Shown here: positions 1 to 64,000 of the stretch, piece after piece
Layout of the letters: each line of letters opens with the position of its first letter
Numbering within the stretch: the first letter of the stretch is position 1
Assembly (NCBI RefSeq): GCF_913778665.1
Contig: NZ_CAJYVQ010000009.1
Coordinates: 1 to 64,000, forward strand
Direction of reading: 5' to 3'
Source: an uncultured Stenotrophomonas sp.
Lineage (GTDB): Bacteria > Pseudomonadota > Gammaproteobacteria > Xanthomonadales > Xanthomonadaceae
Length of the DNA: 64,000 nt
Program-made: the position numbers and the translations under genes
Notes under the pieces: model-generated
Databases searched by the model: none
Seen by the model: only the letters and a program-made list of their open reading frames with translations
Told to the model about the DNA's origin: nothing

Positions 1-66
1 GTCCCGCCTGTCAGGTTTCCTGCGGGCGCGGACGGGAAGGGCGGAATCAAAGGCAAAGGCAAAAGC

Positions 67-94
67 AAAAAGGCAGCCAATGGCTGCCTTTTTT
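67..94. terminator. Bidirectional rho-independent terminator
   Basis: The arms AGGCAGCC (71-78) and GGCTGCCT (82-89) flank an AAT loop. A T run follows and an A run precedes, so the hairpin can stop transcripts from both sides. On the minus strand it would end a read-through transcript of the fad genes. Confidence 0.8.
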
Positions 95-106
95 CGTGGG
101 TCGGGG

Positions 107-137
107 TCAGAGCCCGTTGCGTAGCAAAGGGCTCTGA
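107..137. repeat. Short inverted repeat
   Basis: TCAGAGCCC (107-115) and GGGCTCTGA (129-137) are perfect inverted arms around a 13-base spacer. It lies between the terminator and the larger palindromic element and has no gene of its own. Confidence 0.6.
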
Positions 138-194
138 ACCCAGCTCTTGCCCTGCCTTTGCTCACCCCGCCGCCGCGCGGAATGCCGGGTGGCA

Positions 195-373
195 CGGGTG
201 GGTGAGGCTGACCGGGACCGTTGGCGCCATGGGCCCGAGGCATGCCTCGGGCGGGTTGGGCAGGACGCCCAACCCCGGTCTTGCCGTGTGCGCAGGACGG
301 CGCACACGAGCAAGGCGCCATCGAGCCCCCAAGGACGGGTTTACGGCGTGTCCCGGGCAGCCTCACCCACCCG
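195..373. other. Nested inverted-repeat element, candidate structured RNA
   Basis: A perfect 16-base closing stem pairs CGGGTGGGTGAGGCTG (195-210) with 358-373, and is extended inward by CCGGGA (212-217) with 351-356. Inside are four hairpins. The stem at 233-241/244-252 has a tiny loop. The stem at 253-261/267-275 has loop AGGAC. A long imperfect stem at 280-293/300-314 has loop AGGACG. A weak stem at 328-330/337-339 has loop AAGGAC. Three loops therefore expose GGA on the plus strand, as in CsrA/RsmA-binding RNAs. On the minus strand the same element would be the 3' untranslated region of the thiolase gene, 45 bases past its stop. Whether it is transcribed is unknown; it could also be a non-autonomous mobile repeat. 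Confidence 0.55.
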
Positions 374-417
374 GGCCCGACAGCCAACCGACACTCCAGC
401 CGGCAACGCTTTGATCC

Positions 418-1626
418 TTACAGCGCCTCGAAAATACCCGCCGCGCCCATGCCGGTGCCGATGCACATCGTCACCATGCCGTACTTCTGCTGGCGACGAC
501 GCAGGCCGTGCAGCAGGGTGGCGGTGCGGATCGCACCGGTCGCACCCAGCGGATGGCCCAGGGCGATCGCGCCGCCCAGCGGGTTGACCTTGCTGGGGTC
601 CAGGCCGCAGTCGCGGATCACCGCCAGCGACTGCGCGGCGAACGCTTCATTCAGTTCGATCCAGTCCAGCTGGTCCTGGGTCAGGCCAGCCTGCTTCAGT
701 GCCTTCGGAATCGCGGCGATCGGGCCGATGCCCATTACTTCCGGGCGCACGCCGGCCACCGAGAAGCTGACAAAACGCGCCAGCGGGGTCAGGCCGTAAT
801 CCTTGATCGCCTGTTCCGAGGCCAGCAGCACGGCGCCGGCGCCGTCGCTCATCTGCGACGAGTTGCCGGCGGTGACGGTGCCGCCGAACTGGCCGTTGCG
901 GAACACCGGGCGCAGCTTGGCCAGGCCTTCGGCCGAGGAATCCGGGCGCGGGCCTTCGTCGGTGTCGGCGATCTTGTTGCGGGTGATGATGCGCTGTCCA
1001 TCTGCCAGGTCCGGCAGGTGCGAGACGATCTCGTACGGGCTGATCTCGTCCTTGAATTCGCCGTTCTGGATGGCGGCCATGGCCTTCTGGTGCGAGGCGA
1101 GGGCGAACGCATCCTGGTCCTCGCGCGAGACCTTCCACTCTTCGGCCACCTTCTCGGCGGTGATGCCCATGCCGTAGGCGATGGCTACGTGGTCGTTGTC
1201 GAACACGCTCGGCGCCATCGCGATCTTGTTGCCCATCATCGGCACCATCGACATCGACTCGGTGCCGCCGGCCAGCATCAGGTCGGCGTTGCCCAGGCGG
1301 ATCGCATCGGCGGCCTGCGCCACGGCCTGCAGGCCGGAGGAGCAGAAGCGGTTCACGGTCTGCGCGGCGATGGTGTTGGGCAGGCCAGCCAGCAGCACGC
1401 CGATGCGCGCCACGTTCATGCCCTGCTCGGCTTCCGGCATGGCGCAGCCGATGATCGCGTCATCGATGCGGTTGACGTCCACGCCCGGCGCCTGTGCGAC
1501 GACGCTGCGCAGCACGTGCGCAAGCATGTCGTCGGGGCGGGTGTTGCGGAACATGCCCTTGGGCGCCTTGCCCACCGGGGTACGGGTGGCGGCGACGATG
1601 TAGGCGTCCTGGATTTGCTTGGTCAT
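418..1626 (-). CDS. fadA: Acetyl-CoA acyltransferase (3-ketoacyl-CoA thiolase)
   Basis: This 402-residue thiolase performs the last step of fatty-acid beta-oxidation, cleaving 3-ketoacyl-CoA with CoA to acetyl-CoA and a shortened acyl-CoA. The acylated nucleophile is Cys95 in NRFCSSGLQ. The second catalytic pair appears as ALGHPLGATG and, near the C terminus, CIGTGMGAAG. The length is normal for the family. It lies 110 bases downstream of the bifunctional FadN-type gene on the same strand, with a SMAG hairpin pair between them, so the two are probably cotranscribed and form the thiolase and hydratase/dehydrogenase parts of one pathway. Confidence 0.93.
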   Translation of the reverse strand: MTKQIQDAYIVAATRTPVGKAPKGMFRNTRPDDMLAHVLRSVVAQAPGVDVNRIDDAIIGCAMPEAEQGMNVARIGVLLAGLPNTIAAQTVNRFCSSGLQAVAQAADAIRLGNADLMLAGGTESMSMVPMMGNKIAMAPSVFDNDHVAIAYGMGITAEKVAEEWKVSREDQDAFALASHQKAMAAIQNGEFKDEISPYEIVSHLPDLADGQRIITRNKIADTDEGPRPDSSAEGLAKLRPVFRNGQFGGTVTAGNSSQMSDGAGAVLLASEQAIKDYGLTPLARFVSFSVAGVRPEVMGIGPIAAIPKALKQAGLTQDQLDWIELNEAFAAQSLAVIRDCGLDPSKVNPLGGAIALGHPLGATGAIRTATLLHGLRRRQQKYGMVTMCIGTGMGAAGIFEAL

Positions 1627-1656
1627 TGCAGTGATCTCTCGAAGTTTTTTGCCGGT

Positions 1657-1714
1657 GTGCCCACCAAGGTGGGCACCTACCAGAGGCGGAGGAGTGCCGA
1701 CCCACGGTCGGCAC
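1657..1714. repeat. SMAG-like hairpin pair
   Basis: The first hairpin is GTGCCCACC (1657-1665) with GGTGGGCAC (1668-1676), followed by CTAC, i.e. GTAG on the minus strand. The second is GTGCCGACC (1694-1702) with GGTCGGCAC (1706-1714). They lie between two genes of one presumed transcript and may affect mRNA stability. Confidence 0.75.
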
Positions 1715-1736
1715 CCACCAAAAGCAGGGGTGGCGA

Positions 1737-4109
1737 TCAGTTCCGCAGCGGCTTGCCGGTCTTCAGCATGTGTGCGATGCGGGCCTGGGTCTTTTCCTGC
1801 TGGGCCAGTTCAACGAAATGCTTGCGCTCCAGGGTCAGCAGCCACTCTTCGTCGACCAGGGTGCCGCGGTCGACCTTGCCGCCGCACAGCACGGTGGCGA
1901 TGCGCTCGGCGATCTCGTAGTCGTACGGGCTGATGAAGCGGCCTTCCAGCATGTTGACCAGCATCATCTTGAAGGTGGCGATGCCCACGTCACCGGCGAC
2001 CTGGATGCGGCGTGCCGGCAGCGGCGGACGGTAGCCCGCTTCGGCCAGGGCGCGCGCTTCGGCCTTGGCGATGTACAGCGCCTCGTAGCTGTTAAACACC
2101 ACCTTGTCGGTGCTGCGCAGCAGGCCCAGTTCCTGGGCGTTGACCGCCGAGTTGGACACCTTGGCCATCGCCACGGTCTCGAAGGTCTTCTTCAGTTCGG
2201 CGAACACGTCACCGCCCGGACCGGCGGCCTGCGAGGCGCGCACGGCCAGTTCCTTCAGGCCGCCACCGGCCGGCAGCAGGCCGACGCCGGCCTCGACCAG
2301 GCCGATGTAGCTTTCCAGGAAGGCCACGGTCTTGGCGCTGTGCATCTGGAATTCGCAGCCGCCGCCCAGGGCCAGGCCCCGCACCGCGGCCACCACCGGC
2401 ACCAGCGAGTACTTGATGCGCTGGCTGGTGCGCTGGAAGTTGGCGACCATCTCTTCGAACTGGTCGACCTTGCCGGCCTGCAGCAGGCCCAGCGCACCGG
2501 CCAGGTCGGCACCGGCGGAGAAGGGTTCCTTCTGCTGCCAGATCACCAGGCCCTGGAAATCCTTTTCGGCGCGGCTGACACATTCCTGCAGGCCATCGAG
2601 CGCCTGGTCGGACACGGTGTTCATCTTGGTCTTGAAGCTGACCACGGCGATGCCATCACCGTCGTGCCACATGCGCAGGCCGTCGTTCTCGAACACGGTC
2701 TCGCCCGGCGCGAACTTTTCGCCCAGCAGCGGATCCGGGAAGCGCTGGCGCTGGTACACCGGCAGCGACGAGCGCGGCAGCTTGGCGTTGCGCGACGGGC
2801 TGTAGCTACCCTCGGCAGCGTGCACGCCGTCGCGGCCATCGAACACCCAGTCCGGCAGCGGGGCGTTGCTCATGCTCTTGCCGGCGACGATGTCATCGGC
2901 GATCCACTGCGCGACCTGCTTCCAGCCGGCGGCCTGCCAGGTTTCGAACGGGCCCAGCGACCAGCCGTAGCCCCAGCGGATGGCCAGGTCAACGTCACGC
3001 GCGGTCTCGGCGATGTCGGCCAGGTGGTAGGCGCTGTAGTGGAACAGGTCGCGGAAGGTCGCCCACAGGAACTGCGCCTGCGGGTGCTGGCTTTCGCGCA
3101 GCTTGGCGAACTTCTCGGCCGGGTTCTTGATCTTCAGGATCTCGACCAGTTCCGGCGCGGCGGTGCGGTCGGCCGGACGGTAGTCCTGCTTTTCCAGGTC
3201 GAGGACCACGATGTCCTTGCCGACCTTGCGGAAGATGCCGGCGCCGGTCTTCTGGCCCAGCGCACCCTTGGCGATCAGCGCGTCGAGCCACTTTGGCGAC
3301 TTGAAGAATTCATGCCACGGGTCATTGGGCAGCGTGTCGCCCATGGTCTTGATCACGTGGGCCATGGTGTCCAGGCCGACCACGTCGGAGGTGCGGTAGG
3401 TGGCCGACTTCGGGCGGCCCACCAGCGGGCCGGTCAGGCCGTCCACTTCATCGAAGCCCAGGCCGAACTGCTGGGTGTGGTGGATGGTGGACAGGATCGA
3501 GAACACGCCGATGCGGTTGCCGATGAAGTTCGGGGTGTCCTTGGCGTACACCACGCCCTTGCCCAGGGTGGTGACCAGGAACGCTTCCAGGCCTTCCAGC
3601 ACCGCCTTGTCGGTGGTGGTGGCCGGGATCAGCTCGGCCAGGTGCATGTAGCGCGGCGGGTTGAAGAAATGCACGCCGCAGAAGCGGTGGCGCAGCTGCT
3701 CGGGCAGCACGTCGGCCAGCTTGTTGATGCCCAGGCCCGAGGTGTTGGAGGCCAGCACCGCGTGGTCAGCCACGAACGGGGCGATCTTCTTGTACAGGTC
3801 CTGCTTCCAGTCCATGCGCTCGGCGATGGCCTCGATGATCAGGTCGCAGTCCTTCAGCTGCTCCAGGCCGGACTCGTAGTTGGCCGGGGTGATGGCTTCG
3901 GCCAGCGACTTGCTGGCCAGCGGCGCCGGGCTCAGCTTGCCCAGGTTGGCGATCGCCTTCAGCACGATGCCGTCGGCCGGACCTTCCTTGGCAGGCAGAT
4001 CGAACAGCACGGTGTCGACGCCCGCGTTGGTGAGGTGGGCGGCGATCTGGGCACCCATGACGCCGGCACCCAGCACGGCGGCGCGGCGGACTAGCAGGGA
4101 ATTGGACAT
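1737..4109 (-). CDS. fadN: 3-hydroxyacyl-CoA dehydrogenase / enoyl-CoA hydratase, FadN-type
   Basis: This 790-residue bifunctional enzyme hydrates enoyl-CoA and oxidises the 3-hydroxyacyl-CoA. The NAD-binding motif AVLGAGVMGAQIA starts at residue 10, so the dehydrogenase half is N-terminal. The crotonase half is C-terminal, with the oxyanion-hole region GLALGGGCEF and the glutamate-bearing EAGVGLLPAGGG. This order is the reverse of E. coli FadB and matches Bacillus FadN, whose length is nearly identical. I chose the ATG at 4109 because the NAD motif then begins ten residues in; a longer frame reaching 4379 runs into the regulator gene. It lies 53 bases downstream of the regulator and upstream of the thiolase. 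Confidence 0.92.
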   Translation of the reverse strand: MSNSLLVRRAAVLGAGVMGAQIAAHLTNAGVDTVLFDLPAKEGPADGIVLKAIANLGKLSPAPLASKSLAEAITPANYESGLEQLKDCDLIIEAIAERMDWKQDLYKKIAPFVADHAVLASNTSGLGINKLADVLPEQLRHRFCGVHFFNPPRYMHLAELIPATTTDKAVLEGLEAFLVTTLGKGVVYAKDTPNFIGNRIGVFSILSTIHHTQQFGLGFDEVDGLTGPLVGRPKSATYRTSDVVGLDTMAHVIKTMGDTLPNDPWHEFFKSPKWLDALIAKGALGQKTGAGIFRKVGKDIVVLDLEKQDYRPADRTAAPELVEILKIKNPAEKFAKLRESQHPQAQFLWATFRDLFHYSAYHLADIAETARDVDLAIRWGYGWSLGPFETWQAAGWKQVAQWIADDIVAGKSMSNAPLPDWVFDGRDGVHAAEGSYSPSRNAKLPRSSLPVYQRQRFPDPLLGEKFAPGETVFENDGLRMWHDGDGIAVVSFKTKMNTVSDQALDGLQECVSRAEKDFQGLVIWQQKEPFSAGADLAGALGLLQAGKVDQFEEMVANFQRTSQRIKYSLVPVVAAVRGLALGGGCEFQMHSAKTVAFLESYIGLVEAGVGLLPAGGGLKELAVRASQAAGPGGDVFAELKKTFETVAMAKVSNSAVNAQELGLLRSTDKVVFNSYEALYIAKAEARALAEAGYRPPLPARRIQVAGDVGIATFKMMLVNMLEGRFISPYDYEIAERIATVLCGGKVDRGTLVDEEWLLTLERKHFVELAQQEKTQARIAHMLKTGKPLRN

Positions 4110-4162
4110 GGTGTAGGGCCTTTGTTGGTCAGCAGTTACTGGGTGGGTCACACCCGGTGGAA

Positions 4163-4816
4163 TCAAGGGGAAGCGGGCAGGGCGCTGGCGCGTGCGGCGG
4201 CGCGGAACCCGGCTTCGGCGAAATGGATCAGTTCGTGGGCGGCATGGGCACGATGCGCCGCTTCGGTGACACCGGCGGGACGCTTGATCAGCCCGAAGTC
4301 GGCCATGGCATAGGTGAGCGAACCGGCCAGGAAGTCCAGGCGCCAGTACAGCTCTTCCTTGCTCAGGCCGGGCACGCACTCGCCGATGGCCTTGCCGAAC
4401 GCACGCAGCACGTGGCCGTAGTGGTCGGACAGGAACTTGCGCAGGTTGTCGTTCTTCTCGGCGTAGGCGCGGGCGATCACGCGCACGAAGGCGCCGCCGT
4501 TCTGGCGGTCCTGGGCCAGCGCCAGCGCTGGCTCGACGAAGGCGGCCAGCACCGGACGCAGCTGCCCGGGGTGTTCGGCGCGGGCACGTTCGAGCTGTGA
4601 CAGGCGGGCGCCGGTCATCTCGTCCATACGGCGACGGAATACCTCGTTGACCAGGTTTTCCTTGGAGCCGAAGTGGTAGTTGACCGCGGCGATGTTGACA
4701 TCGGCCTGACTGGTAACCTGGCGCAGTGAGGTGCCTGCGAAACCGTGCTGGGCGAACAGCTCCTCGGCGGCACCGAGGATCCGGTCCTTGGTCGAGAAGT
4801 GGGCGGGCTTGGCCAT
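4163..4816 (-). CDS. TetR-family regulator, PsrA-like (fatty-acid responsive)
   Basis: This 217-residue TetR repressor has its helix-turn-helix at about residues 25-50 (GTSLRQVTSQADVNIAAVNYHF without the gaps a family variant would show) and an acyl-CoA-type C-terminal domain. The start at 4816 is preferred over 4837, because the upstream ATG lies inside a palindrome that fits the PsrA operator. It is the first gene of a minus-strand unit with the FadN-type enzyme and thiolase, so it most likely represses beta-oxidation genes and itself until long-chain acyl ligands accumulate. This role is inferred from family and context. Confidence 0.85.
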   Translation of the reverse strand: MAKPAHFSTKDRILGAAEELFAQHGFAGTSLRQVTSQADVNIAAVNYHFGSKENLVNEVFRRRMDEMTGARLSQLERARAEHPGQLRPVLAAFVEPALALAQDRQNGGAFVRVIARAYAEKNDNLRKFLSDHYGHVLRAFGKAIGECVPGLSKEELYWRLDFLAGSLTYAMADFGLIKRPAGVTEAAHRAHAAHELIHFAEAGFRAAARASALPASP

Positions 4817-4832
4817 CGGTGGGCGGACCTTA

Positions 4833-4850
4833 ATCAAACGATTGTTTGAT
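4833..4850. promoter_or_regulatory. PsrA-type operator
   Basis: ATCAAAC (4833-4839) and GTTTGAT (4844-4850) are perfect inverted arms with a 4-base spacer. The core CAAAC-N4-GTTTG fits the published PsrA consensus (G/C)AAAC-N2-4-GTTT(G/C). It lies 17 bases upstream of the regulator's start, as expected for autorepression. Confidence 0.75.
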
Positions 4851-5184
4851 ACTAGGACCAGACGGTACCGTATGGCATTTTGCAGTGCAGCAAAAATGCG
4901 CAGGGTGGTCAGAATCCGCTCAGGTGGGTGAATGGGCAGGCGCGGACGGATCCTCGAACGGGGGCGCCGACCCCAGCGGTGAGCCCCGGAATGGGGGCGA
5001 GCCTCCCTGTAGAGCTGTGACCCCGGCCACGACGGCGTTGCTGGCCGGCGGCCGGCACTACCACGCCAGCGCTTTATCTTTTACAATTCGCCCACGTTTA
5101 TCAGGCTAAGCCCGCGTCCCGACGCGGGTTTTTTTCATGTTACCCTTCGGGCCATCAGCGGCCCGATTCCATTGGAGACATCCC
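4851..5184. other. Intergenic region upstream of ndk
   Basis: This 334-base gap separates the divergent fad regulator and ndk. It must hold both promoters. The only clear element is the hairpin at 5111-5135. Short frames across it do not look like genes. Confidence 0.6.
5111..5135 (+). terminator. Intrinsic terminator or attenuator before ndk
   Basis: CCCGCGTC (5111-5118) and GACGCGGG (5121-5128) pair tightly and are followed by seven T residues. No gene precedes it on the plus strand. It may end a short leader or small RNA, or attenuate ndk, whose start is 50 bases further on. Confidence 0.75.
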
Positions 5185-5610
5185 ATGGCGCTGGAGCGCA
5201 CCCTTTCGATCATCAAGCCGGACGCCGTTGCCAAGAACGTCATCGGCGAAATCTACGCCCGCTTCGAGAAGGCCGGCCTGAAGGTCGTGGCCGCCAAGTA
5301 CAAGCAGCTGTCGCGCCGTGAAGCCGAAGGCTTCTACGCCGTGCACCGCGAGCGTCCGTTCTTCAACGCGCTGGTCGAGTTCATGATCTCCGGCCCGGTG
5401 ATGATCCAGGCCCTGGAAGGCGAGAACGCCGTCCTGGCCCACCGCGACCTGCTGGGCGCCACCAACCCGAAGGAAGCCGCTGCGGGCACCATCCGCGCCG
5501 ACTTCGCCGAATCCATCGATGCCAACGCCGCCCACGGCTCGGACTCGGTCGAGAATGCCGCGATTGAAATCGCCTACTTCTTCGCCGCCACCGAAGTCGT
5601 CTCGCGCTGA
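5185..5610 (+). CDS. ndk: Nucleoside diphosphate kinase
   Basis: The 141-residue cytosolic enzyme transfers the gamma phosphate between nucleoside tri- and diphosphates through a phosphohistidine. The N terminus [15 protein letters not shown] is typical, and the catalytic histidine is His117 in NAAHGSDS. The start at 5185 follows a GGAGA ribosome site at 5174-5178. The gene opens a conserved Xanthomonadaceae run (ndk-rlmN-pilF-rodZ) and ends 10 bases before rlmN. Confidence 0.97.
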
Positions 5611-5620
5611 GAGTAATGCC

Positions 5621-6826
5621 GTGAACGAGGTCGTACAGTCCCCCGCCATCCAGCCGCTGCCGAAGTCGGCACCCACGGCTGGCAAGCAGAACCTGCTCGA
5701 CCTCGATCGCGCGGGCCTGGAACAGTTTTTCGTCGAAAAACTCGGCGAAAAGAAGTTCCGTGCCCATCAGGTGATGAAGTGGATCCACCATCGCTACGTC
5801 ACCGACTTCGATGAAATGACCGATCTCGGCAAGGTCCTGCGCGCCAAGCTGCAGGCCCATGCCGAGGTCGTTGTCCCCAACATCGTGTTCGACAAGCCCT
5901 CCGCCGACGGCACCCACAAGTGGCTGCTGGCGATGGGCGTGGATGGCAAGAACGCCATCGAGACCGTGTACATCCCGGACAAGACCCGCGGCACGCTGTG
6001 CGTGTCCTCGCAGGTCGGCTGCGGCCTGAACTGCACGTTCTGCTCCACCGCCACCCAGGGCTTCAACCGCAACCTGACCACCGCCGAGATCATCGGCCAG
6101 GTGTGGGTCGCGGCGCGCCACCTGGGCAATGTGCCGCACCAGATGCGCCGCCTCACCAACGTGGTGATGATGGGCATGGGCGAGCCGCTGATGAATTTCG
6201 ACAACGTCGTGCGCGCGATGAGCGTGATGCGCGACGATCTGGGCTACGGCCTGGCCAACAAGCGCGTGACCCTGTCGACCTCCGGCCTGGTGCCGCAGAT
6301 CGATCGTCTGTCCGCCGAAAGCGACGTATCGCTGGCCGTTTCCCTGCATGCGCCCAATGACGCACTGCGCGAAACGCTGGTGCCACTGAACAAGAAGTAC
6401 CCGATCGCCGAGCTGATGGCCTCGTGCGCACGTTACCTGCGCGCCAACAAGCGCCGCGAATCGGTGACCTTCGAATACACCCTGATGAAGGGCATCAACG
6501 ACAAGCCCGAGCATGCCCGCGAGCTGGCGCGCCTGATGCACCAGTTCGACAACGCGGTACAGGCCAGGGACTCGGGCAAGGTCAACCTGATCCCGTTCAA
6601 CCCGTTCCCGGGCACCCGCTACGAGCGTTCCGAAGAGGCGCATATCCGCGCCTTCCAGAAGATCCTGCTCGACAGCAACGTGCTGACCATGGTCCGCCGC
6701 ACCCGTGGCGACGACATCGACGCCGCCTGTGGCCAGCTCAAGGGCCAGGTGATGGACCGCACCCGCCGCCAGGCGGAGTTCAACAAGGCGCTGCAGGCGG
6801 GGAAGGGGAGCGATGCCGCGGCCTGA
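5621..6826 (+). CDS. rlmN: 23S rRNA (adenine2503-C2) / tRNA (adenine37-C2) methyltransferase
   Basis: This radical-SAM enzyme of 401 residues methylates carbon 2 of A2503 in 23S rRNA and A37 in some tRNAs. The iron-sulfur cysteines are Cys134, Cys138 and Cys141 in CGLNCTFC. The methyl-carrying cysteine is near the C terminus in [12 protein letters not shown] chose the GTG at 5621 because it lies just after the ndk stop; the in-frame ATG further upstream is buried in ndk. Its last 14 bases overlap pilF. Confidence 0.95.
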
Positions 6827-7598
6827 CCGCCTCTGGCTGGTTGTGCTCGCCGGCACGCTGGCCCTCGCGGTCGTCGGCTGCAAATCCCAACCCAAGGCCA
6901 AGCTGGGGCCCAGCGTGGCGCCGGTGTATTCGGTGCGCGATCCGGACAACGTGCGTCGCCACGTGCGCTGGCAGGAACTGCTTGCCCTGGCCGCCCGCGA
7001 CATGCAGGTCGGCAATCTCGACGCTGCCGAGCGCAAGGCGCGCGACGCGCAGAAGTTGGCCCCGGAAGCACCGGACGCACTGATGCTGCTGGCCGGCATT
7101 GACGAGCGCCGTGGCCGTACTCAGCAGGCCGGCGAGAACTTCCGCAGGGCGGCCGAGCTGGCGCCGCAGCGCGGCGACATCCTCAACAACTATGGTGCGT
7201 GGCTGTGCCAGCAGGGCCGGCCGGCCGAATCGCTGGTCTGGTTCGATCGTGCGGTGCAGGCCCCGGGCTATGCCACCCCGGCCGAGGCGCAGGCCAATGC
7301 CGGCGGCTGTGCACTGGATGCCGGCCAGCTCGAACGTGCCGAGCGCGACCTGCGCGCCGCGCTGACGACACTGCCGGGCAACCCGGTCGCGCTCGAGGCG
7401 ATGGCCCAGCTGAGCTTCCGCCAGGGCCGCTACATGGAGGCCCGGGCCTTCGCCGAACGCAGGATTGCGGCTGCACCCGCCACGCGTTCCGTGTTACAAC
7501 TTGCGTCTCAAATCGAAGCGCGGCTGGGCGATCGGGCAGCATCTGATCGGTATCTGCAGCGGATTCGACAGGAATTTCCGCAGGACGCGGGCTCCTAA
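6813..7598 (+). CDS. pilF: Type IV pilus biogenesis/stability lipoprotein PilF (PilW)
   Basis: The 261-residue outer-membrane lipoprotein acts as pilotin and stabiliser for the PilQ secretin and type IV pilus. A signal peptide ends in the lipobox LAVVGC, followed by a chain of tetratricopeptide repeats from about residue 50 to 240. It starts inside the 3' end of rlmN, which suggests translational coupling. It sits beside rodZ as in other Xanthomonadaceae. Confidence 0.9.
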
Positions 7599-7616
7599 CT
7601 CCAGGGTTGATGCATT

Positions 7617-8492
7617 GTGATTGATGACCAGACTGTGAGCGCTCTCGAGACTGCGGCCGGCTGCGGCACCCGCCTGCGCCAGGCCCGCGAGGCGGCCGGG
7701 CTGACCCTCGAGGATGTCGGCTCGCGCCTGCGCATGCCGGTCCAGGTGGTCAAGTCGCTGGAAGAAGAACAATGGCAGAAGCTCGGCGCGCCGGTGTTCG
7801 TGCGCGGCCAGCTGCGCAGCTATGCGCGCCTGCTCAACGTGGACGTCAGCGAACTGCTGGAGCAGGCCCAGGTCGGTCCGGTCGTGCCGCCCACCCTCGT
7901 CAGCCATACCCATACCCCGCGTGCGCGGCGGATTGCCGAGAACCTCGGCAGGCGCATGCTGTATGTCGGCATCACCGCCGTGCTGGCCGTGCCGGTGTGG
8001 TTCGCCACCCGCGGCCATTTCGATGGCAGCGCGACCCCGTCGCCGAGCACCGCCTCGCTGGACGCCATCCCGGCCGCTGTGCCGGTGGCTCCGTCCGCCG
8101 CTGGCGTCGAGCCGACGGCGTCGGCTGAGGTCGCCAGTACCGCCCCGGCCGGCAAGCCGGCGGCGACCCCGTATGTGGCCTCGCTGGCCCCGGTGCCGCG
8201 TCCGGCCCCGGCCGCCGTCGCTGCCGGCAACACGCTGGAGATGCAGTTCAGCGGTGACAGCTGGGTCGATATCGGTGGCCCGGACGGCGCCACCGTGGAA
8301 AAGGCGCTGATCAAGTCCGGCGAGAGCCGCAGCTTCACCCCGGGCCAGGTGAGCCGGGTGACCCTGGGCAACGCTTCGGCGGTCCAGGTTCAGCAGAACG
8401 GCGCTATCGTCGATCTGACCCCCTACCAGCGAGCCAACGTGGCACGCTTTCAGGTATCCTCTGAAGGCTCCGTAGTCCCGGTTTCGCACTGA
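7617..8492 (+). CDS. rodZ: RodZ-like cytoskeletal/HTH membrane protein
   Basis: This 291-residue inner-membrane protein links the MreB cytoskeleton to the cell-wall elongation machinery in the RodZ family. An XRE-type helix-turn-helix domain occupies about residues 16-80, and one transmembrane helix lies at 113-131. A Pro/Ala-rich periplasmic linker follows, then a C-terminal DUF4115 beta domain from about 205. The start is a GTG at 7617, 18 bases after pilF. A later GTG seven codons in is also possible. Confidence 0.85.
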   Translation: MIDDQTVSALETAAGCGTRLRQAREAAGLTLEDVGSRLRMPVQVVKSLEEEQWQKLGAPVFVRGQLRSYARLLNVDVSELLEQAQVGPVVPPTLVSHTHTPRARRIAENLGRRMLYVGITAVLAVPVWFATRGHFDGSATPSPSTASLDAIPAAVPVAPSAAGVEPTASAEVASTAPAGKPAATPYVASLAPVPRPAPAAVAAGNTLEMQFSGDSWVDIGGPDGATVEKALIKSGESRSFTPGQVSRVTLGNASAVQVQQNGAIVDLTPYQRANVARFQVSSEGSVVPVSH

Positions 8493-8557
8493 GGCGCGGT
8501 TTCACCACCTTCGATTAAACCCAATGGTCCCTCCCGATGGGCGGGGCGAGAGTACGC

Positions 8558-9196
8558 ATGGCGATCGACGATCTGCTCGACGAGCACGAACAAAGTGAAC
8601 GCGTCCGCAGCTGGCTGCGGAAGAATGGCGCCAGCATCCTCGGTGGCGTGGTCATCGCCATCGGTGCCATTGCCGGCTGGCAGTGGTACCAGAAGGATCA
8701 GGGCGGCAAGCTGGCCTCGGCCAATGTCGAGTACCAGAAGGCGCTGGTCGGCCTTCAGCAGAACAAGCTCGATGACGCGGCCAAGGCCGTGAAGGCGCTC
8801 GAAGCCGGCCCGTCCAGCATCTACGGCGACCTCGCGGCGCTGCAGCTGGCCAAGGCCCAGGTCGACGCTGGCAAGAACGAAGAAGCGCTGGCCACCCTGC
8901 GCAGCGTGAAGGTCGAAGGCGACCTGCAGCGCGTGGTCGACCAGCGCGTGGCCCGCCTGCTGGTGGCCACCGGCAAGAGCGACGAGGCGATCAAGCTGCT
9001 GGGCAGCGCCACCGACAGCAGCAGCCTGGAAATCCATGGCGACGCGCTGATGGCGCAGGGCAAGCGCGATGGCGCCCGTGAACAGTACGAGAAGGCGCTG
9101 AAGTCGCTGGACGTGGCAGCGCCGCAGCGGCGCCTGCTGGAAACCAAGGTTATGGATGCCGGCGGCACGGTCGCCGCCCCTGCGGAGTCGGTTTGA
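8558..9196 (+). CDS. yfgM: YfgM-type tetratricopeptide ancillary SecYEG subunit
   Basis: The protein has 212 residues: a short acidic cytoplasmic N terminus (MAIDDLLDEHEQ), one transmembrane helix at about 25-45, and a periplasmic TPR-like domain. YfgM contacts SecYEG and chaperones such as PpiD. The start at 8558 matches family N termini; an in-frame upstream ATG at 8537 adds only MGGARVR. Its stop overlaps the start of bamB by one base, as in the common yfgM-bamB-der order. Confidence 0.88.
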   Translation: MAIDDLLDEHEQSERVRSWLRKNGASILGGVVIAIGAIAGWQWYQKDQGGKLASANVEYQKALVGLQQNKLDDAAKAVKALEAGPSSIYGDLAALQLAKAQVDAGKNEEALATLRSVKVEGDLQRVVDQRVARLLVATGKSDEAIKLLGSATDSSSLEIHGDALMAQGKRDGAREQYEKALKSLDVAAPQRRLLETKVMDAGGTVAAPAESV

Positions 9197-10404
9197 TGAG
9201 TCAGAAGGTCATGATCACCCGCGTCGCCACCGTGCTCCTGATGGGCATGGCCCTGACCGGCTGCAGCACCGTGAAGGGCTGGTTCGCCGGCAAGGACGCG
9301 GCAGCGAAGAAGGCGCTGGAGCCGGCTGAACTGGTCAAGTTCGAGCCGAGCGTGAAGGTCAACAAAGCCTGGTCGGTCAATCTCGGCAAGGGCGAGCGCC
9401 GCATTGGCGTGCGCCAGGGCCCGGCCGTGGCCAATGGCCATGTGTTCGCCGCGGCGATCACCGGTGGCGTGCATGCCATCGACCTGCAGACCGGCAAGAA
9501 GGTCTGGACCTGGGAGCCGACCAAAGAAAAGAAGAAGCCCAAGCTGCGCCTGTCCGGCGGCCCGGGTGTCGGTGAGAACCTGGTCGTGATCGGCACGCTT
9601 GACGGCCAGGTCATTGCCCTGGACATCAATGATGGCAGCGAGAAGTGGCGCGCCCGTGTGCCGGGTGAGGTCATTGCCGCGCCGGCCGTGGCGCAGGGCC
9701 TGGTGTTCGTGCGCAGCAATGACGGCCGCGTCACCGCCTTCGATGCCGGCAACGGCACCCAGAAGTGGTTCAACCCGAGCGAACTGCCAGCGCTGACCGT
9801 GCGCGGCAACGCGCCGGTGGTCACCGGTCCGGGCGTGCTGTTCATCGGCAAGGACGAAGGTGCGGTTGCCGCGCTGGCCATGCAGGATGGGCGTACCCTG
9901 TGGGAACAGAACCTTGGCAACGGCGAAGGCCGTACCGAGCTGGACCGCATGGCCGACGTCGACGGCGCTCCGGTTCTGGAGGGCAACACCCTCTTCGTGA
10001 GCAGCTTCAAGAACCAGACCATGGCCATTGAAGGCCCGACCGGCCGCCCGCTGTGGGCGCGCGACCATGGCGGTGCCGGTGGCGTGGCAGTGTCGTCGGG
10101 CAATGTGTTCGTGACCGACAACAAGGGTGGCGTGTTCGGCCTGGACAAGGGCACCGGCGCTGCCATGTGGTCGCAGACCGCGCTGGCGCGTCGTTCGCTG
10201 ACCGGCCCGGCGCTGCAGGGCGACTACGTGGTGGTCGGTGACTACAAGGGATACGTGCACTGGTTGAAGACCTCCGATGGTGCGATGGCGGCACGGGCGA
10301 AGAGCGGCGGCGACGCCCTGCTGGCCCAGCCGGTCGTCGTAGACGGGGTGCTGCTGGTGCAGAACGTTGATGGCAAGCTGACCGCCTTCCGGTTGGCAAA
10401 TTAA
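9196..10404 (+). CDS. bamB: Outer-membrane assembly lipoprotein BamB
   Basis: The 402-residue periplasmic lipoprotein of the BAM complex helps insert beta-barrel proteins into the outer membrane. The signal peptide ends in the lipobox LTGC. The body is an eight-bladed beta propeller with repeated PQQ-like motifs such as ALDINDGSEKWRARVPGE and AFDAGNGTQKWF. The ATG at 9196 is taken instead of the overlapping TTG at 9193. It sits between yfgM and der with minimal spacing. Confidence 0.95.
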   Translation: MSQKVMITRVATVLLMGMALTGCSTVKGWFAGKDAAAKKALEPAELVKFEPSVKVNKAWSVNLGKGERRIGVRQGPAVANGHVFAAAITGGVHAIDLQTGKKVWTWEPTKEKKKPKLRLSGGPGVGENLVVIGTLDGQVIALDINDGSEKWRARVPGEVIAAPAVAQGLVFVRSNDGRVTAFDAGNGTQKWFNPSELPALTVRGNAPVVTGPGVLFIGKDEGAVAALAMQDGRTLWEQNLGNGEGRTELDRMADVDGAPVLEGNTLFVSSFKNQTMAIEGPTGRPLWARDHGGAGGVAVSSGNVFVTDNKGGVFGLDKGTGAAMWSQTALARRSLTGPALQGDYVVVGDYKGYVHWLKTSDGAMAARAKSGGDALLAQPVVVDGVLLVQNVDGKLTAFRLAN

Positions 10405-10419
10405 ATTGGAGTAATCGCG

Positions 10420-11817
10420 ATGCTGCCTTTGGTCGCCCTGGTTGGACGGCCGAACGTCGGCAAGTCGACTATTTTCAATGCGCTGACGCGCACCCGTGAC
10501 GCCCTGGTCCATGACCAGCCCGGCGTCACCCGCGATCGCAACTACGGCGTCTGCCGCCTCGACGAGGACAACCATTTCCTCGTCGTGGATACCGGCGGTA
10601 TTGCCGGCGAAGACGAAGGCCTGGCCGGTGCCACCACGCGCCAGGCGCGTGCTGCTGCCGCCGAAGCCGATCTGATCCTGTTCGTCGTTGATGCCCGTGA
10701 GGGCACCTCGGCGCTGGACGACGAGATCCTGGCCTGGCTGCGCAAGCTGTCGCGCCCGACGCTGCTGCTGATCAACAAGATCGACGGCACCGACGAGGAC
10801 AGCGTGCGGTCCGAGTTCGCCCGTTACGGCTTCGGCGAGATGCTGACCGTCTCGGCCGCGCATCGCCAGGGTCTGGACGACCTGCTGGATGAAGTGATCC
10901 AGCGCCTGCCGGAAGAAGGCAGCGGCGAAGAGCTCGACAACGATCCGAACCGCATCCGCATCGCCTTCGTCGGCCGCCCGAACGTGGGCAAGTCGACCCT
11001 GGTCAACCGCATCCTCGGCGAGGAGCGCATGATCGCCTCCGACGTGCCGGGCACCACCCGCGACTCGATCGCGGTGGATCTGGAGCGCGACGGCCGCGAG
11101 TACCGCCTGATCGATACCGCCGGCCTGCGCCGCCGTTCGCGCGTGGACGAGGTCGTCGAGAAATTCTCGGTGGTCAAGACCATGCAGTCGATCGAGCAGT
11201 GCCAGGTGGCGGTGCTGATGCTGGACGCCACCGAAGGCGTGACCGATCAGGACGCCACCGTGCTCGGCGCCGTGCTCGACGCCGGCCGTGCGCTGGTGAT
11301 CGCCATCAACAAGTGGGATGGCCTGACCGAGTACCAGCGCGAGCAGGCGGAAACCATGCTGTCGCTGAAGCTCGGCTTCGTGCCGTGGGCCGAATCGGTG
11401 CGCATCTCGGCCAAGCACGGCTCGGGCCTGCGAGAGCTGTTCCGTGCGGTACACCGCGCGCACGAATCGGCGAACAAGACCTTCACCACCAGCGAAGTGA
11501 ACAAGGCGCTGGAAGTGGCGTACGAGACCAATCCGCCGCCGACCATCCGCGGCCATGTCTCCAAGCTGCGCTACGTACACCCGGCCGGCGCCAACCCGCC
11601 GACCTTCATCGTGCACGGCACGCGCCTGAAGGAGCTGCAGGAGTCGTACAAGCGCTACCTGGAGAACTTCTTCCGCAAGCGCTTCAAGCTGATCGGCACG
11701 CCGGTGAGCTTCATCTTCCGCGAGGGTGCCAACCCTTACGAGGGCAAGAAAAACGTCCTCACCGAGCGGCAGATCAAGGCCAAGCGGCGCTTGATGAAGC
11801 ACGTCAAGGGCAAGTGA
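10420..11817 (+). CDS. der: Ribosome-assembly GTPase Der (EngA)
   Basis: This 465-residue protein has two tandem GTPase domains and a C-terminal KH-like domain, and acts in maturation of the 50S ribosomal subunit. Both P-loops read GRPNVGKS (about residues 8-15 and 186-193). DTGG, DTAG and the NKxD motifs NKID and NKWD are present. It is the last gene of the run and is followed directly by a strong terminator. Confidence 0.97.
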
Positions 11818-11825
11818 TCTACGAG

Positions 11826-11850
11826 AAGGCGGCCGCAGGGCCGCCTTCTT
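11826..11850 (+). terminator. Intrinsic terminator after der
   Basis: AAGGCGGCC (11826-11834) pairs with GGCCGCCTT (11839-11847) around a 4-base loop, followed by a short pyrimidine tract (CTT). It begins 8 bases after the der stop. Confidence 0.8.
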
Positions 11851-11979
11851 CATTTGAGCGCCGCCGCGGGGCGGGGCAACGGCGACCGGCGAGAGCCGAC
11901 TGGGTAGAGCCGACTACCGCGCGCAGCGCGGGGTTCCGGCATTCCACGACAGCCCCGACGGCCGCTCTACAATGGGTGC

Positions 11980-13122
11980 ATGAGCATTCCCCAGCTTTCC
12001 CCGCAGCAGGCCCATGAACGCCTCGCCCACGGCGCCGTGCTGATCGATGTGCGCGAGGCGCACGAGCGGGCCGGCGGCATGGCCGAAGGCGCGCGTGGCG
12101 TGGCCAAGGTCGAGCTGCAGGCCGACCCGGCCGCGCATCTGCCACGGCAGGACCAGCACATCCTGTTGATCTGCCAGAGCGGCAAGCGCTCGGCCGATGC
12201 CGCGCAGTTCCTGCTGGAGGCAGGCTACACAAATGTCGCTTCCGTGACCGGCGGCACCGTGGCCTGGCGCGAACAGTCGCTGCCGTTGGTGCAGCCGCTG
12301 TCCAGCGCCGCCGACCGTGATTTCTTTGATCGTTATTCACGCCACCTGCTGCTGCCGCAGGTCGGCGAAGCCGGGCAGCGCCGGTTGCTGCAATCACGCG
12401 TGCTGGTGCTGGGCGCGGGCGGCCTGGGGGCGCCGGCCGGCTTCTATCTGGCCGCAGCCGGGGTAGGGCATCTGCGTTTTGCCGACCATGACCGCGTGGA
12501 GCGCAGCAACCTGCACAGGCAGATCGTGCATACCGAGGCCAGCGTCGGCCAGCTCAAGGTCGATTCGGCGCGCGAGCGGTTGCTGGCACTGAACCCGTCG
12601 ATCGAGGTCGAGGCCGTGCCTGAGCGGGTCACATCCGAGAACGTGGATGTGCTGCTGGACGGCGTGGACGTGGTGCTGGACGGCTCGGACAACTTCCCGC
12701 TGCGCTACCTGCTCAACGATGCCTGCATCAAGCACGCCACGCCGCTGGTGTATGCCGCCATCGAGCGCTTCGACGGCCAGGTAAGCGTGTTTGACGCAGG
12801 CCGCCAGCGTGGTGTGGCGCCCTGCTACCGCTGCCTGTTCCCGGAGCCGCCGCCGCCGGAGTTCGCGCCGAACTGTTCCGAAGCCGGCGTGCTGGGGGTG
12901 CTGCCTGGATTGGCTGGGGTGCTGCAGGCCACCGAAGTGCTGAAGCTGCTGCTGGGCATCGGTGAGCCGCTGGTGGGGCGGTTGCTGCGCTTCGATGCGC
13001 TGGGCATGCGCTTCCGCGAGACCGGCATCCGGCCTGATCCGCAGTGCCCGGTGTGCGCGCCCGGCGTGCCGTTCCCGGGGTATATCGATTACGCCGCGTT
13101 TTGCCGGGGTGGCTCTCTGTAG
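11980..13122 (+). CDS. moeB: Rhodanese-MoeB/ThiF fusion (sulfur-carrier adenylyltransferase)
   Basis: The 380-residue protein joins an N-terminal rhodanese domain (about 1-105, with active-site Cys65 in ICQSGKRS) to a ThiF/MoeB E1-like domain. The ATP-binding GAGGLG is at 145-150, and zinc-binding pairs are CYRC and CPVC. MoeB-type enzymes adenylate the C terminus of a ubiquitin-like sulfur carrier such as MoaD or ThiS. The rhodanese may supply persulfide sulfur. In eukaryotic MOCS3 the rhodanese is C-terminal, so this order is reversed. No molybdopterin gene is adjacent, so the carrier partner is unknown. Its TAG stop lies in the GTAG of a SMAG repeat. Confidence 0.85.
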   Translation: MSIPQLSPQQAHERLAHGAVLIDVREAHERAGGMAEGARGVAKVELQADPAAHLPRQDQHILLICQSGKRSADAAQFLLEAGYTNVASVTGGTVAWREQSLPLVQPLSSAADRDFFDRYSRHLLLPQVGEAGQRRLLQSRVLVLGAGGLGAPAGFYLAAAGVGHLRFADHDRVERSNLHRQIVHTEASVGQLKVDSARERLLALNPSIEVEAVPERVTSENVDVLLDGVDVVLDGSDNFPLRYLLNDACIKHATPLVYAAIERFDGQVSVFDAGRQRGVAPCYRCLFPEPPPPEFAPNCSEAGVLGVLPGLAGVLQATEVLKLLLGIGEPLVGRLLRFDALGMRFRETGIRPDPQCPVCAPGVPFPGYIDYAAFCRGGSL

Positions 13123-13190
13123 CGTCGAGCCACGCTCGACGGCCCTGCGCGTTGAGACCAAAGGCAGTCGCGCGTGCTCGACTCTACAGG
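13119..13190. repeat. SMAG repeat pair
   Basis: GTAG (13119-13122) begins a hairpin CGTCGAGC (13123-13130) / GCTCGACG (13134-13141). A second, partial unit ends in GTGCTCGACTCTACAG near 13174-13189, facing the first. It overlaps the stop codon of the MoeB fusion. Confidence 0.8.
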
Positions 13191-13330
13191 GCATGCTTTC
13201 GGGATGATATTGGGGGTCACTCCCGGCATCGTTCCACCTCCAAGACAATCCGGCGCAACATGCGTGCTATTGCCGTCATCGGCATTGCTCTATTGTTGAA
13301 CCCGATTCTGGATCTTGGGGAAAACACCGG

Positions 13331-15166
13331 ATGGCGGTAGAAGCAGCGACCAGCGAGCTGGTCAAGGTCGTCGCCCTGCTGGGCGCGGCGGTGGTGATGG
13401 TGCCTTTGTTCCGCCGGGCCGGCCTGGGCTCGGTGCTGGGCTACTTCGCCGCTGGCCTGGCGATCGGACCGTTCGGGCTGGGCTGGTTCTCCGACCCGCA
13501 GGCGATCCTGCATACCGCCGAACTCGGCGTGGTGATGTTCCTGTTCGTGATCGGCCTGGAAATGCGGCCGTCGCACCTGTGGAGCCTGCGCAAGGAAATC
13601 TTCGGGCTGGGCACGCTGCAGATCGCCACCTGTGCGCTGGTGCTGACCAGCATCGCCAAACTGTTCGGCTTCCCGTGGCAGGTCGCCTTCATCGGCGCCA
13701 CCGGCTTCGTGCTCACCTCCACCGCGGTGGTGATGCAGTTGCTGGCCGAGCGCGGTGATATCGCGCTGCCGTCGGGGCAGAAGATCGTTTCGATCCTGCT
13801 GTTCGAAGACCTGTTGATCGTGCCGTTGCTGGCCCTGGTGGCGTGGATGGCGCCGAGCGCGGGCAGTGCCGATGGCGAGGGTTCGCGCTGGCTGTCGGTG
13901 GCGATTGGTGTCGGTGCCATCGTCGGCCTGGTGCTGGTCGGCCGCTTCCTGCTCAACCCGCTGTTCCGCGTGCTGGCCGAATCGAAGGCGCGCGAGGTGA
14001 TGACCGCTGCCGCGTTGCTGGTGGTGCTGGGCGCGGCACTGCTGATGCAGCTTTCCGGCCTGTCGATGGCGATGGGCGCGTTCCTGGCCGGCGTGCTGCT
14101 GAGCGAGTCGACCTTCCGCCACCAGATCGAAGCGGACATCGAGCCGTTCCGCGGCATCCTGCTCGGCCTGTTCTTCCTCAGCGTGGGCATGGCGCTGGAC
14201 CTGGGCGTGGTGGCGGGAAACTGGCCGCTGATCCTGGGCCTGGTGCTGGCGCTGATGGCGGCCAAGGCGCTGTGCATCTACGTGGTCGCGCGCATCATGG
14301 GCAGTGATCACGCACAGGCGCTGGATCGCGGTGTCCTGATGGCGCAGGGCGGCGAGTTCGCCTTCGTACTGTTCTCTGCTGCGGCTTCGGCCGGCGTGAT
14401 CAACCTGGAGATCAATGCCAACTTCACCGCCGTGGTGGTGCTGTCGATGGCGCTGACCCCGCTGGTGGTGCTGGTCTACAAGCGCATCGCGCCGAAGCCG
14501 ACGGTGAACATGGACGGCGTGGACGAGGCCGATGGCCTTTCCGGCAGCGTGCTGATGATCGGTTTCGGCCGCTTCGGCCAGGTCGCCAGCCAGTCGCTGC
14601 TGGCGCGCGACGTGGACGTGACCATCATCGACAACGATGTGGAGATGATCCACAACGCCGAGCGTTTTGGTTTCAAGATCTATTACGGCGATGGCACCCG
14701 CCTGGACGTGCTGCATGCTTCCGGCGCCGCTACCGCGCGGGCCATCGCGGTGTGCGTGAACAACGCCGAGGATGCCGACCGCATCGTTGAACTGGTGGCG
14801 CATGAGTTCCCGCAGGCCAAGCTGCTGGTGCGCTCGTTCGACCGCGAGCACTCGCTGCGGTTGATCCATGCCGGCGTCGATTTCCAGATCCGCGAGACGT
14901 TTGAATCGGCGCTGCTGTTTGGCCAGGCCGCGCTGATGGAACTGGGTGCGGACGAAGATGACGCGCAGGAGATCGCGGAGCAGATCCGCGAGCGCGATGC
15001 CGAGCGCTTCGAGCTGGAAATGGCCGGTGGCAGCCTGCGTGCCGGTGCGCACATGGTGTTTGGCAGCGCGCTGCCAGGCGTGCCCACGCCGACCCCGTTC
15101 ACCGCGCCAAAGCGCAAGGCGCGCACGTTGAATGCCGACCAGGTGCCGGAAGAGGAAGAGGATTGA
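13331..15166 (+). CDS. KefB/KefC-type monovalent cation:proton antiporter
   Basis: This 611-residue inner-membrane protein has a 12-helix Na+/H+-exchanger domain (about 1-385) and a cytoplasmic RCK/TrkA-N domain starting near residue 400 with the nucleotide-binding GFGRFG. Such proteins export potassium and take in protons, often gated by glutathione adducts or NADH. No KefF/KefG ancillary flavoprotein is adjacent, so gating is not evident. The tail after 560 is Pro/Lys-rich and acidic at the end. Confidence 0.9.
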   Translation: MAVEAATSELVKVVALLGAAVVMVPLFRRAGLGSVLGYFAAGLAIGPFGLGWFSDPQAILHTAELGVVMFLFVIGLEMRPSHLWSLRKEIFGLGTLQIATCALVLTSIAKLFGFPWQVAFIGATGFVLTSTAVVMQLLAERGDIALPSGQKIVSILLFEDLLIVPLLALVAWMAPSAGSADGEGSRWLSVAIGVGAIVGLVLVGRFLLNPLFRVLAESKAREVMTAAALLVVLGAALLMQLSGLSMAMGAFLAGVLLSESTFRHQIEADIEPFRGILLGLFFLSVGMALDLGVVAGNWPLILGLVLALMAAKALCIYVVARIMGSDHAQALDRGVLMAQGGEFAFVLFSAAASAGVINLEINANFTAVVVLSMALTPLVVLVYKRIAPKPTVNMDGVDEADGLSGSVLMIGFGRFGQVASQSLLARDVDVTIIDNDVEMIHNAERFGFKIYYGDGTRLDVLHASGAATARAIAVCVNNAEDADRIVELVAHEFPQAKLLVRSFDREHSLRLIHAGVDFQIRETFESALLFGQAALMELGADEDDAQEIAEQIRERDAERFELEMAGGSLRAGAHMVFGSALPGVPTPTPFTAPKRKARTLNADQVPEEEED

Positions 15167-15244
15167 CCGGTTCTGGTAAGGCCGGTGGGCGAGGGGGCCT
15201 GAATCAGGGACAATAGCGTCCCCGCCGCCGTTCCCCCGCTCCCG

Positions 15245-16123
15245 ATGACCGATTCCGCCCCCCAGCATCCTGCCCGCATCCTCGATGGCCGCCGTATCGC
15301 CGAGGACCTGCTCGACAGCCTGAAGGTGCGCGTCGACGCCCGCGTGGCCGCCGGCGGCAGCCGTCCGGGCCTGGCCGTGGTGCTGGTCGGTGGCGACCCG
15401 GCCTCGACCGTCTACGTGCGCAACAAGCGCCGTGCCGCCGAGAAGGTCGGCATCGAGGCGCATGACTACGATCTGCCGGCCGGCACCACTGAAGCCGAAC
15501 TGCTCGACCTGATCGACCAGCTCAACGCCGATCCGAAGATCAACGGCATCCTGATCCAGCTGCCGCTGCCGGGCATCCCCGATGCGCGCCGGCTGATCCA
15601 GCGCATCGACCCGCGCAAGGACGTGGACGGGTTCCACCCGGAAAACGTCGGCCACCTGGCCCTGCGTGAGTTCGGCCTGCGCCCGTGCACCCCGCGCGGC
15701 ATCACCACGCTGCTGGGCCACACCGACCAGCCGGTGCGCGGCCGCAACGCCACCATCGTCGGCGTCAGCAACCACGTCGGCCGGCCGATGGGCCTGGAGC
15801 TGCTGATTGCCGGCTGCACCGTGACCAGCTGCCACAAGTTCACCCCCAGGGACGTGCTGGAACAGGCCGTGCGCAACGCCGACATCCTGGTGGTGGCGGT
15901 GGGCCGCCCGGGCATCGTGCCGGGCGAGTGGGTGAAGCCGGGCGCGGTGGTGATCGATGTGGGTATCAACCGGCTGGACGACGGCCGGTTGGTGGGCGAT
16001 GTCGGGTTTGAGGCGGCGGCGCAGCGGGCCAGCTGGATTACCCCGGTGCCGGGTGGCGTGGGCCCGATGACCGTGGCCACGTTGATGCAGAACACGCTGG
16101 AAGCGGCGGAAGCGCTGAGCTGA
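15245..16123 (+). CDS. folD: Methylenetetrahydrofolate dehydrogenase / cyclohydrolase
   Basis: The 292-residue bifunctional cytosolic enzyme interconverts 5,10-methylene-, methenyl- and 10-formyl-tetrahydrofolate, feeding purine and one-carbon metabolism. The substrate region [14 protein letters not shown] contains the catalytic lysine. The NADP-binding segment [12 protein letters not shown] and the C-terminal [12 protein letters not shown] are diagnostic. It stands alone between the antiporter and guaB. Its link with the purine genes downstream is functional rather than an obvious operon. Confidence 0.95.
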
Positions 16124-16170
16124 CCTGCTGTTGGCGCCCACCAAAGGCGGCGCCGGGCCTTGGGCCCGCT

Positions 16171-16195
16171 GTAGAGCCGAGCCCATGCTCGGCTC
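16171..16195 (+). repeat. SMAG repeat
   Basis: GTAG (16171-16174) leads into GAGCCGAGC (16174-16182), a CCAT loop and GCTCGGCTC (16187-16195). It lies in the folD-guaB gap. Confidence 0.85.
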
Positions 16196-16299
16196 ATCGC
16201 GGTCTGGCGGAAAGCAGCCGAGCGGTTGCGACACTGTGTCGCGCGAAGTTCCAGTTCTGGTCAGCAAAAATGCTGTTCTTGGCCCCTGAAAAGGGGTAA

Positions 16300-17789
<1,490 letters not shown>

Positions 17790-17790
<1 letters not shown>

Positions 17791-18377
17791 TGCGCTTGCG
17801 AACTGCTCTTGCGATTACGGGCAGCCTGCTGATGGCAGGCTGTTCGTTGTCCGAACCGCCGCCGCGCTCCGGGTCTCCGGGCGCGGCGGTTTCGCAATTG
17901 CAGGACGTGCAGGCGTGCCAGAACGCGTTCTCGCTGCCGAAGGGCTGGCAGGTGCAGGCCGCTGGCGAGCAGCGCTGGCTGCTGAAAGGCACCGGCGAGC
18001 GCCCGCTGCAGGTCGTCCTGCGGTGCGTTACCGATCTGGGTGACAGGCTTGAAGATCCTGTGGTCACCGCCGAGCTGGGGCCGCTGGAGCCGAAGCGGAT
18101 GAGCGTGCAGTCCGCGTTCTGGGGCAACGCCGTGGATTCCGGTTACCCGATGCACACGCTGCAACGGCGCATCGTGCCCGGCACCGAAGTGCAGGAAATC
18201 GCCGAGCTGCCGCGCGCCGACCGCGCCAACCCCAACGCACCGCACGGCCTGCTGATGCTGCGCTGGGACGAGGAAGATCCCTCACATATTCAACAACGCG
18301 AGGCGTTCATCGCCACGCTGACGCAGAGCCTTGAAGCGCCGGGCGCTGCGAAAAACACCACTGGAACGGCACCATGA
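17790..18377 (+). CDS. Lipoprotein of unknown function between guaB and guaA
   Basis: The 195-residue protein begins with a signal peptide and the lipobox LMAGC (Cys at about 18), then a Pro/Ser/Gly-rich stretch and a soluble domain without motifs I recognise. It starts in the last base of the guaB stop and its stop overlaps the guaA start by four bases (ATGA), so it is probably translated together with both. A periplasmic lipoprotein inside a GMP-synthesis operon is unexpected and its role is unknown. Confidence 0.8.
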
Positions 18378-19939
18378 CCAACATCCATAACGACAAGATC
18401 CTCATCCTCGATTTCGGCGCGCAGTACACGCAGCTGATCGCCCGCCGCATCCGCGAGCTGGGCGTCTACTGCGAAATCTGGGCGTGGGACCACAACCCGG
18501 CCGAGATTGCCGCGTTCGGCGCCAAGGGCATCATCCTGTCCGGTGGCCCGGAATCGACCACGCTGCCGGGCGCCCCGGCCGCGCCGCAGGAAGTGTTCGA
18601 CAGCGGCCTGCCGATCTTCGGCATCTGCTACGGCATGCAGACCCTGGCCGCGCAGCTGGGCGGTGCCACCGAAGCGGCGGATCAGCGCGAATTCGGCCAC
18701 GCCGAAGTGAACGTGATCAACCCGGATGCGCTGTTCAAGGGCCTGAGCGACCACGGCGGCGAGCCGAAGCTGAATGTCTGGATGAGCCACGGCGACCACG
18801 TCTCCGTTGCACCGCCGGGCTTCACCATCACTGCCACCACCGACCGCATTCCGGTGGCCGCCATGGCCAACGAAGAGAAGCGCTGGTACGGCGTGCAGTT
18901 CCACCCGGAAGTGACCCACACCCTGCAGGGCCAGGCGCTGCTGCGCCGCTTCGTGGTGGACGTGTGCGGCTGCCAGACCCTGTGGACCGCCGCCAACATC
19001 ATCGACGACCAGATCGCCCGCGTGCGCGAACAGGTGGGCGATGACGAAGTGATCCTGGGCCTGTCCGGCGGCGTTGACTCGTCCGTGGTGGCCGCACTGC
19101 TGCACAAGGCCATCGGCGAGAAGCTGACCTGCGTGTTCGTGGATACCGGCCTGCTGCGCTGGCAGGAAGGCGACCAGGTGATGGCGATGTTCGCCGAGCA
19201 CATGGGCGTAAAGGTGGTGCGCGTGAATGCCGCCGACCGTTACTTCGCCGCGCTGGAAGGCGTGAGCGACCCGGAAGCCAAGCGCAAGATCATCGGCAAC
19301 CTTTTCGTTGAGATCTTCGACGAAGAGTCGAACAAGCTGAAGAACGCCAAGTGGCTGGCGCAGGGCACCATCTACCCGGACGTGATCGAGTCGGCTGGCA
19401 GCAAGACAGGCAAGGCGCATGTGATCAAGAGCCACCACAACGTGGGCGGCCTGCCGGAGCACATGAAGCTGGGCCTGGTGGAGCCGCTGCGCGAGCTGTT
19501 CAAGGACGAAGTGCGCCGCCTGGGCGTCGAGCTGGGCCTGCCGCGCACCATGGTCTACCGTCACCCGTTCCCGGGCCCGGGCCTGGGCGTGCGTATCCTG
19601 GGCGAAGTGAAACGCGAGTACGCCGAGCTGCTGGCCAAGGCCGATGCCATCTTCATTGATGAGCTGCGCAAGGCGGACCTGTACGACAAGACCAGCCAGG
19701 CGTTTGCCGTGTTCCTGCCGGTGAAGTCGGTGGGCGTGGTGGGCGATGCGCGGGCTTATGAGTGGGTGATTGCGCTAAGGGCCGTTGAGACGATTGATTT
19801 CATGACGGCGCATTGGGCGCATCTGCCGTATGAGTTCCTGGGGACGGTGAGCAACCGGATCATCAATGAGTTGCGGGGGGTGTCGCGGGTTGTCTATGAC
19901 ATCTCGGGGAAGCCGCCGGCGACCATTGAGTGGGAATGA
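18374..19939 (+). CDS. guaA: GMP synthase (glutamine-hydrolysing)
   Basis: This 521-residue enzyme aminates XMP to GMP. The N-terminal class-I glutaminase has its nucleophile in GICYGMQT and the His-Glu pair in HPEVTHT. The ATP-pyrophosphatase domain starts with the P-loop LSGGVDSS, and the C-terminal dimerisation domain ends IEWE. It overlaps the lipoprotein gene. From about 19741 the codon choice shifts (ATT, TAT, GAG, GGG instead of ATC, TAC, GAA, GGC) just before the low-GC island, which suggests the 3' end may have come with an integrated element. Confidence 0.96.
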
Positions 19940-19950
19940 GTTGAAGAACG

Positions 19951-19977
19951 AGGGCGCCGAGAGGCGCCCTTGTTGTA
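19951..19977 (+). terminator. Intrinsic terminator after guaA
   Basis: AGGGCGCC (19951-19958) and GGCGCCCT (19963-19970) pair around GAGA, followed by TGTTGT. It marks the last high-GC sequence before the island. Confidence 0.75.
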
Positions 19978-20096
19978 TGGGCTACATGCTAATTTCTACG
20001 TATGAAAATCCGCGCCCCGTTGCTGCCTAGAGCGATTCGGTGAACGTCACTCAGTGCTACACCGCGTCAACTGTAGTCAACTAGGCAAGATATCCT

Positions 20097-21185
20097 ATGT
20101 TGGAATCAAGCGCTAAGTGTCTCAATCAGGAAGGTTCGGCCAGGTCTTCATCAATGGTTTTTGATTTCTATCCAACGCCAGCTACGATTGCGAGAAGAGT
20201 GGCAGCAGCCTCGAGTATTTCCTTGCCGAAGCTGGTTGCGGATTTTTCGGCCGGAGACGGCAGTCTCTTGCGCGCAGCAAGTGATAGGTGGCCATCTGCA
20301 GTAATTATTGCAACTGACATACAGAGCAAGCTTGTACGTCAGATTAAAGCTGTGAACCCTACTTGGATAGCTGGAACATGTGATTTTTTGCTGGAGCGAT
20401 CGGTAAGGTCCTGTAAGTCGTTGGCTGGACGCGAAGGGGCGGTTGACCTGATTCTCCTGAATCCGCCCTTCTCCATGAGGGGGCAGGCTGTCGCCGGGAA
20501 CAGTAGACCTGTGCCAAGCATTGCGTTGCGGTTTCTACTTCGCGCTACTGCATACGCCTCACAGCATGCCGAGATCTGTGCCATTCTCCCTATCTCTTCC
20601 TTGTATGGGGAGAAAGATCGTAGTGCAAGACTACGCCTTGAGCGTGATTGGTCCATCCATCTAGTAGAGAAGCTTCCGCGAGGCTCGTTTCCGGGTTGCT
20701 TTGCCGAGGCGGCTATCGTGCGGCTTTCACGAAAGTTGTCAGAGGGTGAAGAAAGAAGTACAGAGACGCCGACACTCTTTAGTCACGCTACCATTACTCG
20801 CGGACGTGTTCATGTCCACACTGTAAAGCCTAAGCGTGGAGGGCCCCGGGTCGAATTCATACACAGCACGAATCTTACAAATTCCAGGGTTAGCAGGTCC
20901 AGCCTGCATGTTGATCCAGTTCAGGTCATCACAGGCCCGGCGATACTAATCCACCGCGTCGGGAGGCCATCAAAGTCGAAGGTATGCATGTTGGAGGCGG
21001 GGCGACGGGTTCAGCTTTCTGATTGTGTAATTGCCATCCAGGCTCAAGATCGCGAAGAGATCGAATCGATCTTTGAGGCTCTCATGGAGCATTACGCGAC
21101 TCTGAAATCCGCATACATCGGCACGGGCGCACCGTTTATTACGGTGTCTAGATTAAATAATCTGCTTTCGACATTGCTTAAATAG
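20097..21185 (+). CDS. Putative N6-adenine DNA methyltransferase
   Basis: The 362-residue protein shows the SAM-binding motif I as ADFSAGDG (about 48-55) and the catalytic motif IV as NPPF (122-125), typical of gamma-class N6-adenine methyltransferases. The segment FYPTP just before motif I is also common in that class. A C-terminal part of about 130 residues could recognise the target. The start at 20097 is weakly supported; an in-frame ATG at 20154 (MVFDFYPTP) gives 343 residues and looks equally good. No restriction nuclease is adjacent. It is first in a four-gene operon, so it may mark self DNA or bind DNA for the other components. The catalytic assignment is inferred from motifs only. 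Confidence 0.75.
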   Translation: MLESSAKCLNQEGSARSSSMVFDFYPTPATIARRVAAASSISLPKLVADFSAGDGSLLRAASDRWPSAVIIATDIQSKLVRQIKAVNPTWIAGTCDFLLERSVRSCKSLAGREGAVDLILLNPPFSMRGQAVAGNSRPVPSIALRFLLRATAYASQHAEICAILPISSLYGEKDRSARLRLERDWSIHLVEKLPRGSFPGCFAEAAIVRLSRKLSEGEERSTETPTLFSHATITRGRVHVHTVKPKRGGPRVEFIHSTNLTNSRVSRSSLHVDPVQVITGPAILIHRVGRPSKSKVCMLEAGRRVQLSDCVIAIQAQDREEIESIFEALMEHYATLKSAYIGTGAPFITVSRLNNLLSTLLK

Positions 21186-21196
21186 GATAACTAATA

Positions 21197-22093
21197 GTGG
21201 AATGGATTCTGGAAGAGCCGGAACTGTCGTTGCGCAAGGCGGAGTTCTTCAGCCTCATAAATCTGTGGCCCAATACCGCAGACTTGGATGTGAGTGGATG
21301 GCTTTCTAACTTTAATGAAGGTGAGCGGATTCTAGCTGGGCATCTTCTTAGTGGTTTCGTCTACTTGAATAGATCCGTTGTTTCCGCCCTTTTTATATCT
21401 GCATTTCATCAGCTGAGTACCAGTCCATATTTAACCGGGCCGACGGACTCTAGGCGAGAGAATTGGGAGTGGTTCAGGCAGAACGTAGTGGTAACTCATG
21501 TGGAGGGTGAGACTCCGAGTACTACTGACAGCGGACATATATTCGCTCGGCTGGCAAGAACGGCGCTAGGAATACCGGAAGCTAACATAGTTACGCCGGA
21601 GCGCGCGCTGCGAATTCTCTCGTCCGGATCTGGCCGACCAATTGTCTTTGTCGACGATTTTCTAGGAAGTGGAAGCCAGTTCTCGGCTACTTGGGAGAGG
21701 TTCTATTCAATCTCTTCCGCTCATGAGTCAAACTTCAAGAGGGAAGTTTCCTATCATTCCACTTCCATTTACTTTATACCGTTGATTGCCACAAAATCGG
21801 GGGTTGACTGCGTCGCGGAGGTCGCGCCGCAAGTATCGATTTGTGCTGCCCATGTGCTTGATGGGCGAGATAGCGCCCTTACTCCAGATTCTCAGGTCTG
21901 GCCTGAGGAGCTTAGGGAGCAGGGTGTTGAGATGATCCACGCCGCAAGTTCTCGCGCAGGCATTCAAGGAGATGATTGGCAGGGTTTTGGGAAGTTGGGA
22001 CTTTGCTTGTCTTTTGAGCACTCCACGCCAGATGCAACTTTGCCGATCTTCTATCATGAAGAAAACTGGCACCCGCTTATTAAGAGGACGTGA
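21197..22093 (+). CDS. Phosphoribosyltransferase-like protein (PRTase-CE type)
   Basis: This 298-residue protein carries a PRPP-loop-like motif, IVFVDDFLGSGSQF (149-162), with the paired acidic residues of type I phosphoribosyltransferases but Ser-Gly-Ser where many have Thr-Gly. Its C terminus, with FEHSTPDATLPIFYHEENW (273-291), resembles what I remember of PRTase-CE proteins found in prokaryotic conflict loci. The GTG start at 21197 is 11 bases after the methyltransferase stop, and the nearby ATG is out of frame. Its stop overlaps the ATPase start (GTGA). It could synthesise or sense a nucleotide, or modify a target; nothing in the sequence decides this. Confidence 0.65.
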   Translation: MEWILEEPELSLRKAEFFSLINLWPNTADLDVSGWLSNFNEGERILAGHLLSGFVYLNRSVVSALFISAFHQLSTSPYLTGPTDSRRENWEWFRQNVVVTHVEGETPSTTDSGHIFARLARTALGIPEANIVTPERALRILSSGSGRPIVFVDDFLGSGSQFSATWERFYSISSAHESNFKREVSYHSTSIYFIPLIATKSGVDCVAEVAPQVSICAAHVLDGRDSALTPDSQVWPEELREQGVEMIHAASSRAGIQGDDWQGFGKLGLCLSFEHSTPDATLPIFYHEENWHPLIKRT

Positions 22094-23937
22094 TCGTGCC
22101 TACACAGCTCATTGATGCCAGCATGGCGCAGGTGTTCTCAAGCTTTAGAGCTGAGCACGACAAGCTCAGTCTTGCCCATCAGTTTACTCAGCCAGGATAC
22201 TTTCCAGAGCTGCTAACGTTGCAGCCCTGCTTCCTTATTGGCGGACGAGGAACTGGAAAAACCACAACTCTGCAATCTCTCTCGTATCGTGTTCGGCTCG
22301 CCACTCCCCCGGACCGGATTCAAGGTCGATTGGATGATTTAGGGATCATTGGTCTGTATCACAAGATCAACACTGGTCGTGTCGCAGCCTTTCAAGGGCC
22401 AGAGCTTGACCAAAGTGAGTGGGATCGACTGTTTGGACACTACCTTAATCTCACGTTAGTCGTGTCAATATTGGAGTTCTTCGCTTGGAGGGAATCCAAT
22501 CAGGAGGGTGAGCGCTCGCTGCCTTCTGAAGTTCTGGACTTGGTTGCCACAATATTCTCGTGCATGCGAGTGGGTACAGCTTCGGGTGCTCTGTTGGCTG
22601 TTAAATCTGAGATGGCAGATTTTGAAACCGCGATCAATTCGATAGGTCGAAAGCCGAACCTTAGACTTACTCCGTTGGGAATGCCCATTGACTCACTCCT
22701 TGATAGCATTGCCGATTCGGGTGTGGTAGGCGATGCTTCGTTTTACTTTCTTATTGATGAGTTCGAGAATCTTTCCAACTATCAACAGAGAATTGTTAAT
22801 ACACTTGTCAAGCATTCGCGGCCGCCATATACCTTTAAAATTGGCGTGAAAGAACTCGGAGTTCGTGAGCGATGCACTGTAAACGCTACTGAACAGTTGA
22901 TTGATCCAGCCGATTTTCGAAGAATCGACATATCGGAGCGCCTCACATCTGGGGCTTCGTTTGAGGTCTTTGCGGCGCAGGTGTGCGCAAGGCGGGCTAG
23001 GCTTGATGATCCCGAAGCGGTTAGATCGCTCTTCCCGGGAATAAGCGCGGACGATGAAGCGCTTAAGCTAGGAATCGAGCGGGTTGCGCAGGAGCCAGTG
23101 GCAAGTGTGTTTGCGGTGATGGACTCAGCAGAGCGAGAGCGATTCAAAACATACTCGCTTCTTGAGCAGTATTGTCTGTTTATGCTGGAAGATGGTAGTC
23201 CCACCCGTGTCCGCGAGCTCATGCGGACGACTACGGATTCAAGCATCGCGGACCGGCTTAATAATTACAAGATTCCAATACTCTTCAGTCTTAAGCAAGG
23301 TAAGCGAGGATTTAGAAAATATTATTGTGGCTGGGATGTTCTCTGCAAGCTCGCAAATGGAAATATTAGGTACTTGCTTGAGCTGGTTCATAGATCTATC
23401 TATCTTCAACTTGAGTCCGGTCCTTCAAGTCATGTGTCAATCGAAGCGCAGACTGAGGCAGCGCGATTGATAGGACAGAAGAACCTTAGGGAGCTTGAAG
23501 GTCTTTCAGTTCTCGGCGGGCGAATGACAAAGCTTGCGTTGAGCCTGGGTCGTGTCTTCCAGGTGATGGCGTTGTCTCCCTTAGGGCATACGCCCGAAGT
23601 TACGCAGTTTCGCTTGGAATCTCCACCAAGCGTTGGCGGTGACCGGGCTGCACAAGAACTTCTTGAGCAGTGCGTGATGCATCTTGCATTGGTCAGGCGG
23701 CCCGGCACGAAGTTGCAACAATCCGAGGATATTCGAGATTATGATTACTCCCTGCATCCCATCTTTAGTGCTTACTTCGAATACAGCTATCGCCAGAAGC
23801 GCAAGATGTTACTTACTTCGGATGACATAATTTCTCTGTCGGAGGGCAAGGCCGAGGGGATTCGGGCAGTGCTGCTCCGGCAGAATAGAGAGGGTTCGAT
23901 TTTTGGATTGCCCAGTCAGATGGATCTCGGGATCTGA
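22090..23937 (+). CDS. P-loop ATPase, ORC/STAND-like
   Basis: The 615-residue protein has a Walker A motif GGRGTGKTT at 51-59 and a Walker B of the form FLIDEFEN at about 220-227. A following region (KIGVKELGVR, about 250-259) sits where sensor residues occur in AAA+/STAND ATPases. The remaining 350 residues look mostly helical and may be a winged-helix or receptor part. The GTG start overlaps the preceding stop by four bases. Such ATPases act as switches in several defence systems. Here it probably powers or triggers the operon's response, which is inference from family and neighbours. Confidence 0.75.
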   Translation: MIVPTQLIDASMAQVFSSFRAEHDKLSLAHQFTQPGYFPELLTLQPCFLIGGRGTGKTTTLQSLSYRVRLATPPDRIQGRLDDLGIIGLYHKINTGRVAAFQGPELDQSEWDRLFGHYLNLTLVVSILEFFAWRESNQEGERSLPSEVLDLVATIFSCMRVGTASGALLAVKSEMADFETAINSIGRKPNLRLTPLGMPIDSLLDSIADSGVVGDASFYFLIDEFENLSNYQQRIVNTLVKHSRPPYTFKIGVKELGVRERCTVNATEQLIDPADFRRIDISERLTSGASFEVFAAQVCARRARLDDPEAVRSLFPGISADDEALKLGIERVAQEPVASVFAVMDSAERERFKTYSLLEQYCLFMLEDGSPTRVRELMRTTTDSSIADRLNNYKIPILFSLKQGKRGFRKYYCGWDVLCKLANGNIRYLLELVHRSIYLQLESGPSSHVSIEAQTEAARLIGQKNLRELEGLSVLGGRMTKLALSLGRVFQVMALSPLGHTPEVTQFRLESPPSVGGDRAAQELLEQCVMHLALVRRPGTKLQQSEDIRDYDYSLHPIFSAYFEYSYRQKRKMLLTSDDIISLSEGKAEGIRAVLLRQNREGSIFGLPSQMDLGI

Positions 23938-23941
23938 GGCG

Positions 23942-24895
23942 ATGACAAGAATTACTGATCGTCCTATTTATTCTCAGACTTTCAATAGTCTTCCTGATCT
24001 CCTTTTGAGTTCGGAGGTGGTGATTGCCGTTGGTGATAGTACCGAAGAGAGGGGGAGTCATGTTCAGGCAATGAATGAGCGCGCCCCGGATAGCTTCTGG
24101 GTGCTGAAGGAAACGGATAATCTTAATCAGGCGGAGAGTCATTTCCGTGGCTGTAGTACGTTCCTTAACTTGAGAGACCCTGATCAGCTCAGATCTACCA
24201 TACAAGAGGTGACTGGTGGATCTCTTGATGTCGATCTGACGAGTATCCCCGCTCACATTTGGGCGCCAATTATTCGTGCATGTATTGAGATTGGTGTGCA
24301 AACTAGAAGTATTTATATCGAGCCGGAGGATTACGCGAGGAGCTCTACGCCCGGGGTGGGATCTCTTTTTGACCTTAGCGAAAGAATAACTGGAATTCAG
24401 CCAATTCCAGGCTTTGCTGCATTGCGGTCTATCGATGACGAATCTTCGATATTCGTCCCCCTGATGGGCTTCGAAGGAGCAAGATTGTCCTATATGCTTG
24501 ATCAGATTGAGCCCAGTCCTGATCGAGTTTTTCCAATAATTGGTGTTCCGGGATTTAAGAAGGAGTACCCATTTAGTACGTATCTCGGCAATCAGGTCCC
24601 TTTGGAGGAAACGAGAGCTTGGCGCAATGCAACCTACTCGCGTGCCAACTGTCCCTTCAGTGCCTACTATGCAATTGAGAAAATAGCCGCTCAGCGTCCC
24701 GGGCACCACTTGCGGATCGCGCCTATTGGCACCAAGCCGCACTGCCTCGGTGCTGTTCTTTATAATATTGATAATCAGGTGGCTTCGGAGATTGTCTATG
24801 ATCATCCGCGAAGAAGCCGTTCCCGAACGAAAGGAATAGCTAGGGTTAGTCTATTCGAGATATCCGAGTTCCGAAGGGATTTTGCCAGAGTCTGA
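23942..24895 (+). CDS. Unrecognised protein with Rossmann-like features and a GTKP motif
   Basis: The 317-residue product has no family I can name. It alternates predicted strands and helices, with VVIAVGDS near the N terminus, a central FVPLMGFEGARLSYMLD and a segment PIIGVPGF. The late motif IAPIGTKPHCLGA recalls the GTKP-type ligand loop of CARF-like domains, but that resemblance is weak. The start at 23942 lies four bases after the ATPase stop with GAGG just before it; an upstream in-frame ATG at 23903 would overlap the ATPase gene. As the last gene of the operon it may be a sensor or effector. Confidence 0.7.
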   Translation: MTRITDRPIYSQTFNSLPDLLLSSEVVIAVGDSTEERGSHVQAMNERAPDSFWVLKETDNLNQAESHFRGCSTFLNLRDPDQLRSTIQEVTGGSLDVDLTSIPAHIWAPIIRACIEIGVQTRSIYIEPEDYARSSTPGVGSLFDLSERITGIQPIPGFAALRSIDDESSIFVPLMGFEGARLSYMLDQIEPSPDRVFPIIGVPGFKKEYPFSTYLGNQVPLEETRAWRNATYSRANCPFSAYYAIEKIAAQRPGHHLRIAPIGTKPHCLGAVLYNIDNQVASEIVYDHPRRSRSRTKGIARVSLFEISEFRRDFARV

Positions 24896-25017
24896 TGCCT
24901 CAGTTTGACGTGCGCCAGCGTTTCCTTGAGCAGCCGTGAATTGCTGATTGCGGGTACCCGTGACCAGATGGTGGCTTCCGCTTTGTGAGCAGACTCCAAT
25001 CTGAGCACGGCGGCCAT
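24802..25017 (-). CDS. Small ORF, possibly truncated by the island
   Basis: This 71-codon frame starts 6 bases after the stop of the next minus-strand gene. Its first 40 codons (25017 to about 24897) are GC-richer and look coding (MAAVLRLESAHKAEATIW). The rest runs antisense through the end of the island's last gene. I read it as the 5' part of an older gene cut off at the island's right edge. It could also be a chance frame. Confidence 0.3.
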   Translation of the reverse strand: MAAVLRLESAHKAEATIWSRVPAISNSRLLKETLAHVKLRHQTLAKSLRNSDISNRLTLAIPFVRERLLRG

Positions 25018-25023
25018 TGCGGG

Positions 25024-25380
25024 TCACTCCGGCCTAACCTCATGACAACCCCACTCAACCAACCCCCGGCAAGCTAGAAACAACCCATCCACAACCCCCT
25101 CATCCAGATGCCGTTCCGGGTCCGCTGCCACCCGGCAGCGGTCTGCCGCGTGCAGCACCTCCAACACCGTCAGCGCTCCCACCATCGCGCGCTCGCTCCT
25201 GGCCAGACTCACGCGGCGGCCTGGCGAGACATCGGTTTCTGGCCACGGATGCCCATCTGCCCCCTCGCAGCCACGCATGCGCTTTAGGATGCCGAGCAGG
25301 GAGTTCAGGTCGGGCAGGGGAGTGTCGTCGTTGATGGGCTCAACAACGGTGTATGAGGAGAGGGTGTCGGATTCGTTCAT
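25024..25380 (-). CDS. Hypothetical 118-residue protein
   Basis: This small acidic protein begins MNESDTLSSYTVVEP and has a compact C-terminal part with RRVSLARSERAMVGAL and two cysteines. No function is evident. A longer open frame extends upstream to 25977, but that part covers the inverted repeats and the end of the LysR gene and does not look coding. The small ORF at 25017 follows within 6 bases, so the two may form a pair. Confidence 0.5.
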   Translation of the reverse strand: MNESDTLSSYTVVEPINDDTPLPDLNSLLGILKRMRGCEGADGHPWPETDVSPGRRVSLARSERAMVGALTVLEVLHAADRCRVAADPERHLDEGVVDGLFLACRGLVEWGCHEVRPE

Positions 25381-25933
25381 GGCGTCGGCTTCCGTGGCTG
25401 TGCTTAACAGCGCCACCGTGAGGAGGTGGCGGACGATGCGTGGCTGCAAACCGGGATGAAATAGCACCATAGACCGGTGGGCCCGAGGGCCCCCACGCAC
25501 CGCCCGCCAGAAAGGCCGACGGATTGCCCGCCGGCACCGGTTAAGGACGGTGCCGACGGGCAAGCGCAAACTACAGGTGCATCTCTCATCACGGGTTTGC
25601 AGACCCGCTGCCACCCTTTTTCGGTGGCGCGCCATGGTGTTTACGCCGCCGCTTCGAATGCCAATAGAAATTCGCGAAGGAATCGCGGAATCCGAGAGCG
25701 AAGAACTATTGTTGCACGCACCATTCGTGCAGCACGCGACACCGCCGGACGCATTCGCGCAGCTGCTCTGCTGATGGCGAATCAAACTGGCGCAATCGCC
25801 CACGCCACAAGCGAATAGCGCGACGGTCTTCTTTGCAACAGTTCTTAGTCTGCTTCGGCAGGCAGTGGCACCCGACAGACCGCACACCCCGAAAATCGGT
25901 TCAAACCCGACACCGCCAGCGAGCCTTGCGGCT
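25381..25933. other. Gene-poor stretch with inverted repeats
   Basis: This 553-base region lies between the hypothetical gene and the LysR gene. It contains a strong hairpin (25524-25563), a smaller palindrome CGGGTTTGCAGACCCG (25592-25607) and GGGCCC-rich inverted sequence near 25480-25500. Open frames on both strands have no recognisable domains. It may be a long structured leader of the 118-residue gene or relic mobile DNA. Confidence 0.5.
25524..25563. repeat. Strong stem-loop
   Basis: TTGCCCGCCGGCACCG (25524-25539) pairs with CGGTGCCGACGGGCAA (25548-25563) with one mismatch and an 8-base loop GTTAAGGA. It lies about 145-185 bases upstream of the 118-residue gene and is not followed by a T run on either strand. 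Confidence 0.75.
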
Positions 25934-26851
25934 TCAACCAGCGCGATCCTCAGCCGCATTCCCCACCAGCAACTCAATCATCGCCCGCGCCGCCGCCGAC
26001 TGCCGCCGATGCGGTGCATAGATCACCGAGAACGGCCGCGACCGCCCGCGCAGCTGCGGCAGCACTTCCACCAGCTCCCCACGCTGCAACCGCTCGCGCA
26101 CGATGAACGCATAGCTCTGGCAGATGCCGATGCCCTGTTCGGCCAGCGACACCACGCCCAGCACATCGTCGGAGGTCTCGATGGACGAACGCGGCAGCCA
26201 GTCCACGTCGCGCCCACCGTCGCGGAAGATCCACGGCGCCAGCCGCCCAGTACGCGGCATCACGAAGGGCAGGCACAGGTGCTGCTGCAGGTCGTCCAGC
26301 GTGTGCGGCGTGCCGCGGCGTTGGAGGTAGTCCGGCGCGGCCACCAGCAGCAGCGGGGCGTCTTCCAGCTTTCGCGCCACCAGCCCGCTGTCCGGCAACT
26401 GGCCCAGGCGGATGGCCAGGTCGAAGCCTTCGGCCACCAGGTCCACGTTGCGGTTGGTGATGTTCAGTTCCACCTGCACCTGCGGGTACTGCTGCGCAAA
26501 GCGCGCCAGCACGGGCGGCAGCCGGTAGTGGCCATAGGTGGTGGGCACGCTCAGGCGCACGCGGCCGGCCAGCGCACCGTCCTGGGCCAGTACGTCGCGC
26601 TCGGCGTCGTCCAGCAGGCCGAAGGCGGTGCGCACCTGTTCCAGATAGAGCCGCCCGGCGTCGGTCAGGCCCACGCGGCGGGTGGTCCGCTGCAGCAGCT
26701 GCCGGCCCAGCCGCGCTTCCAGGCGGGTGACCGCGCGGCTCAGCACCGAGGGCGTGGTGGACAGCGCCACCGCGCCGGCCGTGAACGACCCGTGCTCGAC
26801 CACCGCCAGGAACACCTCTACATCGCCCAGGTAGTCGAACTTTCGGCTCAT
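25934..26851 (-). CDS. LysR-family transcriptional regulator
   Basis: This 305-residue LysR regulator has an N-terminal winged helix-turn-helix (about 5-65, with [19 protein letters not shown]) and a C-terminal ligand-binding domain. I chose the start at 26851 (MSRKFDYLG) because the upstream extension to 26890 would consume the intergenic operator region. It is divergent from the DJ-1/PfpI gene, with a dyad in between, so it probably controls that gene and itself. Confidence 0.9.
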
Positions 26852-26893
26852 TTGGCTCTCCGGGGAACAGATGTTTTGCGACGGGGCCAATTT

Positions 26894-26910
26894 ATCGCCG
26901 CTGGGGCGAT
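26894..26910. promoter_or_regulatory. Dyad between LysR and DJ-1 genes
   Basis: ATCGCC (26894-26899) and GGCGAT (26905-26910) form a dyad with a 5-base spacer, embedded in TTTATC...GATGAATAAA. It fits a LysR-type binding site centred 47 bases upstream of the DJ-1 gene. Confidence 0.5.
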
Positions 26911-26948
26911 GAATAAAGTGGCCGTCATTCCCCGATTAGGAGCTACCC

Positions 26949-27788
26949 ATGAACCTGATGACCCGGCTGGCCGCAGCGCTGGCCCTGACCCTGGCCGCCA
27001 CCGGCGCGCAGGCCGCCAACGTGCTGGTGGTGCTGTCCGACGAAAACCACATGGACCTGAAGGACGGCAAGGTGCTGCCCACCGGCTTCTATCTCAACGA
27101 GTTGATGCAGCCGGTCAAGCTGCTGCTGGACGCCGGCCACGAGGTGACCTTCGCCACGCCGCAGGGGCGGGCGCCGACGGTGGATGCGTCCTCGGTAACG
27201 CCGGCGTACTTCGGCAACGATGCCGCGCAGCTGACGCTGCACAAGGACCTGCTAGAGAAACTGGCGTTGACCTCGCCGACGGCTTCGCCTGTGGTCAGCC
27301 TGGCGCGCGTCGAACAGCAGGGCTACGCGCGCTTCGATGCGGTCTACATTCCCGGTGGCCACGCGCCGATGCAGGATCTGCTGAAGAGCCCGGCGCTGGG
27401 TCGCTTGCTGGCCGACTTCCACCAGCGCAACAAGACCACCGCGCTGGTCTGCCATGGGCCGATCGCGCTGCTTTCCACGCTGCCGGATGCCGGTAGTTTC
27501 GTGGCAAAGCTGGAAGCGGGGGTGATGCCGGCTACGCCGAAGTGGATCTACAGCGGCTACCGGATGACGGTGATCAGCAACCAGGAAGAAGAACAGGCCA
27601 AGCCGTTGCTGGGTGGTGGCGAGATGAAGTTCTACCCGCAGACCGCGTTGCAGCGGGCGGGGGCGAAGTTCAGCAGCAACACCACGCCGTGGGCCGGGCA
27701 TGTGGTGGTGGACCGCGAGCTGATTACCGGGCAGAACCCGGCTTCGGCGCTGGAGGTGGGGCAGCGGTTGGTGGAGCGGTTGAAGTAA
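26949..27788 (+). CDS. Exported DJ-1/PfpI-family protein
   Basis: The 279-residue protein has a signal peptide cleaved after about residue 22 (GAQA|ANVL). It then has the DJ-1/PfpI fold, with the glycine-rich YIPGGHAP before the nucleophile elbow, and Cys168 in VCHGPIALL. Relatives include Hsp31-type deglycases/chaperones and type 1 glutamine amidotransferase-like hydrolases, but most are cytosolic, so the export signal is notable. It is divergent from and probably regulated by the LysR protein. Confidence 0.85.
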
Positions 27789-27899
27789 GGCGGGCTCTGC
27801 ATCGCTTGCTGTGCCGTGGCACCATGGCGGACTGGCTTCGTCCTTATGGGCGGGGCCGGTTTTCCAGGGAAGTCCCTTACCACGACTGCCCGAACGTTC

Positions 27900-28394
27900 A
27901 TGCTGGAGATCTGTGTGCCAAACACTCTGGAAGCTGTTTTGAAGACCGCAGGCTTCATTGTGCTCGCGGCGCTTCCGTTGTTGACCCTTTGGTTCTTCCT
28001 TCGGCGAATGTCAGCGACCGCGCGTTCTGCGTTGGAATCCGGGCTGCAATTGAACCCGCCTCGCAGGATCTCCGGCACGTCCATGACCTTGGTGATGGTG
28101 GATGGCAAAGAGGATCGTGAGCACTACTTCTTCGATACGGACGCGTTCTACCTGCGGCGGGGACCGGTGCCCACGGCGGTTCCGCTTTCGCAGATCACCT
28201 CAGTCACACGCACGTCCGACAGGATCTACGGGCGCTATGTCTGGCAGGTGTGCTTCAGCAAAGCGTCGGGCAGAAAGTGCGTGACGTTCACCAATAACCT
28301 GACCCTGTTCAACCGCGATTTCCTGCTCTTCCTGGAGGCGGTGCGGAAGGCCAATCCACTGGCAACCGTCGATCAGGCGGGTCTGTTCTTCTGA
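27900..28394 (+). CDS. Membrane-anchored protein of unknown function
   Basis: The 164-residue protein has one N-terminal transmembrane helix (about 12-33) and a soluble domain with alternating beta segments (HYFFDTDAFYLRRG, VWQVCFSKASG). This could be a bacterial PH-like fold; the suggestion rests on pattern only. I start at 27900 (MLEICVPN); the frame extends to 27816 but the extra 28 residues are not protein-like. Codon use is less GC-rich than in the neighbours. Confidence 0.6.
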   Translation: MLEICVPNTLEAVLKTAGFIVLAALPLLTLWFFLRRMSATARSALESGLQLNPPRRISGTSMTLVMVDGKEDREHYFFDTDAFYLRRGPVPTAVPLSQITSVTRTSDRIYGRYVWQVCFSKASGRKCVTFTNNLTLFNRDFLLFLEAVRKANPLATVDQAGLFF

Positions 28395-28521
28395 TTGTGC
28401 GGCGATATCAGCAGCGCTGATTGGCAAACAGAGGGTCCAGGAGGGCGGGTTGCCTTGGACACAGTGCTGCATGGTTGAGATGTGCGGGCGTTGAGGGAGT
28501 CCATCTACGCAAGGCGCGGGC

Positions 28522-29898
28522 CTACTGGCATCTCTGCCTGCCGCCCGCCACACAGCTTGCCCGCCAATGCTCCCAGGCCTTGGCATCGATGCCAGCCATC
28601 AGTGCGACGGCCTGCAGCTCCGCCCAGTTCTTCGGGGAAGGCGCCGCAAGCAGCCCACGCATGAAGGCCTGCATTCTCGCTTCGCCTACCTGCTTTTCCA
28701 GCGAAAGCAGCAGCAAGGGCCCGTAGCCGTAGCGGTACAGTTAGCCCAGATCCGAGTTGCCGTCGATGGCATCGAACGCGGGCAGCGGCTTGTCCGTCTT
28801 GTCGACGGCCGATTGCAGGCGCGCAATGTGGCGATCCGCCGCGGCGTCCCCACTGATCTCACGCAGCGCCTTGATCGACAGGAACTCAGCGCCGGATTCC
28901 AGCAGGAACCAGAAATACGGCCCCTGCGGACGGTTGAGCGTGCCGAAGTAGTAATGGCCCATTTCGTGCGCGATGTACTGCACGCGCCGCTCGGCCTTCT
29001 CGCCACCGGCCAGCAGTGAATCGGCCACGTTGCCGATGCTGCCGCTCATGGCGATGGTCGGCCAGGTGGCAAAGCCCCATTCGCTGCCTTCGCGGTCGCG
29101 CTCGATCTGGTTGAGCGTGACCATGCGCAGGAAGGTGGGGCGGTCGGCCAGTGGTACGCCCATGTAGCGGCTGTGCACGTCGGCCACTTTCTGCACGGTG
29201 CTGGACAGTGCATCGACCTTGGCCGTGGGCAGGGTCTCGTTGAGGATCGTGACCTGCGCAGTGCGGGTGATCGGGCCGCTGCCGCCGAACAGCAGGATCG
29301 GCCGCGCGTTGTCGCTGCGGAACTGGCCCTGCGCGCCTTCGATGGCCGGGCTGCCATTGAGATACAGGAAGCGGCAGCCGGTGCAGTCGACCTGCAGGTC
29401 GTAGCGGCTTTGGCTGCTACGCACGCGCGCCTTCGGGTCGAACGCCTGCGGCAGCCACGCGGACTGCTCGGTGAAGCGGGCGCTGTCGCCGTTGAAGGCC
29501 ATCATGCCTTTGAAGTCGCCCAGGGCATCGTGCTTCGGGTACAGCGGGAACGCGCCTACGTACTGCACGCAGAGCGTGGCGGTGGGCTCGGCCAGGGTGT
29601 AGACGCGCGCTTCGCCATCCACGCCCGGGCCGAACCAGCCATCGAAGCCGACCGGCTTGCCTTCGCCATCGGTGACCCGTGCCACGTTCAGGCCGGCGTT
29701 GAGCACGAAGTGGGCTTGGGCGTTGGCGGGGGAATTGGATACGCACACATCGCCCTCTACGCGGCCGCTCGCGATATCCACCTGCACGCTGCCGGTGGTG
29801 AGCGGCGTGGTTGGCGGCGCGGGCAACGCGGCCTGGCTGATGACAGGGGCGAGCAGTGCGGCAACAACGAAGGGCAGCAGGGCCTTGCAGGGGGTCAT
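28522..29898 (-). pseudogene. M1-like zinc metalloprotease interrupted by an in-frame stop
   Basis: The frame from 29898 encodes a secreted protein with a signal peptide (residues 1-23, ISQA|ALPA). It carries the gluzincin motif HEMGH at 311-315 with Glu334 18 residues further on, exactly the HExxH-x18-E pattern of M1 peptidases. A TAA at 28741-28743 ends it at residue 385. The same frame continues for 73 codons (LYRYGYGPLLLL..., ALMAGIDAKAWEHW...) to a TAG at 28522. The continuation looks coding, so the gene is probably nonsense-mutated or the truncated form is still made with an intact zinc site. Confidence 0.75.
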
Positions 29899-29962
29899 CG
29901 AGCCATCCTTGGGTGGAGGGTGGTGAATATAGAGGGAATGCGAATTCCTGCCGAGAGGGAGC

Positions 29963-29981
29963 ATCCACGTGTGGCGTGGAT
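29963..29981. repeat. SMAG-like hairpin
   Basis: ATCCACG (29963-29969) and CGTGGAT (29975-29981) pair around TGTGG. It lies between the divergent metalloprotease and hydroxybutyrate dehydrogenase genes and shares its arms with the repeat pair near 62000. Confidence 0.65.
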
Positions 29982-30025
29982 CTGCGGGGCTACACTGATG
30001 GCCTGCCCCCGATGGAAGCTCGCCC

Positions 30026-30808
30026 ATGTTCTCTGGCAAGGTTGCGGTGGTCACCGGCTCCACCAGCGGTATCGGTCTTGGCATTGCCACCGCGCTGGCG
30101 CGGCAAGGCGCCGACATCGTGCTGAATGGCTTCGGCGATGCGGCGGAGATCGAACGCATCCGTACCGGCCTGGAAGCCGAGTTCGGTGTACGGGTGACGC
30201 ATGATGGCGCGGACCTGTCCAAGGGTGAGGCGGTGCGCGGAATGATCGACCACGCCGTTGCGAAGATGGGCCGCATCGACATCCTCGTGAACAACGCGGG
30301 CATCCAGCACACCGCGTCGATCGAGGAATTCCCGGTCGAGAAGTGGGATGCGATCCTGGCGCTGAACCTGTCGGCGGTGTTCCATGCAACGGCAGCGGCC
30401 TTGCCGCACATGAAGCAGCAGGGCGCCGGCCGCATCATCAACATCGCGTCGGTGCACGGGCTGGTGGGCTCGGTGAACAAGTCGGCGTATGTGGCGGCCA
30501 AGCATGGCGTGGTGGGGTTCACCAAGGTGACCGCGCTGGAGAATGCGGGCAGCGGCATCACCGCCAACGCGATCTGCCCGGGCTGGGTGCGAACGGCGCT
30601 GGTGGAGCAGCAGATCACCGCGTTGGCGGAGAAGGACGGCACGGATCAGGAATCCGCCGCCCGTGCGCTGCTGGCCGAGAAGCAGCCGTCGTTGCAGTTC
30701 GTGACGCCCGAGCAGCTGGGCGAGATGGTGGTGTTCCTGGCGTCGGATGCCGCCGCACAGGTCACCGGAACGGCGCTGCCGGTGGATGGGGGCTGGACGG
30801 CCCGTTAG
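30026..30808 (+). CDS. hbdH: 3-hydroxybutyrate dehydrogenase
   Basis: This 260-residue short-chain dehydrogenase interconverts 3-hydroxybutyrate and acetoacetate with NAD. The cofactor motif is TGSTSGIG, followed by NNAGIQH and the catalytic Tyr-Lys in YVAAKHG. The segments SVHGLVGS, EKQPSLQFVTPEQLG and VDGGWTAR agree with known D-3-hydroxybutyrate dehydrogenases rather than generic SDRs. It is convergent with the COG4705 gene, overlapping it by four bases. Confidence 0.88.
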   Translation: MFSGKVAVVTGSTSGIGLGIATALARQGADIVLNGFGDAAEIERIRTGLEAEFGVRVTHDGADLSKGEAVRGMIDHAVAKMGRIDILVNNAGIQHTASIEEFPVEKWDAILALNLSAVFHATAAALPHMKQQGAGRIINIASVHGLVGSVNKSAYVAAKHGVVGFTKVTALENAGSGITANAICPGWVRTALVEQQITALAEKDGTDQESAARALLAEKQPSLQFVTPEQLGEMVVFLASDAAAQVTGTALPVDGGWTAR

Positions 30809-31569
30809 TTGGCTGGCTGCGCCTTACGCTGCAGCATCGGCAGCGCCACCAGCGTTACCAGAAGGGTGAACAGCACCAGCGACGAGCCGACCGTGCCGAA
30901 GCCCAGCCCGCCCTTTTCCAGCGGCTTGGTGAGCAGATCGCCGAAGGTGGCGCCGAACGGGCGGGTGAGCACGAAGGCGATCCAGAACAGGATGACCCGG
31001 TTGATGCCCTTGATGCGGCTGGCCAGCGCGGTGAGCGCGATGAGGCTGCCGATCAGCAGCGCGCCGCCGGTGAAGCCGAGCCCGGAATCGTCGGCGAGGA
31101 AATCACCCAGCGCGGTGCCGAGCGTGTTGGAGAACAACACGGCGGTCCAGTAGAAGCCTTCGGCGCGGCGCGATGCGATGTTGCTGACCGAGATCGACTT
31201 TTCCGACAGCCGCCAGGCCAGCAGCACCAGCGCCAGGCAACTGGCTAGCAGGCTGGCACCGGTGGCGTAACCCAGGCCGAGCGTGCGGTCGAGCAGGTCG
31301 GACATCGTCGTGCCGGCGGTGCTGGTGGCCAGCACCACCGACCAGAACAGCAGCGGGTGGAAGCGCCGTGCCGACAACTGCATGCCCAGCAGGCCGGCGA
31401 AGATCGCCAGCAGGATGGCCGAGCTGGCCACGTAGCCCAGATTGAGCGTCATCGACAGCAGATCGCCCGCAGTCTCGCCGAGGGTGGTGGCGGCGATCTT
31501 CATCACCCAGAAGCCGAGGGTGACCGCCGCCACTTTGCTGTGCAGGGAATCTGCGTCTGAAGCAGGCAT
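30805..31569 (-). CDS. COG4705-type integral membrane protein
   Basis: The 254-residue protein has about eight hydrophobic helices and four internal repeats of a T-x-G-x(3)-D pattern (TTLGETAGD, GTTMSDLLD, TLGTALGDF, FGATFGDLL), the hallmark of the uncharacterised COG4705 family. The repeats suggest duplication and a pore or ligand site formed by the Asp/Glu residues. I start at 31569 (MPASDADSL), since the longer frame adds an Arg-rich, unlikely N terminus. Function unknown. Confidence 0.75.
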   Translation of the reverse strand: MPASDADSLHSKVAAVTLGFWVMKIAATTLGETAGDLLSMTLNLGYVASSAILLAIFAGLLGMQLSARRFHPLLFWSVVLATSTAGTTMSDLLDRTLGLGYATGASLLASCLALVLLAWRLSEKSISVSNIASRRAEGFYWTAVLFSNTLGTALGDFLADDSGLGFTGGALLIGSLIALTALASRIKGINRVILFWIAFVLTRPFGATFGDLLTKPLEKGGLGFGTVGSSLVLFTLLVTLVALPMLQRKAQPAN

Positions 31570-31666
31570 CGAACATCGCCTGGGGAGCCTGCGGGTGATG
31601 CTGTGGCGGGCGGCGTCGGAGTGCAGTCGGAAGCGGGTTCGGTGAGGGTGAGCGCGGGGCTGGCGT

Positions 31667-32044
31667 TCAGCCCGCGCTGGCCGAGACCGACAGGCGGGCC
31701 AAGAGGGCATCCCAGTCGGCCACGAAGCAGCCGTCGCGACCGCGGTTGCATTCGGTGATCCACGCGTCCAGTGATTCGCTTTGTGCGCGGTAAGCGCTGA
31801 CGTCGCCCAGCACGGCGAAGCGCAGGCGGTAGTTCACCAGCATCTGCAGCCATTGCCCGGCCATGCCGGAGCGCAGCTCGAAGAAGTCTGGCGACAGGCG
31901 TTGCACCGGAATGGCGATCCACTCGGCCTGATGGCCGAGGGCGTCGCCGACCAGGTCGCGCATGGCGTTGGCATCGAGTGCGGGGCCCTGCGGCGCGATG
32001 CGCAGGAGGCGGGTGGTGCCGATGTGTTCAATGGAATCATTCAT
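31667..32044 (-). CDS. DUF4180 domain protein
   Basis: The 125-residue cytosolic protein matches what I know of DUF4180, with GPALDANAMRDLVGDAL early and RLRFAVLGDVSAY in the middle. Its start overlaps the end of the hydrolase gene by eight bases, so the two are probably coupled. No biochemical role is established. Confidence 0.75.
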   Translation of the reverse strand: MNDSIEHIGTTRLLRIAPQGPALDANAMRDLVGDALGHQAEWIAIPVQRLSPDFFELRSGMAGQWLQMLVNYRLRFAVLGDVSAYRAQSESLDAWITECNRGRDGCFVADWDALLARLSVSASAG

Positions 32045-32903
32045 GCTGGAGGTTCTGCAGTTGACGCAGCCGGGCGAGGATGTCTTCGCGCAGGCCGGGG
32101 ATGTAGTGGTAGCCCTCTGCCAGCAGGGTCACGTCCGCCGTCGGGACGAGCCGTTTCATGCGTTCGGCGGCGGCAGGGGTGTCGATGAGGGCATCACGCG
32201 CGCCCATGACAAGAGCGACCGGCGGATGCAACGCAGCCAGCCGCTCGTCGCTGATGCGGGGAATGCGCAGCGGGCGTGGCCGAACCTCGGCACGGATCAA
32301 TGCCAGCAGGTCGAGCAGCGGCTGCGCACGTGCAGGTGCATGCAGCGGCGCGGGCCCCATGACCGCGCGGCGCAGGCGCTCGCGTCCCCATCGGCCAAGC
32401 AGCAACAGTGGCAGTGCCTTGAGCAGGAATGCACGCTGGCGCCCGATACCCGAGGGGCTGACCAGGACCAGTGCGTTGACCCGGGCAGGCCTTCGCAGCG
32501 CGTAGTCCAGTGCCAGGAAGCCGCCGAACGACAGGCCCACGAATGCTGCGCTTTCCACGCCGAGTGCGTCGAGGACATCATCCAGCCATTGCGCATGCGC
32601 ATCGCTGTCCAGCGCAGGTTGCGTGCCTTCGCTGAGGCCCGGTTCGCCAATGATGTCGACGGCATGCACGCGGTAGTACTCGCTCCAACGTTCTGCATCG
32701 AACATCCAGCTGGCGGCATTGCTGAGGGTGCCATGCAGCAGCACCAGGGCAGGGCCGTGTTCCGGGCCGCAGCTGACCACGAATGTCGAACCGGCGCGGG
32801 TGGCGAGATGGTGCGATTCGTGGGGTACCGGCCAGTCCGAAAGCACCTGGCGATAGGCGGCAAGTACGTGCTGCGTGGGAATGCCGGGGCGCTGCCACTT
32901 CAT
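32037..32903 (-). CDS. Alpha/beta-fold hydrolase
   Basis: The 288-residue hydrolase has the oxyanion motif LLHGTL, the nucleophile Ser125 in GLSFGG, and a late acid/His region (MGARDALID and EGYHYIPG). The substrate is unknown. It sits in an overlapping operon: the upstream HTH gene's stop overlaps its start by four bases and its own end overlaps DUF4180. The HTH protein may therefore regulate or accompany it. Confidence 0.85.
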   Translation of the reverse strand: MKWQRPGIPTQHVLAAYRQVLSDWPVPHESHHLATRAGSTFVVSCGPEHGPALVLLHGTLSNAASWMFDAERWSEYYRVHAVDIIGEPGLSEGTQPALDSDAHAQWLDDVLDALGVESAAFVGLSFGGFLALDYALRRPARVNALVLVSPSGIGRQRAFLLKALPLLLLGRWGRERLRRAVMGPAPLHAPARAQPLLDLLALIRAEVRPRPLRIPRISDERLAALHPPVALVMGARDALIDTPAAAERMKRLVPTADVTLLAEGYHYIPGLREDILARLRQLQNLQHE

Positions 32904-33319
32904 GCGCTGCGGTCCTGCAGCAGACGCTGCAGGCTGACCAGCAGCGCCGTGGAACCTTCCAGGCCACCGATCACGATCAGCTTGAGCACATCGTGCTCAG
33001 GCGAATAGATCGTCTCCATGCGCAGCCGCTCATCGTCGGCCTCGCGGCCGGTGACGCGCGCATGCAGGGCACGGACCAGGTCGGCGGCACGTGCCGCACC
33101 GCATCCGGGAATATCCACCACTGTGGTCAGCTGTGGGCGCGCAGCGGAGGGCTCACGCACGGTGCCGGTGAACACGTCGAGGTCTTCAGCGGTGATGCGA
33201 TAGGACTTGCCGATGCGGGTCGCGCGCAGTTGGCCGTTACGGATATGCCGCAGGACGGTTTTGGGGTGGAGGCTGAGCTGCTGGGCAGCCTGTTCGACGG
33301 TTAGCAACGCGGGGGACAT
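32900..33319 (-). CDS. Excisionase/MerR-like helix-turn-helix protein
   Basis: The 139-residue protein has an N-terminal HTH of the excisionase (HTH_17) type, TVEQAAQQLSLHPKTVLRHI. A second domain of about 80 residues has repeated short strands and may bind a ligand. The start at 33319 is taken because the family motif begins six residues later; the longer frame is not conserved-looking. It heads the HTH-hydrolase-DUF4180 operon and is not beside any integrase, so it is likely a local regulator. Confidence 0.75.
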   Translation of the reverse strand: MSPALLTVEQAAQQLSLHPKTVLRHIRNGQLRATRIGKSYRITAEDLDVFTGTVREPSAARPQLTTVVDIPGCGAARAADLVRALHARVTGREADDERLRMETIYSPEHDVLKLIVIGGLEGSTALLVSLQRLLQDRSA

Positions 33320-33453
33320 ATCGGAACTCGAGAACCATGTGCTCCCTATTGTTCCATGAAATTCAATTGTTGGGAGCGATTGGGGATTGCGCGGCGGCGG
33401 TGACAGGAGGGCATCTACCCAGTGCCGCTCGCGCGGGCCAACCATCCCGACGA

Positions 33454-33918
33454 CTACGCTGGCTTCGCAAACACATCCAGCCCCTTGCCCGTCTCCAGCA
33501 GCGACTTCAGGCTGGACAGCACGATCGGCCAGCCCTGGCGGATGCCGGTGTCCATGCCGCTGCCCGGTTCCAGTTCCTCGTGGGTAACGGTCAGCCGCAC
33601 CATGTCCTGGTAAGGCACGATCTCGAAGGTGACCCGGCTGTAGGCAGCGGGATTGTCGGCCTGTGAGGCGGCGGCCCAGGTGATGACCAGCCGCGAGGGC
33701 GGGGTGCTTTCCACCACGTCGCCGACCAGCTCGACCGAGCGCGTTTCGTTGGCACGCACATGCTGCCAGCGCGAGCCGGGCTTCCAGTCCGAGACGTTTT
33801 CATGGCCCCAGTAGCGGCTGGCGATCTCGGGGCGGGTGATGGCCTCGAACACCTTCTGTGGCGTGGAGGCGATGTAGATCACGTGGATGAAGCGGGTGGT
33901 CTCTGCAGACATCGTCAT
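33454..33918 (-). CDS. SRPBCC/AHSA1-type lipid- or ligand-binding protein
   Basis: The 154-residue protein has the START-like AHSA1 pattern: ASTPQKVFEAITRPEIASRYWG at the N terminus and a final helix WPIVLSSLKSLLETG. Such proteins form a hydrophobic pocket. Its ATG overlaps the ArsR stop by four bases. A second start six bases later (MSAETT) is possible. It belongs to an SRPBCC-ArsR-SRPBCC operon. Confidence 0.85.
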   Translation of the reverse strand: MTMSAETTRFIHVIYIASTPQKVFEAITRPEIASRYWGHENVSDWKPGSRWQHVRANETRSVELVGDVVESTPPSRLVITWAAASQADNPAAYSRVTFEIVPYQDMVRLTVTHEELEPGSGMDTGIRQGWPIVLSSLKSLLETGKGLDVFAKPA

Positions 33919-34229
33919 TCTCTTTCCAGTTCGCGTTTCAGGTCATGCAGCAGGCTCAGGCGCTGCTGCTCGAACTTGCGTACCCAGCGCTCGTAGACTT
34001 CGTGCAACGGCACCGGGTTGATGAAGTGCAGCTTTTCGCGGCCGCGGCGCACGGTGCTGATCAGATTGGCGTCTTCCAGCAGGCCCAGGTGCTGGGTGAC
34101 CGATTGCCGGGCCATGTCCAGGTGTTCGCAGAGCTGGCCCAGCGTCTGGCCGTTGTCTGCGCAGAGCAGGTCCAGCAGCGTCCTGCGCGTGGGGTCGGCT
34201 AGGGCCTTGAACACCTTGTCTGCATTCAT
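33915..34229 (-). CDS. ArsR-family repressor
   Basis: This 104-residue winged-helix regulator has FKALADPTRRTLLDLL and the recognition segment LGQLCEHLDMARQSVTQHL. The metal-binding ELCVCDL motif of ArsR/SmtB is absent, so it is of the non-metal kind that is commonly paired with SRPBCC proteins. It lies between two SRPBCC genes, 11 bases after the first. Confidence 0.88.
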   Translation of the reverse strand: MNADKVFKALADPTRRTLLDLLCADNGQTLGQLCEHLDMARQSVTQHLGLLEDANLISTVRRGREKLHFINPVPLHEVYERWVRKFEQQRLSLLHDLKRELERE

Positions 34230-34240
34230 GCGGGGCGTCT

Positions 34241-34696
34241 TCAGTTCCAGTTGTCGATCCTGACGTCGTGCGGGTTGGGCTGGCCCTTGCCGGTTTCCAG
34301 CAGGGCTTTGAGGCTGATCAGGAACACCGCCCACTTGGTGCTGCAGTGGGAGGTGAACTCGACGCGTTCCTTCCAGCCTTCGTGGGTGAACAGCACGATG
34401 CAGTAGTCGCCTTCCTGTTTCAGTGCGAAACGCGCATGCGTGCCGATCCATTCGGCGGGGCCAGCCAGGAACTTCCAGAGCACCAGCTCGCCGGGAATGA
34501 GCTGTTCCAGCTGCATTTCCATCGCGCCGATTTCCTGGCCGTTGTGGGTGAAACGAACCTTGACCGTGCCGCCGACGTTGCGATCGCCATGGGTGTCTTC
34601 GGCCCACCAGGCGGCGACGCCTTCGGGGGTGGCCAGTGCTTGATACACCTGGCTTGCGGGGGCCTTGATGCCGACCCTGTGTGCGATATCCACCAT
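34241..34696 (-). CDS. SRPBCC-domain protein
   Basis: This 151-residue START-like protein has VGIKAPASQVYQALATPEGVAAWW and a C-terminal helix ending in LLETGKGQ, like its partner two genes on. The start at 34696 is preferred over 34771, because the region between carries the probable promoter and a dyad. It is first in the operon and probably its main product; the ligand is unknown. Confidence 0.85.
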   Translation of the reverse strand: MVDIAHRVGIKAPASQVYQALATPEGVAAWWAEDTHGDRNVGGTVKVRFTHNGQEIGAMEMQLEQLIPGELVLWKFLAGPAEWIGTHARFALKQEGDYCIVLFTHEGWKERVEFTSHCSTKWAVFLISLKALLETGKGQPNPHDVRIDNWN

Positions 34697-34746
34697 TGCC
34701 GGTTCCTCGCGATGGGCAGGCAGGCGCCGCCTTCGGGATGGACTAT

Positions 34747-34770
34747 ATGCAGGTAAATGACTGCATGTCA
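34747..34770. promoter_or_regulatory. Overlapping dyads upstream of the SRPBCC-ArsR operon
   Basis: ATGCAG (34747-34752) and CTGCAT (34761-34766) form one dyad, and TGAC (34758-34761) with GTCA (34767-34770) around TGCAT forms another. The site is 50-75 bases upstream of the first gene and is a candidate for the operon's ArsR protein. Confidence 0.4.
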
Positions 34771-34796
34771 AACCCGGCCCATGGAGTTGCGGCCGT

Positions 34797-34814
34797 GGTA
34801 GTGCCAGCGCTACC
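34797..34814. repeat. Small SMAG-like palindrome
   Basis: GGTAGTGCCAGCGCTACC forms a near-perfect palindrome with GTAG at each end. It lies 12 bases beyond the MarR stop codon. Confidence 0.5.
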
Positions 34815-34825
34815 TCGGTGATGCG

Positions 34826-35281
34826 TCAGTTTTCCGCGTCCTGCAGCGCTGCATGCAGTTTGTCGGTGATCCGCTGCAGAGCGGCCAGGTCATCGGCAGA
34901 GAGATGGTCGAGGAAATACTGGCGGACGCCGGCTATGTGTAGCGGCCGTGCTGCGCTCAGCTGCGCGTGACCTTCTGCGGTCATGCGGATCACTACGACC
35001 TTGTCGCTGTTGGTATCGCGCTCGATCAGCCCACGGGCGGCCATGCGCGTCAGCTGATGCGAGAGCCGCGTCTTGTCCCATTCCAGGTAGTCCAGCAGCT
35101 CGCGCTGGCGGCGACAACGATCCTCGGCCTGGCTCAGCTCCATCAGCACGATGAAGTCGGCTTTGGACAGCCCGGTACTGCGGGTGATGTCCTGAACGAT
35201 GCGGCCGGAGGTGATCTCGGCCATGCGCCGGAAGCCGCGCCAGGCGGCCCATTCGTCGGGTGTGATGCTGGGGGAGGTCAT
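34826..35281 (-). CDS. MarR-family regulator
   Basis: The 151-residue winged-helix protein contains a typical MarR core (SKADFIVLMELSQAED, then WDKTRLSHQLTRMAARGLIER). In-frame starts exist at 35311, 35302 and 35281. The first lies inside an operator palindrome, so I prefer 35281. It is divergent from the TetX-like monooxygenase gene, and two identical-type palindromes lie between them, which makes this protein the likely repressor of both genes. Confidence 0.85.
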   Translation of the reverse strand: MTSPSITPDEWAAWRGFRRMAEITSGRIVQDITRSTGLSKADFIVLMELSQAEDRCRRQRELLDYLEWDKTRLSHQLTRMAARGLIERDTNSDKVVVIRMTAEGHAQLSAARPLHIAGVRQYFLDHLSADDLAALQRITDKLHAALQDAEN

Positions 35282-35303
35282 GGCTGCACGTTGCCGGGAC
35301 ATG

Positions 35304-35345
35304 GTTGACATGTCAACTTGCTCGTTCTACGGTTGACATATCAAC
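35304..35345. promoter_or_regulatory. Twin operator GTTGACATGTCAAC
   Basis: A perfect 14-base palindrome GTTGACATGTCAAC (35304-35317) and a one-mismatch copy GTTGACATATCAAC (35332-35345) are centred 28 bases apart in the divergent MarR/monooxygenase promoter region. This is the classic layout of MarR autoregulation. Confidence 0.8.
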
Positions 35346-35361
35346 TCACGTGGATCGCGCC

Positions 35362-36459
35362 ATGCAGCACCCTCCCCGCATCGCCGTCATCGGCGCAGGT
35401 CCCGCTGGCCTGACCGCTGCGCTGATCCTCCATCGCGGTGGCTACCGCTTGAGCGTGTACGAGGGTGAATCGTCCGGACAGCAGCGTGCACAGGGAGGCA
35501 CGCTGGATCTGCACGACGATTCCGGCCAGGTGGCGCTGCAACGCGCGGGCCTGCTTGAGGCCTTCCGTGCAGTCGCACGGCATGAGGGGCAGGAGGCACG
35601 GATGGGCGACCCGTGGTCAGGGGAGATCACCTCCGGTGGGTTCGGGCCGGAGGGGAGCAAGGACAAGCCGGAGATCGACCGTGGCGACCTGCGCCAGTTG
35701 CTGCTGGACGCGCTGCCGGCGGACACGGTGCAGTGGGGCCACCGCCTGGCCGAACTGGTCCCTGCACAGGCGGACGGCCACCGCTTGCGCTTTGCCAACG
35801 GCGTGCAGCGGGAGGCTGACATCGTGATCGGTGCCGATGGTGCATGGTCGAAAGTGCGCGCGGCTTTGAGTGCCAGCCAGCCGCTGCCAACCGGCATTAC
35901 GTTTTTCGAGGGCTGGATCGAGCGGCCAGCAGCGGACATCGCAGCGATGGTCGGGCAGGGCAGCCTGTTCTGCTTTGGCGGCGAGGAAGCCCTGTTCGTG
36001 CAACGCAACAGCGGCGATCGGCTCTGCGTGTATGCGGCGCTGAAGCGCTCCTCCGAGTGGCTCGATGCACGGATTGCACAGCACGGCATGCGGACGCTGG
36101 TGGCAGGCAGCTTTGCCGGGTGGGCCCCGAACCTTCGGCGCGTGCTGGAGGCCTGCACGGACTTCGTGCGGCGGCCGATCTACAGCCTGCCGGCGGATTT
36201 CCGCTGGACCCCGTGCGATGGCGTGACCCTGATCGGCGATGCGGCGCATCTGATGCCGCCGGTGGGCGTGGGTGTGAACCTGGCGATGCTGGACGCGTCG
36301 GATGTGGCGATGGCGTTGTGCGCGCAGCCGGATGCGATCAGCGCCATCCACGAAGCCGAAGCGCTGGTGTGCGAACGCGCCCGCGCGCTGATGCCGGATG
36401 CGATCGAGGGGTTCCAGCGCTGGTTCATTACGGAAGGCGCTGCTGAGGGCGGTCGATGA
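35362..36459 (+). CDS. TetX-like FAD-dependent monooxygenase
   Basis: The 365-residue flavoprotein hydroxylase has the FAD motif GAGPAGL near residue 10, the second motif GGTLDLH (about 49-55) and the FAD-binding GDAAHLMPP. The stretches GGTLDLHDDSGQ, PEIDRGDLRQLLL and DTVQWGHRLAEL align by eye with the tetracycline-modifying TetX group rather than with generic aromatic hydroxylases. The real substrate is unknown. I start at 35362, outside the operators. The divergent MarR gene and twin operators suggest induction by a small aromatic ligand. Confidence 0.82.
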   Translation: MQHPPRIAVIGAGPAGLTAALILHRGGYRLSVYEGESSGQQRAQGGTLDLHDDSGQVALQRAGLLEAFRAVARHEGQEARMGDPWSGEITSGGFGPEGSKDKPEIDRGDLRQLLLDALPADTVQWGHRLAELVPAQADGHRLRFANGVQREADIVIGADGAWSKVRAALSASQPLPTGITFFEGWIERPAADIAAMVGQGSLFCFGGEEALFVQRNSGDRLCVYAALKRSSEWLDARIAQHGMRTLVAGSFAGWAPNLRRVLEACTDFVRRPIYSLPADFRWTPCDGVTLIGDAAHLMPPVGVGVNLAMLDASDVAMALCAQPDAISAIHEAEALVCERARALMPDAIEGFQRWFITEGAAEGGR

Positions 36460-36578
36460 TCGCTTGACTGGTAATCGACCGGTTGCCCGACGCCGTGCGG
36501 GGGCGACGCCCGGCGCCGAAGTAGAGCGGTTGCAGCGTCGGTCTTGCCACGTGAGCTTCTGGGGGTTGACGGGAGAGT

Positions 36579-36592
36579 CTACCGACTAGTAG
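36579..36592. promoter_or_regulatory. Operator for the TetR at 36602
   Basis: CTACCGACTAGTAG lies 9 bases before the TetR start. It is identical except for one base to the site at 37243-37256 in front of the next gene. Confidence 0.75.
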
Positions 36593-36601
36593 ATTGGCGC
36601 C

Positions 36602-37189
36602 ATGAAAGAATCGTTGTCCCCCAAGGCTCAGGAGATCCTGGCCCACGCCCGCTCGCTGCTGGAGGCCGGCGGCTACAACGGCTTCAGCTACGCAGACGTG
36701 TCGGCGAGGGTGAACATCAGCAAGGCCAGCATCCATCACCACTTCCCCAGCAAGGCGGATCTGGTGCGCACGGTGGTAGCGCTGTATCGCGCCGAGGCGC
36801 GCGAAGGCCTGGCGCTGCTGGACCGACAGCTGGACGACCCGCTGCGGGAACTTAACGCTTATGTGGACTACTGGTCCAGCTGTATCGCCGGTGGCACGTC
36901 CTCGTTCTGCATCTGCGCGATGCTGGCGGCAGAGGCACCGATGATTCCTGCCGAGATTGCCGAAGAAGTGCGAGGGCATTTCGAGGATCTGAGCGGCTGG
37001 TTGACGGTGACGCTGGAGAAGGGCGAAGCGCAGGGCCAGTTGCGGCTGCAGGGTTCGGCTACGGACGAGGCCAAGGCGTTCATGTCATCGGTGCATGGCG
37101 CGATGCTGGCCGCGCGCGGATTCGGAGATGCGGCGACCTTCGCTGCACTGGCGCAGTTGGCCATCGCGCGGGTGAGCGCCACTGCCTGA
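36602..37189 (+). CDS. TetR-family regulator
   Basis: The 195-residue repressor has a standard N-terminal HTH (YADVSARVNISKASIHHHF) and a C-terminal ligand domain with a Cys-containing segment SSFCICAM, which might sense electrophiles as in NemR-like proteins. This last point is speculative. A shared 14-base operator precedes both this gene and the membrane gene at 37282, so it most likely controls both. Confidence 0.88.
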   Translation: MKESLSPKAQEILAHARSLLEAGGYNGFSYADVSARVNISKASIHHHFPSKADLVRTVVALYRAEAREGLALLDRQLDDPLRELNAYVDYWSSCIAGGTSSFCICAMLAAEAPMIPAEIAEEVRGHFEDLSGWLTVTLEKGEAQGQLRLQGSATDEAKAFMSSVHGAMLAARGFGDAATFAALAQLAIARVSATA

Positions 37190-37242
37190 GCGATGTGTGG
37201 TGGGCCTGCGGCAACGTAGGCCCTGTTTTTTGAACTCGTCGC

Positions 37243-37256
37243 CTACCTACTAGTAG
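37243..37256. promoter_or_regulatory. Second copy of the TetR operator
   Basis: CTACCTACTAGTAG lies 25 bases before the membrane protein start. It contains the perfect 10-base palindrome CTACTAGTAG and matches the site upstream of the TetR gene in 13 of 14 bases. Confidence 0.75.
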
Positions 37257-37281
37257 ATTCATTTAATCCTTGGAGTGTTCC

Positions 37282-37782
37282 ATGTCGCACCCACTGTCCA
37301 TGCTTGGCGTGTTCCATACCGTTGTCAGCCTGATCCCGGTTCTCAGCGGCCTGTATGCCTTCATTCGCCATCGCGCAATCGCCCCAGCCACACGCTCGGG
37401 CAAGGTGTACCTGGCCGGACTGCTACTGTCTGTCGCTACCTCATTCACCGTGTCCAGCACGGGTGGCCTTAATCCAGGCCACGCGTTCGGCGTGATCGTG
37501 CTGCTGGTGGCGTTCGGGGGCGTGCTGGCCGCGCGGCTGCGCTGGCTGGGTCGCGCAGCGCGCTATCTGTCGACATTTGCGCTGTCTTTCAGCTTCCTGC
37601 TGTCGCTGGTGCCGGGCGTGAATGAAACGCTGACGCGGTTGCCAGTGGGCCATCCCATTGCGGCTGCGCCCCTGGCACCGGTGATCCAGCAGACGCTGCT
37701 CGGGTGCGCGCTGTTATTCGCAATCGGATTCCTGGCGCAGTGCTGGATGCTTCATGCGCGCACTGCACGCACGCGTGGCTGA
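37282..37782 (+). CDS. Small integral membrane protein
   Basis: The 166-residue protein is mostly hydrophobic, with four or five predicted transmembrane helices starting at about residue 7, and His residues near the first helices. I cannot name its family with confidence. The start at 37282 (MSHPLSML) is preferred to a TTG at 37270. The TetR-type operator just upstream makes it the probable target of the neighbouring repressor. Confidence 0.75.
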   Translation: MSHPLSMLGVFHTVVSLIPVLSGLYAFIRHRAIAPATRSGKVYLAGLLLSVATSFTVSSTGGLNPGHAFGVIVLLVAFGGVLAARLRWLGRAARYLSTFALSFSFLLSLVPGVNETLTRLPVGHPIAAAPLAPVIQQTLLGCALLFAIGFLAQCWMLHARTARTRG

Positions 37783-37800
37783 GACCGCCAGCGCTGCGGA

Positions 37801-39045
37801 TCAGTCGGCCAGCACGGTGTCTGCACCTTCGCGGTAGCTCGCGCGGGCGCTGCCACACACCGCATGGGTGGCAGCACTGGGTGGCAGGCCGGTGGCCTTG
37901 ATGCCGCGCAGTGTGTCGCCATCAAGTACCTCGGCGTAGCGTTCGGCGGCCAGCGTGCTGTCGGGCAATACGTACAGCAGGACGCGCTGCAACGTGGATT
38001 GCCCCTGCAGGGGCAGCGGCTGCCGGAACGCAGGCACCTGCACGCGCGCGCTGTGCCAACGCGTCGGTGCATCGACGGTTTGCCAGCGCACCTGCAGGGG
38101 TGCGTCCAGCGATAACAATGCGGTGCCGAGGGGGTAGCCGTAGGCCGTGCAGTCCGCGGGCACGGCCGGGATGCTCGCGATGGCCGTGTCACCGATGTCC
38201 AGTGCGGTGCCATTGACCTCCAGCCGCACGATCGGTGTGCTGCCGTAGTTGTGGATCTTGAACAGCACGAGGCCTTCAAAGCGGCTGCGTTCCAGATCGT
38301 CGGCAGTGAAGCCGCTGAGGCGTGCGAGTGTTGGCGCGACCTCCACGTGATCGCTGTAGTGGTAGTAGAGGTGCACGAGTTCCGGTGTGCCTGCGCGGCG
38401 CCATCCGGCATTGAATGGGGCGGTGTCCGGATAGCGCTGTCGTACCAGCGGCACATCGGTGATGGCGCGATCCCCAGAGGGTGTGGCGTAGCGATAGTGG
38501 CCTACAGTGCGCTTCAGGCGCCCGTCCTCATATGGGAACGCTCCGTCAGCATCGGACTGTGCATTGGGATAGCGATGGAAGACCATGAAGCGTTCCGGCG
38601 CGTCGCCTTGCATGGGCAGGTCCGGGCCAGCGCCGGAGCCGGTGGATGCATACGGCGTGGTGTCCAGCCACAGCGGCTGCCCGCTGAGGTTGACGTGCAG
38701 CTCTGCGATGGAGGCACGCGAACCGCCACCAAAGCTGGCCCAACTGCTCTGCAGGGAATGCCACAGCGGAATGACGAGCATGGCGGCGGCGGTCGGCACG
38801 AACATCAGCGCGTGCACCCGGCCGGGAACGCGCCCGCGCTGCCGCACCATGTAGTACACCCACGCCAGCAGCAGGACCAGCAGCAACGGGAGGCCGACCC
38901 AGATCGCGACGGTGGCGAGCGCCACGACGCCCCAGCCCAGGTTGGGGGTGGCTATCGCGATGAGCGAGAGCGCGGCGATGAGCACGGCCAGCAGCAGCGA
39001 CATGCCGATGCCGACGCGGTAATTCCGGTAGGAGCTGTCAGTCAT
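37801..39045 (-). CDS. Membrane protein of unknown function
   Basis: The 414-residue protein has three N-terminal transmembrane helices (about 13-35, 42-66, 83-100), then a large extracytoplasmic domain of mixed strands with a Tyr-rich stretch (ELVHLYYHYSDHVE). I see no known domain. I start at 39045 (MTDSSYRNY), since the longer frame to 39303 covers the end of the FtrA-like gene. It ends convergently with the small membrane gene. Confidence 0.7.
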   Translation of the reverse strand: MTDSSYRNYRVGIGMSLLLAVLIAALSLIAIATPNLGWGVVALATVAIWVGLPLLLVLLLAWVYYMVRQRGRVPGRVHALMFVPTAAAMLVIPLWHSLQSSWASFGGGSRASIAELHVNLSGQPLWLDTTPYASTGSGAGPDLPMQGDAPERFMVFHRYPNAQSDADGAFPYEDGRLKRTVGHYRYATPSGDRAITDVPLVRQRYPDTAPFNAGWRRAGTPELVHLYYHYSDHVEVAPTLARLSGFTADDLERSRFEGLVLFKIHNYGSTPIVRLEVNGTALDIGDTAIASIPAVPADCTAYGYPLGTALLSLDAPLQVRWQTVDAPTRWHSARVQVPAFRQPLPLQGQSTLQRVLLYVLPDSTLAAERYAEVLDGDTLRGIKATGLPPSAATHAVCGSARASYREGADTVLAD

Positions 39046-39124
39046 CACCGTTCCATCGGCGGTGTGGGGCGTGCTCCTATCTTGCGGCGGTGGGGGCGCC
39101 GTGGGAAGCCGGGAAGGAGGGCGC

Positions 39125-40126
39125 TCAGCAGCCGACCAGGCGGTCGGCACCGATGCCGTTGCGGTGCTGGCTGCGGTATTCGGTCGGGCTGGCGTCGGCC
39201 TGGCTGCGGAAATGGCGGCGGAACGACTCCTGCGAGCCGAAGCCGGCCTGCTCGGCGATCCACTGCAGCGGCCGGTCCGTGGTCTCCAGCAGCTCGCGCG
39301 CAAACGCCACGCGCTCGCGGATCAGCCAGTCGATGGGCGACAGGCCGGTGGCTTCCAGGAACTGCCGTTGCAGGGTGCGCTGGCTGAGCGCGGCCTGCTC
39401 GGCGAGGCTGCCAAGTGAGTGCGGTTCACGCAGGTTGCGGCGCATCCACTCCATCAGCTTCGCCAACCGCGTGGGCTCGCCGTTGGGAATGGCACGGCTG
39501 ACACGCTGGCTGCGGCCAGCATCGCGCCACGGCGCCAGCACCAGCCGTTCGGCCACCAGGTTGGCCACGCGCGCACCGTAATCCTTGCGCACCATGTGCA
39601 GCATCATGTCCATGCCGGTGGCGGAGCCGGCCGAGGTGATGATGCTGCCGGTGTCCACGTACAGCACATCCTCGCGCACATCGATGCGCGGGAAGTCGCG
39701 TGCCAGCGCTTCGGTAAGCCGCCAGTGCGTGGTGGCCTGGCGCCCATCGAGCAGCCCGGCCCACGCCAGCACGAACGCACCGGAGCAGATCGAGGCGATG
39801 CGCGCACCACGGGCGTGAGCGCGGATGAGCGCATCGAGCAGTGCCTGCGGCGGGCGTTCGCCGGGTTCGCGCCAGCCTGGGATGACAATGATGTCGGCGT
39901 CGTCGATGGCATCGAGCGCGTAGGGCAGTTGGATCTGCGTGCCACCCAGCATGCGCAGCGCGCCGGGTTCGCCTGCGCAGAGCTGGGTGCGGTACCAGGC
40001 CACGCCGAGTTCCGGTCGCACCGGGGCGAACAGGCCGACCGCACAGCCGAACTCGAACAGCCCCTGGCCGTGACAGGCGACGATGGCGACGAGCGGCGCG
40101 GTGGGATCGGCAGGTGGGCTGGGCAT
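39125..40126 (-). CDS. ftrA: GlxA/FtrA-type AraC-family regulator
   Basis: The 333-residue regulator joins an N-terminal DJ-1/PfpI-like domain (about 10-190, with SICSGAFVLAWAGLLDG) to a C-terminal AraC DNA-binding domain with two HTH motifs (SLGSLAEQAALSQRTLQRQF and PLQWIAEQAGFGSQESFRRHF). FtrA/GlxA-type proteins usually activate genes for amine or amino-acid-derived compounds. It is divergent from the TonB-dependent receptor gene at 40438 and may control it and the sulfur cluster beyond, which is inference. Confidence 0.85.
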   Translation of the reverse strand: MPSPPADPTAPLVAIVACHGQGLFEFGCAVGLFAPVRPELGVAWYRTQLCAGEPGALRMLGGTQIQLPYALDAIDDADIIVIPGWREPGERPPQALLDALIRAHARGARIASICSGAFVLAWAGLLDGRQATTHWRLTEALARDFPRIDVREDVLYVDTGSIITSAGSATGMDMMLHMVRKDYGARVANLVAERLVLAPWRDAGRSQRVSRAIPNGEPTRLAKLMEWMRRNLREPHSLGSLAEQAALSQRTLQRQFLEATGLSPIDWLIRERVAFARELLETTDRPLQWIAEQAGFGSQESFRRHFRSQADASPTEYRSQHRNGIGADRLVGC

Positions 40127-40437
40127 GGCGTGATGCTACGGGCGGTGATGCGCGGCGCGGAGTGGCGCGCGGGCATGAGGTGATGCCTGTGGAGCATGTG
40201 CACGGGGGGACATTCGCCTGGCTTGGGGCGCCCGCCACCCACCGCCCGCCGCACATCATCCAGCTTCGATTGCCCATCGCCGTCCCAGGCGCGTGCTGCG
40301 CAGGCCTGCCTTACGTCATTACCAGCAGTCATGTGGCTGGCCGGATATGACGGTTGGGTGACGCGATCCCGCCTGTTGCCGCCGGTGAACAGGCCCTTGA
40401 ATGGACGCGTGTTTCCGGTCCACCCCCACGAGCCCCC
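40127..40437. other. Divergent promoter region, ftrA / receptor
   Basis: These 311 bases separate the regulator from the receptor gene. I see no riboswitch signature, no strong hairpin and no further gene. If the receptor uses the earlier ATG at 40354, the gap is 227 bases. Confidence 0.5.
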
Positions 40438-43014
40438 ATGCCTGCCGCCCACGCCCCTGTCCTGAGCACCCTTGCTGTCCTGATCGCTGCCGCTCTGGCC
40501 CCATCGCTTGGCCACGCGGCTGAAGCCGATGCCGATCCGGCTGTCACCGCCGCGACAGCCAACGTCGCCGCCTCCACGCTGGATGCGGTGGTGGTGACCG
40601 GTTCGCGCACCAGCACACGCACGGTAAAGAACAGTTCCACGCCGATCGACGTGATCTCCGCCGAAGACCTCACCGCTACCGGTCAGGCCAACCTGCTTGA
40701 GGCGCTGCAGCGTGCGCTGCCTTCGCTCAGCCAGATCGGTGGTTACCAGAGCGATCAGGAGAGCCTGATCCGCGGCTACCAGCTGCGCAACCTGTCGCCG
40801 GGCTACACGCTGGTGCTGGTGAACGGCAAGCGCCGCAATGCCAGCGCCTATGTCAGTGGCGCAAACGGCGGTGGCTTTCCGGGCCATGCCTGGGCCGACC
40901 TGGCGCTGATTCCGGTTTCGGCCATCGACCATGTGGAGGTGCTGCGTGATGGCGCCTCGGCCATCTATGGCTCGGATGCGATCACCGGCGTGGTGAACGT
41001 GATCCTCAAATCGCAGGCACACGGCGGCGAGTTCGCCGTGGAGAGCGGGCAGAGCATCGATGGCGATGGTTCACGCACCAGCGTGCGCGCGAATGTGGGT
41101 CTGCCGTGGGGCGCCGATGGCTTCGTCAACCTCTCCGGTGAGACCACGCGCCAGCACCACGCGATCCGCACCCGGCGCTATATTGATGGCTACCTGAGTT
41201 ATCCAGCGGTGGATGCCAGCGGCAATCGGGTGGCGCTGCGGCCGAACAACCGGCTGCCTGCCGGTGCGTCGCCGAGCCCGGCCGAGGCCACGCGTGATCC
41301 TGAGGCCAACACCATCCTCAGCTCGCCGTCGTATGCGTTGAAGGCGTTCGCGGTGAACGTGGGACATGGCCTGGGCGAGAGCGCACAGTTCTACGCCAAT
41401 GCCACCGCCAGCGACCGCACTGCGCAGGCAATCCAGAACTTCCGCCTGCCGGCGACCATCTTCACCACCTACAAGGCGCCGGGTGTACTGAGCGTTTTCC
41501 CGGATGGCTTCCTGCCGGTGCTGGAAACCAAGGAGAAGCAGTACACCGGCACCGCGGGTGTGAAGGGCCAGGTTGCGGGGTGGGACTTCGACGCCAGCCT
41601 GACCGGCAACCGCAGCACGGTGCGCACCTATACGCGCAACTCGGTGAACTACTCGCTGCCGTACCCGGGCTCGCCCACCGATTTCTACGACGGCAAGCTG
41701 GACTACCAGCAGGGCATCGCCAACCTGGACCTGCGCCGAGGTTTCGAGGTGGCGGCGTTCGCTTCGCCGCTGGAAGTGAGCGCCGGTGCGGAATACCAGC
41801 ACGAACGGTACGAGCGTGCGGCCGGTCAGTGGGAGTCGTATACCGGCTTCGGTGCGGCGGCGTTCGTGGGCTACTCCACCGCCGATGCGGTGAAGGCCAA
41901 CCGCAACAGCAAGGCGGTCTATGTGGGCGCGGCCAGCAACATTACCGCGCGCTGGTATCTGGATGCAGCTGCACGCTGGGAAGATCATTCCGACTTCGGC
42001 AGCGTGTCCACGGGTCGCCTGACCACGCGCTTCGACTTCACCGACGCGTTGGGTGCACGCGCTACGGTCAGCAACGGTTTCCATGCGCCCAGCCTGGGTG
42101 CGCAGTACTACCAGGCCACCGGCAGCTGCCCGTGCGGCACCACGCTGGTGGCGCAGGTGTCTTCGCCCGCGGCGATCGCGCTGGGGGCAACGCCACTGAA
42201 GCCGGAGAAGGCCACCAACTACAGCCTGGGCGTGACCTGGGACCCGAGCCCGGCCTTCCATCTGGCGCTGGACGCGTACCAGATCGACATCCGTGGCCAG
42301 CTCGGCCAGTCCAGCCAGATCGGCTACAACGCGCAGGACCCGGCGCGCATCACCGACAACAGTGGCACCGTGCTGAGCGCGGCGCAGAAGAGCACCATCG
42401 ACACGCTGCTGGGTTCGGCGGGTATCAGCATCCTGCCGGGTGATGCCTTCTACGCCAGCTACTTCACCAACGTGGGCAACACGCGTACGCGCGGTGTCGA
42501 GTTGACCCTGGAGGCCAACCAGGAAACCGCGTGGGGCAAGCTGCGCTGGAGCTACGCGGCCAACGTGGGCCGCACCACCATCCAGAAGGTGAGCGACATT
42601 CCAGCGGCGCTGCAGGGGTTGCCCAACATCAACCTGCTGACCAAGACCAGCGAGTACGCGCTGCGCTTCCGCACGCCGAGCTACACGCAGGTGGCGGGAC
42701 TGGGCTGGCAGAACGGGCGCTGGCGCTCGAACGTCGATTTTACCTATTACGGCCCGATCAAGCGCCTGAACAACGGCGTGGAGTACAGGCAGCCGCCGGT
42801 GCTGGTAACCAATCTTTCCGGTGCGGTGGAACTGGGGGCGGGCTGGAGTGCGGCATTGGGTATCAACAACGTGTTCGACAAGCGCACGCGCAAGGTGCCG
42901 GAGTACGCGCGCAGCACTACCGATGTGGCGAGCATCGAGACGACCTGGGATTCGGGCGATGTGCTGAGCCGGATCGGGGCGTACTGGTATGGGCGGGTCA
43001 GTTACCGGTTCTGA
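40438..43014 (+). CDS. TonB-dependent outer-membrane receptor
   Basis: The 858-residue outer-membrane receptor imports a scarce substrate using TonB energy. It has a signal peptide ending near GHAAEA and a TonB-box-like DAVVVTGSR. The plug domain follows (ending near VNGKRRNASAY and VEVLRDGASAIYGSDAI), then a 22-strand barrel closing with GRVSYRF, whose final Phe is typical. The start at 40438 puts the signal peptide at the N terminus; 40354 would add 28 unlikely residues. It directly precedes the organosulfur cluster, so it may bring in a sulfur compound. Confidence 0.92.
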   Translation: MPAAHAPVLSTLAVLIAAALAPSLGHAAEADADPAVTAATANVAASTLDAVVVTGSRTSTRTVKNSSTPIDVISAEDLTATGQANLLEALQRALPSLSQIGGYQSDQESLIRGYQLRNLSPGYTLVLVNGKRRNASAYVSGANGGGFPGHAWADLALIPVSAIDHVEVLRDGASAIYGSDAITGVVNVILKSQAHGGEFAVESGQSIDGDGSRTSVRANVGLPWGADGFVNLSGETTRQHHAIRTRRYIDGYLSYPAVDASGNRVALRPNNRLPAGASPSPAEATRDPEANTILSSPSYALKAFAVNVGHGLGESAQFYANATASDRTAQAIQNFRLPATIFTTYKAPGVLSVFPDGFLPVLETKEKQYTGTAGVKGQVAGWDFDASLTGNRSTVRTYTRNSVNYSLPYPGSPTDFYDGKLDYQQGIANLDLRRGFEVAAFASPLEVSAGAEYQHERYERAAGQWESYTGFGAAAFVGYSTADAVKANRNSKAVYVGAASNITARWYLDAAARWEDHSDFGSVSTGRLTTRFDFTDALGARATVSNGFHAPSLGAQYYQATGSCPCGTTLVAQVSSPAAIALGATPLKPEKATNYSLGVTWDPSPAFHLALDAYQIDIRGQLGQSSQIGYNAQDPARITDNSGTVLSAAQKSTIDTLLGSAGISILPGDAFYASYFTNVGNTRTRGVELTLEANQETAWGKLRWSYAANVGRTTIQKVSDIPAALQGLPNINLLTKTSEYALRFRTPSYTQVAGLGWQNGRWRSNVDFTYYGPIKRLNNGVEYRQPPVLVTNLSGAVELGAGWSAALGINNVFDKRTRKVPEYARSTTDVASIETTWDSGDVLSRIGAYWYGRVSYRF

Positions 43015-43030
43015 GGGTCAAGCGAAACGT

Positions 43031-43053
43031 CGCCGGGCATGGCCCGGCGCTAC
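43031..43053. repeat. SMAG repeat
   Basis: CGCCGGGC (43031-43038) pairs with GCCCGGCG (43042-43049) around ATG and is followed by CTAC. It lies between the receptor and the FMN reductase and may separate their transcripts. Confidence 0.8.
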
Positions 43054-43066
43054 CGAGGAGAGGGTC

Positions 43067-43648
43067 ATGTCTTCTGCATTGAAGGTGGTTGCAGTGGTGG
43101 GATCGCCGACAAGTTCGGCGACGTCGCGCACGCTGCTGCTGGCGCGGCATCTGCTGGAGTCGTTGCAGCAGCGGATGCACGCCAGTGTGGATCTGGTGGA
43201 GCTGGCGCCGATCGCGCGCTCACTGGGGCAGTCGTTGTCGCGCGATGAGGTGGAGCCTGCGGTGGAGCAGGCGCTGCAGACGATCGAGGCGGCCGAACTG
43301 CTGGTGGTGGCGGCGCCTGTGTATCGCGGTTCCTATCCGGGGCTGTTCAAGCACCTGGTCGATTTCCTCGGACTGGAGGCGCTGGTGGATACGCCGGTGC
43401 TGCTGGCGGCTACCGGCGGCAGCGAGCGCCATGCGCTGGTGATCGACCACCAGTTGCGGCCGTTGTTCAGTTTCCTGCAGGCGCACACGCTGCCGATCGG
43501 GGTGTATGCCACGCCAGCCGATTTTGAGGGCGAGCGTATCCACAGTGCGGCGTTGCAGGCGCGTATCGCGCTGGCGACCGAGCGTGCGGTCGGGCATCTG
43601 GCCGTGCAGGCGCCGGCGGTACCAGCGCCGCTGCGACGCATTGCCTGA
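43067..43648 (+). CDS. msuE: NAD(P)H-dependent FMN reductase (MsuE/SsuE-type)
   Basis: The 193-residue flavodoxin-fold reductase supplies reduced FMN to two-component monooxygenases. The FMN loop is VVGSPTSSATSRT at about 8-20, followed by VAAPVYRGSYPGLFKHLVD. I start at 43067 (MSSALKVV), after GAGGAGAGGG. Two flavin monooxygenases downstream need such a reductase, which fits a role in oxidative release of sulfur. Confidence 0.88.
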   Translation: MSSALKVVAVVGSPTSSATSRTLLLARHLLESLQQRMHASVDLVELAPIARSLGQSLSRDEVEPAVEQALQTIEAAELLVVAAPVYRGSYPGLFKHLVDFLGLEALVDTPVLLAATGGSERHALVIDHQLRPLFSFLQAHTLPIGVYATPADFEGERIHSAALQARIALATERAVGHLAVQAPAVPAPLRRIA

Positions 43649-43804
43649 CGGCATAACCGACGGCGCTTTGCTTATGGCCAAGGCGCATCTGCATGGCCGG
43701 ATCTGACCGCCGATTGTCGCCTGGCATCGCCGTGCCGACCGCCGTCATCTCTAGCATCGATATCGAAGCGGCATCGCATTGCCGCCCCCGATGAGGACGA
43801 CCCC

Positions 43805-44167
43805 GTGAGTCTGGACGCAACCGACAAGCCCATCCTGTTCCTGCTCGACCGTGAGTTCGAGGACGGACAGATTCCCGGCCAGCGCTTCTTCTGCCGGCAC
43901 AGCCTGCTGCTGGAAGGCGCACTGTCGAGCATCCACGGCCTGGACGCGCAGCTGGACGTACGCCGCATCGGCTTCGCACGGCCGCGTCGCGAGGTGATCG
44001 CCGAGATCGGCGAACAGGATCAGTCGTTGCCCAAGCTGGTGCTGCCGCAGGGCGTGCGCAGCGAACTGGCCAGCGGCGTGCACCACGACCGCCAGTACAT
44101 CTCCGGCGCCGAGCCTATCCTGGCCGCGCTGAACGGGTTGCTCGGCATCCCCGTGGCCCATCCCTGA
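43805..44167 (+). CDS. DUF3088 protein, possibly glutaredoxin-like
   Basis: The 120-residue protein starts with GTG and matches DUF3088. The pattern RFFCRHSLLLEGAL followed by a beta strand and QSLPKLVLP resembles the N-terminal half of thioredoxin/glutaredoxin folds, with a single Cys30 at the active-site position. This is a fold guess. In the comparable Bacillus operon a glutaredoxin-like protein (YtnI) occupies a similar position. The 156-base gap before it may contain an extra promoter. Confidence 0.7.
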   Translation: MSLDATDKPILFLLDREFEDGQIPGQRFFCRHSLLLEGALSSIHGLDAQLDVRRIGFARPRREVIAEIGEQDQSLPKLVLPQGVRSELASGVHHDRQYISGAEPILAALNGLLGIPVAHP

Positions 44168-44181
44168 GCGAGGACGCGACG

Positions 44182-45159
44182 ATGAGCTATCACATCAGCG
44201 TATTGGACAAGAGCCCGGTGGCCGAGGGCGCGTTGCCGGAGCAGGCGCTGCGCAACAGCCTGCAGCTGGCGCAGCGCGCCGAACAGCTGGGCTACCACCG
44301 CTACTGGTTTGCCGAGCACCATGCCGCGCCGGCGCTGGCCAGCCCGGCGCCGGAAGTGCTGGCGGCCTGGGTGCTGGCACAGACGCGGCGCATCCGCATC
44401 GGCAGTGGTGGAGTGATGCTCCGCCACTACGCACCGTACAAGGTGGCGGAGAACTTCAACCTGCTGGCCGCGCTGGCGCCGGGGCGTGTGGATCTGGGCG
44501 TGGGCAAAGCCCCCGGTGGCCTGCCGGCCTCGACGGCAGCACTGGCGGCAGGACGACCGGCGTTCGCTGACTTCGATCAGCAGCTGCGAGACCTGGAGGG
44601 CTATCTGTCCGGTGCTGATGCCGATGCGCTGGCGCGTCCAATTCCTCGGCAGGCGCCGGAGCGCTTCCTGCTCGGTGCCAGCCCGCAGAGCGCGCGGCAG
44701 GCGGCCGCGCTCGGCTGGCGTTTCGTCTATGCCGCGCACTTCGACGGCGATCCTGAACACATCGAAGCTGCGTTTGCGGCCTATCGCTCTGTCTCCACGC
44801 AGCCACCGCTGCTGGCCACGGTGGCCTTCGCCGCACCTACGGCCGAAGCGGCTGCGCGGCACATCGGTGCATTGAAGGTCTACAAGCTGCACCTCGGCCC
44901 GGGCCAGACGGTGAACCTGCCCAGTCCCGAGGCGGCCGCCGAGTATGCACGCCAGGTAGGCGTGACCGAGTTCCGCATCGAGGAAACCCGCCCGAGCGTG
45001 CTGTCCGGCGATGCACAGCATGTGCGTGACGAACTGGATGCGCTGCACCGTCGCTTCGGCGTGGGTGAGTTCATTCTCGATGCGCCGGTGGCCGACCTCG
45101 ATGCACGCCTGACTTCCCTTGAGCTGCTGTCGCCCGCGCCACGCGCGGCGGTGGCCTGA
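44182..45159 (+). CDS. LLM-class flavin-dependent monooxygenase (YtmO-like)
   Basis: The 325-residue protein is a luciferase-like TIM barrel that uses FMNH2 and oxygen. Motifs include YHRYWFAEHHA, RIRIGSGGVMLRHYAPYKVAENF and GRVDLGVGKAPGG, typical of the MsnO8/YtmO branch. It lies 14 bases after the DUF3088 gene and 18 bases before a second monooxygenase, within a cluster that has its own FMN reductase. Confidence 0.88.
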   Translation: MSYHISVLDKSPVAEGALPEQALRNSLQLAQRAEQLGYHRYWFAEHHAAPALASPAPEVLAAWVLAQTRRIRIGSGGVMLRHYAPYKVAENFNLLAALAPGRVDLGVGKAPGGLPASTAALAAGRPAFADFDQQLRDLEGYLSGADADALARPIPRQAPERFLLGASPQSARQAAALGWRFVYAAHFDGDPEHIEAAFAAYRSVSTQPPLLATVAFAAPTAEAAARHIGALKVYKLHLGPGQTVNLPSPEAAAEYARQVGVTEFRIEETRPSVLSGDAQHVRDELDALHRRFGVGEFILDAPVADLDARLTSLELLSPAPRAAVA

Positions 45160-45177
45160 TCTGCAGGAGCGATTCCC

Positions 45178-46521
45178 ATGAGCACCCCCCCGCGCCACAT
45201 TCCGTTCGGCATCATGCTGCAGGGCCCCGGCAGCCACATGCATGCCTGGAAGCATCCGTCCAATCCGGCTGACGCCAGCGTCAACCTGCAGTTCTACATC
45301 GACATCGCGCGCACGGCCGAGGACAACGGCATCGCCTTCGGCTTCGTGGCCGATGGCCTGTACATCAATGAGAAGTCGATCCCGCACTTCCTCAACCGCT
45401 TCGAGCCGATCTCGCTGCTGTCGGCGCTGGCCACTGCAACGAAGAAGATCGGCCTGGCGGGCACGCTCTCTACGTCCTATAGCGATCCGTTCACCGTGGC
45501 CCGCCAGTTTGCTTCGCTGGATCTGCTCAGTGGCGGTCGCGCCGGCTGGAACGTGGTGACCTCACCGCTGGAAGGTTCGGGCCGCAACTATGGCCGCCCA
45601 CATCCGGAGCATGCCCTGCGCTACCAGATCGCCGACGAGTATCTGGACGTGGTGCAGGGGCTGTGGGATTCCTGGGATGACGACGCCTTCGTGCGCGAGC
45701 GCGACAGCGGCACCTTCTTTGCGCCAGAGAAATTCCGCCGACTCGACCACAAGGGCCGCTTCTTCCAGGTGGAAGGCCCACTCAACATCCAGCGCTCGGC
45801 GCAGGGCCAGCCGGTGATCTTCCAAGCCGGTTCGTCCGACGACGGCATCGCGCTGGCCGGCAAGTACGCCGATGCGGTGTTCACCCATTCGCCGTCGCTG
45901 GAAGAAACCCGCGCGTTCACCCAGAAGGTGAAGAATTCGGCGATCGCGCACGGCCGCAGCGGCAACGACGTGAAGATCTTCCCGGGCATCGGCCCCATCG
46001 TCGGACGCACCGCCGGGGAGGCTGAAGCCAAATACCAGGCGATCGCCGCACTGGCCACGCTGGAGGACGCGCTGGCTTATCTCGGGCGTTTCTTCGATCA
46101 CCACGATTTCAGCCAGTACGACCCGGACGCACCGTTCCCGGAGCTGGGCGACATCGGCAGCAACTCGTTCCGCTCGACCACGGACCGCATCAAGCAGGAT
46201 GCGCGCGAGAAGGGGTTGAGCCTACGCCAGGTCGCACTGGAAGCGGTCAGCCCGCGGCCGAACTTCATCGGCACCCCGGAGCATGTGGCCGATGAGCTGA
46301 TCCGCTGGTTCGATGCCGGTGCCAGCGATGGCTTCATTCTCGGCTTTGCCGCACAACGTGAAGGCCTGGACGATTTCGTGACCCAGGTGCTGCCGATCCT
46401 GCAGGCCCGTGGCTACCACCAGCGTGAACTGGAAGGTCAGACCCTGCGTGAGCATCTGGGCCTGCCGTTCAAGGCCAGCCGCTATGCGGCCGATGCCGAG
46501 CCGGCACGGAAGGTGGGGTAA
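45178..46521 (+). CDS. NtaA/SnaA/DszA-family flavin monooxygenase (YtnJ-like)
   Basis: The 447-residue FMNH2-dependent monooxygenase belongs to the NtaA/DszA group, which includes enzymes that cleave C-S or C-N bonds. Family signatures are HAWKHPSNPADAS, LATATKKIGLAGTLSTSY and RAGWNVVTSPLEG. In B. subtilis the relative YtnJ acts in breakdown of S-(2-succino)cysteine and related compounds. Together with the acetyltransferase and deacylase genes here, a similar role is likely, though the substrate cannot be read from sequence. Confidence 0.88.
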   Translation: MSTPPRHIPFGIMLQGPGSHMHAWKHPSNPADASVNLQFYIDIARTAEDNGIAFGFVADGLYINEKSIPHFLNRFEPISLLSALATATKKIGLAGTLSTSYSDPFTVARQFASLDLLSGGRAGWNVVTSPLEGSGRNYGRPHPEHALRYQIADEYLDVVQGLWDSWDDDAFVRERDSGTFFAPEKFRRLDHKGRFFQVEGPLNIQRSAQGQPVIFQAGSSDDGIALAGKYADAVFTHSPSLEETRAFTQKVKNSAIAHGRSGNDVKIFPGIGPIVGRTAGEAEAKYQAIAALATLEDALAYLGRFFDHHDFSQYDPDAPFPELGDIGSNSFRSTTDRIKQDAREKGLSLRQVALEAVSPRPNFIGTPEHVADELIRWFDAGASDGFILGFAAQREGLDDFVTQVLPILQARGYHQRELEGQTLREHLGLPFKASRYAADAEPARKVG

Positions 46522-46525
46522 GGCG

Positions 46526-47746
46526 ATGAGCGGAGAAACCGCGGCAACACCGGGCCACGCTCGGCGGAGTTCCCCACCAACCGGCGTTCTGCCTGAAATC
46601 GCAGCGCGCGCCGAGGCCGCCATCGCGATCCGCCATGACCTGCACCGGCACCCGGAGCTGGCCTTCGAGGAGCATCGCACCAGTGCCCGGGTGGCCGAGC
46701 TGCTGCAGCAATGGGGCTATGAGGTGGCCACCGGGCTAGGCGGCACCGGTGTGGTCGGCACGCTGCAGCGCGGGCAGGGGAGCCGTCGCCTCGGCCTGCG
46801 CGCTGACATCGACGCACTGCCGATCCACGAGGACTCCGGCCTGGCCTACGCCAGCCAGACCGACGGCCTGATGCATGCCTGCGGTCACGATGGCCACACC
46901 GCCATCCTGCTGTCTGCCGCGCATTACTTGGCCCACCATGGGCGGATTGACGGCACCCTGCAGCTGGTGTTCCAGCCCGCCGAGGAAACCGGCTCGGGTG
47001 CCTCGAAGATGATCGCCGATGGCCTGTTCGAACGCTTCCCGATGGATGCGATCTATGGGCTGCACAACTGGCCGGGTGTGCCAGTGGGGCACTTCGGCTT
47101 CGTCGATGGCCCAGCGATGGCATCGGTGGACTGGGCACGGCTGAAGGTGCTCGGCAAGGGCGGTCATGGTGCAGAGCCGCAGGGCAGCGTGGATCCGATC
47201 CTGGTCGCTGCGCACATCATCACTGCGCTGCAGAGCGTGGTGTCGCGCAATGTCGATCCGCGGCACATGGGCGTGGTCACCGTCGGCTCGATCCACGGCG
47301 GGCAGGCGGCCAACGTGATTCCGGATGTGGTCGAGCTGAAGCTGACCGTGCGCGCCTACCTGCCTGAGGTACGCGATACGCTGAGGCGGCGGGTCACCGA
47401 GCTTGCCGAGCAGACCGCTGTGGCGTTCGGGGCACGCGCCGAGATCGAGTTCCCGCGTGGCTTCCCCAGCGTGATCAACCATCCGCGGCAGACCGCCTAT
47501 ATCCGCGAGGTGGCCGTGCAGGGCTTCGGCGCCGCACAGGTGGTACCCGAATTTGCGCCGCGCACGGCCAGCGAGGACTTTGCCTTCCTTCTGCAGGCGC
47601 GGCCAGGCAGCTTCGTGTTCGTCGGCAACGGCGACAGCGCACCGCTGCACAGCCCGCGCTATGTGTTCAACGACGCAGCCATCGCGCCCGCTGCCAGCCT
47701 GTGGGCGCGGCTGGCCGAGGACTATCTGGTGAAGGACGCAGCATGA
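46526..47746 (+). CDS. M20-family amidohydrolase / N-deacylase (SndA/HipO-like)
   Basis: The 406-residue metal-dependent hydrolase has ACGHDGHTA and PAEETGSGA as metal-binding motifs and a dimerisation domain near LGKGGHGAEPQG. M20 enzymes of this type remove N-acyl groups from amino acids. I chose the ATG at 46526, five bases after the monooxygenase stop. An N-acetylated sulfur amino acid produced by the neighbouring GNAT protein would be a logical substrate after oxidation. Confidence 0.9.
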   Translation: MSGETAATPGHARRSSPPTGVLPEIAARAEAAIAIRHDLHRHPELAFEEHRTSARVAELLQQWGYEVATGLGGTGVVGTLQRGQGSRRLGLRADIDALPIHEDSGLAYASQTDGLMHACGHDGHTAILLSAAHYLAHHGRIDGTLQLVFQPAEETGSGASKMIADGLFERFPMDAIYGLHNWPGVPVGHFGFVDGPAMASVDWARLKVLGKGGHGAEPQGSVDPILVAAHIITALQSVVSRNVDPRHMGVVTVGSIHGGQAANVIPDVVELKLTVRAYLPEVRDTLRRRVTELAEQTAVAFGARAEIEFPRGFPSVINHPRQTAYIREVAVQGFGAAQVVPEFAPRTASEDFAFLLQARPGSFVFVGNGDSAPLHSPRYVFNDAAIAPAASLWARLAEDYLVKDAA

Positions 47747-48294
47747 GCAGCAACGAACGCTTCCTCTATACCTCGGTGGATGATCCGCTGGCGCTGCCCT
47801 TGTTCGATGGCCTGGAGCAGGAGTACGACCGCCGCTACGCCGACGTGCGTCGCCGCATCGGCGGCAGCGCCCGCGAAGAGCTACAGCGCTACCCGGCGCA
47901 GGCCTTCGCCGCACCGGTAGGAGCGTTCGTGCTGCTGCTGCGTGATGGTGTGGCGATTTCCGGTGGCGCGTTCATGCCGCACCGCGATCCGGATACCGCC
48001 GAATTCAAGCGCATCTGGACGCTGCCGGGCCTGCGCCGCCAGGGCATCGCGCGGCGCGTGTTGCAGGAGCTGGAAGACCAGGCGGCACGCCAGGGCTATC
48101 GGCGGGTGTTCCTGACCACCGGCTTCCGCCAGCCCGAGGCGGTCGGTCTTTACCTCAGCCATGGCTACACCGCGCTGTTCGATCTGGACGCGGATCCGGA
48201 AACCATCGCGCATCTGCCCTTCGAGAAGCATCTTGGACAAGCGGCGCCGGTGCTTGCGCCGTCGCAGGCCATGCTGCACGGAGCCCACGCATGA
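47743..48294 (+). CDS. GNAT-family N-acetyltransferase
   Basis: The 183-residue protein has the GNAT acetyl-CoA-binding motif A as LPGLRRQGIARRVLQELE (R/Q-x-x-G-x-G/A form). It also has a late YLSHGYTALFDLD segment. It overlaps the amidohydrolase by four bases and the transporter gene by four bases. By analogy with B. subtilis SnaA it would acetylate an S-substituted cysteine before oxidation; this is inferred from context. Confidence 0.85.
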   Translation: MSSNERFLYTSVDDPLALPLFDGLEQEYDRRYADVRRRIGGSAREELQRYPAQAFAAPVGAFVLLLRDGVAISGGAFMPHRDPDTAEFKRIWTLPGLRRQGIARRVLQELEDQAARQGYRRVFLTTGFRQPEAVGLYLSHGYTALFDLDADPETIAHLPFEKHLGQAAPVLAPSQAMLHGAHA

Positions 48295-50036
48295 GTACGC
48301 CGTCGTCTGCGCTTGAGGGGCTCACTGCGCGTCCTGCGCCAGCGCCCGAGTTGAAGATTGTGCCGGCGCGCCATCCGTTGCAGGTGGTTGGCACGGTGCT
48401 GGCGCTTGCGCTGATCCTGATCGGCCTTCAATCAGTATTGGGCAATCCGCGCTGGGGCTGGGGCACCTTTGCCGAATGGTTCTTCGCGCGCCCGGTGCTT
48501 GAGGGCCTCGGCCGCACGCTGCTGCTGACCGCGCTTGGTACCGGACTCGGTTTCGCACTGGGTACCTTGCTCGCGCTGGCCCGTGTGTCCGGTTCGCCGC
48601 TACTGTCGGCGGTGTCATGGGGCTACGTGTGGCTGTTCCGCTCAATCCCGCTGTTGGTGCTGTTGCTGCTGTTGAACAACCTGGGCTACCTGTACAGCAC
48701 CATCGAACTGGGGGTGCCGTTCACCGGCATCAGCCTGTTCTCGTATCCAACCACGCAGCTGATCGGCGTGTTCACCGCAGCAGTACTGGGACTGACCCTG
48801 AACCAGGCCGCGTTCTCGGCCGAGGTGATCCGTGGCGGCATCCTCTCTGTGGACCATGGGCAGTATGAGGCGGCTGCTGCCCTTGGCCTGCCGCGTGGTC
48901 GGCAGGTGCGCCGCATCATCCTGCCGCAGGCGATGCGTTCGATCCTGCCGGCCGCGTTCAACGATGTGATCGGCTTGGCCAAGAGCACGTCGGTGGTCTA
49001 TGTGCTGGCGCTGCCGGAGCTGTTCTACACCGTGCAGGTGATCTATCGCCGCAACCTGGAGGTAGTGCCGCTGTTGATGGTGGCCACGGTCTGGTACCTG
49101 GTGATTCTGACCGTGCTGTCGCTGTTGCAGCGGCGCGTGGAGCAGCGCTTCGCGCGCGGCCAGCTGCAGCGCGAGCGCTCGGTGCCGCGCGTGTCATCGC
49201 CGGTGCGCGCGCGGGCCGATGGCGCACCGCGCGTGGCCAACCGTCCGCGCCTCGCCGCCCAGGTCGAAGCGGGCGAGGGCGCTGCTGTACTGCTGCATGG
49301 CGTGGGCAAGGCATTCGGCGAGCAGCCGGTGCTGGACGATGTGAACCTGGACCTGCGCGCGGGCAGCGTGACCGTGCTGATCGGCCCGTCCGGCGCTGGA
49401 AAATCCACGCTGCTGCGGCTGATCAACCACCTGGAACGTGCCGACAGTGGCTACGTGACCGTTGGTGGCCAGCTGATCGGCTACCGCCGCGACGGTGACA
49501 CGCTGTACGAACTGCCGGAGCGCGAAATCCGCCGCCGTCGTGCCGAAGTCGGCATGGTGTTCCAGGGCTTCAACCTGTTCCCGCACCTGACTGCGCTGGA
49601 GAACATCATCGAGGCACCGATTGCAGTGCGTGGCGTGCCGCGCGCGCAGGCCGAGGAACAGGCGCGCATGCTGCTGGAGCGGGTCGGCCTGGCCGACAAG
49701 GCCGGTGCGTTCCCGCGCCAGCTGTCCGGTGGGCAGCAGCAGCGCATCGCGATCGCGCGGGCGCTGGCGCTGCAGCCGAAGGTGCTGCTGTTCGACGAAC
49801 CTACCTCGGCACTGGACCCGGAGCTGGTGGCCGAGGTGCTGACCGTGATCGAGGAGCTGGCTCGTTCCGGCACCACGCTGGTGATTGTCACCCATGAGCT
49901 GGGCTTCGCCCGCCGCGTGGCGGACCACGTGGTGATGATGGACCAGGGCCGGGTGATCGAGCAGGGCGCGCCCGAGGCGCTGTTCGAACGCCCGCGCCAG
50001 CAACGCACGGCCGACTTCCTGGCCAAGACCCTGTAA
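48291..50036 (+). CDS. Fused ABC amino-acid transporter, permease plus ATPase
   Basis: The 581-residue protein fuses two usually separate subunits of a polar amino-acid importer. Residues 30-285 form a HisM-like permease with the EAA loop EAAAALGLPRG (193-203). Residues 286-330 are a basic linker. Residues 331-581 form the ATPase, with Walker A GPSGAGKST (365-373), signature LSGGQQQRIAIARAL and Walker B VLLFDEPTSALD. There is no stop or frame change between the halves, so the fusion is real in this sequence. It would work with the binding protein encoded next, probably as a cystine-like or S-substituted-cysteine importer. Confidence 0.92.
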   Translation: MSTPSSALEGLTARPAPAPELKIVPARHPLQVVGTVLALALILIGLQSVLGNPRWGWGTFAEWFFARPVLEGLGRTLLLTALGTGLGFALGTLLALARVSGSPLLSAVSWGYVWLFRSIPLLVLLLLLNNLGYLYSTIELGVPFTGISLFSYPTTQLIGVFTAAVLGLTLNQAAFSAEVIRGGILSVDHGQYEAAAALGLPRGRQVRRIILPQAMRSILPAAFNDVIGLAKSTSVVYVLALPELFYTVQVIYRRNLEVVPLLMVATVWYLVILTVLSLLQRRVEQRFARGQLQRERSVPRVSSPVRARADGAPRVANRPRLAAQVEAGEGAAVLLHGVGKAFGEQPVLDDVNLDLRAGSVTVLIGPSGAGKSTLLRLINHLERADSGYVTVGGQLIGYRRDGDTLYELPEREIRRRRAEVGMVFQGFNLFPHLTALENIIEAPIAVRGVPRAQAEEQARMLLERVGLADKAGAFPRQLSGGQQQRIAIARALALQPKVLLFDEPTSALDPELVAEVLTVIEELARSGTTLVIVTHELGFARRVADHVVMMDQGRVIEQGAPEALFERPRQQRTADFLAKTL

Positions 50037-50052
50037 CCCTCTGAGGAATGCC

Positions 50053-51030
50053 ATGAGCCCTGCAACACCCCGTCGCCCCTCACGCAGCACCTTGTTGATC
50101 GCTGGCGTGCTGGTCATCGGCGTCGCCGGCATCGTCTATTCGCGCGTTCGCCAGGTGCCGGAGAGCGAGGCAGCAGCCACGACCGGTCTGTCTGGCGCGC
50201 ATCCCGCCGCGCTGAAGGGCACTGTGGACCCGAAGGCGCAGGCGTTGATCCCGGCCGGCTACCGCTTTGTCACGCCGGGAGCGTTCACCGTCGCCACCCA
50301 TCCGGGCCAGCTGCCGCTGGCCGACTACGGAGCCGACAGCAAGCAGGTGGTCGGCATTGAGCCGGACATCGCACGGCTGATCGCCGATGCGCTCGGCCGG
50401 AAGCTGGTGATTGTGCCGGTGGCCTGGGCCGACTGGCCGCTGGGGCTGGAATCGGGCAAGTACGATGCGGTGCTGTCGAACGTGACGGTCACTGAAGAGC
50501 GCAAGAAGAAGTTCGATTTCTCCAGCTATCGCTACGATCTGCTGGGCATCTATACGCGCAGCGATGGGCCGATCCAGAAGATCGAGAAGCCCGCCGATGT
50601 GGCCGGGCTGAAGGTGGTGGTCGGTGCCAGCACCAACCAGGACCAGATCCTGCGCCAGTGGGACCAGCAGAACATTGCCGCCGGCCTGAAGCCGGTGGAG
50701 TACCAGTACTTCGATGACGCAGTGGTGGGCCGCTTGGCGGTGATCACCGGGCGCGCCGATGTCTCGTTCGAGCCCAATGCCACCGGCGCCTACTCCGCGC
50801 GCGACGGCAAAGTGCGGCGTGTGGGGCTGTTCCCGGGGGGATGGCCGAATGCCGCGGCGATTTCGGTGACCACGCGCAAGGGCAGCGGCCTGGCCGACGC
50901 TGTGACGCAGGCGTTGAATACCCAGATCCGCAGCGGCACTTACGCACAGGCGCTGAAACGATGGAACGTGGCCGAGGAAGCGGTACCGCAGTCGCAGACC
51001 AACCCGCCGGGGTTGCCGACGCTGCAATGA
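50053..51030 (+). CDS. ABC transporter substrate-binding protein, polar amino-acid type
   Basis: This 325-residue periplasmic protein has an N-terminal signal or anchor helix (about 13-28) and the SBP family 3 fold. Diagnostic segments are LPLADYGADSKQVVGIEPDIARLIADALGRKL and DAVLSNVTVTEERKKKFDFS. No lipobox is visible, so it may be membrane-tethered by an uncleaved helix. It follows the fused transporter by 16 bases and ends the cluster before a SMAG repeat. Confidence 0.9.
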   Translation: MSPATPRRPSRSTLLIAGVLVIGVAGIVYSRVRQVPESEAAATTGLSGAHPAALKGTVDPKAQALIPAGYRFVTPGAFTVATHPGQLPLADYGADSKQVVGIEPDIARLIADALGRKLVIVPVAWADWPLGLESGKYDAVLSNVTVTEERKKKFDFSSYRYDLLGIYTRSDGPIQKIEKPADVAGLKVVVGASTNQDQILRQWDQQNIAAGLKPVEYQYFDDAVVGRLAVITGRADVSFEPNATGAYSARDGKVRRVGLFPGGWPNAAAISVTTRKGSGLADAVTQALNTQIRSGTYAQALKRWNVAEEAVPQSQTNPPGLPTLQ

Positions 51031-51056
51031 CGCCGGCCACGGCCCCGCTCGCCCTT

Positions 51057-51086
51057 GTCGAGCCGAGCCGTGCTCGGCTGCTCTAC
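51057..51086. repeat. SMAG repeat between convergent genes
   Basis: AGCCGAGC (51061-51068) pairs with GCTCGGCT (51072-51079), followed by GCTCTAC (80-86). The CTAC end (51083-51086) contains the stop codon of the minus-strand glycosidase gene. It may terminate both converging transcripts. Confidence 0.8.
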
Positions 51087-54000
51087 CAACGCGCCTCCAG
51101 CGTCCTGAACGGCTTTGCCAGGCGCACACCCTCGGCATCGAAGTCGGAAACGCTCCGGCCATCCACACGTACCGTCTTCGGTACCGTCCGCTGCGGCCAC
51201 CAGACCTTCAGCGCCGTCCCGCTGCGCAGCCCCTCGCCGAGGGTCACCGTCAGCACCTCGCCGCGCTGCCTCGCCTGCATCTGCAACGTGCCATACGCCG
51301 TCGGCAGGCGTTCCACCGCCAGGCCATCCCCCGCCACCCACGACGGCGGTGTGCCCGGCAGCAGCGAGAGGGCTTCATCGTCTTCGCGCATCAGCATGCC
51401 GAACAGCGTGCGGCCGTACTCGGCGCCGATCCAGGTGTGCGGCATGTCGCCCAGGTAGCGCGGGAAGCGCAGCCGCGAATGCACCACTTCGGCCAGCACC
51501 TGCCACTCAAGCGGCCGCCGATCATGCAGAAGTCCCTGCAGCAGCTCGTCGGCCACCTGTGGCTGGCCGAGGTGTACATAGCTCAGTACGTTGCGGATTT
51601 CGTAGGGCGTATAGGCATACAGTGCACCGGGCTGGCTGCGTCTGCGCACGTCCTCCAGGTACCGGGCGAAGGTGGTCCTCAACGCCTCGGCCGGCAGTAC
51701 GCTCTGCGCCCCGGTCGGGTCCAGTGCGATCGATACACCGGTAGGATCGCCATCGCCCAGATCGGCCGAGGACGGAATGAAATCGATGCCCTTCCAGGCC
51801 ATCGTCGCCCGGATCGACGCATGCAATGCGTCGTACAGTGCCTTGTACTGTTCGCGCGCCCACGCCGCGGTTTCGTGATCGCCCAACGCATCGGCCAGCC
51901 ATGCACCGTCGTGCCAGCCCTTCAGTCCCCAGTAGTCATCCCAGTAGCTGTGCGTGGGCGAGGGGTAGCCTTCGTGGCTGATCGACGGCGCAAGGATGCC
52001 AGCAAAGCGCTCCGGTGCAGGCTGGTCGGCCTTGTAGCCCGGCATCAGCGTGCGTTCGCGCAGTTCCTGCAGGAAGCGCAGCGCGGCTTTCACTTTCGGC
52101 AGGTAGTCACGGACCGATTCGGGCCCGCCATCGAGGCGCGCGACATCGGCCACCAGCGCAACGTATTGGCCCTGGCTGTCGTACTCGATGTCCGAGCCGA
52201 AGCCGGTGTTGACGCTGCCATCATCGTTGAGGATCGGTGATACCAAGCCGTTGGCATGCACGCCATGTTCGCTGTACCAGACCAGGTAGTCCCGCGCGAC
52301 CTTGGCTTCGCCCATGCGCAGCAGCACCGCAGAGGTGGCCATGCCATCGCGGATGAAGGATCGGTTGTAGTTGCGCGGGCCGGGCTGCATGGCTGGACCG
52401 GTCTGGTTGATCAGCATGTACGCCGCCTGCGCGCGCAGCATGTCCACCAGCGACGGATCAGGCAGGCGCAGGCCGACCTGGCCCAGTCGTGCCTGCCAGT
52501 CCGCAGAGACTTGTGTGGCCAGCGCGTCGAACGCGGTGCTGGCATCGCCGGGAAGCGTTGCCAGATCAAGCGCGGGCGCTTCGGGCAGCGCGCCGTTGGC
52601 GTCTGCGGCGGCAGTACCCAGCGGGAAGGCGGCTACAACCGATTCGCTGGCACCCGGGGCCAGCGAGATGCGGTAGTCCAGAACGGCGGCGGCCAGACCC
52701 TGCTCGTCGCGTGTCTGGTGGGTGGAAGGCAGCTTCCCAGCGGCGAGTGCCGAGGTGATTTCCGTTGCACCGTCCTTGCCGAAGGGCGCCGCACCAGACG
52801 CCGATACCGGCGTGAGCGAATACAACAACGTGCGGCCATTGATGCGCACGGCCTGACGATCTACCGCAACGTCGCGGATGGGCGACAGGCCACCGTTCTG
52901 CCATGGCGGATTCATCTGCATCGGGCGCACGACGAGGCTGAGTGTGCCCTCGATCCGGGTGCTGCCGGTGTTGTGCAGCCGGTGCCGCAGGAAGGTCACG
53001 GGCTGGCCATCGCGCTCGACGGCGAAGGCCTCGCTGTGAAGCGCCAGGCCGGGTTGCGGCGACCACGTGGCAGATGGCATGGGTTTCCAGCCGTCGCGTA
53101 GTTCATGCTGTACGGATTGCCCGGCAGCGCCGGCACTGCGGCCATCGGCATTGCGCCAGATCGGCTGCACCAGCGGTGCACCCTTGAATGCCTCCAGATT
53201 GCCGTACTCGTCGAAGATCGATTTCTGCCGGCCGGCATGTACGCCGACTGCGGTCCAGTAGGTCTGCTGCATCTGCAGCGAGGCCGGGAACAACGCGCGC
53301 TGCGCACCACTGGCGGCAATCTGATACTGCTTCATCGGCGTCATCACGGCCTTGGGGCCGAGCAGGCGCAGGCGCGCGATCTTCGGTGCGCTGCCTTCGA
53401 CGCTGAGCCGCAGCGCACGAATCGGCTGTGCAGCCGTCGCGGCCAGCCAGCTCTGACGATGGTTGCCCGCCTGCAGGTCCTGCGCGAGTTCCTGCCAGCG
53501 TCCTCGGGCGTCCTGTACCTGCAGATGCGCTGCGCCACGCGTGCCATCGGCCCAGTCCACCGCCAGCCCGGCCGAGGGTTGGGCGTGGGGCAGGGTGATC
53601 TGGAGCGAGTGCGCGCCATTCTTTCCGGCCGGTATTGCCACCGAACTGCCGCCCTGCCAGAGGGCCGCCGCCTGCGACGCATCAAGCCCGTCGATGCGTG
53701 CGACGAGCGTACTGTCCAGCGGTTCCATTTCGAAGATCGACACGCCCCAGTCGGAGGTGCGCTGCGGGCTGGCCAGCCGCAGGTAGCGTGCCTGCCGCGG
53801 CGCGAAGTACAGCGTTTCCACGTCACCCAGCGAATCGTTCGTGGTGTACGCCGATTGCCAGTGCTGGCCGTCCATCGAGGTCTGCAGCGAATAGCCCTCC
53901 GGATGGGACACATCCCAGGTGAGGCGTGCGCCGGCCAGCATCGCGGGCACGCCAAGATCGACCTGGAACCAGTGCCCCGGGCTGAAGGCACCGCCGGTGA

Positions 54001-54202
54001 TGGTCTTCGGGTCGCCGTCAATCAGGTGGCTGATCGCCATCGCCGGCACATGCTGCGAAGAACTGCTGGCCTGCCATTGACTGCGTGGGGGAAGGCTCTG
54101 TGCCTGTGCGGCAGCGGCGAGGGCGGCCAACAGCAGGGCGGCGGCTGATCGCCACGGGATGGCTGAGCGGAAAACCTTGGAGCGTTCGGCGCGCAACGTC
54201 AT
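51083..54202 (-). CDS. Secreted discoidin-domain glycosidase-like protein
   Basis: The 1039-residue protein has a long signal peptide ending AAQA|QSLPP (about residue 35). An F5/8 type C (discoidin) carbohydrate-binding domain follows at about 40-160 (HLIDGDPKTITGGAFSPGHWFQVDLG). The C-terminal half contains a probable (alpha/alpha)6 barrel from about 590 to 930, with NYNRSFIRDGMATSAVLLRMG and SHEGYPSPTHSYWDDYWGLKG, as in glycoside hydrolases. Substrate and exact GH family are unknown. Its TAG stop lies in a SMAG repeat. Confidence 0.8.
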   Translation of the reverse strand: MTLRAERSKVFRSAIPWRSAAALLLAALAAAAQAQSLPPRSQWQASSSSQHVPAMAISHLIDGDPKTITGGAFSPGHWFQVDLGVPAMLAGARLTWDVSHPEGYSLQTSMDGQHWQSAYTTNDSLGDVETLYFAPRQARYLRLASPQRTSDWGVSIFEMEPLDSTLVARIDGLDASQAAALWQGGSSVAIPAGKNGAHSLQITLPHAQPSAGLAVDWADGTRGAAHLQVQDARGRWQELAQDLQAGNHRQSWLAATAAQPIRALRLSVEGSAPKIARLRLLGPKAVMTPMKQYQIAASGAQRALFPASLQMQQTYWTAVGVHAGRQKSIFDEYGNLEAFKGAPLVQPIWRNADGRSAGAAGQSVQHELRDGWKPMPSATWSPQPGLALHSEAFAVERDGQPVTFLRHRLHNTGSTRIEGTLSLVVRPMQMNPPWQNGGLSPIRDVAVDRQAVRINGRTLLYSLTPVSASGAAPFGKDGATEITSALAAGKLPSTHQTRDEQGLAAAVLDYRISLAPGASESVVAAFPLGTAAADANGALPEAPALDLATLPGDASTAFDALATQVSADWQARLGQVGLRLPDPSLVDMLRAQAAYMLINQTGPAMQPGPRNYNRSFIRDGMATSAVLLRMGEAKVARDYLVWYSEHGVHANGLVSPILNDDGSVNTGFGSDIEYDSQGQYVALVADVARLDGGPESVRDYLPKVKAALRFLQELRERTLMPGYKADQPAPERFAGILAPSISHEGYPSPTHSYWDDYWGLKGWHDGAWLADALGDHETAAWAREQYKALYDALHASIRATMAWKGIDFIPSSADLGDGDPTGVSIALDPTGAQSVLPAEALRTTFARYLEDVRRRSQPGALYAYTPYEIRNVLSYVHLGQPQVADELLQGLLHDRRPLEWQVLAEVVHSRLRFPRYLGDMPHTWIGAEYGRTLFGMLMREDDEALSLLPGTPPSWVAGDGLAVERLPTAYGTLQMQARQRGEVLTVTLGEGLRSGTALKVWWPQRTVPKTVRVDGRSVSDFDAEGVRLAKPFRTLEARW

Positions 54203-54367
54203 TACGGACAGCCTCGCAGGTTCGGCCGGTATCGGGCGAGCGCTACGCTAGCAAGGGATGTAACCGGTTACATGACGCACTGCAGCGCCGAGGGCCGCTT
54301 CTTTGGTTGATGCAGCTGAGCATGGCTCGGCTCTACATCGTTTCCGGCAGCTCAAGCGCACCGCATG

Positions 54368-55444
54368 CTACAGCTCAACCGTCTCCCACCATCGTGTGCC
54401 CGCCAGTGGCGCCTGCATGTCCAGCGCTTCGCCCATCATCGGCGTAGCCACCGGCACGTTCTTGGCCGCAGCCAATGCGGTGATGCGTTCGAACGGCTGC
54501 TGCCATTCGTGCAGGGCCAGGTCGAAGGTGCCGTTGTGGATCGGCAGCAGCCACTTGCCGCGCAGGTCCAGATGCGCCTGCAGGGTCTGCTCGGGCTGCA
54601 TGTGCACGAAGGCCCAGCGCGGGTCATAGGCGCCGGTCTCGATCATGGTCAGGTCGAACGGGCCGTACTCCTTGCCGATGGCCTTGAAGCCATCGAAGTA
54701 GCCGGTGTCACCGCTGAAGAAGATGCGGAAGTCGCCATCCTGGATCACCCATGACGCCCACAGGCTCCGATCGCTGTCACCCAGCCCGCGGCCTGAGAAG
54801 TGCTGGCCGGGCGTGGCGGTGAGGTGCAGGCCATTGGCCTCGGTCGATTGCCACCAGTCCAGCTGCTCTACTTTGCCGGCATCGACACCCCAGGCGATCA
54901 GCTGGTCACCCACGCCAAGCGGGGCGATGAAGCGCGCGGTCTTTCCGGCCAGCTGCATCACCGCAGCATGGTCAAGGTGGTCGTAATGGTTGTGGGAGAG
55001 AATCACGCCGGCGATCGGCGGCAGTTCCGCGATGCTGATCGGCGGTGCATGGAAGCGCGCCGGCCCCATCCACTGCACCGGCGAGGCGCGCTCGGAGAAC
55101 ACCGGGTCGGTCAGCCAGTACTGGCCGCGCAGTTTCAGCAGGATCGTGGAATGGCCGATGCGGAACAGGCTGCGGTCAGGTGCGGCATCCAGCGTTGCGC
55201 GGTCCAGCGGCTGCACAGGGATCGGGTGGGCCGGCACGGTGCCCTTGGGCTTGTTGAACAGGAACGTCCACCAGATCTCCAGGCCATCGCGCAGGCCCAT
55301 CGCCGGCTTCGGCAGGGCGTTTCGGAACTTGCCGTCGCGGTACTGCGGCGATTCGGGGAAATCGGGGAGAGACCAGGTCTTGCAGAGGGTGTAGGCGGTC
55401 ACGGCAAGGATTCCAGACAGGAGGACAAGGAGCAGGCGCTTCAT
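54368..55444 (-). CDS. MBL-fold metallohydrolase (UlaG/NAPE-PLD type)
   Basis: The 358-residue hydrolase has an N-terminal membrane anchor (MKRLLLVLLSGILAVTAYTL) and the metal motif SHNHYDHLD. Further metal ligands are in FFSGDTGYFDG and LPIHNGTFD. The layout resembles NAPE-phospholipase D-like and UlaG-like enzymes, so it probably acts on a lipid or sugar phosphate. The start at 55444 avoids the operator region. It is divergent from a TetR gene, with two palindromes between them. Confidence 0.87.
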   Translation of the reverse strand: MKRLLLVLLSGILAVTAYTLCKTWSLPDFPESPQYRDGKFRNALPKPAMGLRDGLEIWWTFLFNKPKGTVPAHPIPVQPLDRATLDAAPDRSLFRIGHSTILLKLRGQYWLTDPVFSERASPVQWMGPARFHAPPISIAELPPIAGVILSHNHYDHLDHAAVMQLAGKTARFIAPLGVGDQLIAWGVDAGKVEQLDWWQSTEANGLHLTATPGQHFSGRGLGDSDRSLWASWVIQDGDFRIFFSGDTGYFDGFKAIGKEYGPFDLTMIETGAYDPRWAFVHMQPEQTLQAHLDLRGKWLLPIHNGTFDLALHEWQQPFERITALAAAKNVPVATPMMGEALDMQAPLAGTRWWETVEL

Positions 55445-55461
55445 GGGTGACGTCCGCTGGG

Positions 55462-55512
55462 TACACTGCACAGTGTAGTTTCCCATTTCTCAAAAGTACA
55501 CTGCCGGGTGTA
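55462..55512. promoter_or_regulatory. Twin TetR operator TACACTG-N2-CAGTGTA
   Basis: TACACTGCACAGTGTA (55462-55477) has perfect 7-base arms. TACACTGCCGGGTGTA (55497-55512) matches with one arm mismatch. Centres are 35 bases apart, in the divergent promoter of the MBL hydrolase and the TetR gene. Confidence 0.78.
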
Positions 55513-55549
55513 AAATGTGCGCATCCGTTCAGCTATCTGGTTTTCCGCC

Positions 55550-56161
55550 ATGCCCCGTGCCCCGCAACGCTTGACCGACCGCAAACGCGAGGCCATCGTG
55601 CGCGCAGCGGTGGAGGAGTTCCGTGCCGCAGGCTACGAGGCCACCAGCATGGACCGCATCGCCGAAGTGGCCGGGGTCTCCAAGCGCACTGTCTACAACC
55701 ACTTCCCGAGCAAAGAGGCGTTGTTCTCGATGATCCTGGAGGAGCTGTGGGAGCGCAGCGTGGCCGGCGATGTGCTGCCGTACCGCAGCGAGCTGCCGCT
55801 GGACGTGCAGTTGCTGCAGCTGCTGGGCCAGAAGCTGGACCTGCTCAGCGACGCCAATTTCATCGACCTGGCGCGGGTGGCGATGGCCGAGATCATCCAT
55901 TCCCCCGAACGCGCGCAGGCCATCGTCTGTCGCATGGGCGAGAAGGAAAGCGGTGAGAGTGCCTGGATCCGTGCTGCGATCGCCGATGGACGCTTGCGCA
56001 AGGTCGATCCGGAATTCGCCGGTCACCAGCTGCACGGGCTGGTGAAGAGCTTCGCGTTCTGGCCGCAGGTAACGATGGGGCAGGCACCGTTGAATGCGCA
56101 GGAGCGTGCGCGGGTGGCCGAATCGGCCGTGGCGATGTTCCTCGGTTACTACGCGATCTAG
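55550..56161 (+). CDS. TetR-family regulator
   Basis: The 203-residue repressor has its HTH in TSMDRIAEVAGVSKRTVYNHF (about 32-52) and a C-terminal domain of the TetR_C_14/AefR kind. I start at 55550 (MPRAPQRL). The twin operator upstream and the divergent MBL gene point to joint control of both. The gene ends four bases inside the convergent EAL gene. Confidence 0.88.
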   Translation: MPRAPQRLTDRKREAIVRAAVEEFRAAGYEATSMDRIAEVAGVSKRTVYNHFPSKEALFSMILEELWERSVAGDVLPYRSELPLDVQLLQLLGQKLDLLSDANFIDLARVAMAEIIHSPERAQAIVCRMGEKESGESAWIRAAIADGRLRKVDPEFAGHQLHGLVKSFAFWPQVTMGQAPLNAQERARVAESAVAMFLGYYAI

Positions 56162-57420
56162 TCGGCGGCGAAACGACGGAACTCGTCCGCCGGCAGTGCC
56201 GCCGAATACAGGTAGCCCTGGCCGACATCCACGTCCAGCGCCCGCAACTGCTGCTCCTGCGCCAGCGTTTCGGTGCCCTCGGCCACCACGATCGCGCCGC
56301 AGCGATGGGCGACCTCGACGATGAAGCGCACGATCGACTGTGACTTCGCATCGAACAGCGTAGCGATCAGTGCCTGCTCGATCTTGACCTCGGCGATGGC
56401 CAGCTGCGAGAGCAGGATCAGGGTCGAATAGCCGGCGCCGAAATCATCCAGCGACAAGGTAACCCCAGCTTCCAGCAGCTGCGCGATGTTGGCTTCGACC
56501 ACGTCGCGCTCGACGATCTCGGTCCACTCGACGATCTCCAGGCGCAGCATCGCACCGGCGACGTCGTGCAGCTGCAGCAGCTCCTGCAGGCGCAGGCCGA
56601 AGTCGGGCAGGCACAGTGACTCGGCCGAGACGTTGACGGCCACCTTCAGTTGCGTGCCATCACGCCGGCACTGCTGCAGGAAGCGGATCGCCGACTGCAG
56701 CGTGGCCCATTCCAGGTCCGCAAGCCGACGCTGTCGCCGCAGCAGGGAAATCACGCGCATCGGGGAGATCAGCCGCCCCTCGCCGTCGCGCATGCGCAGC
56801 AGCGCTTCGGCGCCCACCAGCTGGCGGTCCTGCAATCGAAGCTTGGGCTGGTAGCACAGGGGCGCGTCAGCATGCTGCAGCCAATGCTCCAGCGCGCTTT
56901 CGATCAGTGCGTCGGTCTCGCTGTCGCGCTGGATCGGATCGTCGAAGAACACCACGCCCGTATCGATTGCGCTCAGCGCCAGGGTGATCGCACGGAACGG
57001 CAGAGGCCCGTCGTCGCAGTGGCCCGGTGCCTTCAGCTCCACGACGGCGCAGCGGAACAGCGGACGGAAGCCCGGCCAGTCCTGGCCGACCCGATCGGCC
57101 AGCGCGGAGGCCAGCTCGCTGATCTGTGGTTGCGCGCGCAGTTCGGACAACGACGCGCCATGGACCAGAATGGCCAGCGCCGCATCACCGAACTGGTAGA
57201 TCTCCAGCCTGTCGGCCGCCAGCGATGGCAGCAGGCGGCGGACCTCGTCGCTGCTGTCGCGTCGCCACAGCCCGTTGTCCTGCAGCGGCCCGTAGCGCAG
57301 GCGAAGATCGCGCAGGTTGCCCATTTCGGCAACGACGATGCGTAGCCACGCTTGTTCGCGCTGGCGCTGGGCATCGATCTGCGCATCGTTGTAGACCAGT
57401 GCGAACACCGCCGCGAGCAC
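56158..57420 (-). CDS. EAL-domain protein with a degenerate GGDEF-like domain
   Basis: The 420-residue protein starts at a GTG. A hydrophobic N terminus is followed by a region (about 60-180) that has lost the GGDEF signature (YQFGDAALAILV in its place). The EAL domain from 190 keeps most catalytic residues: GAEALLR, NVSAESL, LDDFGAGYS, the Lys in EVKIEQ, EGTET and GQGYLYS. The usual EITES reads EIVEWTE and KID reads KIE. It probably degrades cyclic di-GMP, perhaps with altered activity. Confidence 0.8.
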   Translation of the reverse strand: MLAAVFALVYNDAQIDAQRQREQAWLRIVVAEMGNLRDLRLRYGPLQDNGLWRRDSSDEVRRLLPSLAADRLEIYQFGDAALAILVHGASLSELRAQPQISELASALADRVGQDWPGFRPLFRCAVVELKAPGHCDDGPLPFRAITLALSAIDTGVVFFDDPIQRDSETDALIESALEHWLQHADAPLCYQPKLRLQDRQLVGAEALLRMRDGEGRLISPMRVISLLRRQRRLADLEWATLQSAIRFLQQCRRDGTQLKVAVNVSAESLCLPDFGLRLQELLQLHDVAGAMLRLEIVEWTEIVERDVVEANIAQLLEAGVTLSLDDFGAGYSTLILLSQLAIAEVKIEQALIATLFDAKSQSIVRFIVEVAHRCGAIVVAEGTETLAQEQQLRALDVDVGQGYLYSAALPADEFRRFAAD

Positions 57421-57470
57421 CAGCAGCCGGTCGGGCGGCCACTGATGCCCCGTGGCGCTGGCCGCCGAGG

Positions 57471-58187
57471 TCAGTAGCGCGGGTCGGCGATGGCCGGCAG
57501 CACCAGTTCGCGCACGAAGCCCGAAGGTGACAGACGCAGCAGGGCACGCACCATGGTTATCACATCGTGCATGGGAACCAGCTCGCCTGCGCCGCGCGCA
57601 GCGGCGTCAGTCAACGGCACCGACAGTGCATCGTCGGTGTTGAGATAACCCAGCTGCAGGCTGGTAACCGCCAAGCGACGATCACGGAAGCCTTCGCGCA
57701 GCGCATCGGCGATGCCGTTGAGCGCGAACTTCGACGCACCGAACGCCACTTCCGGGCGACCGCTGCGCGGCAGTGCCGAGGTCGAGCCGGTCAGCACCAG
57801 CTGCGGCCGTGTTGCATTGAGCACGCGCGGCAACAGGCGCCGCAGGAGCATCAGGGTGGCGGTGATGTTGACGTCGACCAGCTGCTTGAGCGCCGCATCG
57901 CTTTCTTCGAGGAAGGCGTACTCGTCACTGAATGCCTTCTCTTCCCAGATGCCCAGGTTGTGGATCAGCACATCCAGATCAGCCGGCGCCTGTGCAGCAA
58001 TCTGCTCGGCAGCAATGGAGGGCTGGGCCAGGTCGGCCTCGATCCACTGCAGCGTGATTCCATCAGGGCATTGGAGGTCGCGCGGACGACTGCGCGAGAC
58101 GCCGATGACAGTGTCGCCCGGCTCCCACAGGCCTTCGACGAATGCCCGGCCCAAGCCCCTGCTGGCACCGATGACCATCAATTTCAT
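57471..58187 (-). CDS. Short-chain dehydrogenase/reductase
   Basis: The 238-residue protein has the cofactor motif GASRGLGRAF starting at residue 7, then IHNLG in place of NNAG, and the catalytic region TGSTSALPRSGRPEVAFGASK. In that region the usual Tyr before xxxK reads Phe, so activity may be changed or lost. The start at 58187 is taken because the Rossmann motif follows at once. It is divergent from the aminoglycoside kinase gene and upstream of the EAL gene on the same strand. Confidence 0.82.
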   Translation of the reverse strand: MKLMVIGASRGLGRAFVEGLWEPGDTVIGVSRSRPRDLQCPDGITLQWIEADLAQPSIAAEQIAAQAPADLDVLIHNLGIWEEKAFSDEYAFLEESDAALKQLVDVNITATLMLLRRLLPRVLNATRPQLVLTGSTSALPRSGRPEVAFGASKFALNGIADALREGFRDRRLAVTSLQLGYLNTDDALSVPLTDAAARGAGELVPMHDVITMVRALLRLSPSGFVRELVLPAIADPRY

Positions 58188-58367
58188 GTTGCTTCCTTGT
58201 ATTGGGGAGGCGCGGCGACCGCCGCAGCGCCGGTCACTGTGGACGGCATGCGGCGATTGGTCCATCGTGCGCGCGCTGGCGTATGGACCCGGTTCAGGGC
58301 GGCGCACCTGCCGGAAGTACGCGACAATCACCAACGTCACTCACCGACTCCGGACCTTCGCATCTGC

Positions 58368-59171
58368 ATGGACGAACCCGAACCCGCTGCTGGCGATATG
58401 CCGCTGCCGCAGACGTGGCAGGGAGTGCTGGCTGGCGCCCGCATCGAACGGCAGTCGATAGGCATGTCGCGTGCGGATGTTGCCCGCGTGTATCGGCCCG
58501 GGCAGGCCGACGCTTTCCTGAAGTCGGAAGTGATCGATGCCTTCAGTGAACTGGGCGACGAGATCGAGCGACTGCATTGGCTGCGGGCCCAGGGCCAGCC
58601 GGCGCCGACGGTGGTGGCTACCGCGGAAGAAATGGGGCGGCGCTGGTTGCTGATGAGTGCGCTGCCGGGTCGCGATCTTGCCTCCTCACCGGACCTGCCG
58701 CCGCAACAGGTGGTGGCTGTGCTGGCTGACGCGTTGCGCGGCCTGCACGCGTTACCGTTGGCGGCCTGCCCGTTCGACCAGCGGCTGGCCTGGCGGCTTC
58801 AAGCCGCACAGGCGCGCGTCGAGGCGGGTCTGGTCGACGCCGATGACTTCGATGACGAACGTCTTGGGCAGAGCGCCCAGCAGGTGTTCGCCGCGCTTGA
58901 TGCCACCCGGCCGGAGGGCGAGGACCTGGTGGTGAGCCACGGCGATGCCTGCCTGCCCAACCTGATGGTGGCCCAAGGCCGCTTCAGCGGCTTCATCGAC
59001 TGCGGGCGGCTGGGCGTGGCCGACCGCTACCAGGACCTGGCATTGGCCGCGCGCAGCCTTGTGCACAATTTCGGTGACACCCGCTGGGTGGCGCCGCTGT
59101 TCCAGCGATATGGCGTGATCGCCGATGAGCGTCGGATGGCGTTCTATCGATTGCTCGACGAGTTCTTCTGA
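58368..59171 (+). CDS. aph(3')-IIc: APH(3')-II-type aminoglycoside phosphotransferase
   Basis: The 267-residue kinase has Lys52 in AFLKSE, the catalytic HGDACLPN (191-198, Asp193) and the metal-binding IDCGRLGVADRYQDLAL (210-226). These match the APH(3')-II subgroup, and S. maltophilia is known to carry the chromosomal variant IIc. Such enzymes phosphorylate the 3'-OH of kanamycin-type aminoglycosides. The start at 58368 is chosen from the family N terminus; a much longer open frame upstream overlaps the SDR gene. The subclass letter is from memory of the family, not a search. Confidence 0.85.
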   Translation: MDEPEPAAGDMPLPQTWQGVLAGARIERQSIGMSRADVARVYRPGQADAFLKSEVIDAFSELGDEIERLHWLRAQGQPAPTVVATAEEMGRRWLLMSALPGRDLASSPDLPPQQVVAVLADALRGLHALPLAACPFDQRLAWRLQAAQARVEAGLVDADDFDDERLGQSAQQVFAALDATRPEGEDLVVSHGDACLPNLMVAQGRFSGFIDCGRLGVADRYQDLALAARSLVHNFGDTRWVAPLFQRYGVIADERRMAFYRLLDEFF

Positions 59172-59228
59172 GGCCGGCAAAGGCTGAACGCTGGCCCCCC
59201 TGTGCCGGCCTGTGCTCTTTGAAAAATG

Positions 59229-59238
59229 CGAACGTTCG
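59229..59238. promoter_or_regulatory. Palindrome upstream of the TetR at 59254
   Basis: CGAACGTTCG is a perfect 10-base palindrome located 15 bases before the TetR start, a likely autorepression site. Confidence 0.55.
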
Positions 59239-59253
59239 TTCATTATTTGCGCG

Positions 59254-59844
59254 ATGAACCGCATCGACCGCAATCAGCAACGCATTGCGCAGATCCTGCA
59301 GGCGGCACTGCAGTGCTTCCTGGCAAAGGGCTTCCATCAGACCAGCATGCGTGACATCGCGCAGGCAGCCGGGGTCAGCTTGGGCAATCTCTACAACCAC
59401 TTCCCAGGCAAGGAGGCGATCATCGTTGCGGTGGCGGTGGCCGAGAGCGAAGAACTGGCGCCGTTGCGGCAGCGCCTGGCGGCGTCTGACGGCGACCGCA
59501 CACAAGTGCTGGCCTTCCTGCAGGAGTTCCACGCACTGTGCCGGCAGCCGGAATGGGCGATGCTTGCCGTTGAAGTGCTGGCCGAAAGCGCGCGCAATCC
59601 CGCTGTGGCCGAGGCCTTCGCGGGCAATCGCAGGCACTTGCACCAGGCATTGGCCGAGGCCCTGCAGCGCGTGGCGCAGCGCGAACGTCGGCGCCCAGCG
59701 TTGACACCGGCAGTGCAATCGCAGGTACTGCTGGACGCCATCGAGAGCGACGCGCTGCGCCGGGGGCTGGCCAAGGGGGGCGATGTGGATGGCGCACCGT
59801 TGGATCTGGGCCTGCTGACGCGTCTGCTTGGGGCACGCGCATGA
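59254..59844 (+). CDS. TetR-family regulator
   Basis: The 196-residue repressor has its HTH in TSMRDIAQAAGVSLGNLYNHF (about 32-52). The start at 59254 (MNRIDRNQQ) leaves the upstream palindrome free; the longer frame from 59212 would cover it. The stop overlaps the ATG of the DUF418-like membrane gene (ATGA), so the two form an operon. Confidence 0.88.
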   Translation: MNRIDRNQQRIAQILQAALQCFLAKGFHQTSMRDIAQAAGVSLGNLYNHFPGKEAIIVAVAVAESEELAPLRQRLAASDGDRTQVLAFLQEFHALCRQPEWAMLAVEVLAESARNPAVAEAFAGNRRHLHQALAEALQRVAQRERRRPALTPAVQSQVLLDAIESDALRRGLAKGGDVDGAPLDLGLLTRLLGARA

Positions 59845-60872
59845 GCGATGACCGGCGGTTGCACGGCCTGGATCTGGCGCGCTATCTGGCGCTGGCCGGC
59901 ATGGTACTGGTCAACTTCCGCTTGGCGATGGCCGTTCCCGCTGAAGAAGCGGGCTGGCTGGCGGGCTTCTTCCATCTGCTGGAAGGCAAAGCGTCTGCGA
60001 CCTTCGTCACCCTGGCCGGCCTTGGCCTGGTACTGGCCACGCAGCGCCAGCAATGGAGGGCGGCGAGCCTGCAGACCTGGCGGCGTGCATTGGTCCTGCT
60101 GGTGCTGGGCCTGCTCAACCTGACCCTGTTCCCGGCCGACATCCTGCACTACTACGCGGTGTACTTCGCGCTTGCAGTGCTTTGGCTGCGCGCGTCTCCG
60201 AAAGTGTTGCTGGCCAGCATCGTCGCCTTGGCGGCGTCCTCGTTCTGGGCGCTGCTGCACTGGGACTACAGTGAGGGCTGGAACTGGCAGACACTGGAGT
60301 ACGCGGGCCTGTGGCAATGGCCCGGCGCGGTGCGCAACCTGCTGTTCAACGGTTTCCATCCGGTGCTGCCGTGGCTGGGTTTCTTCCTGCTGGGCATGCT
60401 GCTGGCACGCCTGCCGTTGTCGCTACCCCGGGTGCAGCGCGCAGTGCTGGTGCTGGGGCTGTTGCTGATCGGCGCGGGCCACGCGGTGCAGCACCTCGCG
60501 CAGGCAACGGCCTGGCAGGCGTGGCTGGGAACGCAGCCGATGCCGCCCGGGCCGGCCTACCTGCTGACCGGAGCAGGTGCGGCGTGTTCGCTGATCGCCA
60601 CCTGCCTGCTGCTCACGCGTCGATACCCGGGTGACTGGATGGAACCGTTCACCGCCGCAGGGCGCATGACCCTGACCCTGTATGTCGGCCATATCCTGCT
60701 GGGCATGGGCACACTGGAAAGCCTGGGCCTCCTGGACGGCAGCGCGTCGTTGGCGTCGGTGCTGTTGTGGGCGCTGCTGTTCCTGATGCTGGCGACGGGC
60801 GCAGCGTGGCTGTGGTCGTGGCGGTTCGCACGTGGCCCGCTGGAAGCGCTGATGCGTCGCGTCGCGGGCTAG
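59841..60872 (+). CDS. DUF418-like multi-pass membrane protein
   Basis: The 343-residue protein has about ten hydrophobic helices, an N-terminal LHGLDLARYLALAGMVLVNFRL and a C-terminal TAAGRMTLTLYVGHILLGMG. These patterns are found in DUF418 and the related acyltransferase-like membrane families. It is translationally coupled to the TetR gene. Function is unknown; a transport or membrane acyl-transfer role is possible. Confidence 0.8.
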   Translation: MSDDRRLHGLDLARYLALAGMVLVNFRLAMAVPAEEAGWLAGFFHLLEGKASATFVTLAGLGLVLATQRQQWRAASLQTWRRALVLLVLGLLNLTLFPADILHYYAVYFALAVLWLRASPKVLLASIVALAASSFWALLHWDYSEGWNWQTLEYAGLWQWPGAVRNLLFNGFHPVLPWLGFFLLGMLLARLPLSLPRVQRAVLVLGLLLIGAGHAVQHLAQATAWQAWLGTQPMPPGPAYLLTGAGAACSLIATCLLLTRRYPGDWMEPFTAAGRMTLTLYVGHILLGMGTLESLGLLDGSASLASVLLWALLFLMLATGAAWLWSWRFARGPLEALMRRVAG

Positions 60873-60971
60873 CCCGTTGCCTGCGCCGGCGTAATGTTGT
60901 GACGGACATGTCTGTGTCTCGGCGAAGGCATCTGCGATAGTGGGCGCAGGCAATACTTTCCCCTTCCATTC

Positions 60972-61976
60972 ATGTCATTCGCGTCGGCGCAGCATCTCGG
61001 CGAAGTTCTGCAACAGTCCTACGGCATTACAGCCAACGCAGTGGTGCCGCGTGCGGTGGGCGCCGATGCCGGCGCCAGCGTATACCGCGTCGATGCGCGG
61101 CAGGGAAAGTGGTGGTTGAAGTGCCGTACCTACCAGGTTGATCCCACGGTGTGGGACAGCCTGCACTGGCTGCGCGGCACACTGGGCATTGACGAGATCG
61201 TTGCGCCGTGGCCGGCACTGACCGGCGGCGCATCGGTACAGCGCTGGGGCCTCCAGTTCACTCTGTTCCCCTATATCGAAGGCCAGTCCGGTTTCGAGGC
61301 ACCCTTGAGCCGCCCCCAGTGGAGCCGGTTGGGCGAGGTGTTGCGGCGTGTGCACGAGGCGCGGCTTCCCGCGAAGCTGCAGGGCGCATTGCCATGCGTG
61401 CAGCTGGAAACCGCAGCGTTGGAAACGGTTGGCCGCTGGTTGGGGGAGGGCGACCTGCCGGAGGTGCAGGACGGGCTCAGCCGTGCGTTCGTCTCGACAT
61501 GGGAGCAGCATCGCGCACGAATTGCGGCGCTGCATGCACATGCGCTGCAGCTGCACAGCGCGCTGCAGGACGTTCCGGCCGATTTGCACCTGTGTCATAC
61601 CGACCTGCACGCCGGCAACTTGCTGATGGGAAACGATGGTGGTCTGCACCTGATCGACTGGGACGGCCTTTCACTGGCACCGCGCGAACGCGACCTGATG
61701 TTCATCGGGGCTGCGGTGGGCGGGCGCTGGGGGCGTGAGAAACCGTCGGGGTTTGCGGAGGGATATGGCCGCGACCTTGGCGACCCGCGCTGGATCGCGT
61801 GGTACCGGCACTGGCGCATCCTGCAGGACCTGATCGAGTTCCAGCAGGTGTTGATCGGTACCGATGCCGGCGAGCGCTCGCCGCAGCTGCGCCGTCAGTC
61901 GCTGCATTACCTGGGCGAGCAGTTCGCACCGGGCAATGTGTTCGACGCGGCCGAGCGGGCGTATCGCGCTCTGTAG
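60972..61976 (+). CDS. APH(9)-like phosphotransferase
   Basis: The 334-residue kinase-fold protein has Lys50 in KWWLKCRTY, the catalytic HTDLHAGN (209-216, Asp211) and IDWDGLSLAPRERDLMFIG (228-246). This last segment, the variant HTDLH and the length near 330 recall the spectinomycin kinases APH(9), which have been reported in Stenotrophomonas. A role in resistance is not proven by sequence; other small-molecule kinases share the fold. Its TAG stop is formed by the GTAG of a SMAG repeat. Confidence 0.7.
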   Translation: MSFASAQHLGEVLQQSYGITANAVVPRAVGADAGASVYRVDARQGKWWLKCRTYQVDPTVWDSLHWLRGTLGIDEIVAPWPALTGGASVQRWGLQFTLFPYIEGQSGFEAPLSRPQWSRLGEVLRRVHEARLPAKLQGALPCVQLETAALETVGRWLGEGDLPEVQDGLSRAFVSTWEQHRARIAALHAHALQLHSALQDVPADLHLCHTDLHAGNLLMGNDGGLHLIDWDGLSLAPRERDLMFIGAAVGGRWGREKPSGFAEGYGRDLGDPRWIAWYRHWRILQDLIEFQQVLIGTDAGERSPQLRRQSLHYLGEQFAPGNVFDAAERAYRAL

Positions 61977-62043
61977 ATCCACGCCATGCGTGGATGGCGT
62001 GATCAGGCGAGTGGGTCGTCATCCACGCGTGGCGTGGATCTAC
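61973..62043. repeat. Inverted SMAG pair between convergent genes
   Basis: The left unit is GTAG (61973-61976), then ATCCACGC (61977-61984) with GCGTGGAT (61988-61995). The right unit is ATCCACG (62021-62027) with CGTGGAT (62033-62039), then CTAC (62040-62043). The terminal GTAG/CTAC provide the stop codons of both flanking genes. Confidence 0.85.
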
Positions 62044-62966
62044 TCGGCGGGTTTGACCGCTGCGGAGGCCGCGGCGCTGGCGGCACGCCGCGATAACACG
62101 GCTTCACGGTGGGCGATATAGGCGTTGGCAGCCAGGATGATGCCGGCGCCGATGAGCGTCCAGCGATCCACGCTTTCATGGAACAGCAGCCAGCCGAACA
62201 GCGTCACCAGCGGCAGCTGCAGGAAGCTGATCGGGGTCAGCGCCGAGACTTCACCGAGGCGCAGCGCCCGCGTCCACAGCAGCTGACCGACAGTGCCGAG
62301 CACACCCGTGGCCAGCAGCCACAGCCAGGCGATGCCGGTTGGCCAGACCCAGACGAACAGGGCCGGTACCAGCGACAGCGGTACCCAGAATACATAGGTG
62401 TAGAGCACCACGGTGTCGGCGCTGTCGACGCGGGTCAGCTGCTTGATCTGGATCGCCACCAACGAGCTGAGCAGGGCTGCTGCGACTGCCACCAGGCTGC
62501 CTGCGGTAAAGCCGGCGGTACCGGGTCGCACGATCACCAGCACGCCGATGAAGCCGACCACCACCGCTGCCCAGCGTCGCACGCGCACGGTCTCGCCCAG
62601 CCACAGCACGGCGGCAATCGTGACGAACAGCGGTGTCGAGTAAGACAGCGAAACCGCCTGTGCCAACGGCAGATGGCCCAGCGCCCAGAACGCACACAGC
62701 ATCGAGCCCAGGCCGATTGCACTGCGCACGAAGTAGCGTGGCAGCTGTCGTGTCTTCAGTGGCGCGCGGCCGGGCCGCAACAGCATCGGCAACAGTGCCA
62801 GCAGGCCGAAGGCATTGCGGAAGAACGCCACTTCCTGGGTCGGTACATGACGGGTGGCATAGCGGATGGCCACCGCCATCAGGCCGAACGCCATCGTGCT
62901 GCCAAGCATCAGCAGCGCCGCCCGCATCGGGGTAGCGCCGGGAGAGGGGGTGGAGCTGTTCACCAC
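62040..62966 (-). CDS. EamA/DMT-family transporter
   Basis: The 308-residue inner-membrane protein has ten predicted helices in two EamA repeats (about 18-145 and 160-285). It belongs to the drug/metabolite transporter superfamily, which mostly exports metabolites. The start is one of two GTG codons (62966 or 62963), overlapping the end of murB; an ATG at 62927 is also possible. The C-terminal tail is Ala/Arg-rich. Confidence 0.88.
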
Positions 62967-64000
62967 TGTGCGCCGAGCAGGCGGGGCTCCGGTTCGATCG
63001 GTACGCCAAATTTCTCCAGAACCGAGGCCGAGATGCGCCGCGCCAGCGCCAACAGTTCAGCGCCGCTGGCGTTGCCGTAGTTGACCAGCACCAGCGCATG
63101 GCTCGGGGCGACGCCAGCATCGTCTTCGCGGAAGCCCTTCCAGCCGCAGGATTCGATCATCCAGGCCGCCGAGACCTTGCGCTTGCCGTCCTGGTCGGAC
63201 GGGAACACTGGCAGCTCAGGGAAGTGCTGCAGCAGCACGTCGACCTGTTCCAGCGGCAGCACCGGGTTCTTGAAGAAGCTGCCAGCGTTGCCCAGTACAT
63301 CCGGGTCGGGCAGCTTGCGGCGGCGGATCGCGATCACCGCATTGGCCACATCCACTGCACCGGGCAGCTCCACGCCCTGCGCCTGCAGTTCTTCGCTGAT
63401 GCCGGCGTAATCCATGCGCAGGTCATGCAGCAGGGGCAGCTTCAGTTCGATGGCCGTGATCAGGTAGCGGTCCGTCTGCTGCTTGAACACGCTGTCACGG
63501 TAGGCGAAGCCGCACTGCTCGTTGTCCAGCCGCACCCAGGCCTGTTGCTGGCAGTCCCAGGCTTCGACGGCCTGGATGAACTCGCCGACCTGCGCACCGT
63601 AGGCGCCGATGTTCTGGATCGGCGCGGCACCGGCGGTGCCGGGAATCAAGGCCAGGTTTTCCAGTCCGGACAGGCCTTCCTGCAGCGACCACATGACCAG
63701 GCCATGCCAGGGCACACCGGCGCCGGCGCGGATCACCGCATGGTCGGCGCGGTGTTCAAGGAAGCTGATGTCGCGGTTGCCGAACACCAGTACGGTGCCG
63801 GGCAGATCGTCGGCGATCAGCACATTGCTGCCGCTGCCGAGTACCAGCAATGGTCCCTCGGCCACTTCGGGCAGCGCCAGCACCTCCGGCAACAGCGCCG
63901 GGTCGTGCAGTTCCAGCAGCTGGGCCGCGCTGGCCTGCACATGGAAGGTGTTCAGTGCCTGCAGCGGCGCATTGCGGGTGAGCGTCCAGCGCAGCGGTGC
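62960..64000 (-). CDS. murB: UDP-N-acetylenolpyruvoylglucosamine reductase, 5' end outside the window
   Basis: The enzyme reduces UDP-GlcNAc-enolpyruvate to UDP-MurNAc in peptidoglycan synthesis and holds FAD. The visible 346 codons include the N-terminal NTFHV, the FAD-loop [30 protein letters not shown] and [18 protein letters not shown] with the catalytic serine. The arrangement is the E. coli type. The frame is open to the window edge, so only the first few residues are missing. Its stop overlaps the transporter's start. Confidence 0.95.

Follow-up and report, generated by a model that had tools for sequence, protein, structure and literature searches.

The nine co-directional genes at positions 40438–51030 on the forward strand of the window (the whole 64,000-nucleotide stretch of DNA that was analysed) most likely constitute a regulated salvage module for S-substituted cysteines of the CmoO/CmoJ kind, a reading to which we assign a probability of roughly 0.77. 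The novelty lies in an outer-membrane receptor and a DUF3088 protein added to the known Bacillus-type pathway, not in a new kind of system. On sequence comparison the grouping is not a chance one, since its core genes are found together again in other Proteobacteria and, in part, in Firmicutes. The Bacillus cysteine-salvage set is recurrent, patchy and sometimes plasmid-borne in Proteobacteria, and no description of this Gram-negative cluster with its receptor was found among the open-licence PMC titles and abstracts listed. An article on Stenotrophomonas biofilms likewise yielded nothing.

Gene content and order (Table 1) were as an earlier note on this DNA had given them, and the families were confirmed by curated models. 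The receptor frame has an ATG at position 40438, and the binding-protein gene ends at 51030. The "many overlaps" of the earlier note were overstated: with likely starts, only the M20/GNAT and GNAT/ABC pairs overlap, by 4 bases each. Apparent overlaps at 42989, where the mechanical open reading frame (ORF) of the FMN reductase starts, and at 46409 are the product of over-long mechanical ORFs. A 156-base gap lies upstream of the DUF3088 gene. The divergent AraC/GlxA gene, though outside the range covered by that note, is part of the unit.

Table 1. Features of the cluster and of its divergent regulator, with the basis of each assignment.
Feature	Position	Strand	Basis
AraC/GlxA-type regulator (DJ-1/PfpI + HTH_18)	39125..40126	-	Pfam; divergent to cluster
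Divergent intergenic region, presumed promoter/operator	40127..40437	.	Window aligned with four close relatives
TonB-dependent outer-membrane receptor	40438..43014	+	Pfam plug and barrel
MsuE-type NAD(P)H:FMN reductase	43067..43648	+	TIGR03566; start by eye
DUF3088, predicted thioredoxin-like; candidate reductant of sulfenates or disulfides	43805..44167	+	PF11287
CmoO/YtmO-like luciferase-like monooxygenase, predicted N-acetyl-S-alkylcysteine S-oxygenase	44182..45159	+	TIGR03558
CmoJ/YtnJ-like sulfoxide C-S monooxygenase	45178..46521	+	TIGR03860, YtnJ identity, tree
M20 aminoacylase, predicted N-acetylcysteine deacetylase	46526..47746	+	TIGR01891; start by eye
GNAT, predicted S-alkylcysteine N-acetyltransferase	47743..48294	+	Acetyltransf_1
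Fused amino-acid ABC permease-ATPase	48291..50036	+	ATPase half nearest TcyN (L-cystine) model
Family-3 solute-binding protein	50053..51030	+	SBP_bac_3

Judged by their sequences, CmoJ is a YtnJ orthologue and CmoO the YtmO counterpart. CmoJ scored 514.9 bits with the NtaA/DmoA-family luciferase-like monooxygenase model (cut-off 279.7) and was 56% identical to Bacillus YtnJ (528 bits). Its best solved structure was 3sdo (630 bits), and after 3sdo and YtnJ the next group of matches followed at 279 bits. In a tree of 138 relatives, CmoJ was nested in a CmoO-linked clade of 95 (support 0.94), within which CmoO was encoded within 5 kb in 81 of the 95 cases, compared to 3 of 43 outside it; identity to proteobacterial cluster homologues outside the family was 57–76%. 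CmoO matched the MsnO8-family luciferase-like monooxygenase model with 328.5 bits (cut-off 166.95) and was 35–47% identical to Firmicute CmoO proteins; in 31 of 31 cases, the Firmicute-locus CmoO was nearer to the window CmoO than to the genome's own paralogue (L263). The orthology check proposed in the earlier note has thereby been run, with CmoJ and CmoO falling with YtnJ and YtmO, and its view of the cluster as a Gram-negative counterpart of B. subtilis ytm/ytn was supported.

The 80 named loci compared here were the best 80 of 579 from a YtnJ-first query and lean to Firmicutes because of that query; loci were called Firmicute by record title, and every other locus was counted as proteobacterial. 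In these loci, genes were called by matching mechanical ORFs to profiles that had been built up from the proteins of the window itself. Across the fetched proteobacterial CmoO-CmoJ loci (n = 45, including 7 close relatives of the window), the GNAT and the family-3 binding protein were each present in 45, the ABC ATPase in 44 and the M20 enzyme in 39. A receptor gene lay within 8 kb in 9/45, 7 of the 9 being the window's close relatives. A GST gene was seen in 5/45 proteobacterial loci, ChaC and DsbA genes in a Rhizobium locus, and DinB-like proteins with weak mycothiol-transferase similarity in 19/34 Firmicute loci. Among phylum genomes with CmoJ at an identity of at least 57%, neighbourhoods were viewed in 18 of 22 (all but G569, G393, G452 and G416), over roughly 4–11 kb per side or more.

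Like the ytmI (ytm/ytn) operon of B. subtilis and Listeria, the window cluster combines CmoO and CmoJ orthologues with an M20 enzyme, an acetyltransferase, a cystine-type ABC transporter and a divergent regulator, and it shares the FMN reductase with the Listeria operon. It differs from ytm/ytn in the added TonB receptor and DUF3088, in the fused permease-ATPase, in a GNAT of another subfamily, in the lack of a YtnI-type glutaredoxin among the nine genes, and in its regulator, which is of the AraC/GlxA type, the regulator in Listeria and Bacillus being YtlI. The core set, often in the same order, is shared by the CmoO-CmoJ-M20-GNAT-ABC-SBP clusters of Proteobacteria such as Rhizobium, Enterobacterales and Burkholderiales, but most of these clusters have neither a receptor nor the DUF3088 gene, the latter being found in 11/45 loci.

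In the proposed pathway, the receptor and ABC transporter would import an S-alkyl- or S-aryl-cysteine or a precursor, and the imported cysteine conjugate would be N-acetylated by the GNAT. CmoO, with FMNH2 from the MsuE-type reductase, would oxidize the thioether to the sulfoxide, and CmoJ, also with FMNH2, would cleave the S-alkyl bond to yield an aldehyde and N-acetylcysteine sulfenic acid. The latter would be reduced by a thiol reductant, possibly DUF3088, before deacetylation by the M20 enzyme would free cysteine as a sulfur source. This order of acetylation, sulfoxidation, cleavage and deacetylation is taken from published Bacillus work, in the portions available (PMC10863075, PMC12757645), in which B. 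subtilis CmoO/CmoJ process N-acetyl-S-alkylcysteines through the sulfoxide (PMC10863075). We infer that the window proteins would follow the same chemistry; the compound taken up, the function of DUF3088 and the signal sensed by the AraC/GlxA regulator are likewise presumptive. Thiol-conjugate genes, as assigned by sequence, adjoin some related clusters, and we count this in favour of cysteine-conjugate salvage. Counted against it are that the GNAT and the regulator are not recognisable Bacillus orthologues and that the M20 gene is absent from 6/45 loci.

The FMN reductase matched FMN_red and exceeded the cut-off of the NCBIfam MsuE model (222.7 vs. 212.5 bits). The M20 amidohydrolase scored 351 bits (cut-off 153.75), its closest solved structure was YxeP (1ysj, 255.5 bits), and the CGHDxH motif was present in 70/70 M20 proteins of the fetched loci. 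According to the available text of PMC12757645, M20 enzymes encoded in the ytn, yha and scm clusters deacetylate N-acetylcysteine. The window GNAT profile gave no match above 80 bits in the 34 Firmicute loci, and on this sequence basis the GNAT is not recognisably orthologous to the Firmicute acetyltransferase.

The earlier note had the ytm/ytn operon degrade S-(2-succino)cysteine. This part was not supported: the literature, as far as its text was available, assigns that compound to the yxe/scm operon, with breakdown by YxeL-YxeK-YxeP (PMC9706529), and ties the ytn cluster and CmoO/CmoJ to substrates of the S-methyl- and S-benzylcysteine type (PMC12757645, PMC10863075). S-(2-succino)cysteine was dropped as the default substrate because of the role of the yxe operon and the published activity of CmoO/CmoJ on N-acetyl-S-alkylcysteines, which corrects a substrate suggested by a superficial literature match. 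That the cluster nevertheless degrades S-(2-succino)cysteine, with a YxeK-like monooxygenase and without a sulfoxide step, is highly improbable. The B. subtilis yxe/scm system does share the logic of acetylation, breakdown and deacetylation, the window M20 enzyme is related and nearest YxeP among solved structures, and CmoJ is homologous to YxeK and DszA (available text of PMC10863075). Against this, CmoJ matches YtnJ at the identity given above (in a comparison set without YxeK), and yxe/scm relies on a one-step YxeK or a lyase, whereas in the window a CmoO S-oxygenase adjoins CmoJ, one absent from the yxe components described in the available text (YxeK, L, MNO, P, Q). Pfam also revealed no lyase, 2SL lyase included, among the nine proteins and no member of the family to which we presume YxeQ to belong.

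A pathway for sulfonates, sulfones or aminopolycarboxylates (NTA/EDTA) of the SsuD/SfnG/NtaA kind is scarcely credible. CmoJ does belong to the NtaA/DmoA superfamily, the depositors of 3sdo named it "nitrilotriacetate monooxygenase", and the reductase is MsuE-type. The sulfonate-pathway orthology that the earlier note had set against its own reading was nonetheless not found, with SsuD (51 vs. 518 bits) and SfnG (98 vs. 383 bits) far under the cut-offs; CmoJ matched EDTA monooxygenase with 206 and DszA with 269 bits, against 528 bits with YtnJ. The binding protein belongs to an amino-acid family, and we know of no role for an M20/GNAT pair in sulfonate, sulfone or NTA/EDTA pathways.

For the ABC ATPase half the best model was TcyN (306 bits, under the cut-off of 406). 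In an alignment of cluster-type binding proteins, the Arg of what we take to be the carboxylate site was kept in 76/76, and the column that we take to be the amino-group site, usually Asp, held Pro in 67/76 and Val in 9/76; the window protein has Pro. The comparison group was mixed, its 33 further family-3 proteins comprising 31 from Firmicute and 2 from proteobacterial loci. Both proteobacterial proteins had Asp at this column, which together with the retained Arg would fit a transporter for N-acetylated mercapturates or other N-blocked cysteine conjugates, the GNAT then serving only conjugates made inside the cell. We consider this unlikely: 0/31 Firmicute proteins had Asp at the column either, and the GNAT gene was present in all 45 proteobacterial loci examined. 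Loss of the Asp was dropped as proof of N-acetylated ligands, as the Firmicute comparison proteins also lack it there; given that finding, its loss may simply mark some cystine or S-alkylcysteine binders. An Asp one column further in 16 of the Firmicute proteins (the other 15 had none) is perhaps an alignment slip.

DUF3088 matched its Pfam family with 101 bits, and its Cys30 lies in a CRHS motif. In an alignment of 34 sequences, this Cys was conserved in 33 and Pro76, the putative cis-Pro, in 34; the motif has a CxxC form in the family and is mostly CxxS when cmo-linked. Two open-licence PMC papers name DUF3088, and the available part of one of them, PMC3091736, is cited in support of the thioredoxin-like prediction. 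A profile search of the PDB gave 11 matches, all weak (best E 0.036) and nearly all spanning a short stretch around the motif, 10 of which were named thioredoxin or thiol:disulfide interchange proteins. A single-sequence PDB search gave no relevant match, a Pfam scan of 17 members no glutaredoxin or GST match, and a search of viral contigs no relative. The single-sequence AlphaFold model was of low confidence (pLDDT 59.8), and a PDB fold search with this poor model gave no match at E ≤ 0.001.

By Pfam, none of the nine window genes encodes a glutaredoxin-like YtnI, and the DUF3088 profile did not match YtnI significantly (0.5% probability, with unrelated control families at 0.1–1.0%). A YtnI search returned 14 loci, all in Firmicutes; YtnI occurred in only 11/34 Firmicute CmoO-CmoJ loci and would therefore be accessory. 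DUF3088 may substitute for YtnI or fill the sulfenate-reducing slot, a step for which the available text of the pathway literature names no enzyme (PMC10863075, PMC12757645) and at which DUF3088 gains a specific candidate job. Since it was found in so few proteobacterial CmoO-CmoJ loci, 7 of the 11 being the window's close relatives, it would not be needed everywhere, and most DUF3088 genes outside cmo loci have no CmoO/CmoJ-type monooxygenase nearby. A further proposal is that DUF3088 serves flavin C-S monooxygenase pathways as a dedicated thiol reductase, with a single-Cys CxxS form that evolved in cmo clusters and reduces, or thiolates and then releases, the N-acetylcysteine sulfenic acid made by CmoJ, and that the TonB receptor is a high-affinity outer-membrane importer of cysteine S-conjugates, a role of which we know no description; both together are conceivable but rather doubtful.

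The receptor has a signal-peptide-like N-terminus by eye. Receptors were scored from the 10 best first-look candidates per genome in the genus search and from 2 in the phylum search. At an identity of at least 86%, the receptor was present in 49/49 genus genomes with CmoJ vs. 0/42 without, which had none above 53% identity; the outer-membrane receptor that the earlier note saw as an addition was thus borne out. The AraC/GlxA regulator, the receptor, DUF3088 and CmoJ were present in exactly the same 49/91 genus genomes, a co-occurrence among phylogenetically non-independent genomes of one genus and without an unrelated control gene. No named operator was recognised in the intergenic region of the window and four close relatives, and its receptor-proximal part was the most conserved in their alignment.

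ORF calls and family models placed nine genes in one run on a single strand of the window. The earlier note had described the same genes, order, and span, all of which were confirmed, while its statement of many overlaps was too strong, since the likely starts leave two real overlaps of 4 bases (M20/GNAT and GNAT/ABC) and a gap of 156 bases upstream of DUF3088. No homologue of the F5/8 type C gene at the downstream border was found in two more distant relatives (G001 and G159), for which the fetched sequence covers 1.1 and 1.8 kb past the binding protein.

Coordinates of the S-substituted-cysteine cluster, its borders, and a separate island in the window
Feature	Position	Strand	Remark
Methyltransferase-like, PRTase-CE (PF24390), ORC-CDC6-like (PF24389)	20097-23937		three-gene unit
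AraC/GlxA-type regulator	39125-40126	-	divergent to TonB receptor
TonB receptor, FMN reductase, DUF3088, two luciferase-like monooxygenases, M20 deacylase, GNAT, fused ABC permease-ATPase, family-3 binding protein	40438-51030	+	nine genes, in this order
CmoO (YtmO-like monooxygenase)	44182-45159	+	within the nine-gene run
CmoJ (YtnJ-like monooxygenase)	45178-46521	+	within the nine-gene run
F5/8 type C domain gene	51083-54202		convergent; downstream border of the unit

The second monooxygenase matched the NtaA/DmoA family model with 514.9 bits (cut-off 279.7). Its best solved relatives were 3sdo (630 bits; "nitrilotriacetate monooxygenase" is the depositors' name) and B. subtilis YtnJ (528 bits, 56% identity), with 7e36 (279 bits), DszA (269), dimethyl-sulfide monooxygenase (221.5), and EDTA monooxygenase (206) well behind. 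In a midpoint-rooted FastTree phylogeny built with 138 relatives encoded in the fetched loci, it fell within a clade of 95 (support 0.94), 81 of which had a CmoO gene within 5 kb, vs. 3 of the 43 outside. The first monooxygenase was assigned to the MsnO8 family by its family model; the same genome encodes a second clear member (L263), and all 31 high-scoring CmoO proteins from Firmicute loci were nearer to the window protein than to this paralogue. Based on the identity to YtnJ, the CmoO-linked clade, and this proximity, the two proteins are, as judged from their sequences, the counterparts of YtnJ (CmoJ) and YtmO (CmoO).

CmoO is described as oxidizing N-acetyl-S-alkylcysteine to the sulfoxide; cleavage of the sulfoxide by CmoJ yields an aldehyde together with N-acetylcysteine sulfenic acid, the latter then undergoing reduction and deacetylation, in a pathway reported to be widely distributed among soil bacteria (PMC10863075). 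The window unit is real and conserved, and probably serves to salvage S-substituted cysteine in this way; to the known CmoO/CmoJ scheme it adds predicted outer-membrane uptake, a regulator of its own, and a candidate for a thiol reductase. The earlier note was right in drawing a parallel to a Bacillus operon; the S-(2-succino)cysteine that it proposed as substrate is probably wrong and came from merging two operons. Degradation of that compound is attributed to products of the yxe/scm operon, namely YxeL, YxeK, and YxeP (PMC9706529), and the window architecture matches the ytm/ytn operon but not yxe. In B. subtilis, scm, yha, and ytn were distinguished as three clusters in 2025, with S-methyl- and S-benzylcysteine tied to yha and ytn, and N-acetylcysteine shown to be deacetylated by ScmP, YhaA, and YtnL (PMC12757645). 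In Listeria, the activator YtlI is encoded opposite the ytmI operon, whose genes include one for a monooxygenase and one for an FMN reductase (PMC9239247).

CmoJ with at least 57% identity was present in 22 of the 398 genomes of the phylum sample. In all 18 of these for which wider flanks were covered, the window among them, CmoO, GNAT, binding protein, and ABC genes adjoined it, and the M20 gene was missing from two (G516 and G514). Among the fetched loci, which include the best 80 of 579 from a YtnJ-first query and lean to Firmicutes, 79 carried the CmoO-CmoJ pair: 34 Firmicute by record title and 45 counted as proteobacterial, 7 of which (L037-L043) are close relatives of the window. Within 8 kb, the 45 contained GNAT (45), binding protein (45), ABC ATPase (44), M20 (39), DUF3088 (11), and TonB receptor (9). 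No match above 80 bits to the window GNAT and binding-protein profiles was found in the 34 Firmicute loci, which carried another GNAT type (18), M20 (20), LysR (21), YtnI-type glutaredoxin (11), and a DinB-like protein (19). A GST in 5 of the 45 proteobacterial loci, and ChaC and DsbA in a plasmid-borne Rhizobium locus, fit thiol-conjugate handling.

This ChaC gamma-glutamylcyclotransferase (L002, 12757-13473) provides a link to glutathione breakdown. The DinB_2 protein (L056, 8890-9384, and 18 further Firmicute loci) shows weak similarity to mycothiol transferases and may be a source of S-conjugates for the pathway. Pseudomonas-type relatives of CmoJ (52–54% identity; L202-L205, L113, L122, L123, L125, and L127) lacked CmoO, GNAT, and the cluster-type binding protein, including the fetched stretches (L202-L205) of four phylum genomes (G479, G502, G324, and G536). 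Their neighbors, named by eye, were mostly an SsuA-like binding protein, a rhodanese-like protein, and an acyl-CoA-dehydrogenase-like protein; these loci probably serve a different sulfur pathway.

Within the genus, CmoJ, TonB receptor, DUF3088, and the AraC/GlxA gene occurred in an identical set of 49 of 91 genomes (identities of at least 88, 86, 87, and 81%, respectively). This shows a coherent unit rather than independent events, as close relatives share ancestry and the comparison comprised only these four cluster genes. The receptor gene was interrupted by a stop in G638, and in G646 it was split in two and also contained a stop. Stops likewise interrupted the regulator gene in G687 and G646, whereas in G638 this gene gave no more than a partial match. 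Two genomes belonging to other genera of this family, G001 and G159, had receptors with 72 and 69% identity, respectively; the regulator was 75% identical in G159, and the G001 stretch ends short of its place. The FMN reductase had no match in the fetched G159 stretch. In another family (G514), a 33% identical receptor lay between a binding protein and CmoO. Additionally, a third luciferase-like monooxygenase was present between FMN reductase and DUF3088 in G001 (L042, 4899-5954), and in some genus genomes (G631, G634, G637, and G641) the distance from the receptor to CmoJ was longer by approximately 1 kb.

DUF3088 was found in 29 of the 398 phylum genomes, 9 of the 22 with CmoJ vs. 20 of the 376 others. 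In 8 of the 9 genomes having both, from four genera, it lay within 10 kb of CmoJ (approximately 600 kb in G516); the probability of two genes falling within 10 kb by chance is approximately 0.3% per 6-Mb genome. In three others (G301, G443, and G231) it lay within 8 kb of another NtaA/DmoA-kind monooxygenase; none was seen in the fetched stretch around DUF3088 of the remaining 17. An alignment of 34 sequences showed Pro76 and Gln73 kept in all and Cys30 in 33, the exception being truncated. The motif read from it was CxxS (9), CxxG (2), or CxxC (1) in the 12 cmo-linked copies, 6 of which come from the window's genus, vs. CxxC (16) and CxxG or CxxS (5) in 21 intact copies without this link. At loci L207-L214, L217, L218, and L223, DUF3088 has the CxxC motif, and the surrounding stretch of approximately 8 kb lacks monooxygenases of these families; this represents a second context of the domain. 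DUF3088 was assigned in 2010 to the thioredoxin-like clan, where glutaredoxin 2 and GST_N were its closest neighbors (PMC3091736). Its profile gave 11 weak PDB matches (best E 0.036), 10 named thioredoxin or thiol:disulfide interchange proteins and most confined to a small region surrounding the Cys motif. From position, motif, and known chemistry we infer that DUF3088 may act at the sulfenic-acid step, a proposal only, since its structure model was of poor quality, without a match in the fold search, and comparison with YtnI gave no significant link.

All 76 cluster-type binding proteins kept the Arg of what we take to be the carboxylate site of family-3 binding proteins, and none had the Asp usual at the presumed amino-group site (Pro in 67, Val in 9). 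Among 33 other family-3 binding proteins of the same loci, this Asp was present in both proteobacterial ones and in none of the 31 Firmicute ones, 16 of which had it one column further. These residues hint at an unusual ligand and are compatible with both free and N-acetylated conjugates.

Elsewhere in the window, a GC-poor (approximately 50%) three-gene unit directly after a GMP-synthase gene looks like a conflict/defence island.
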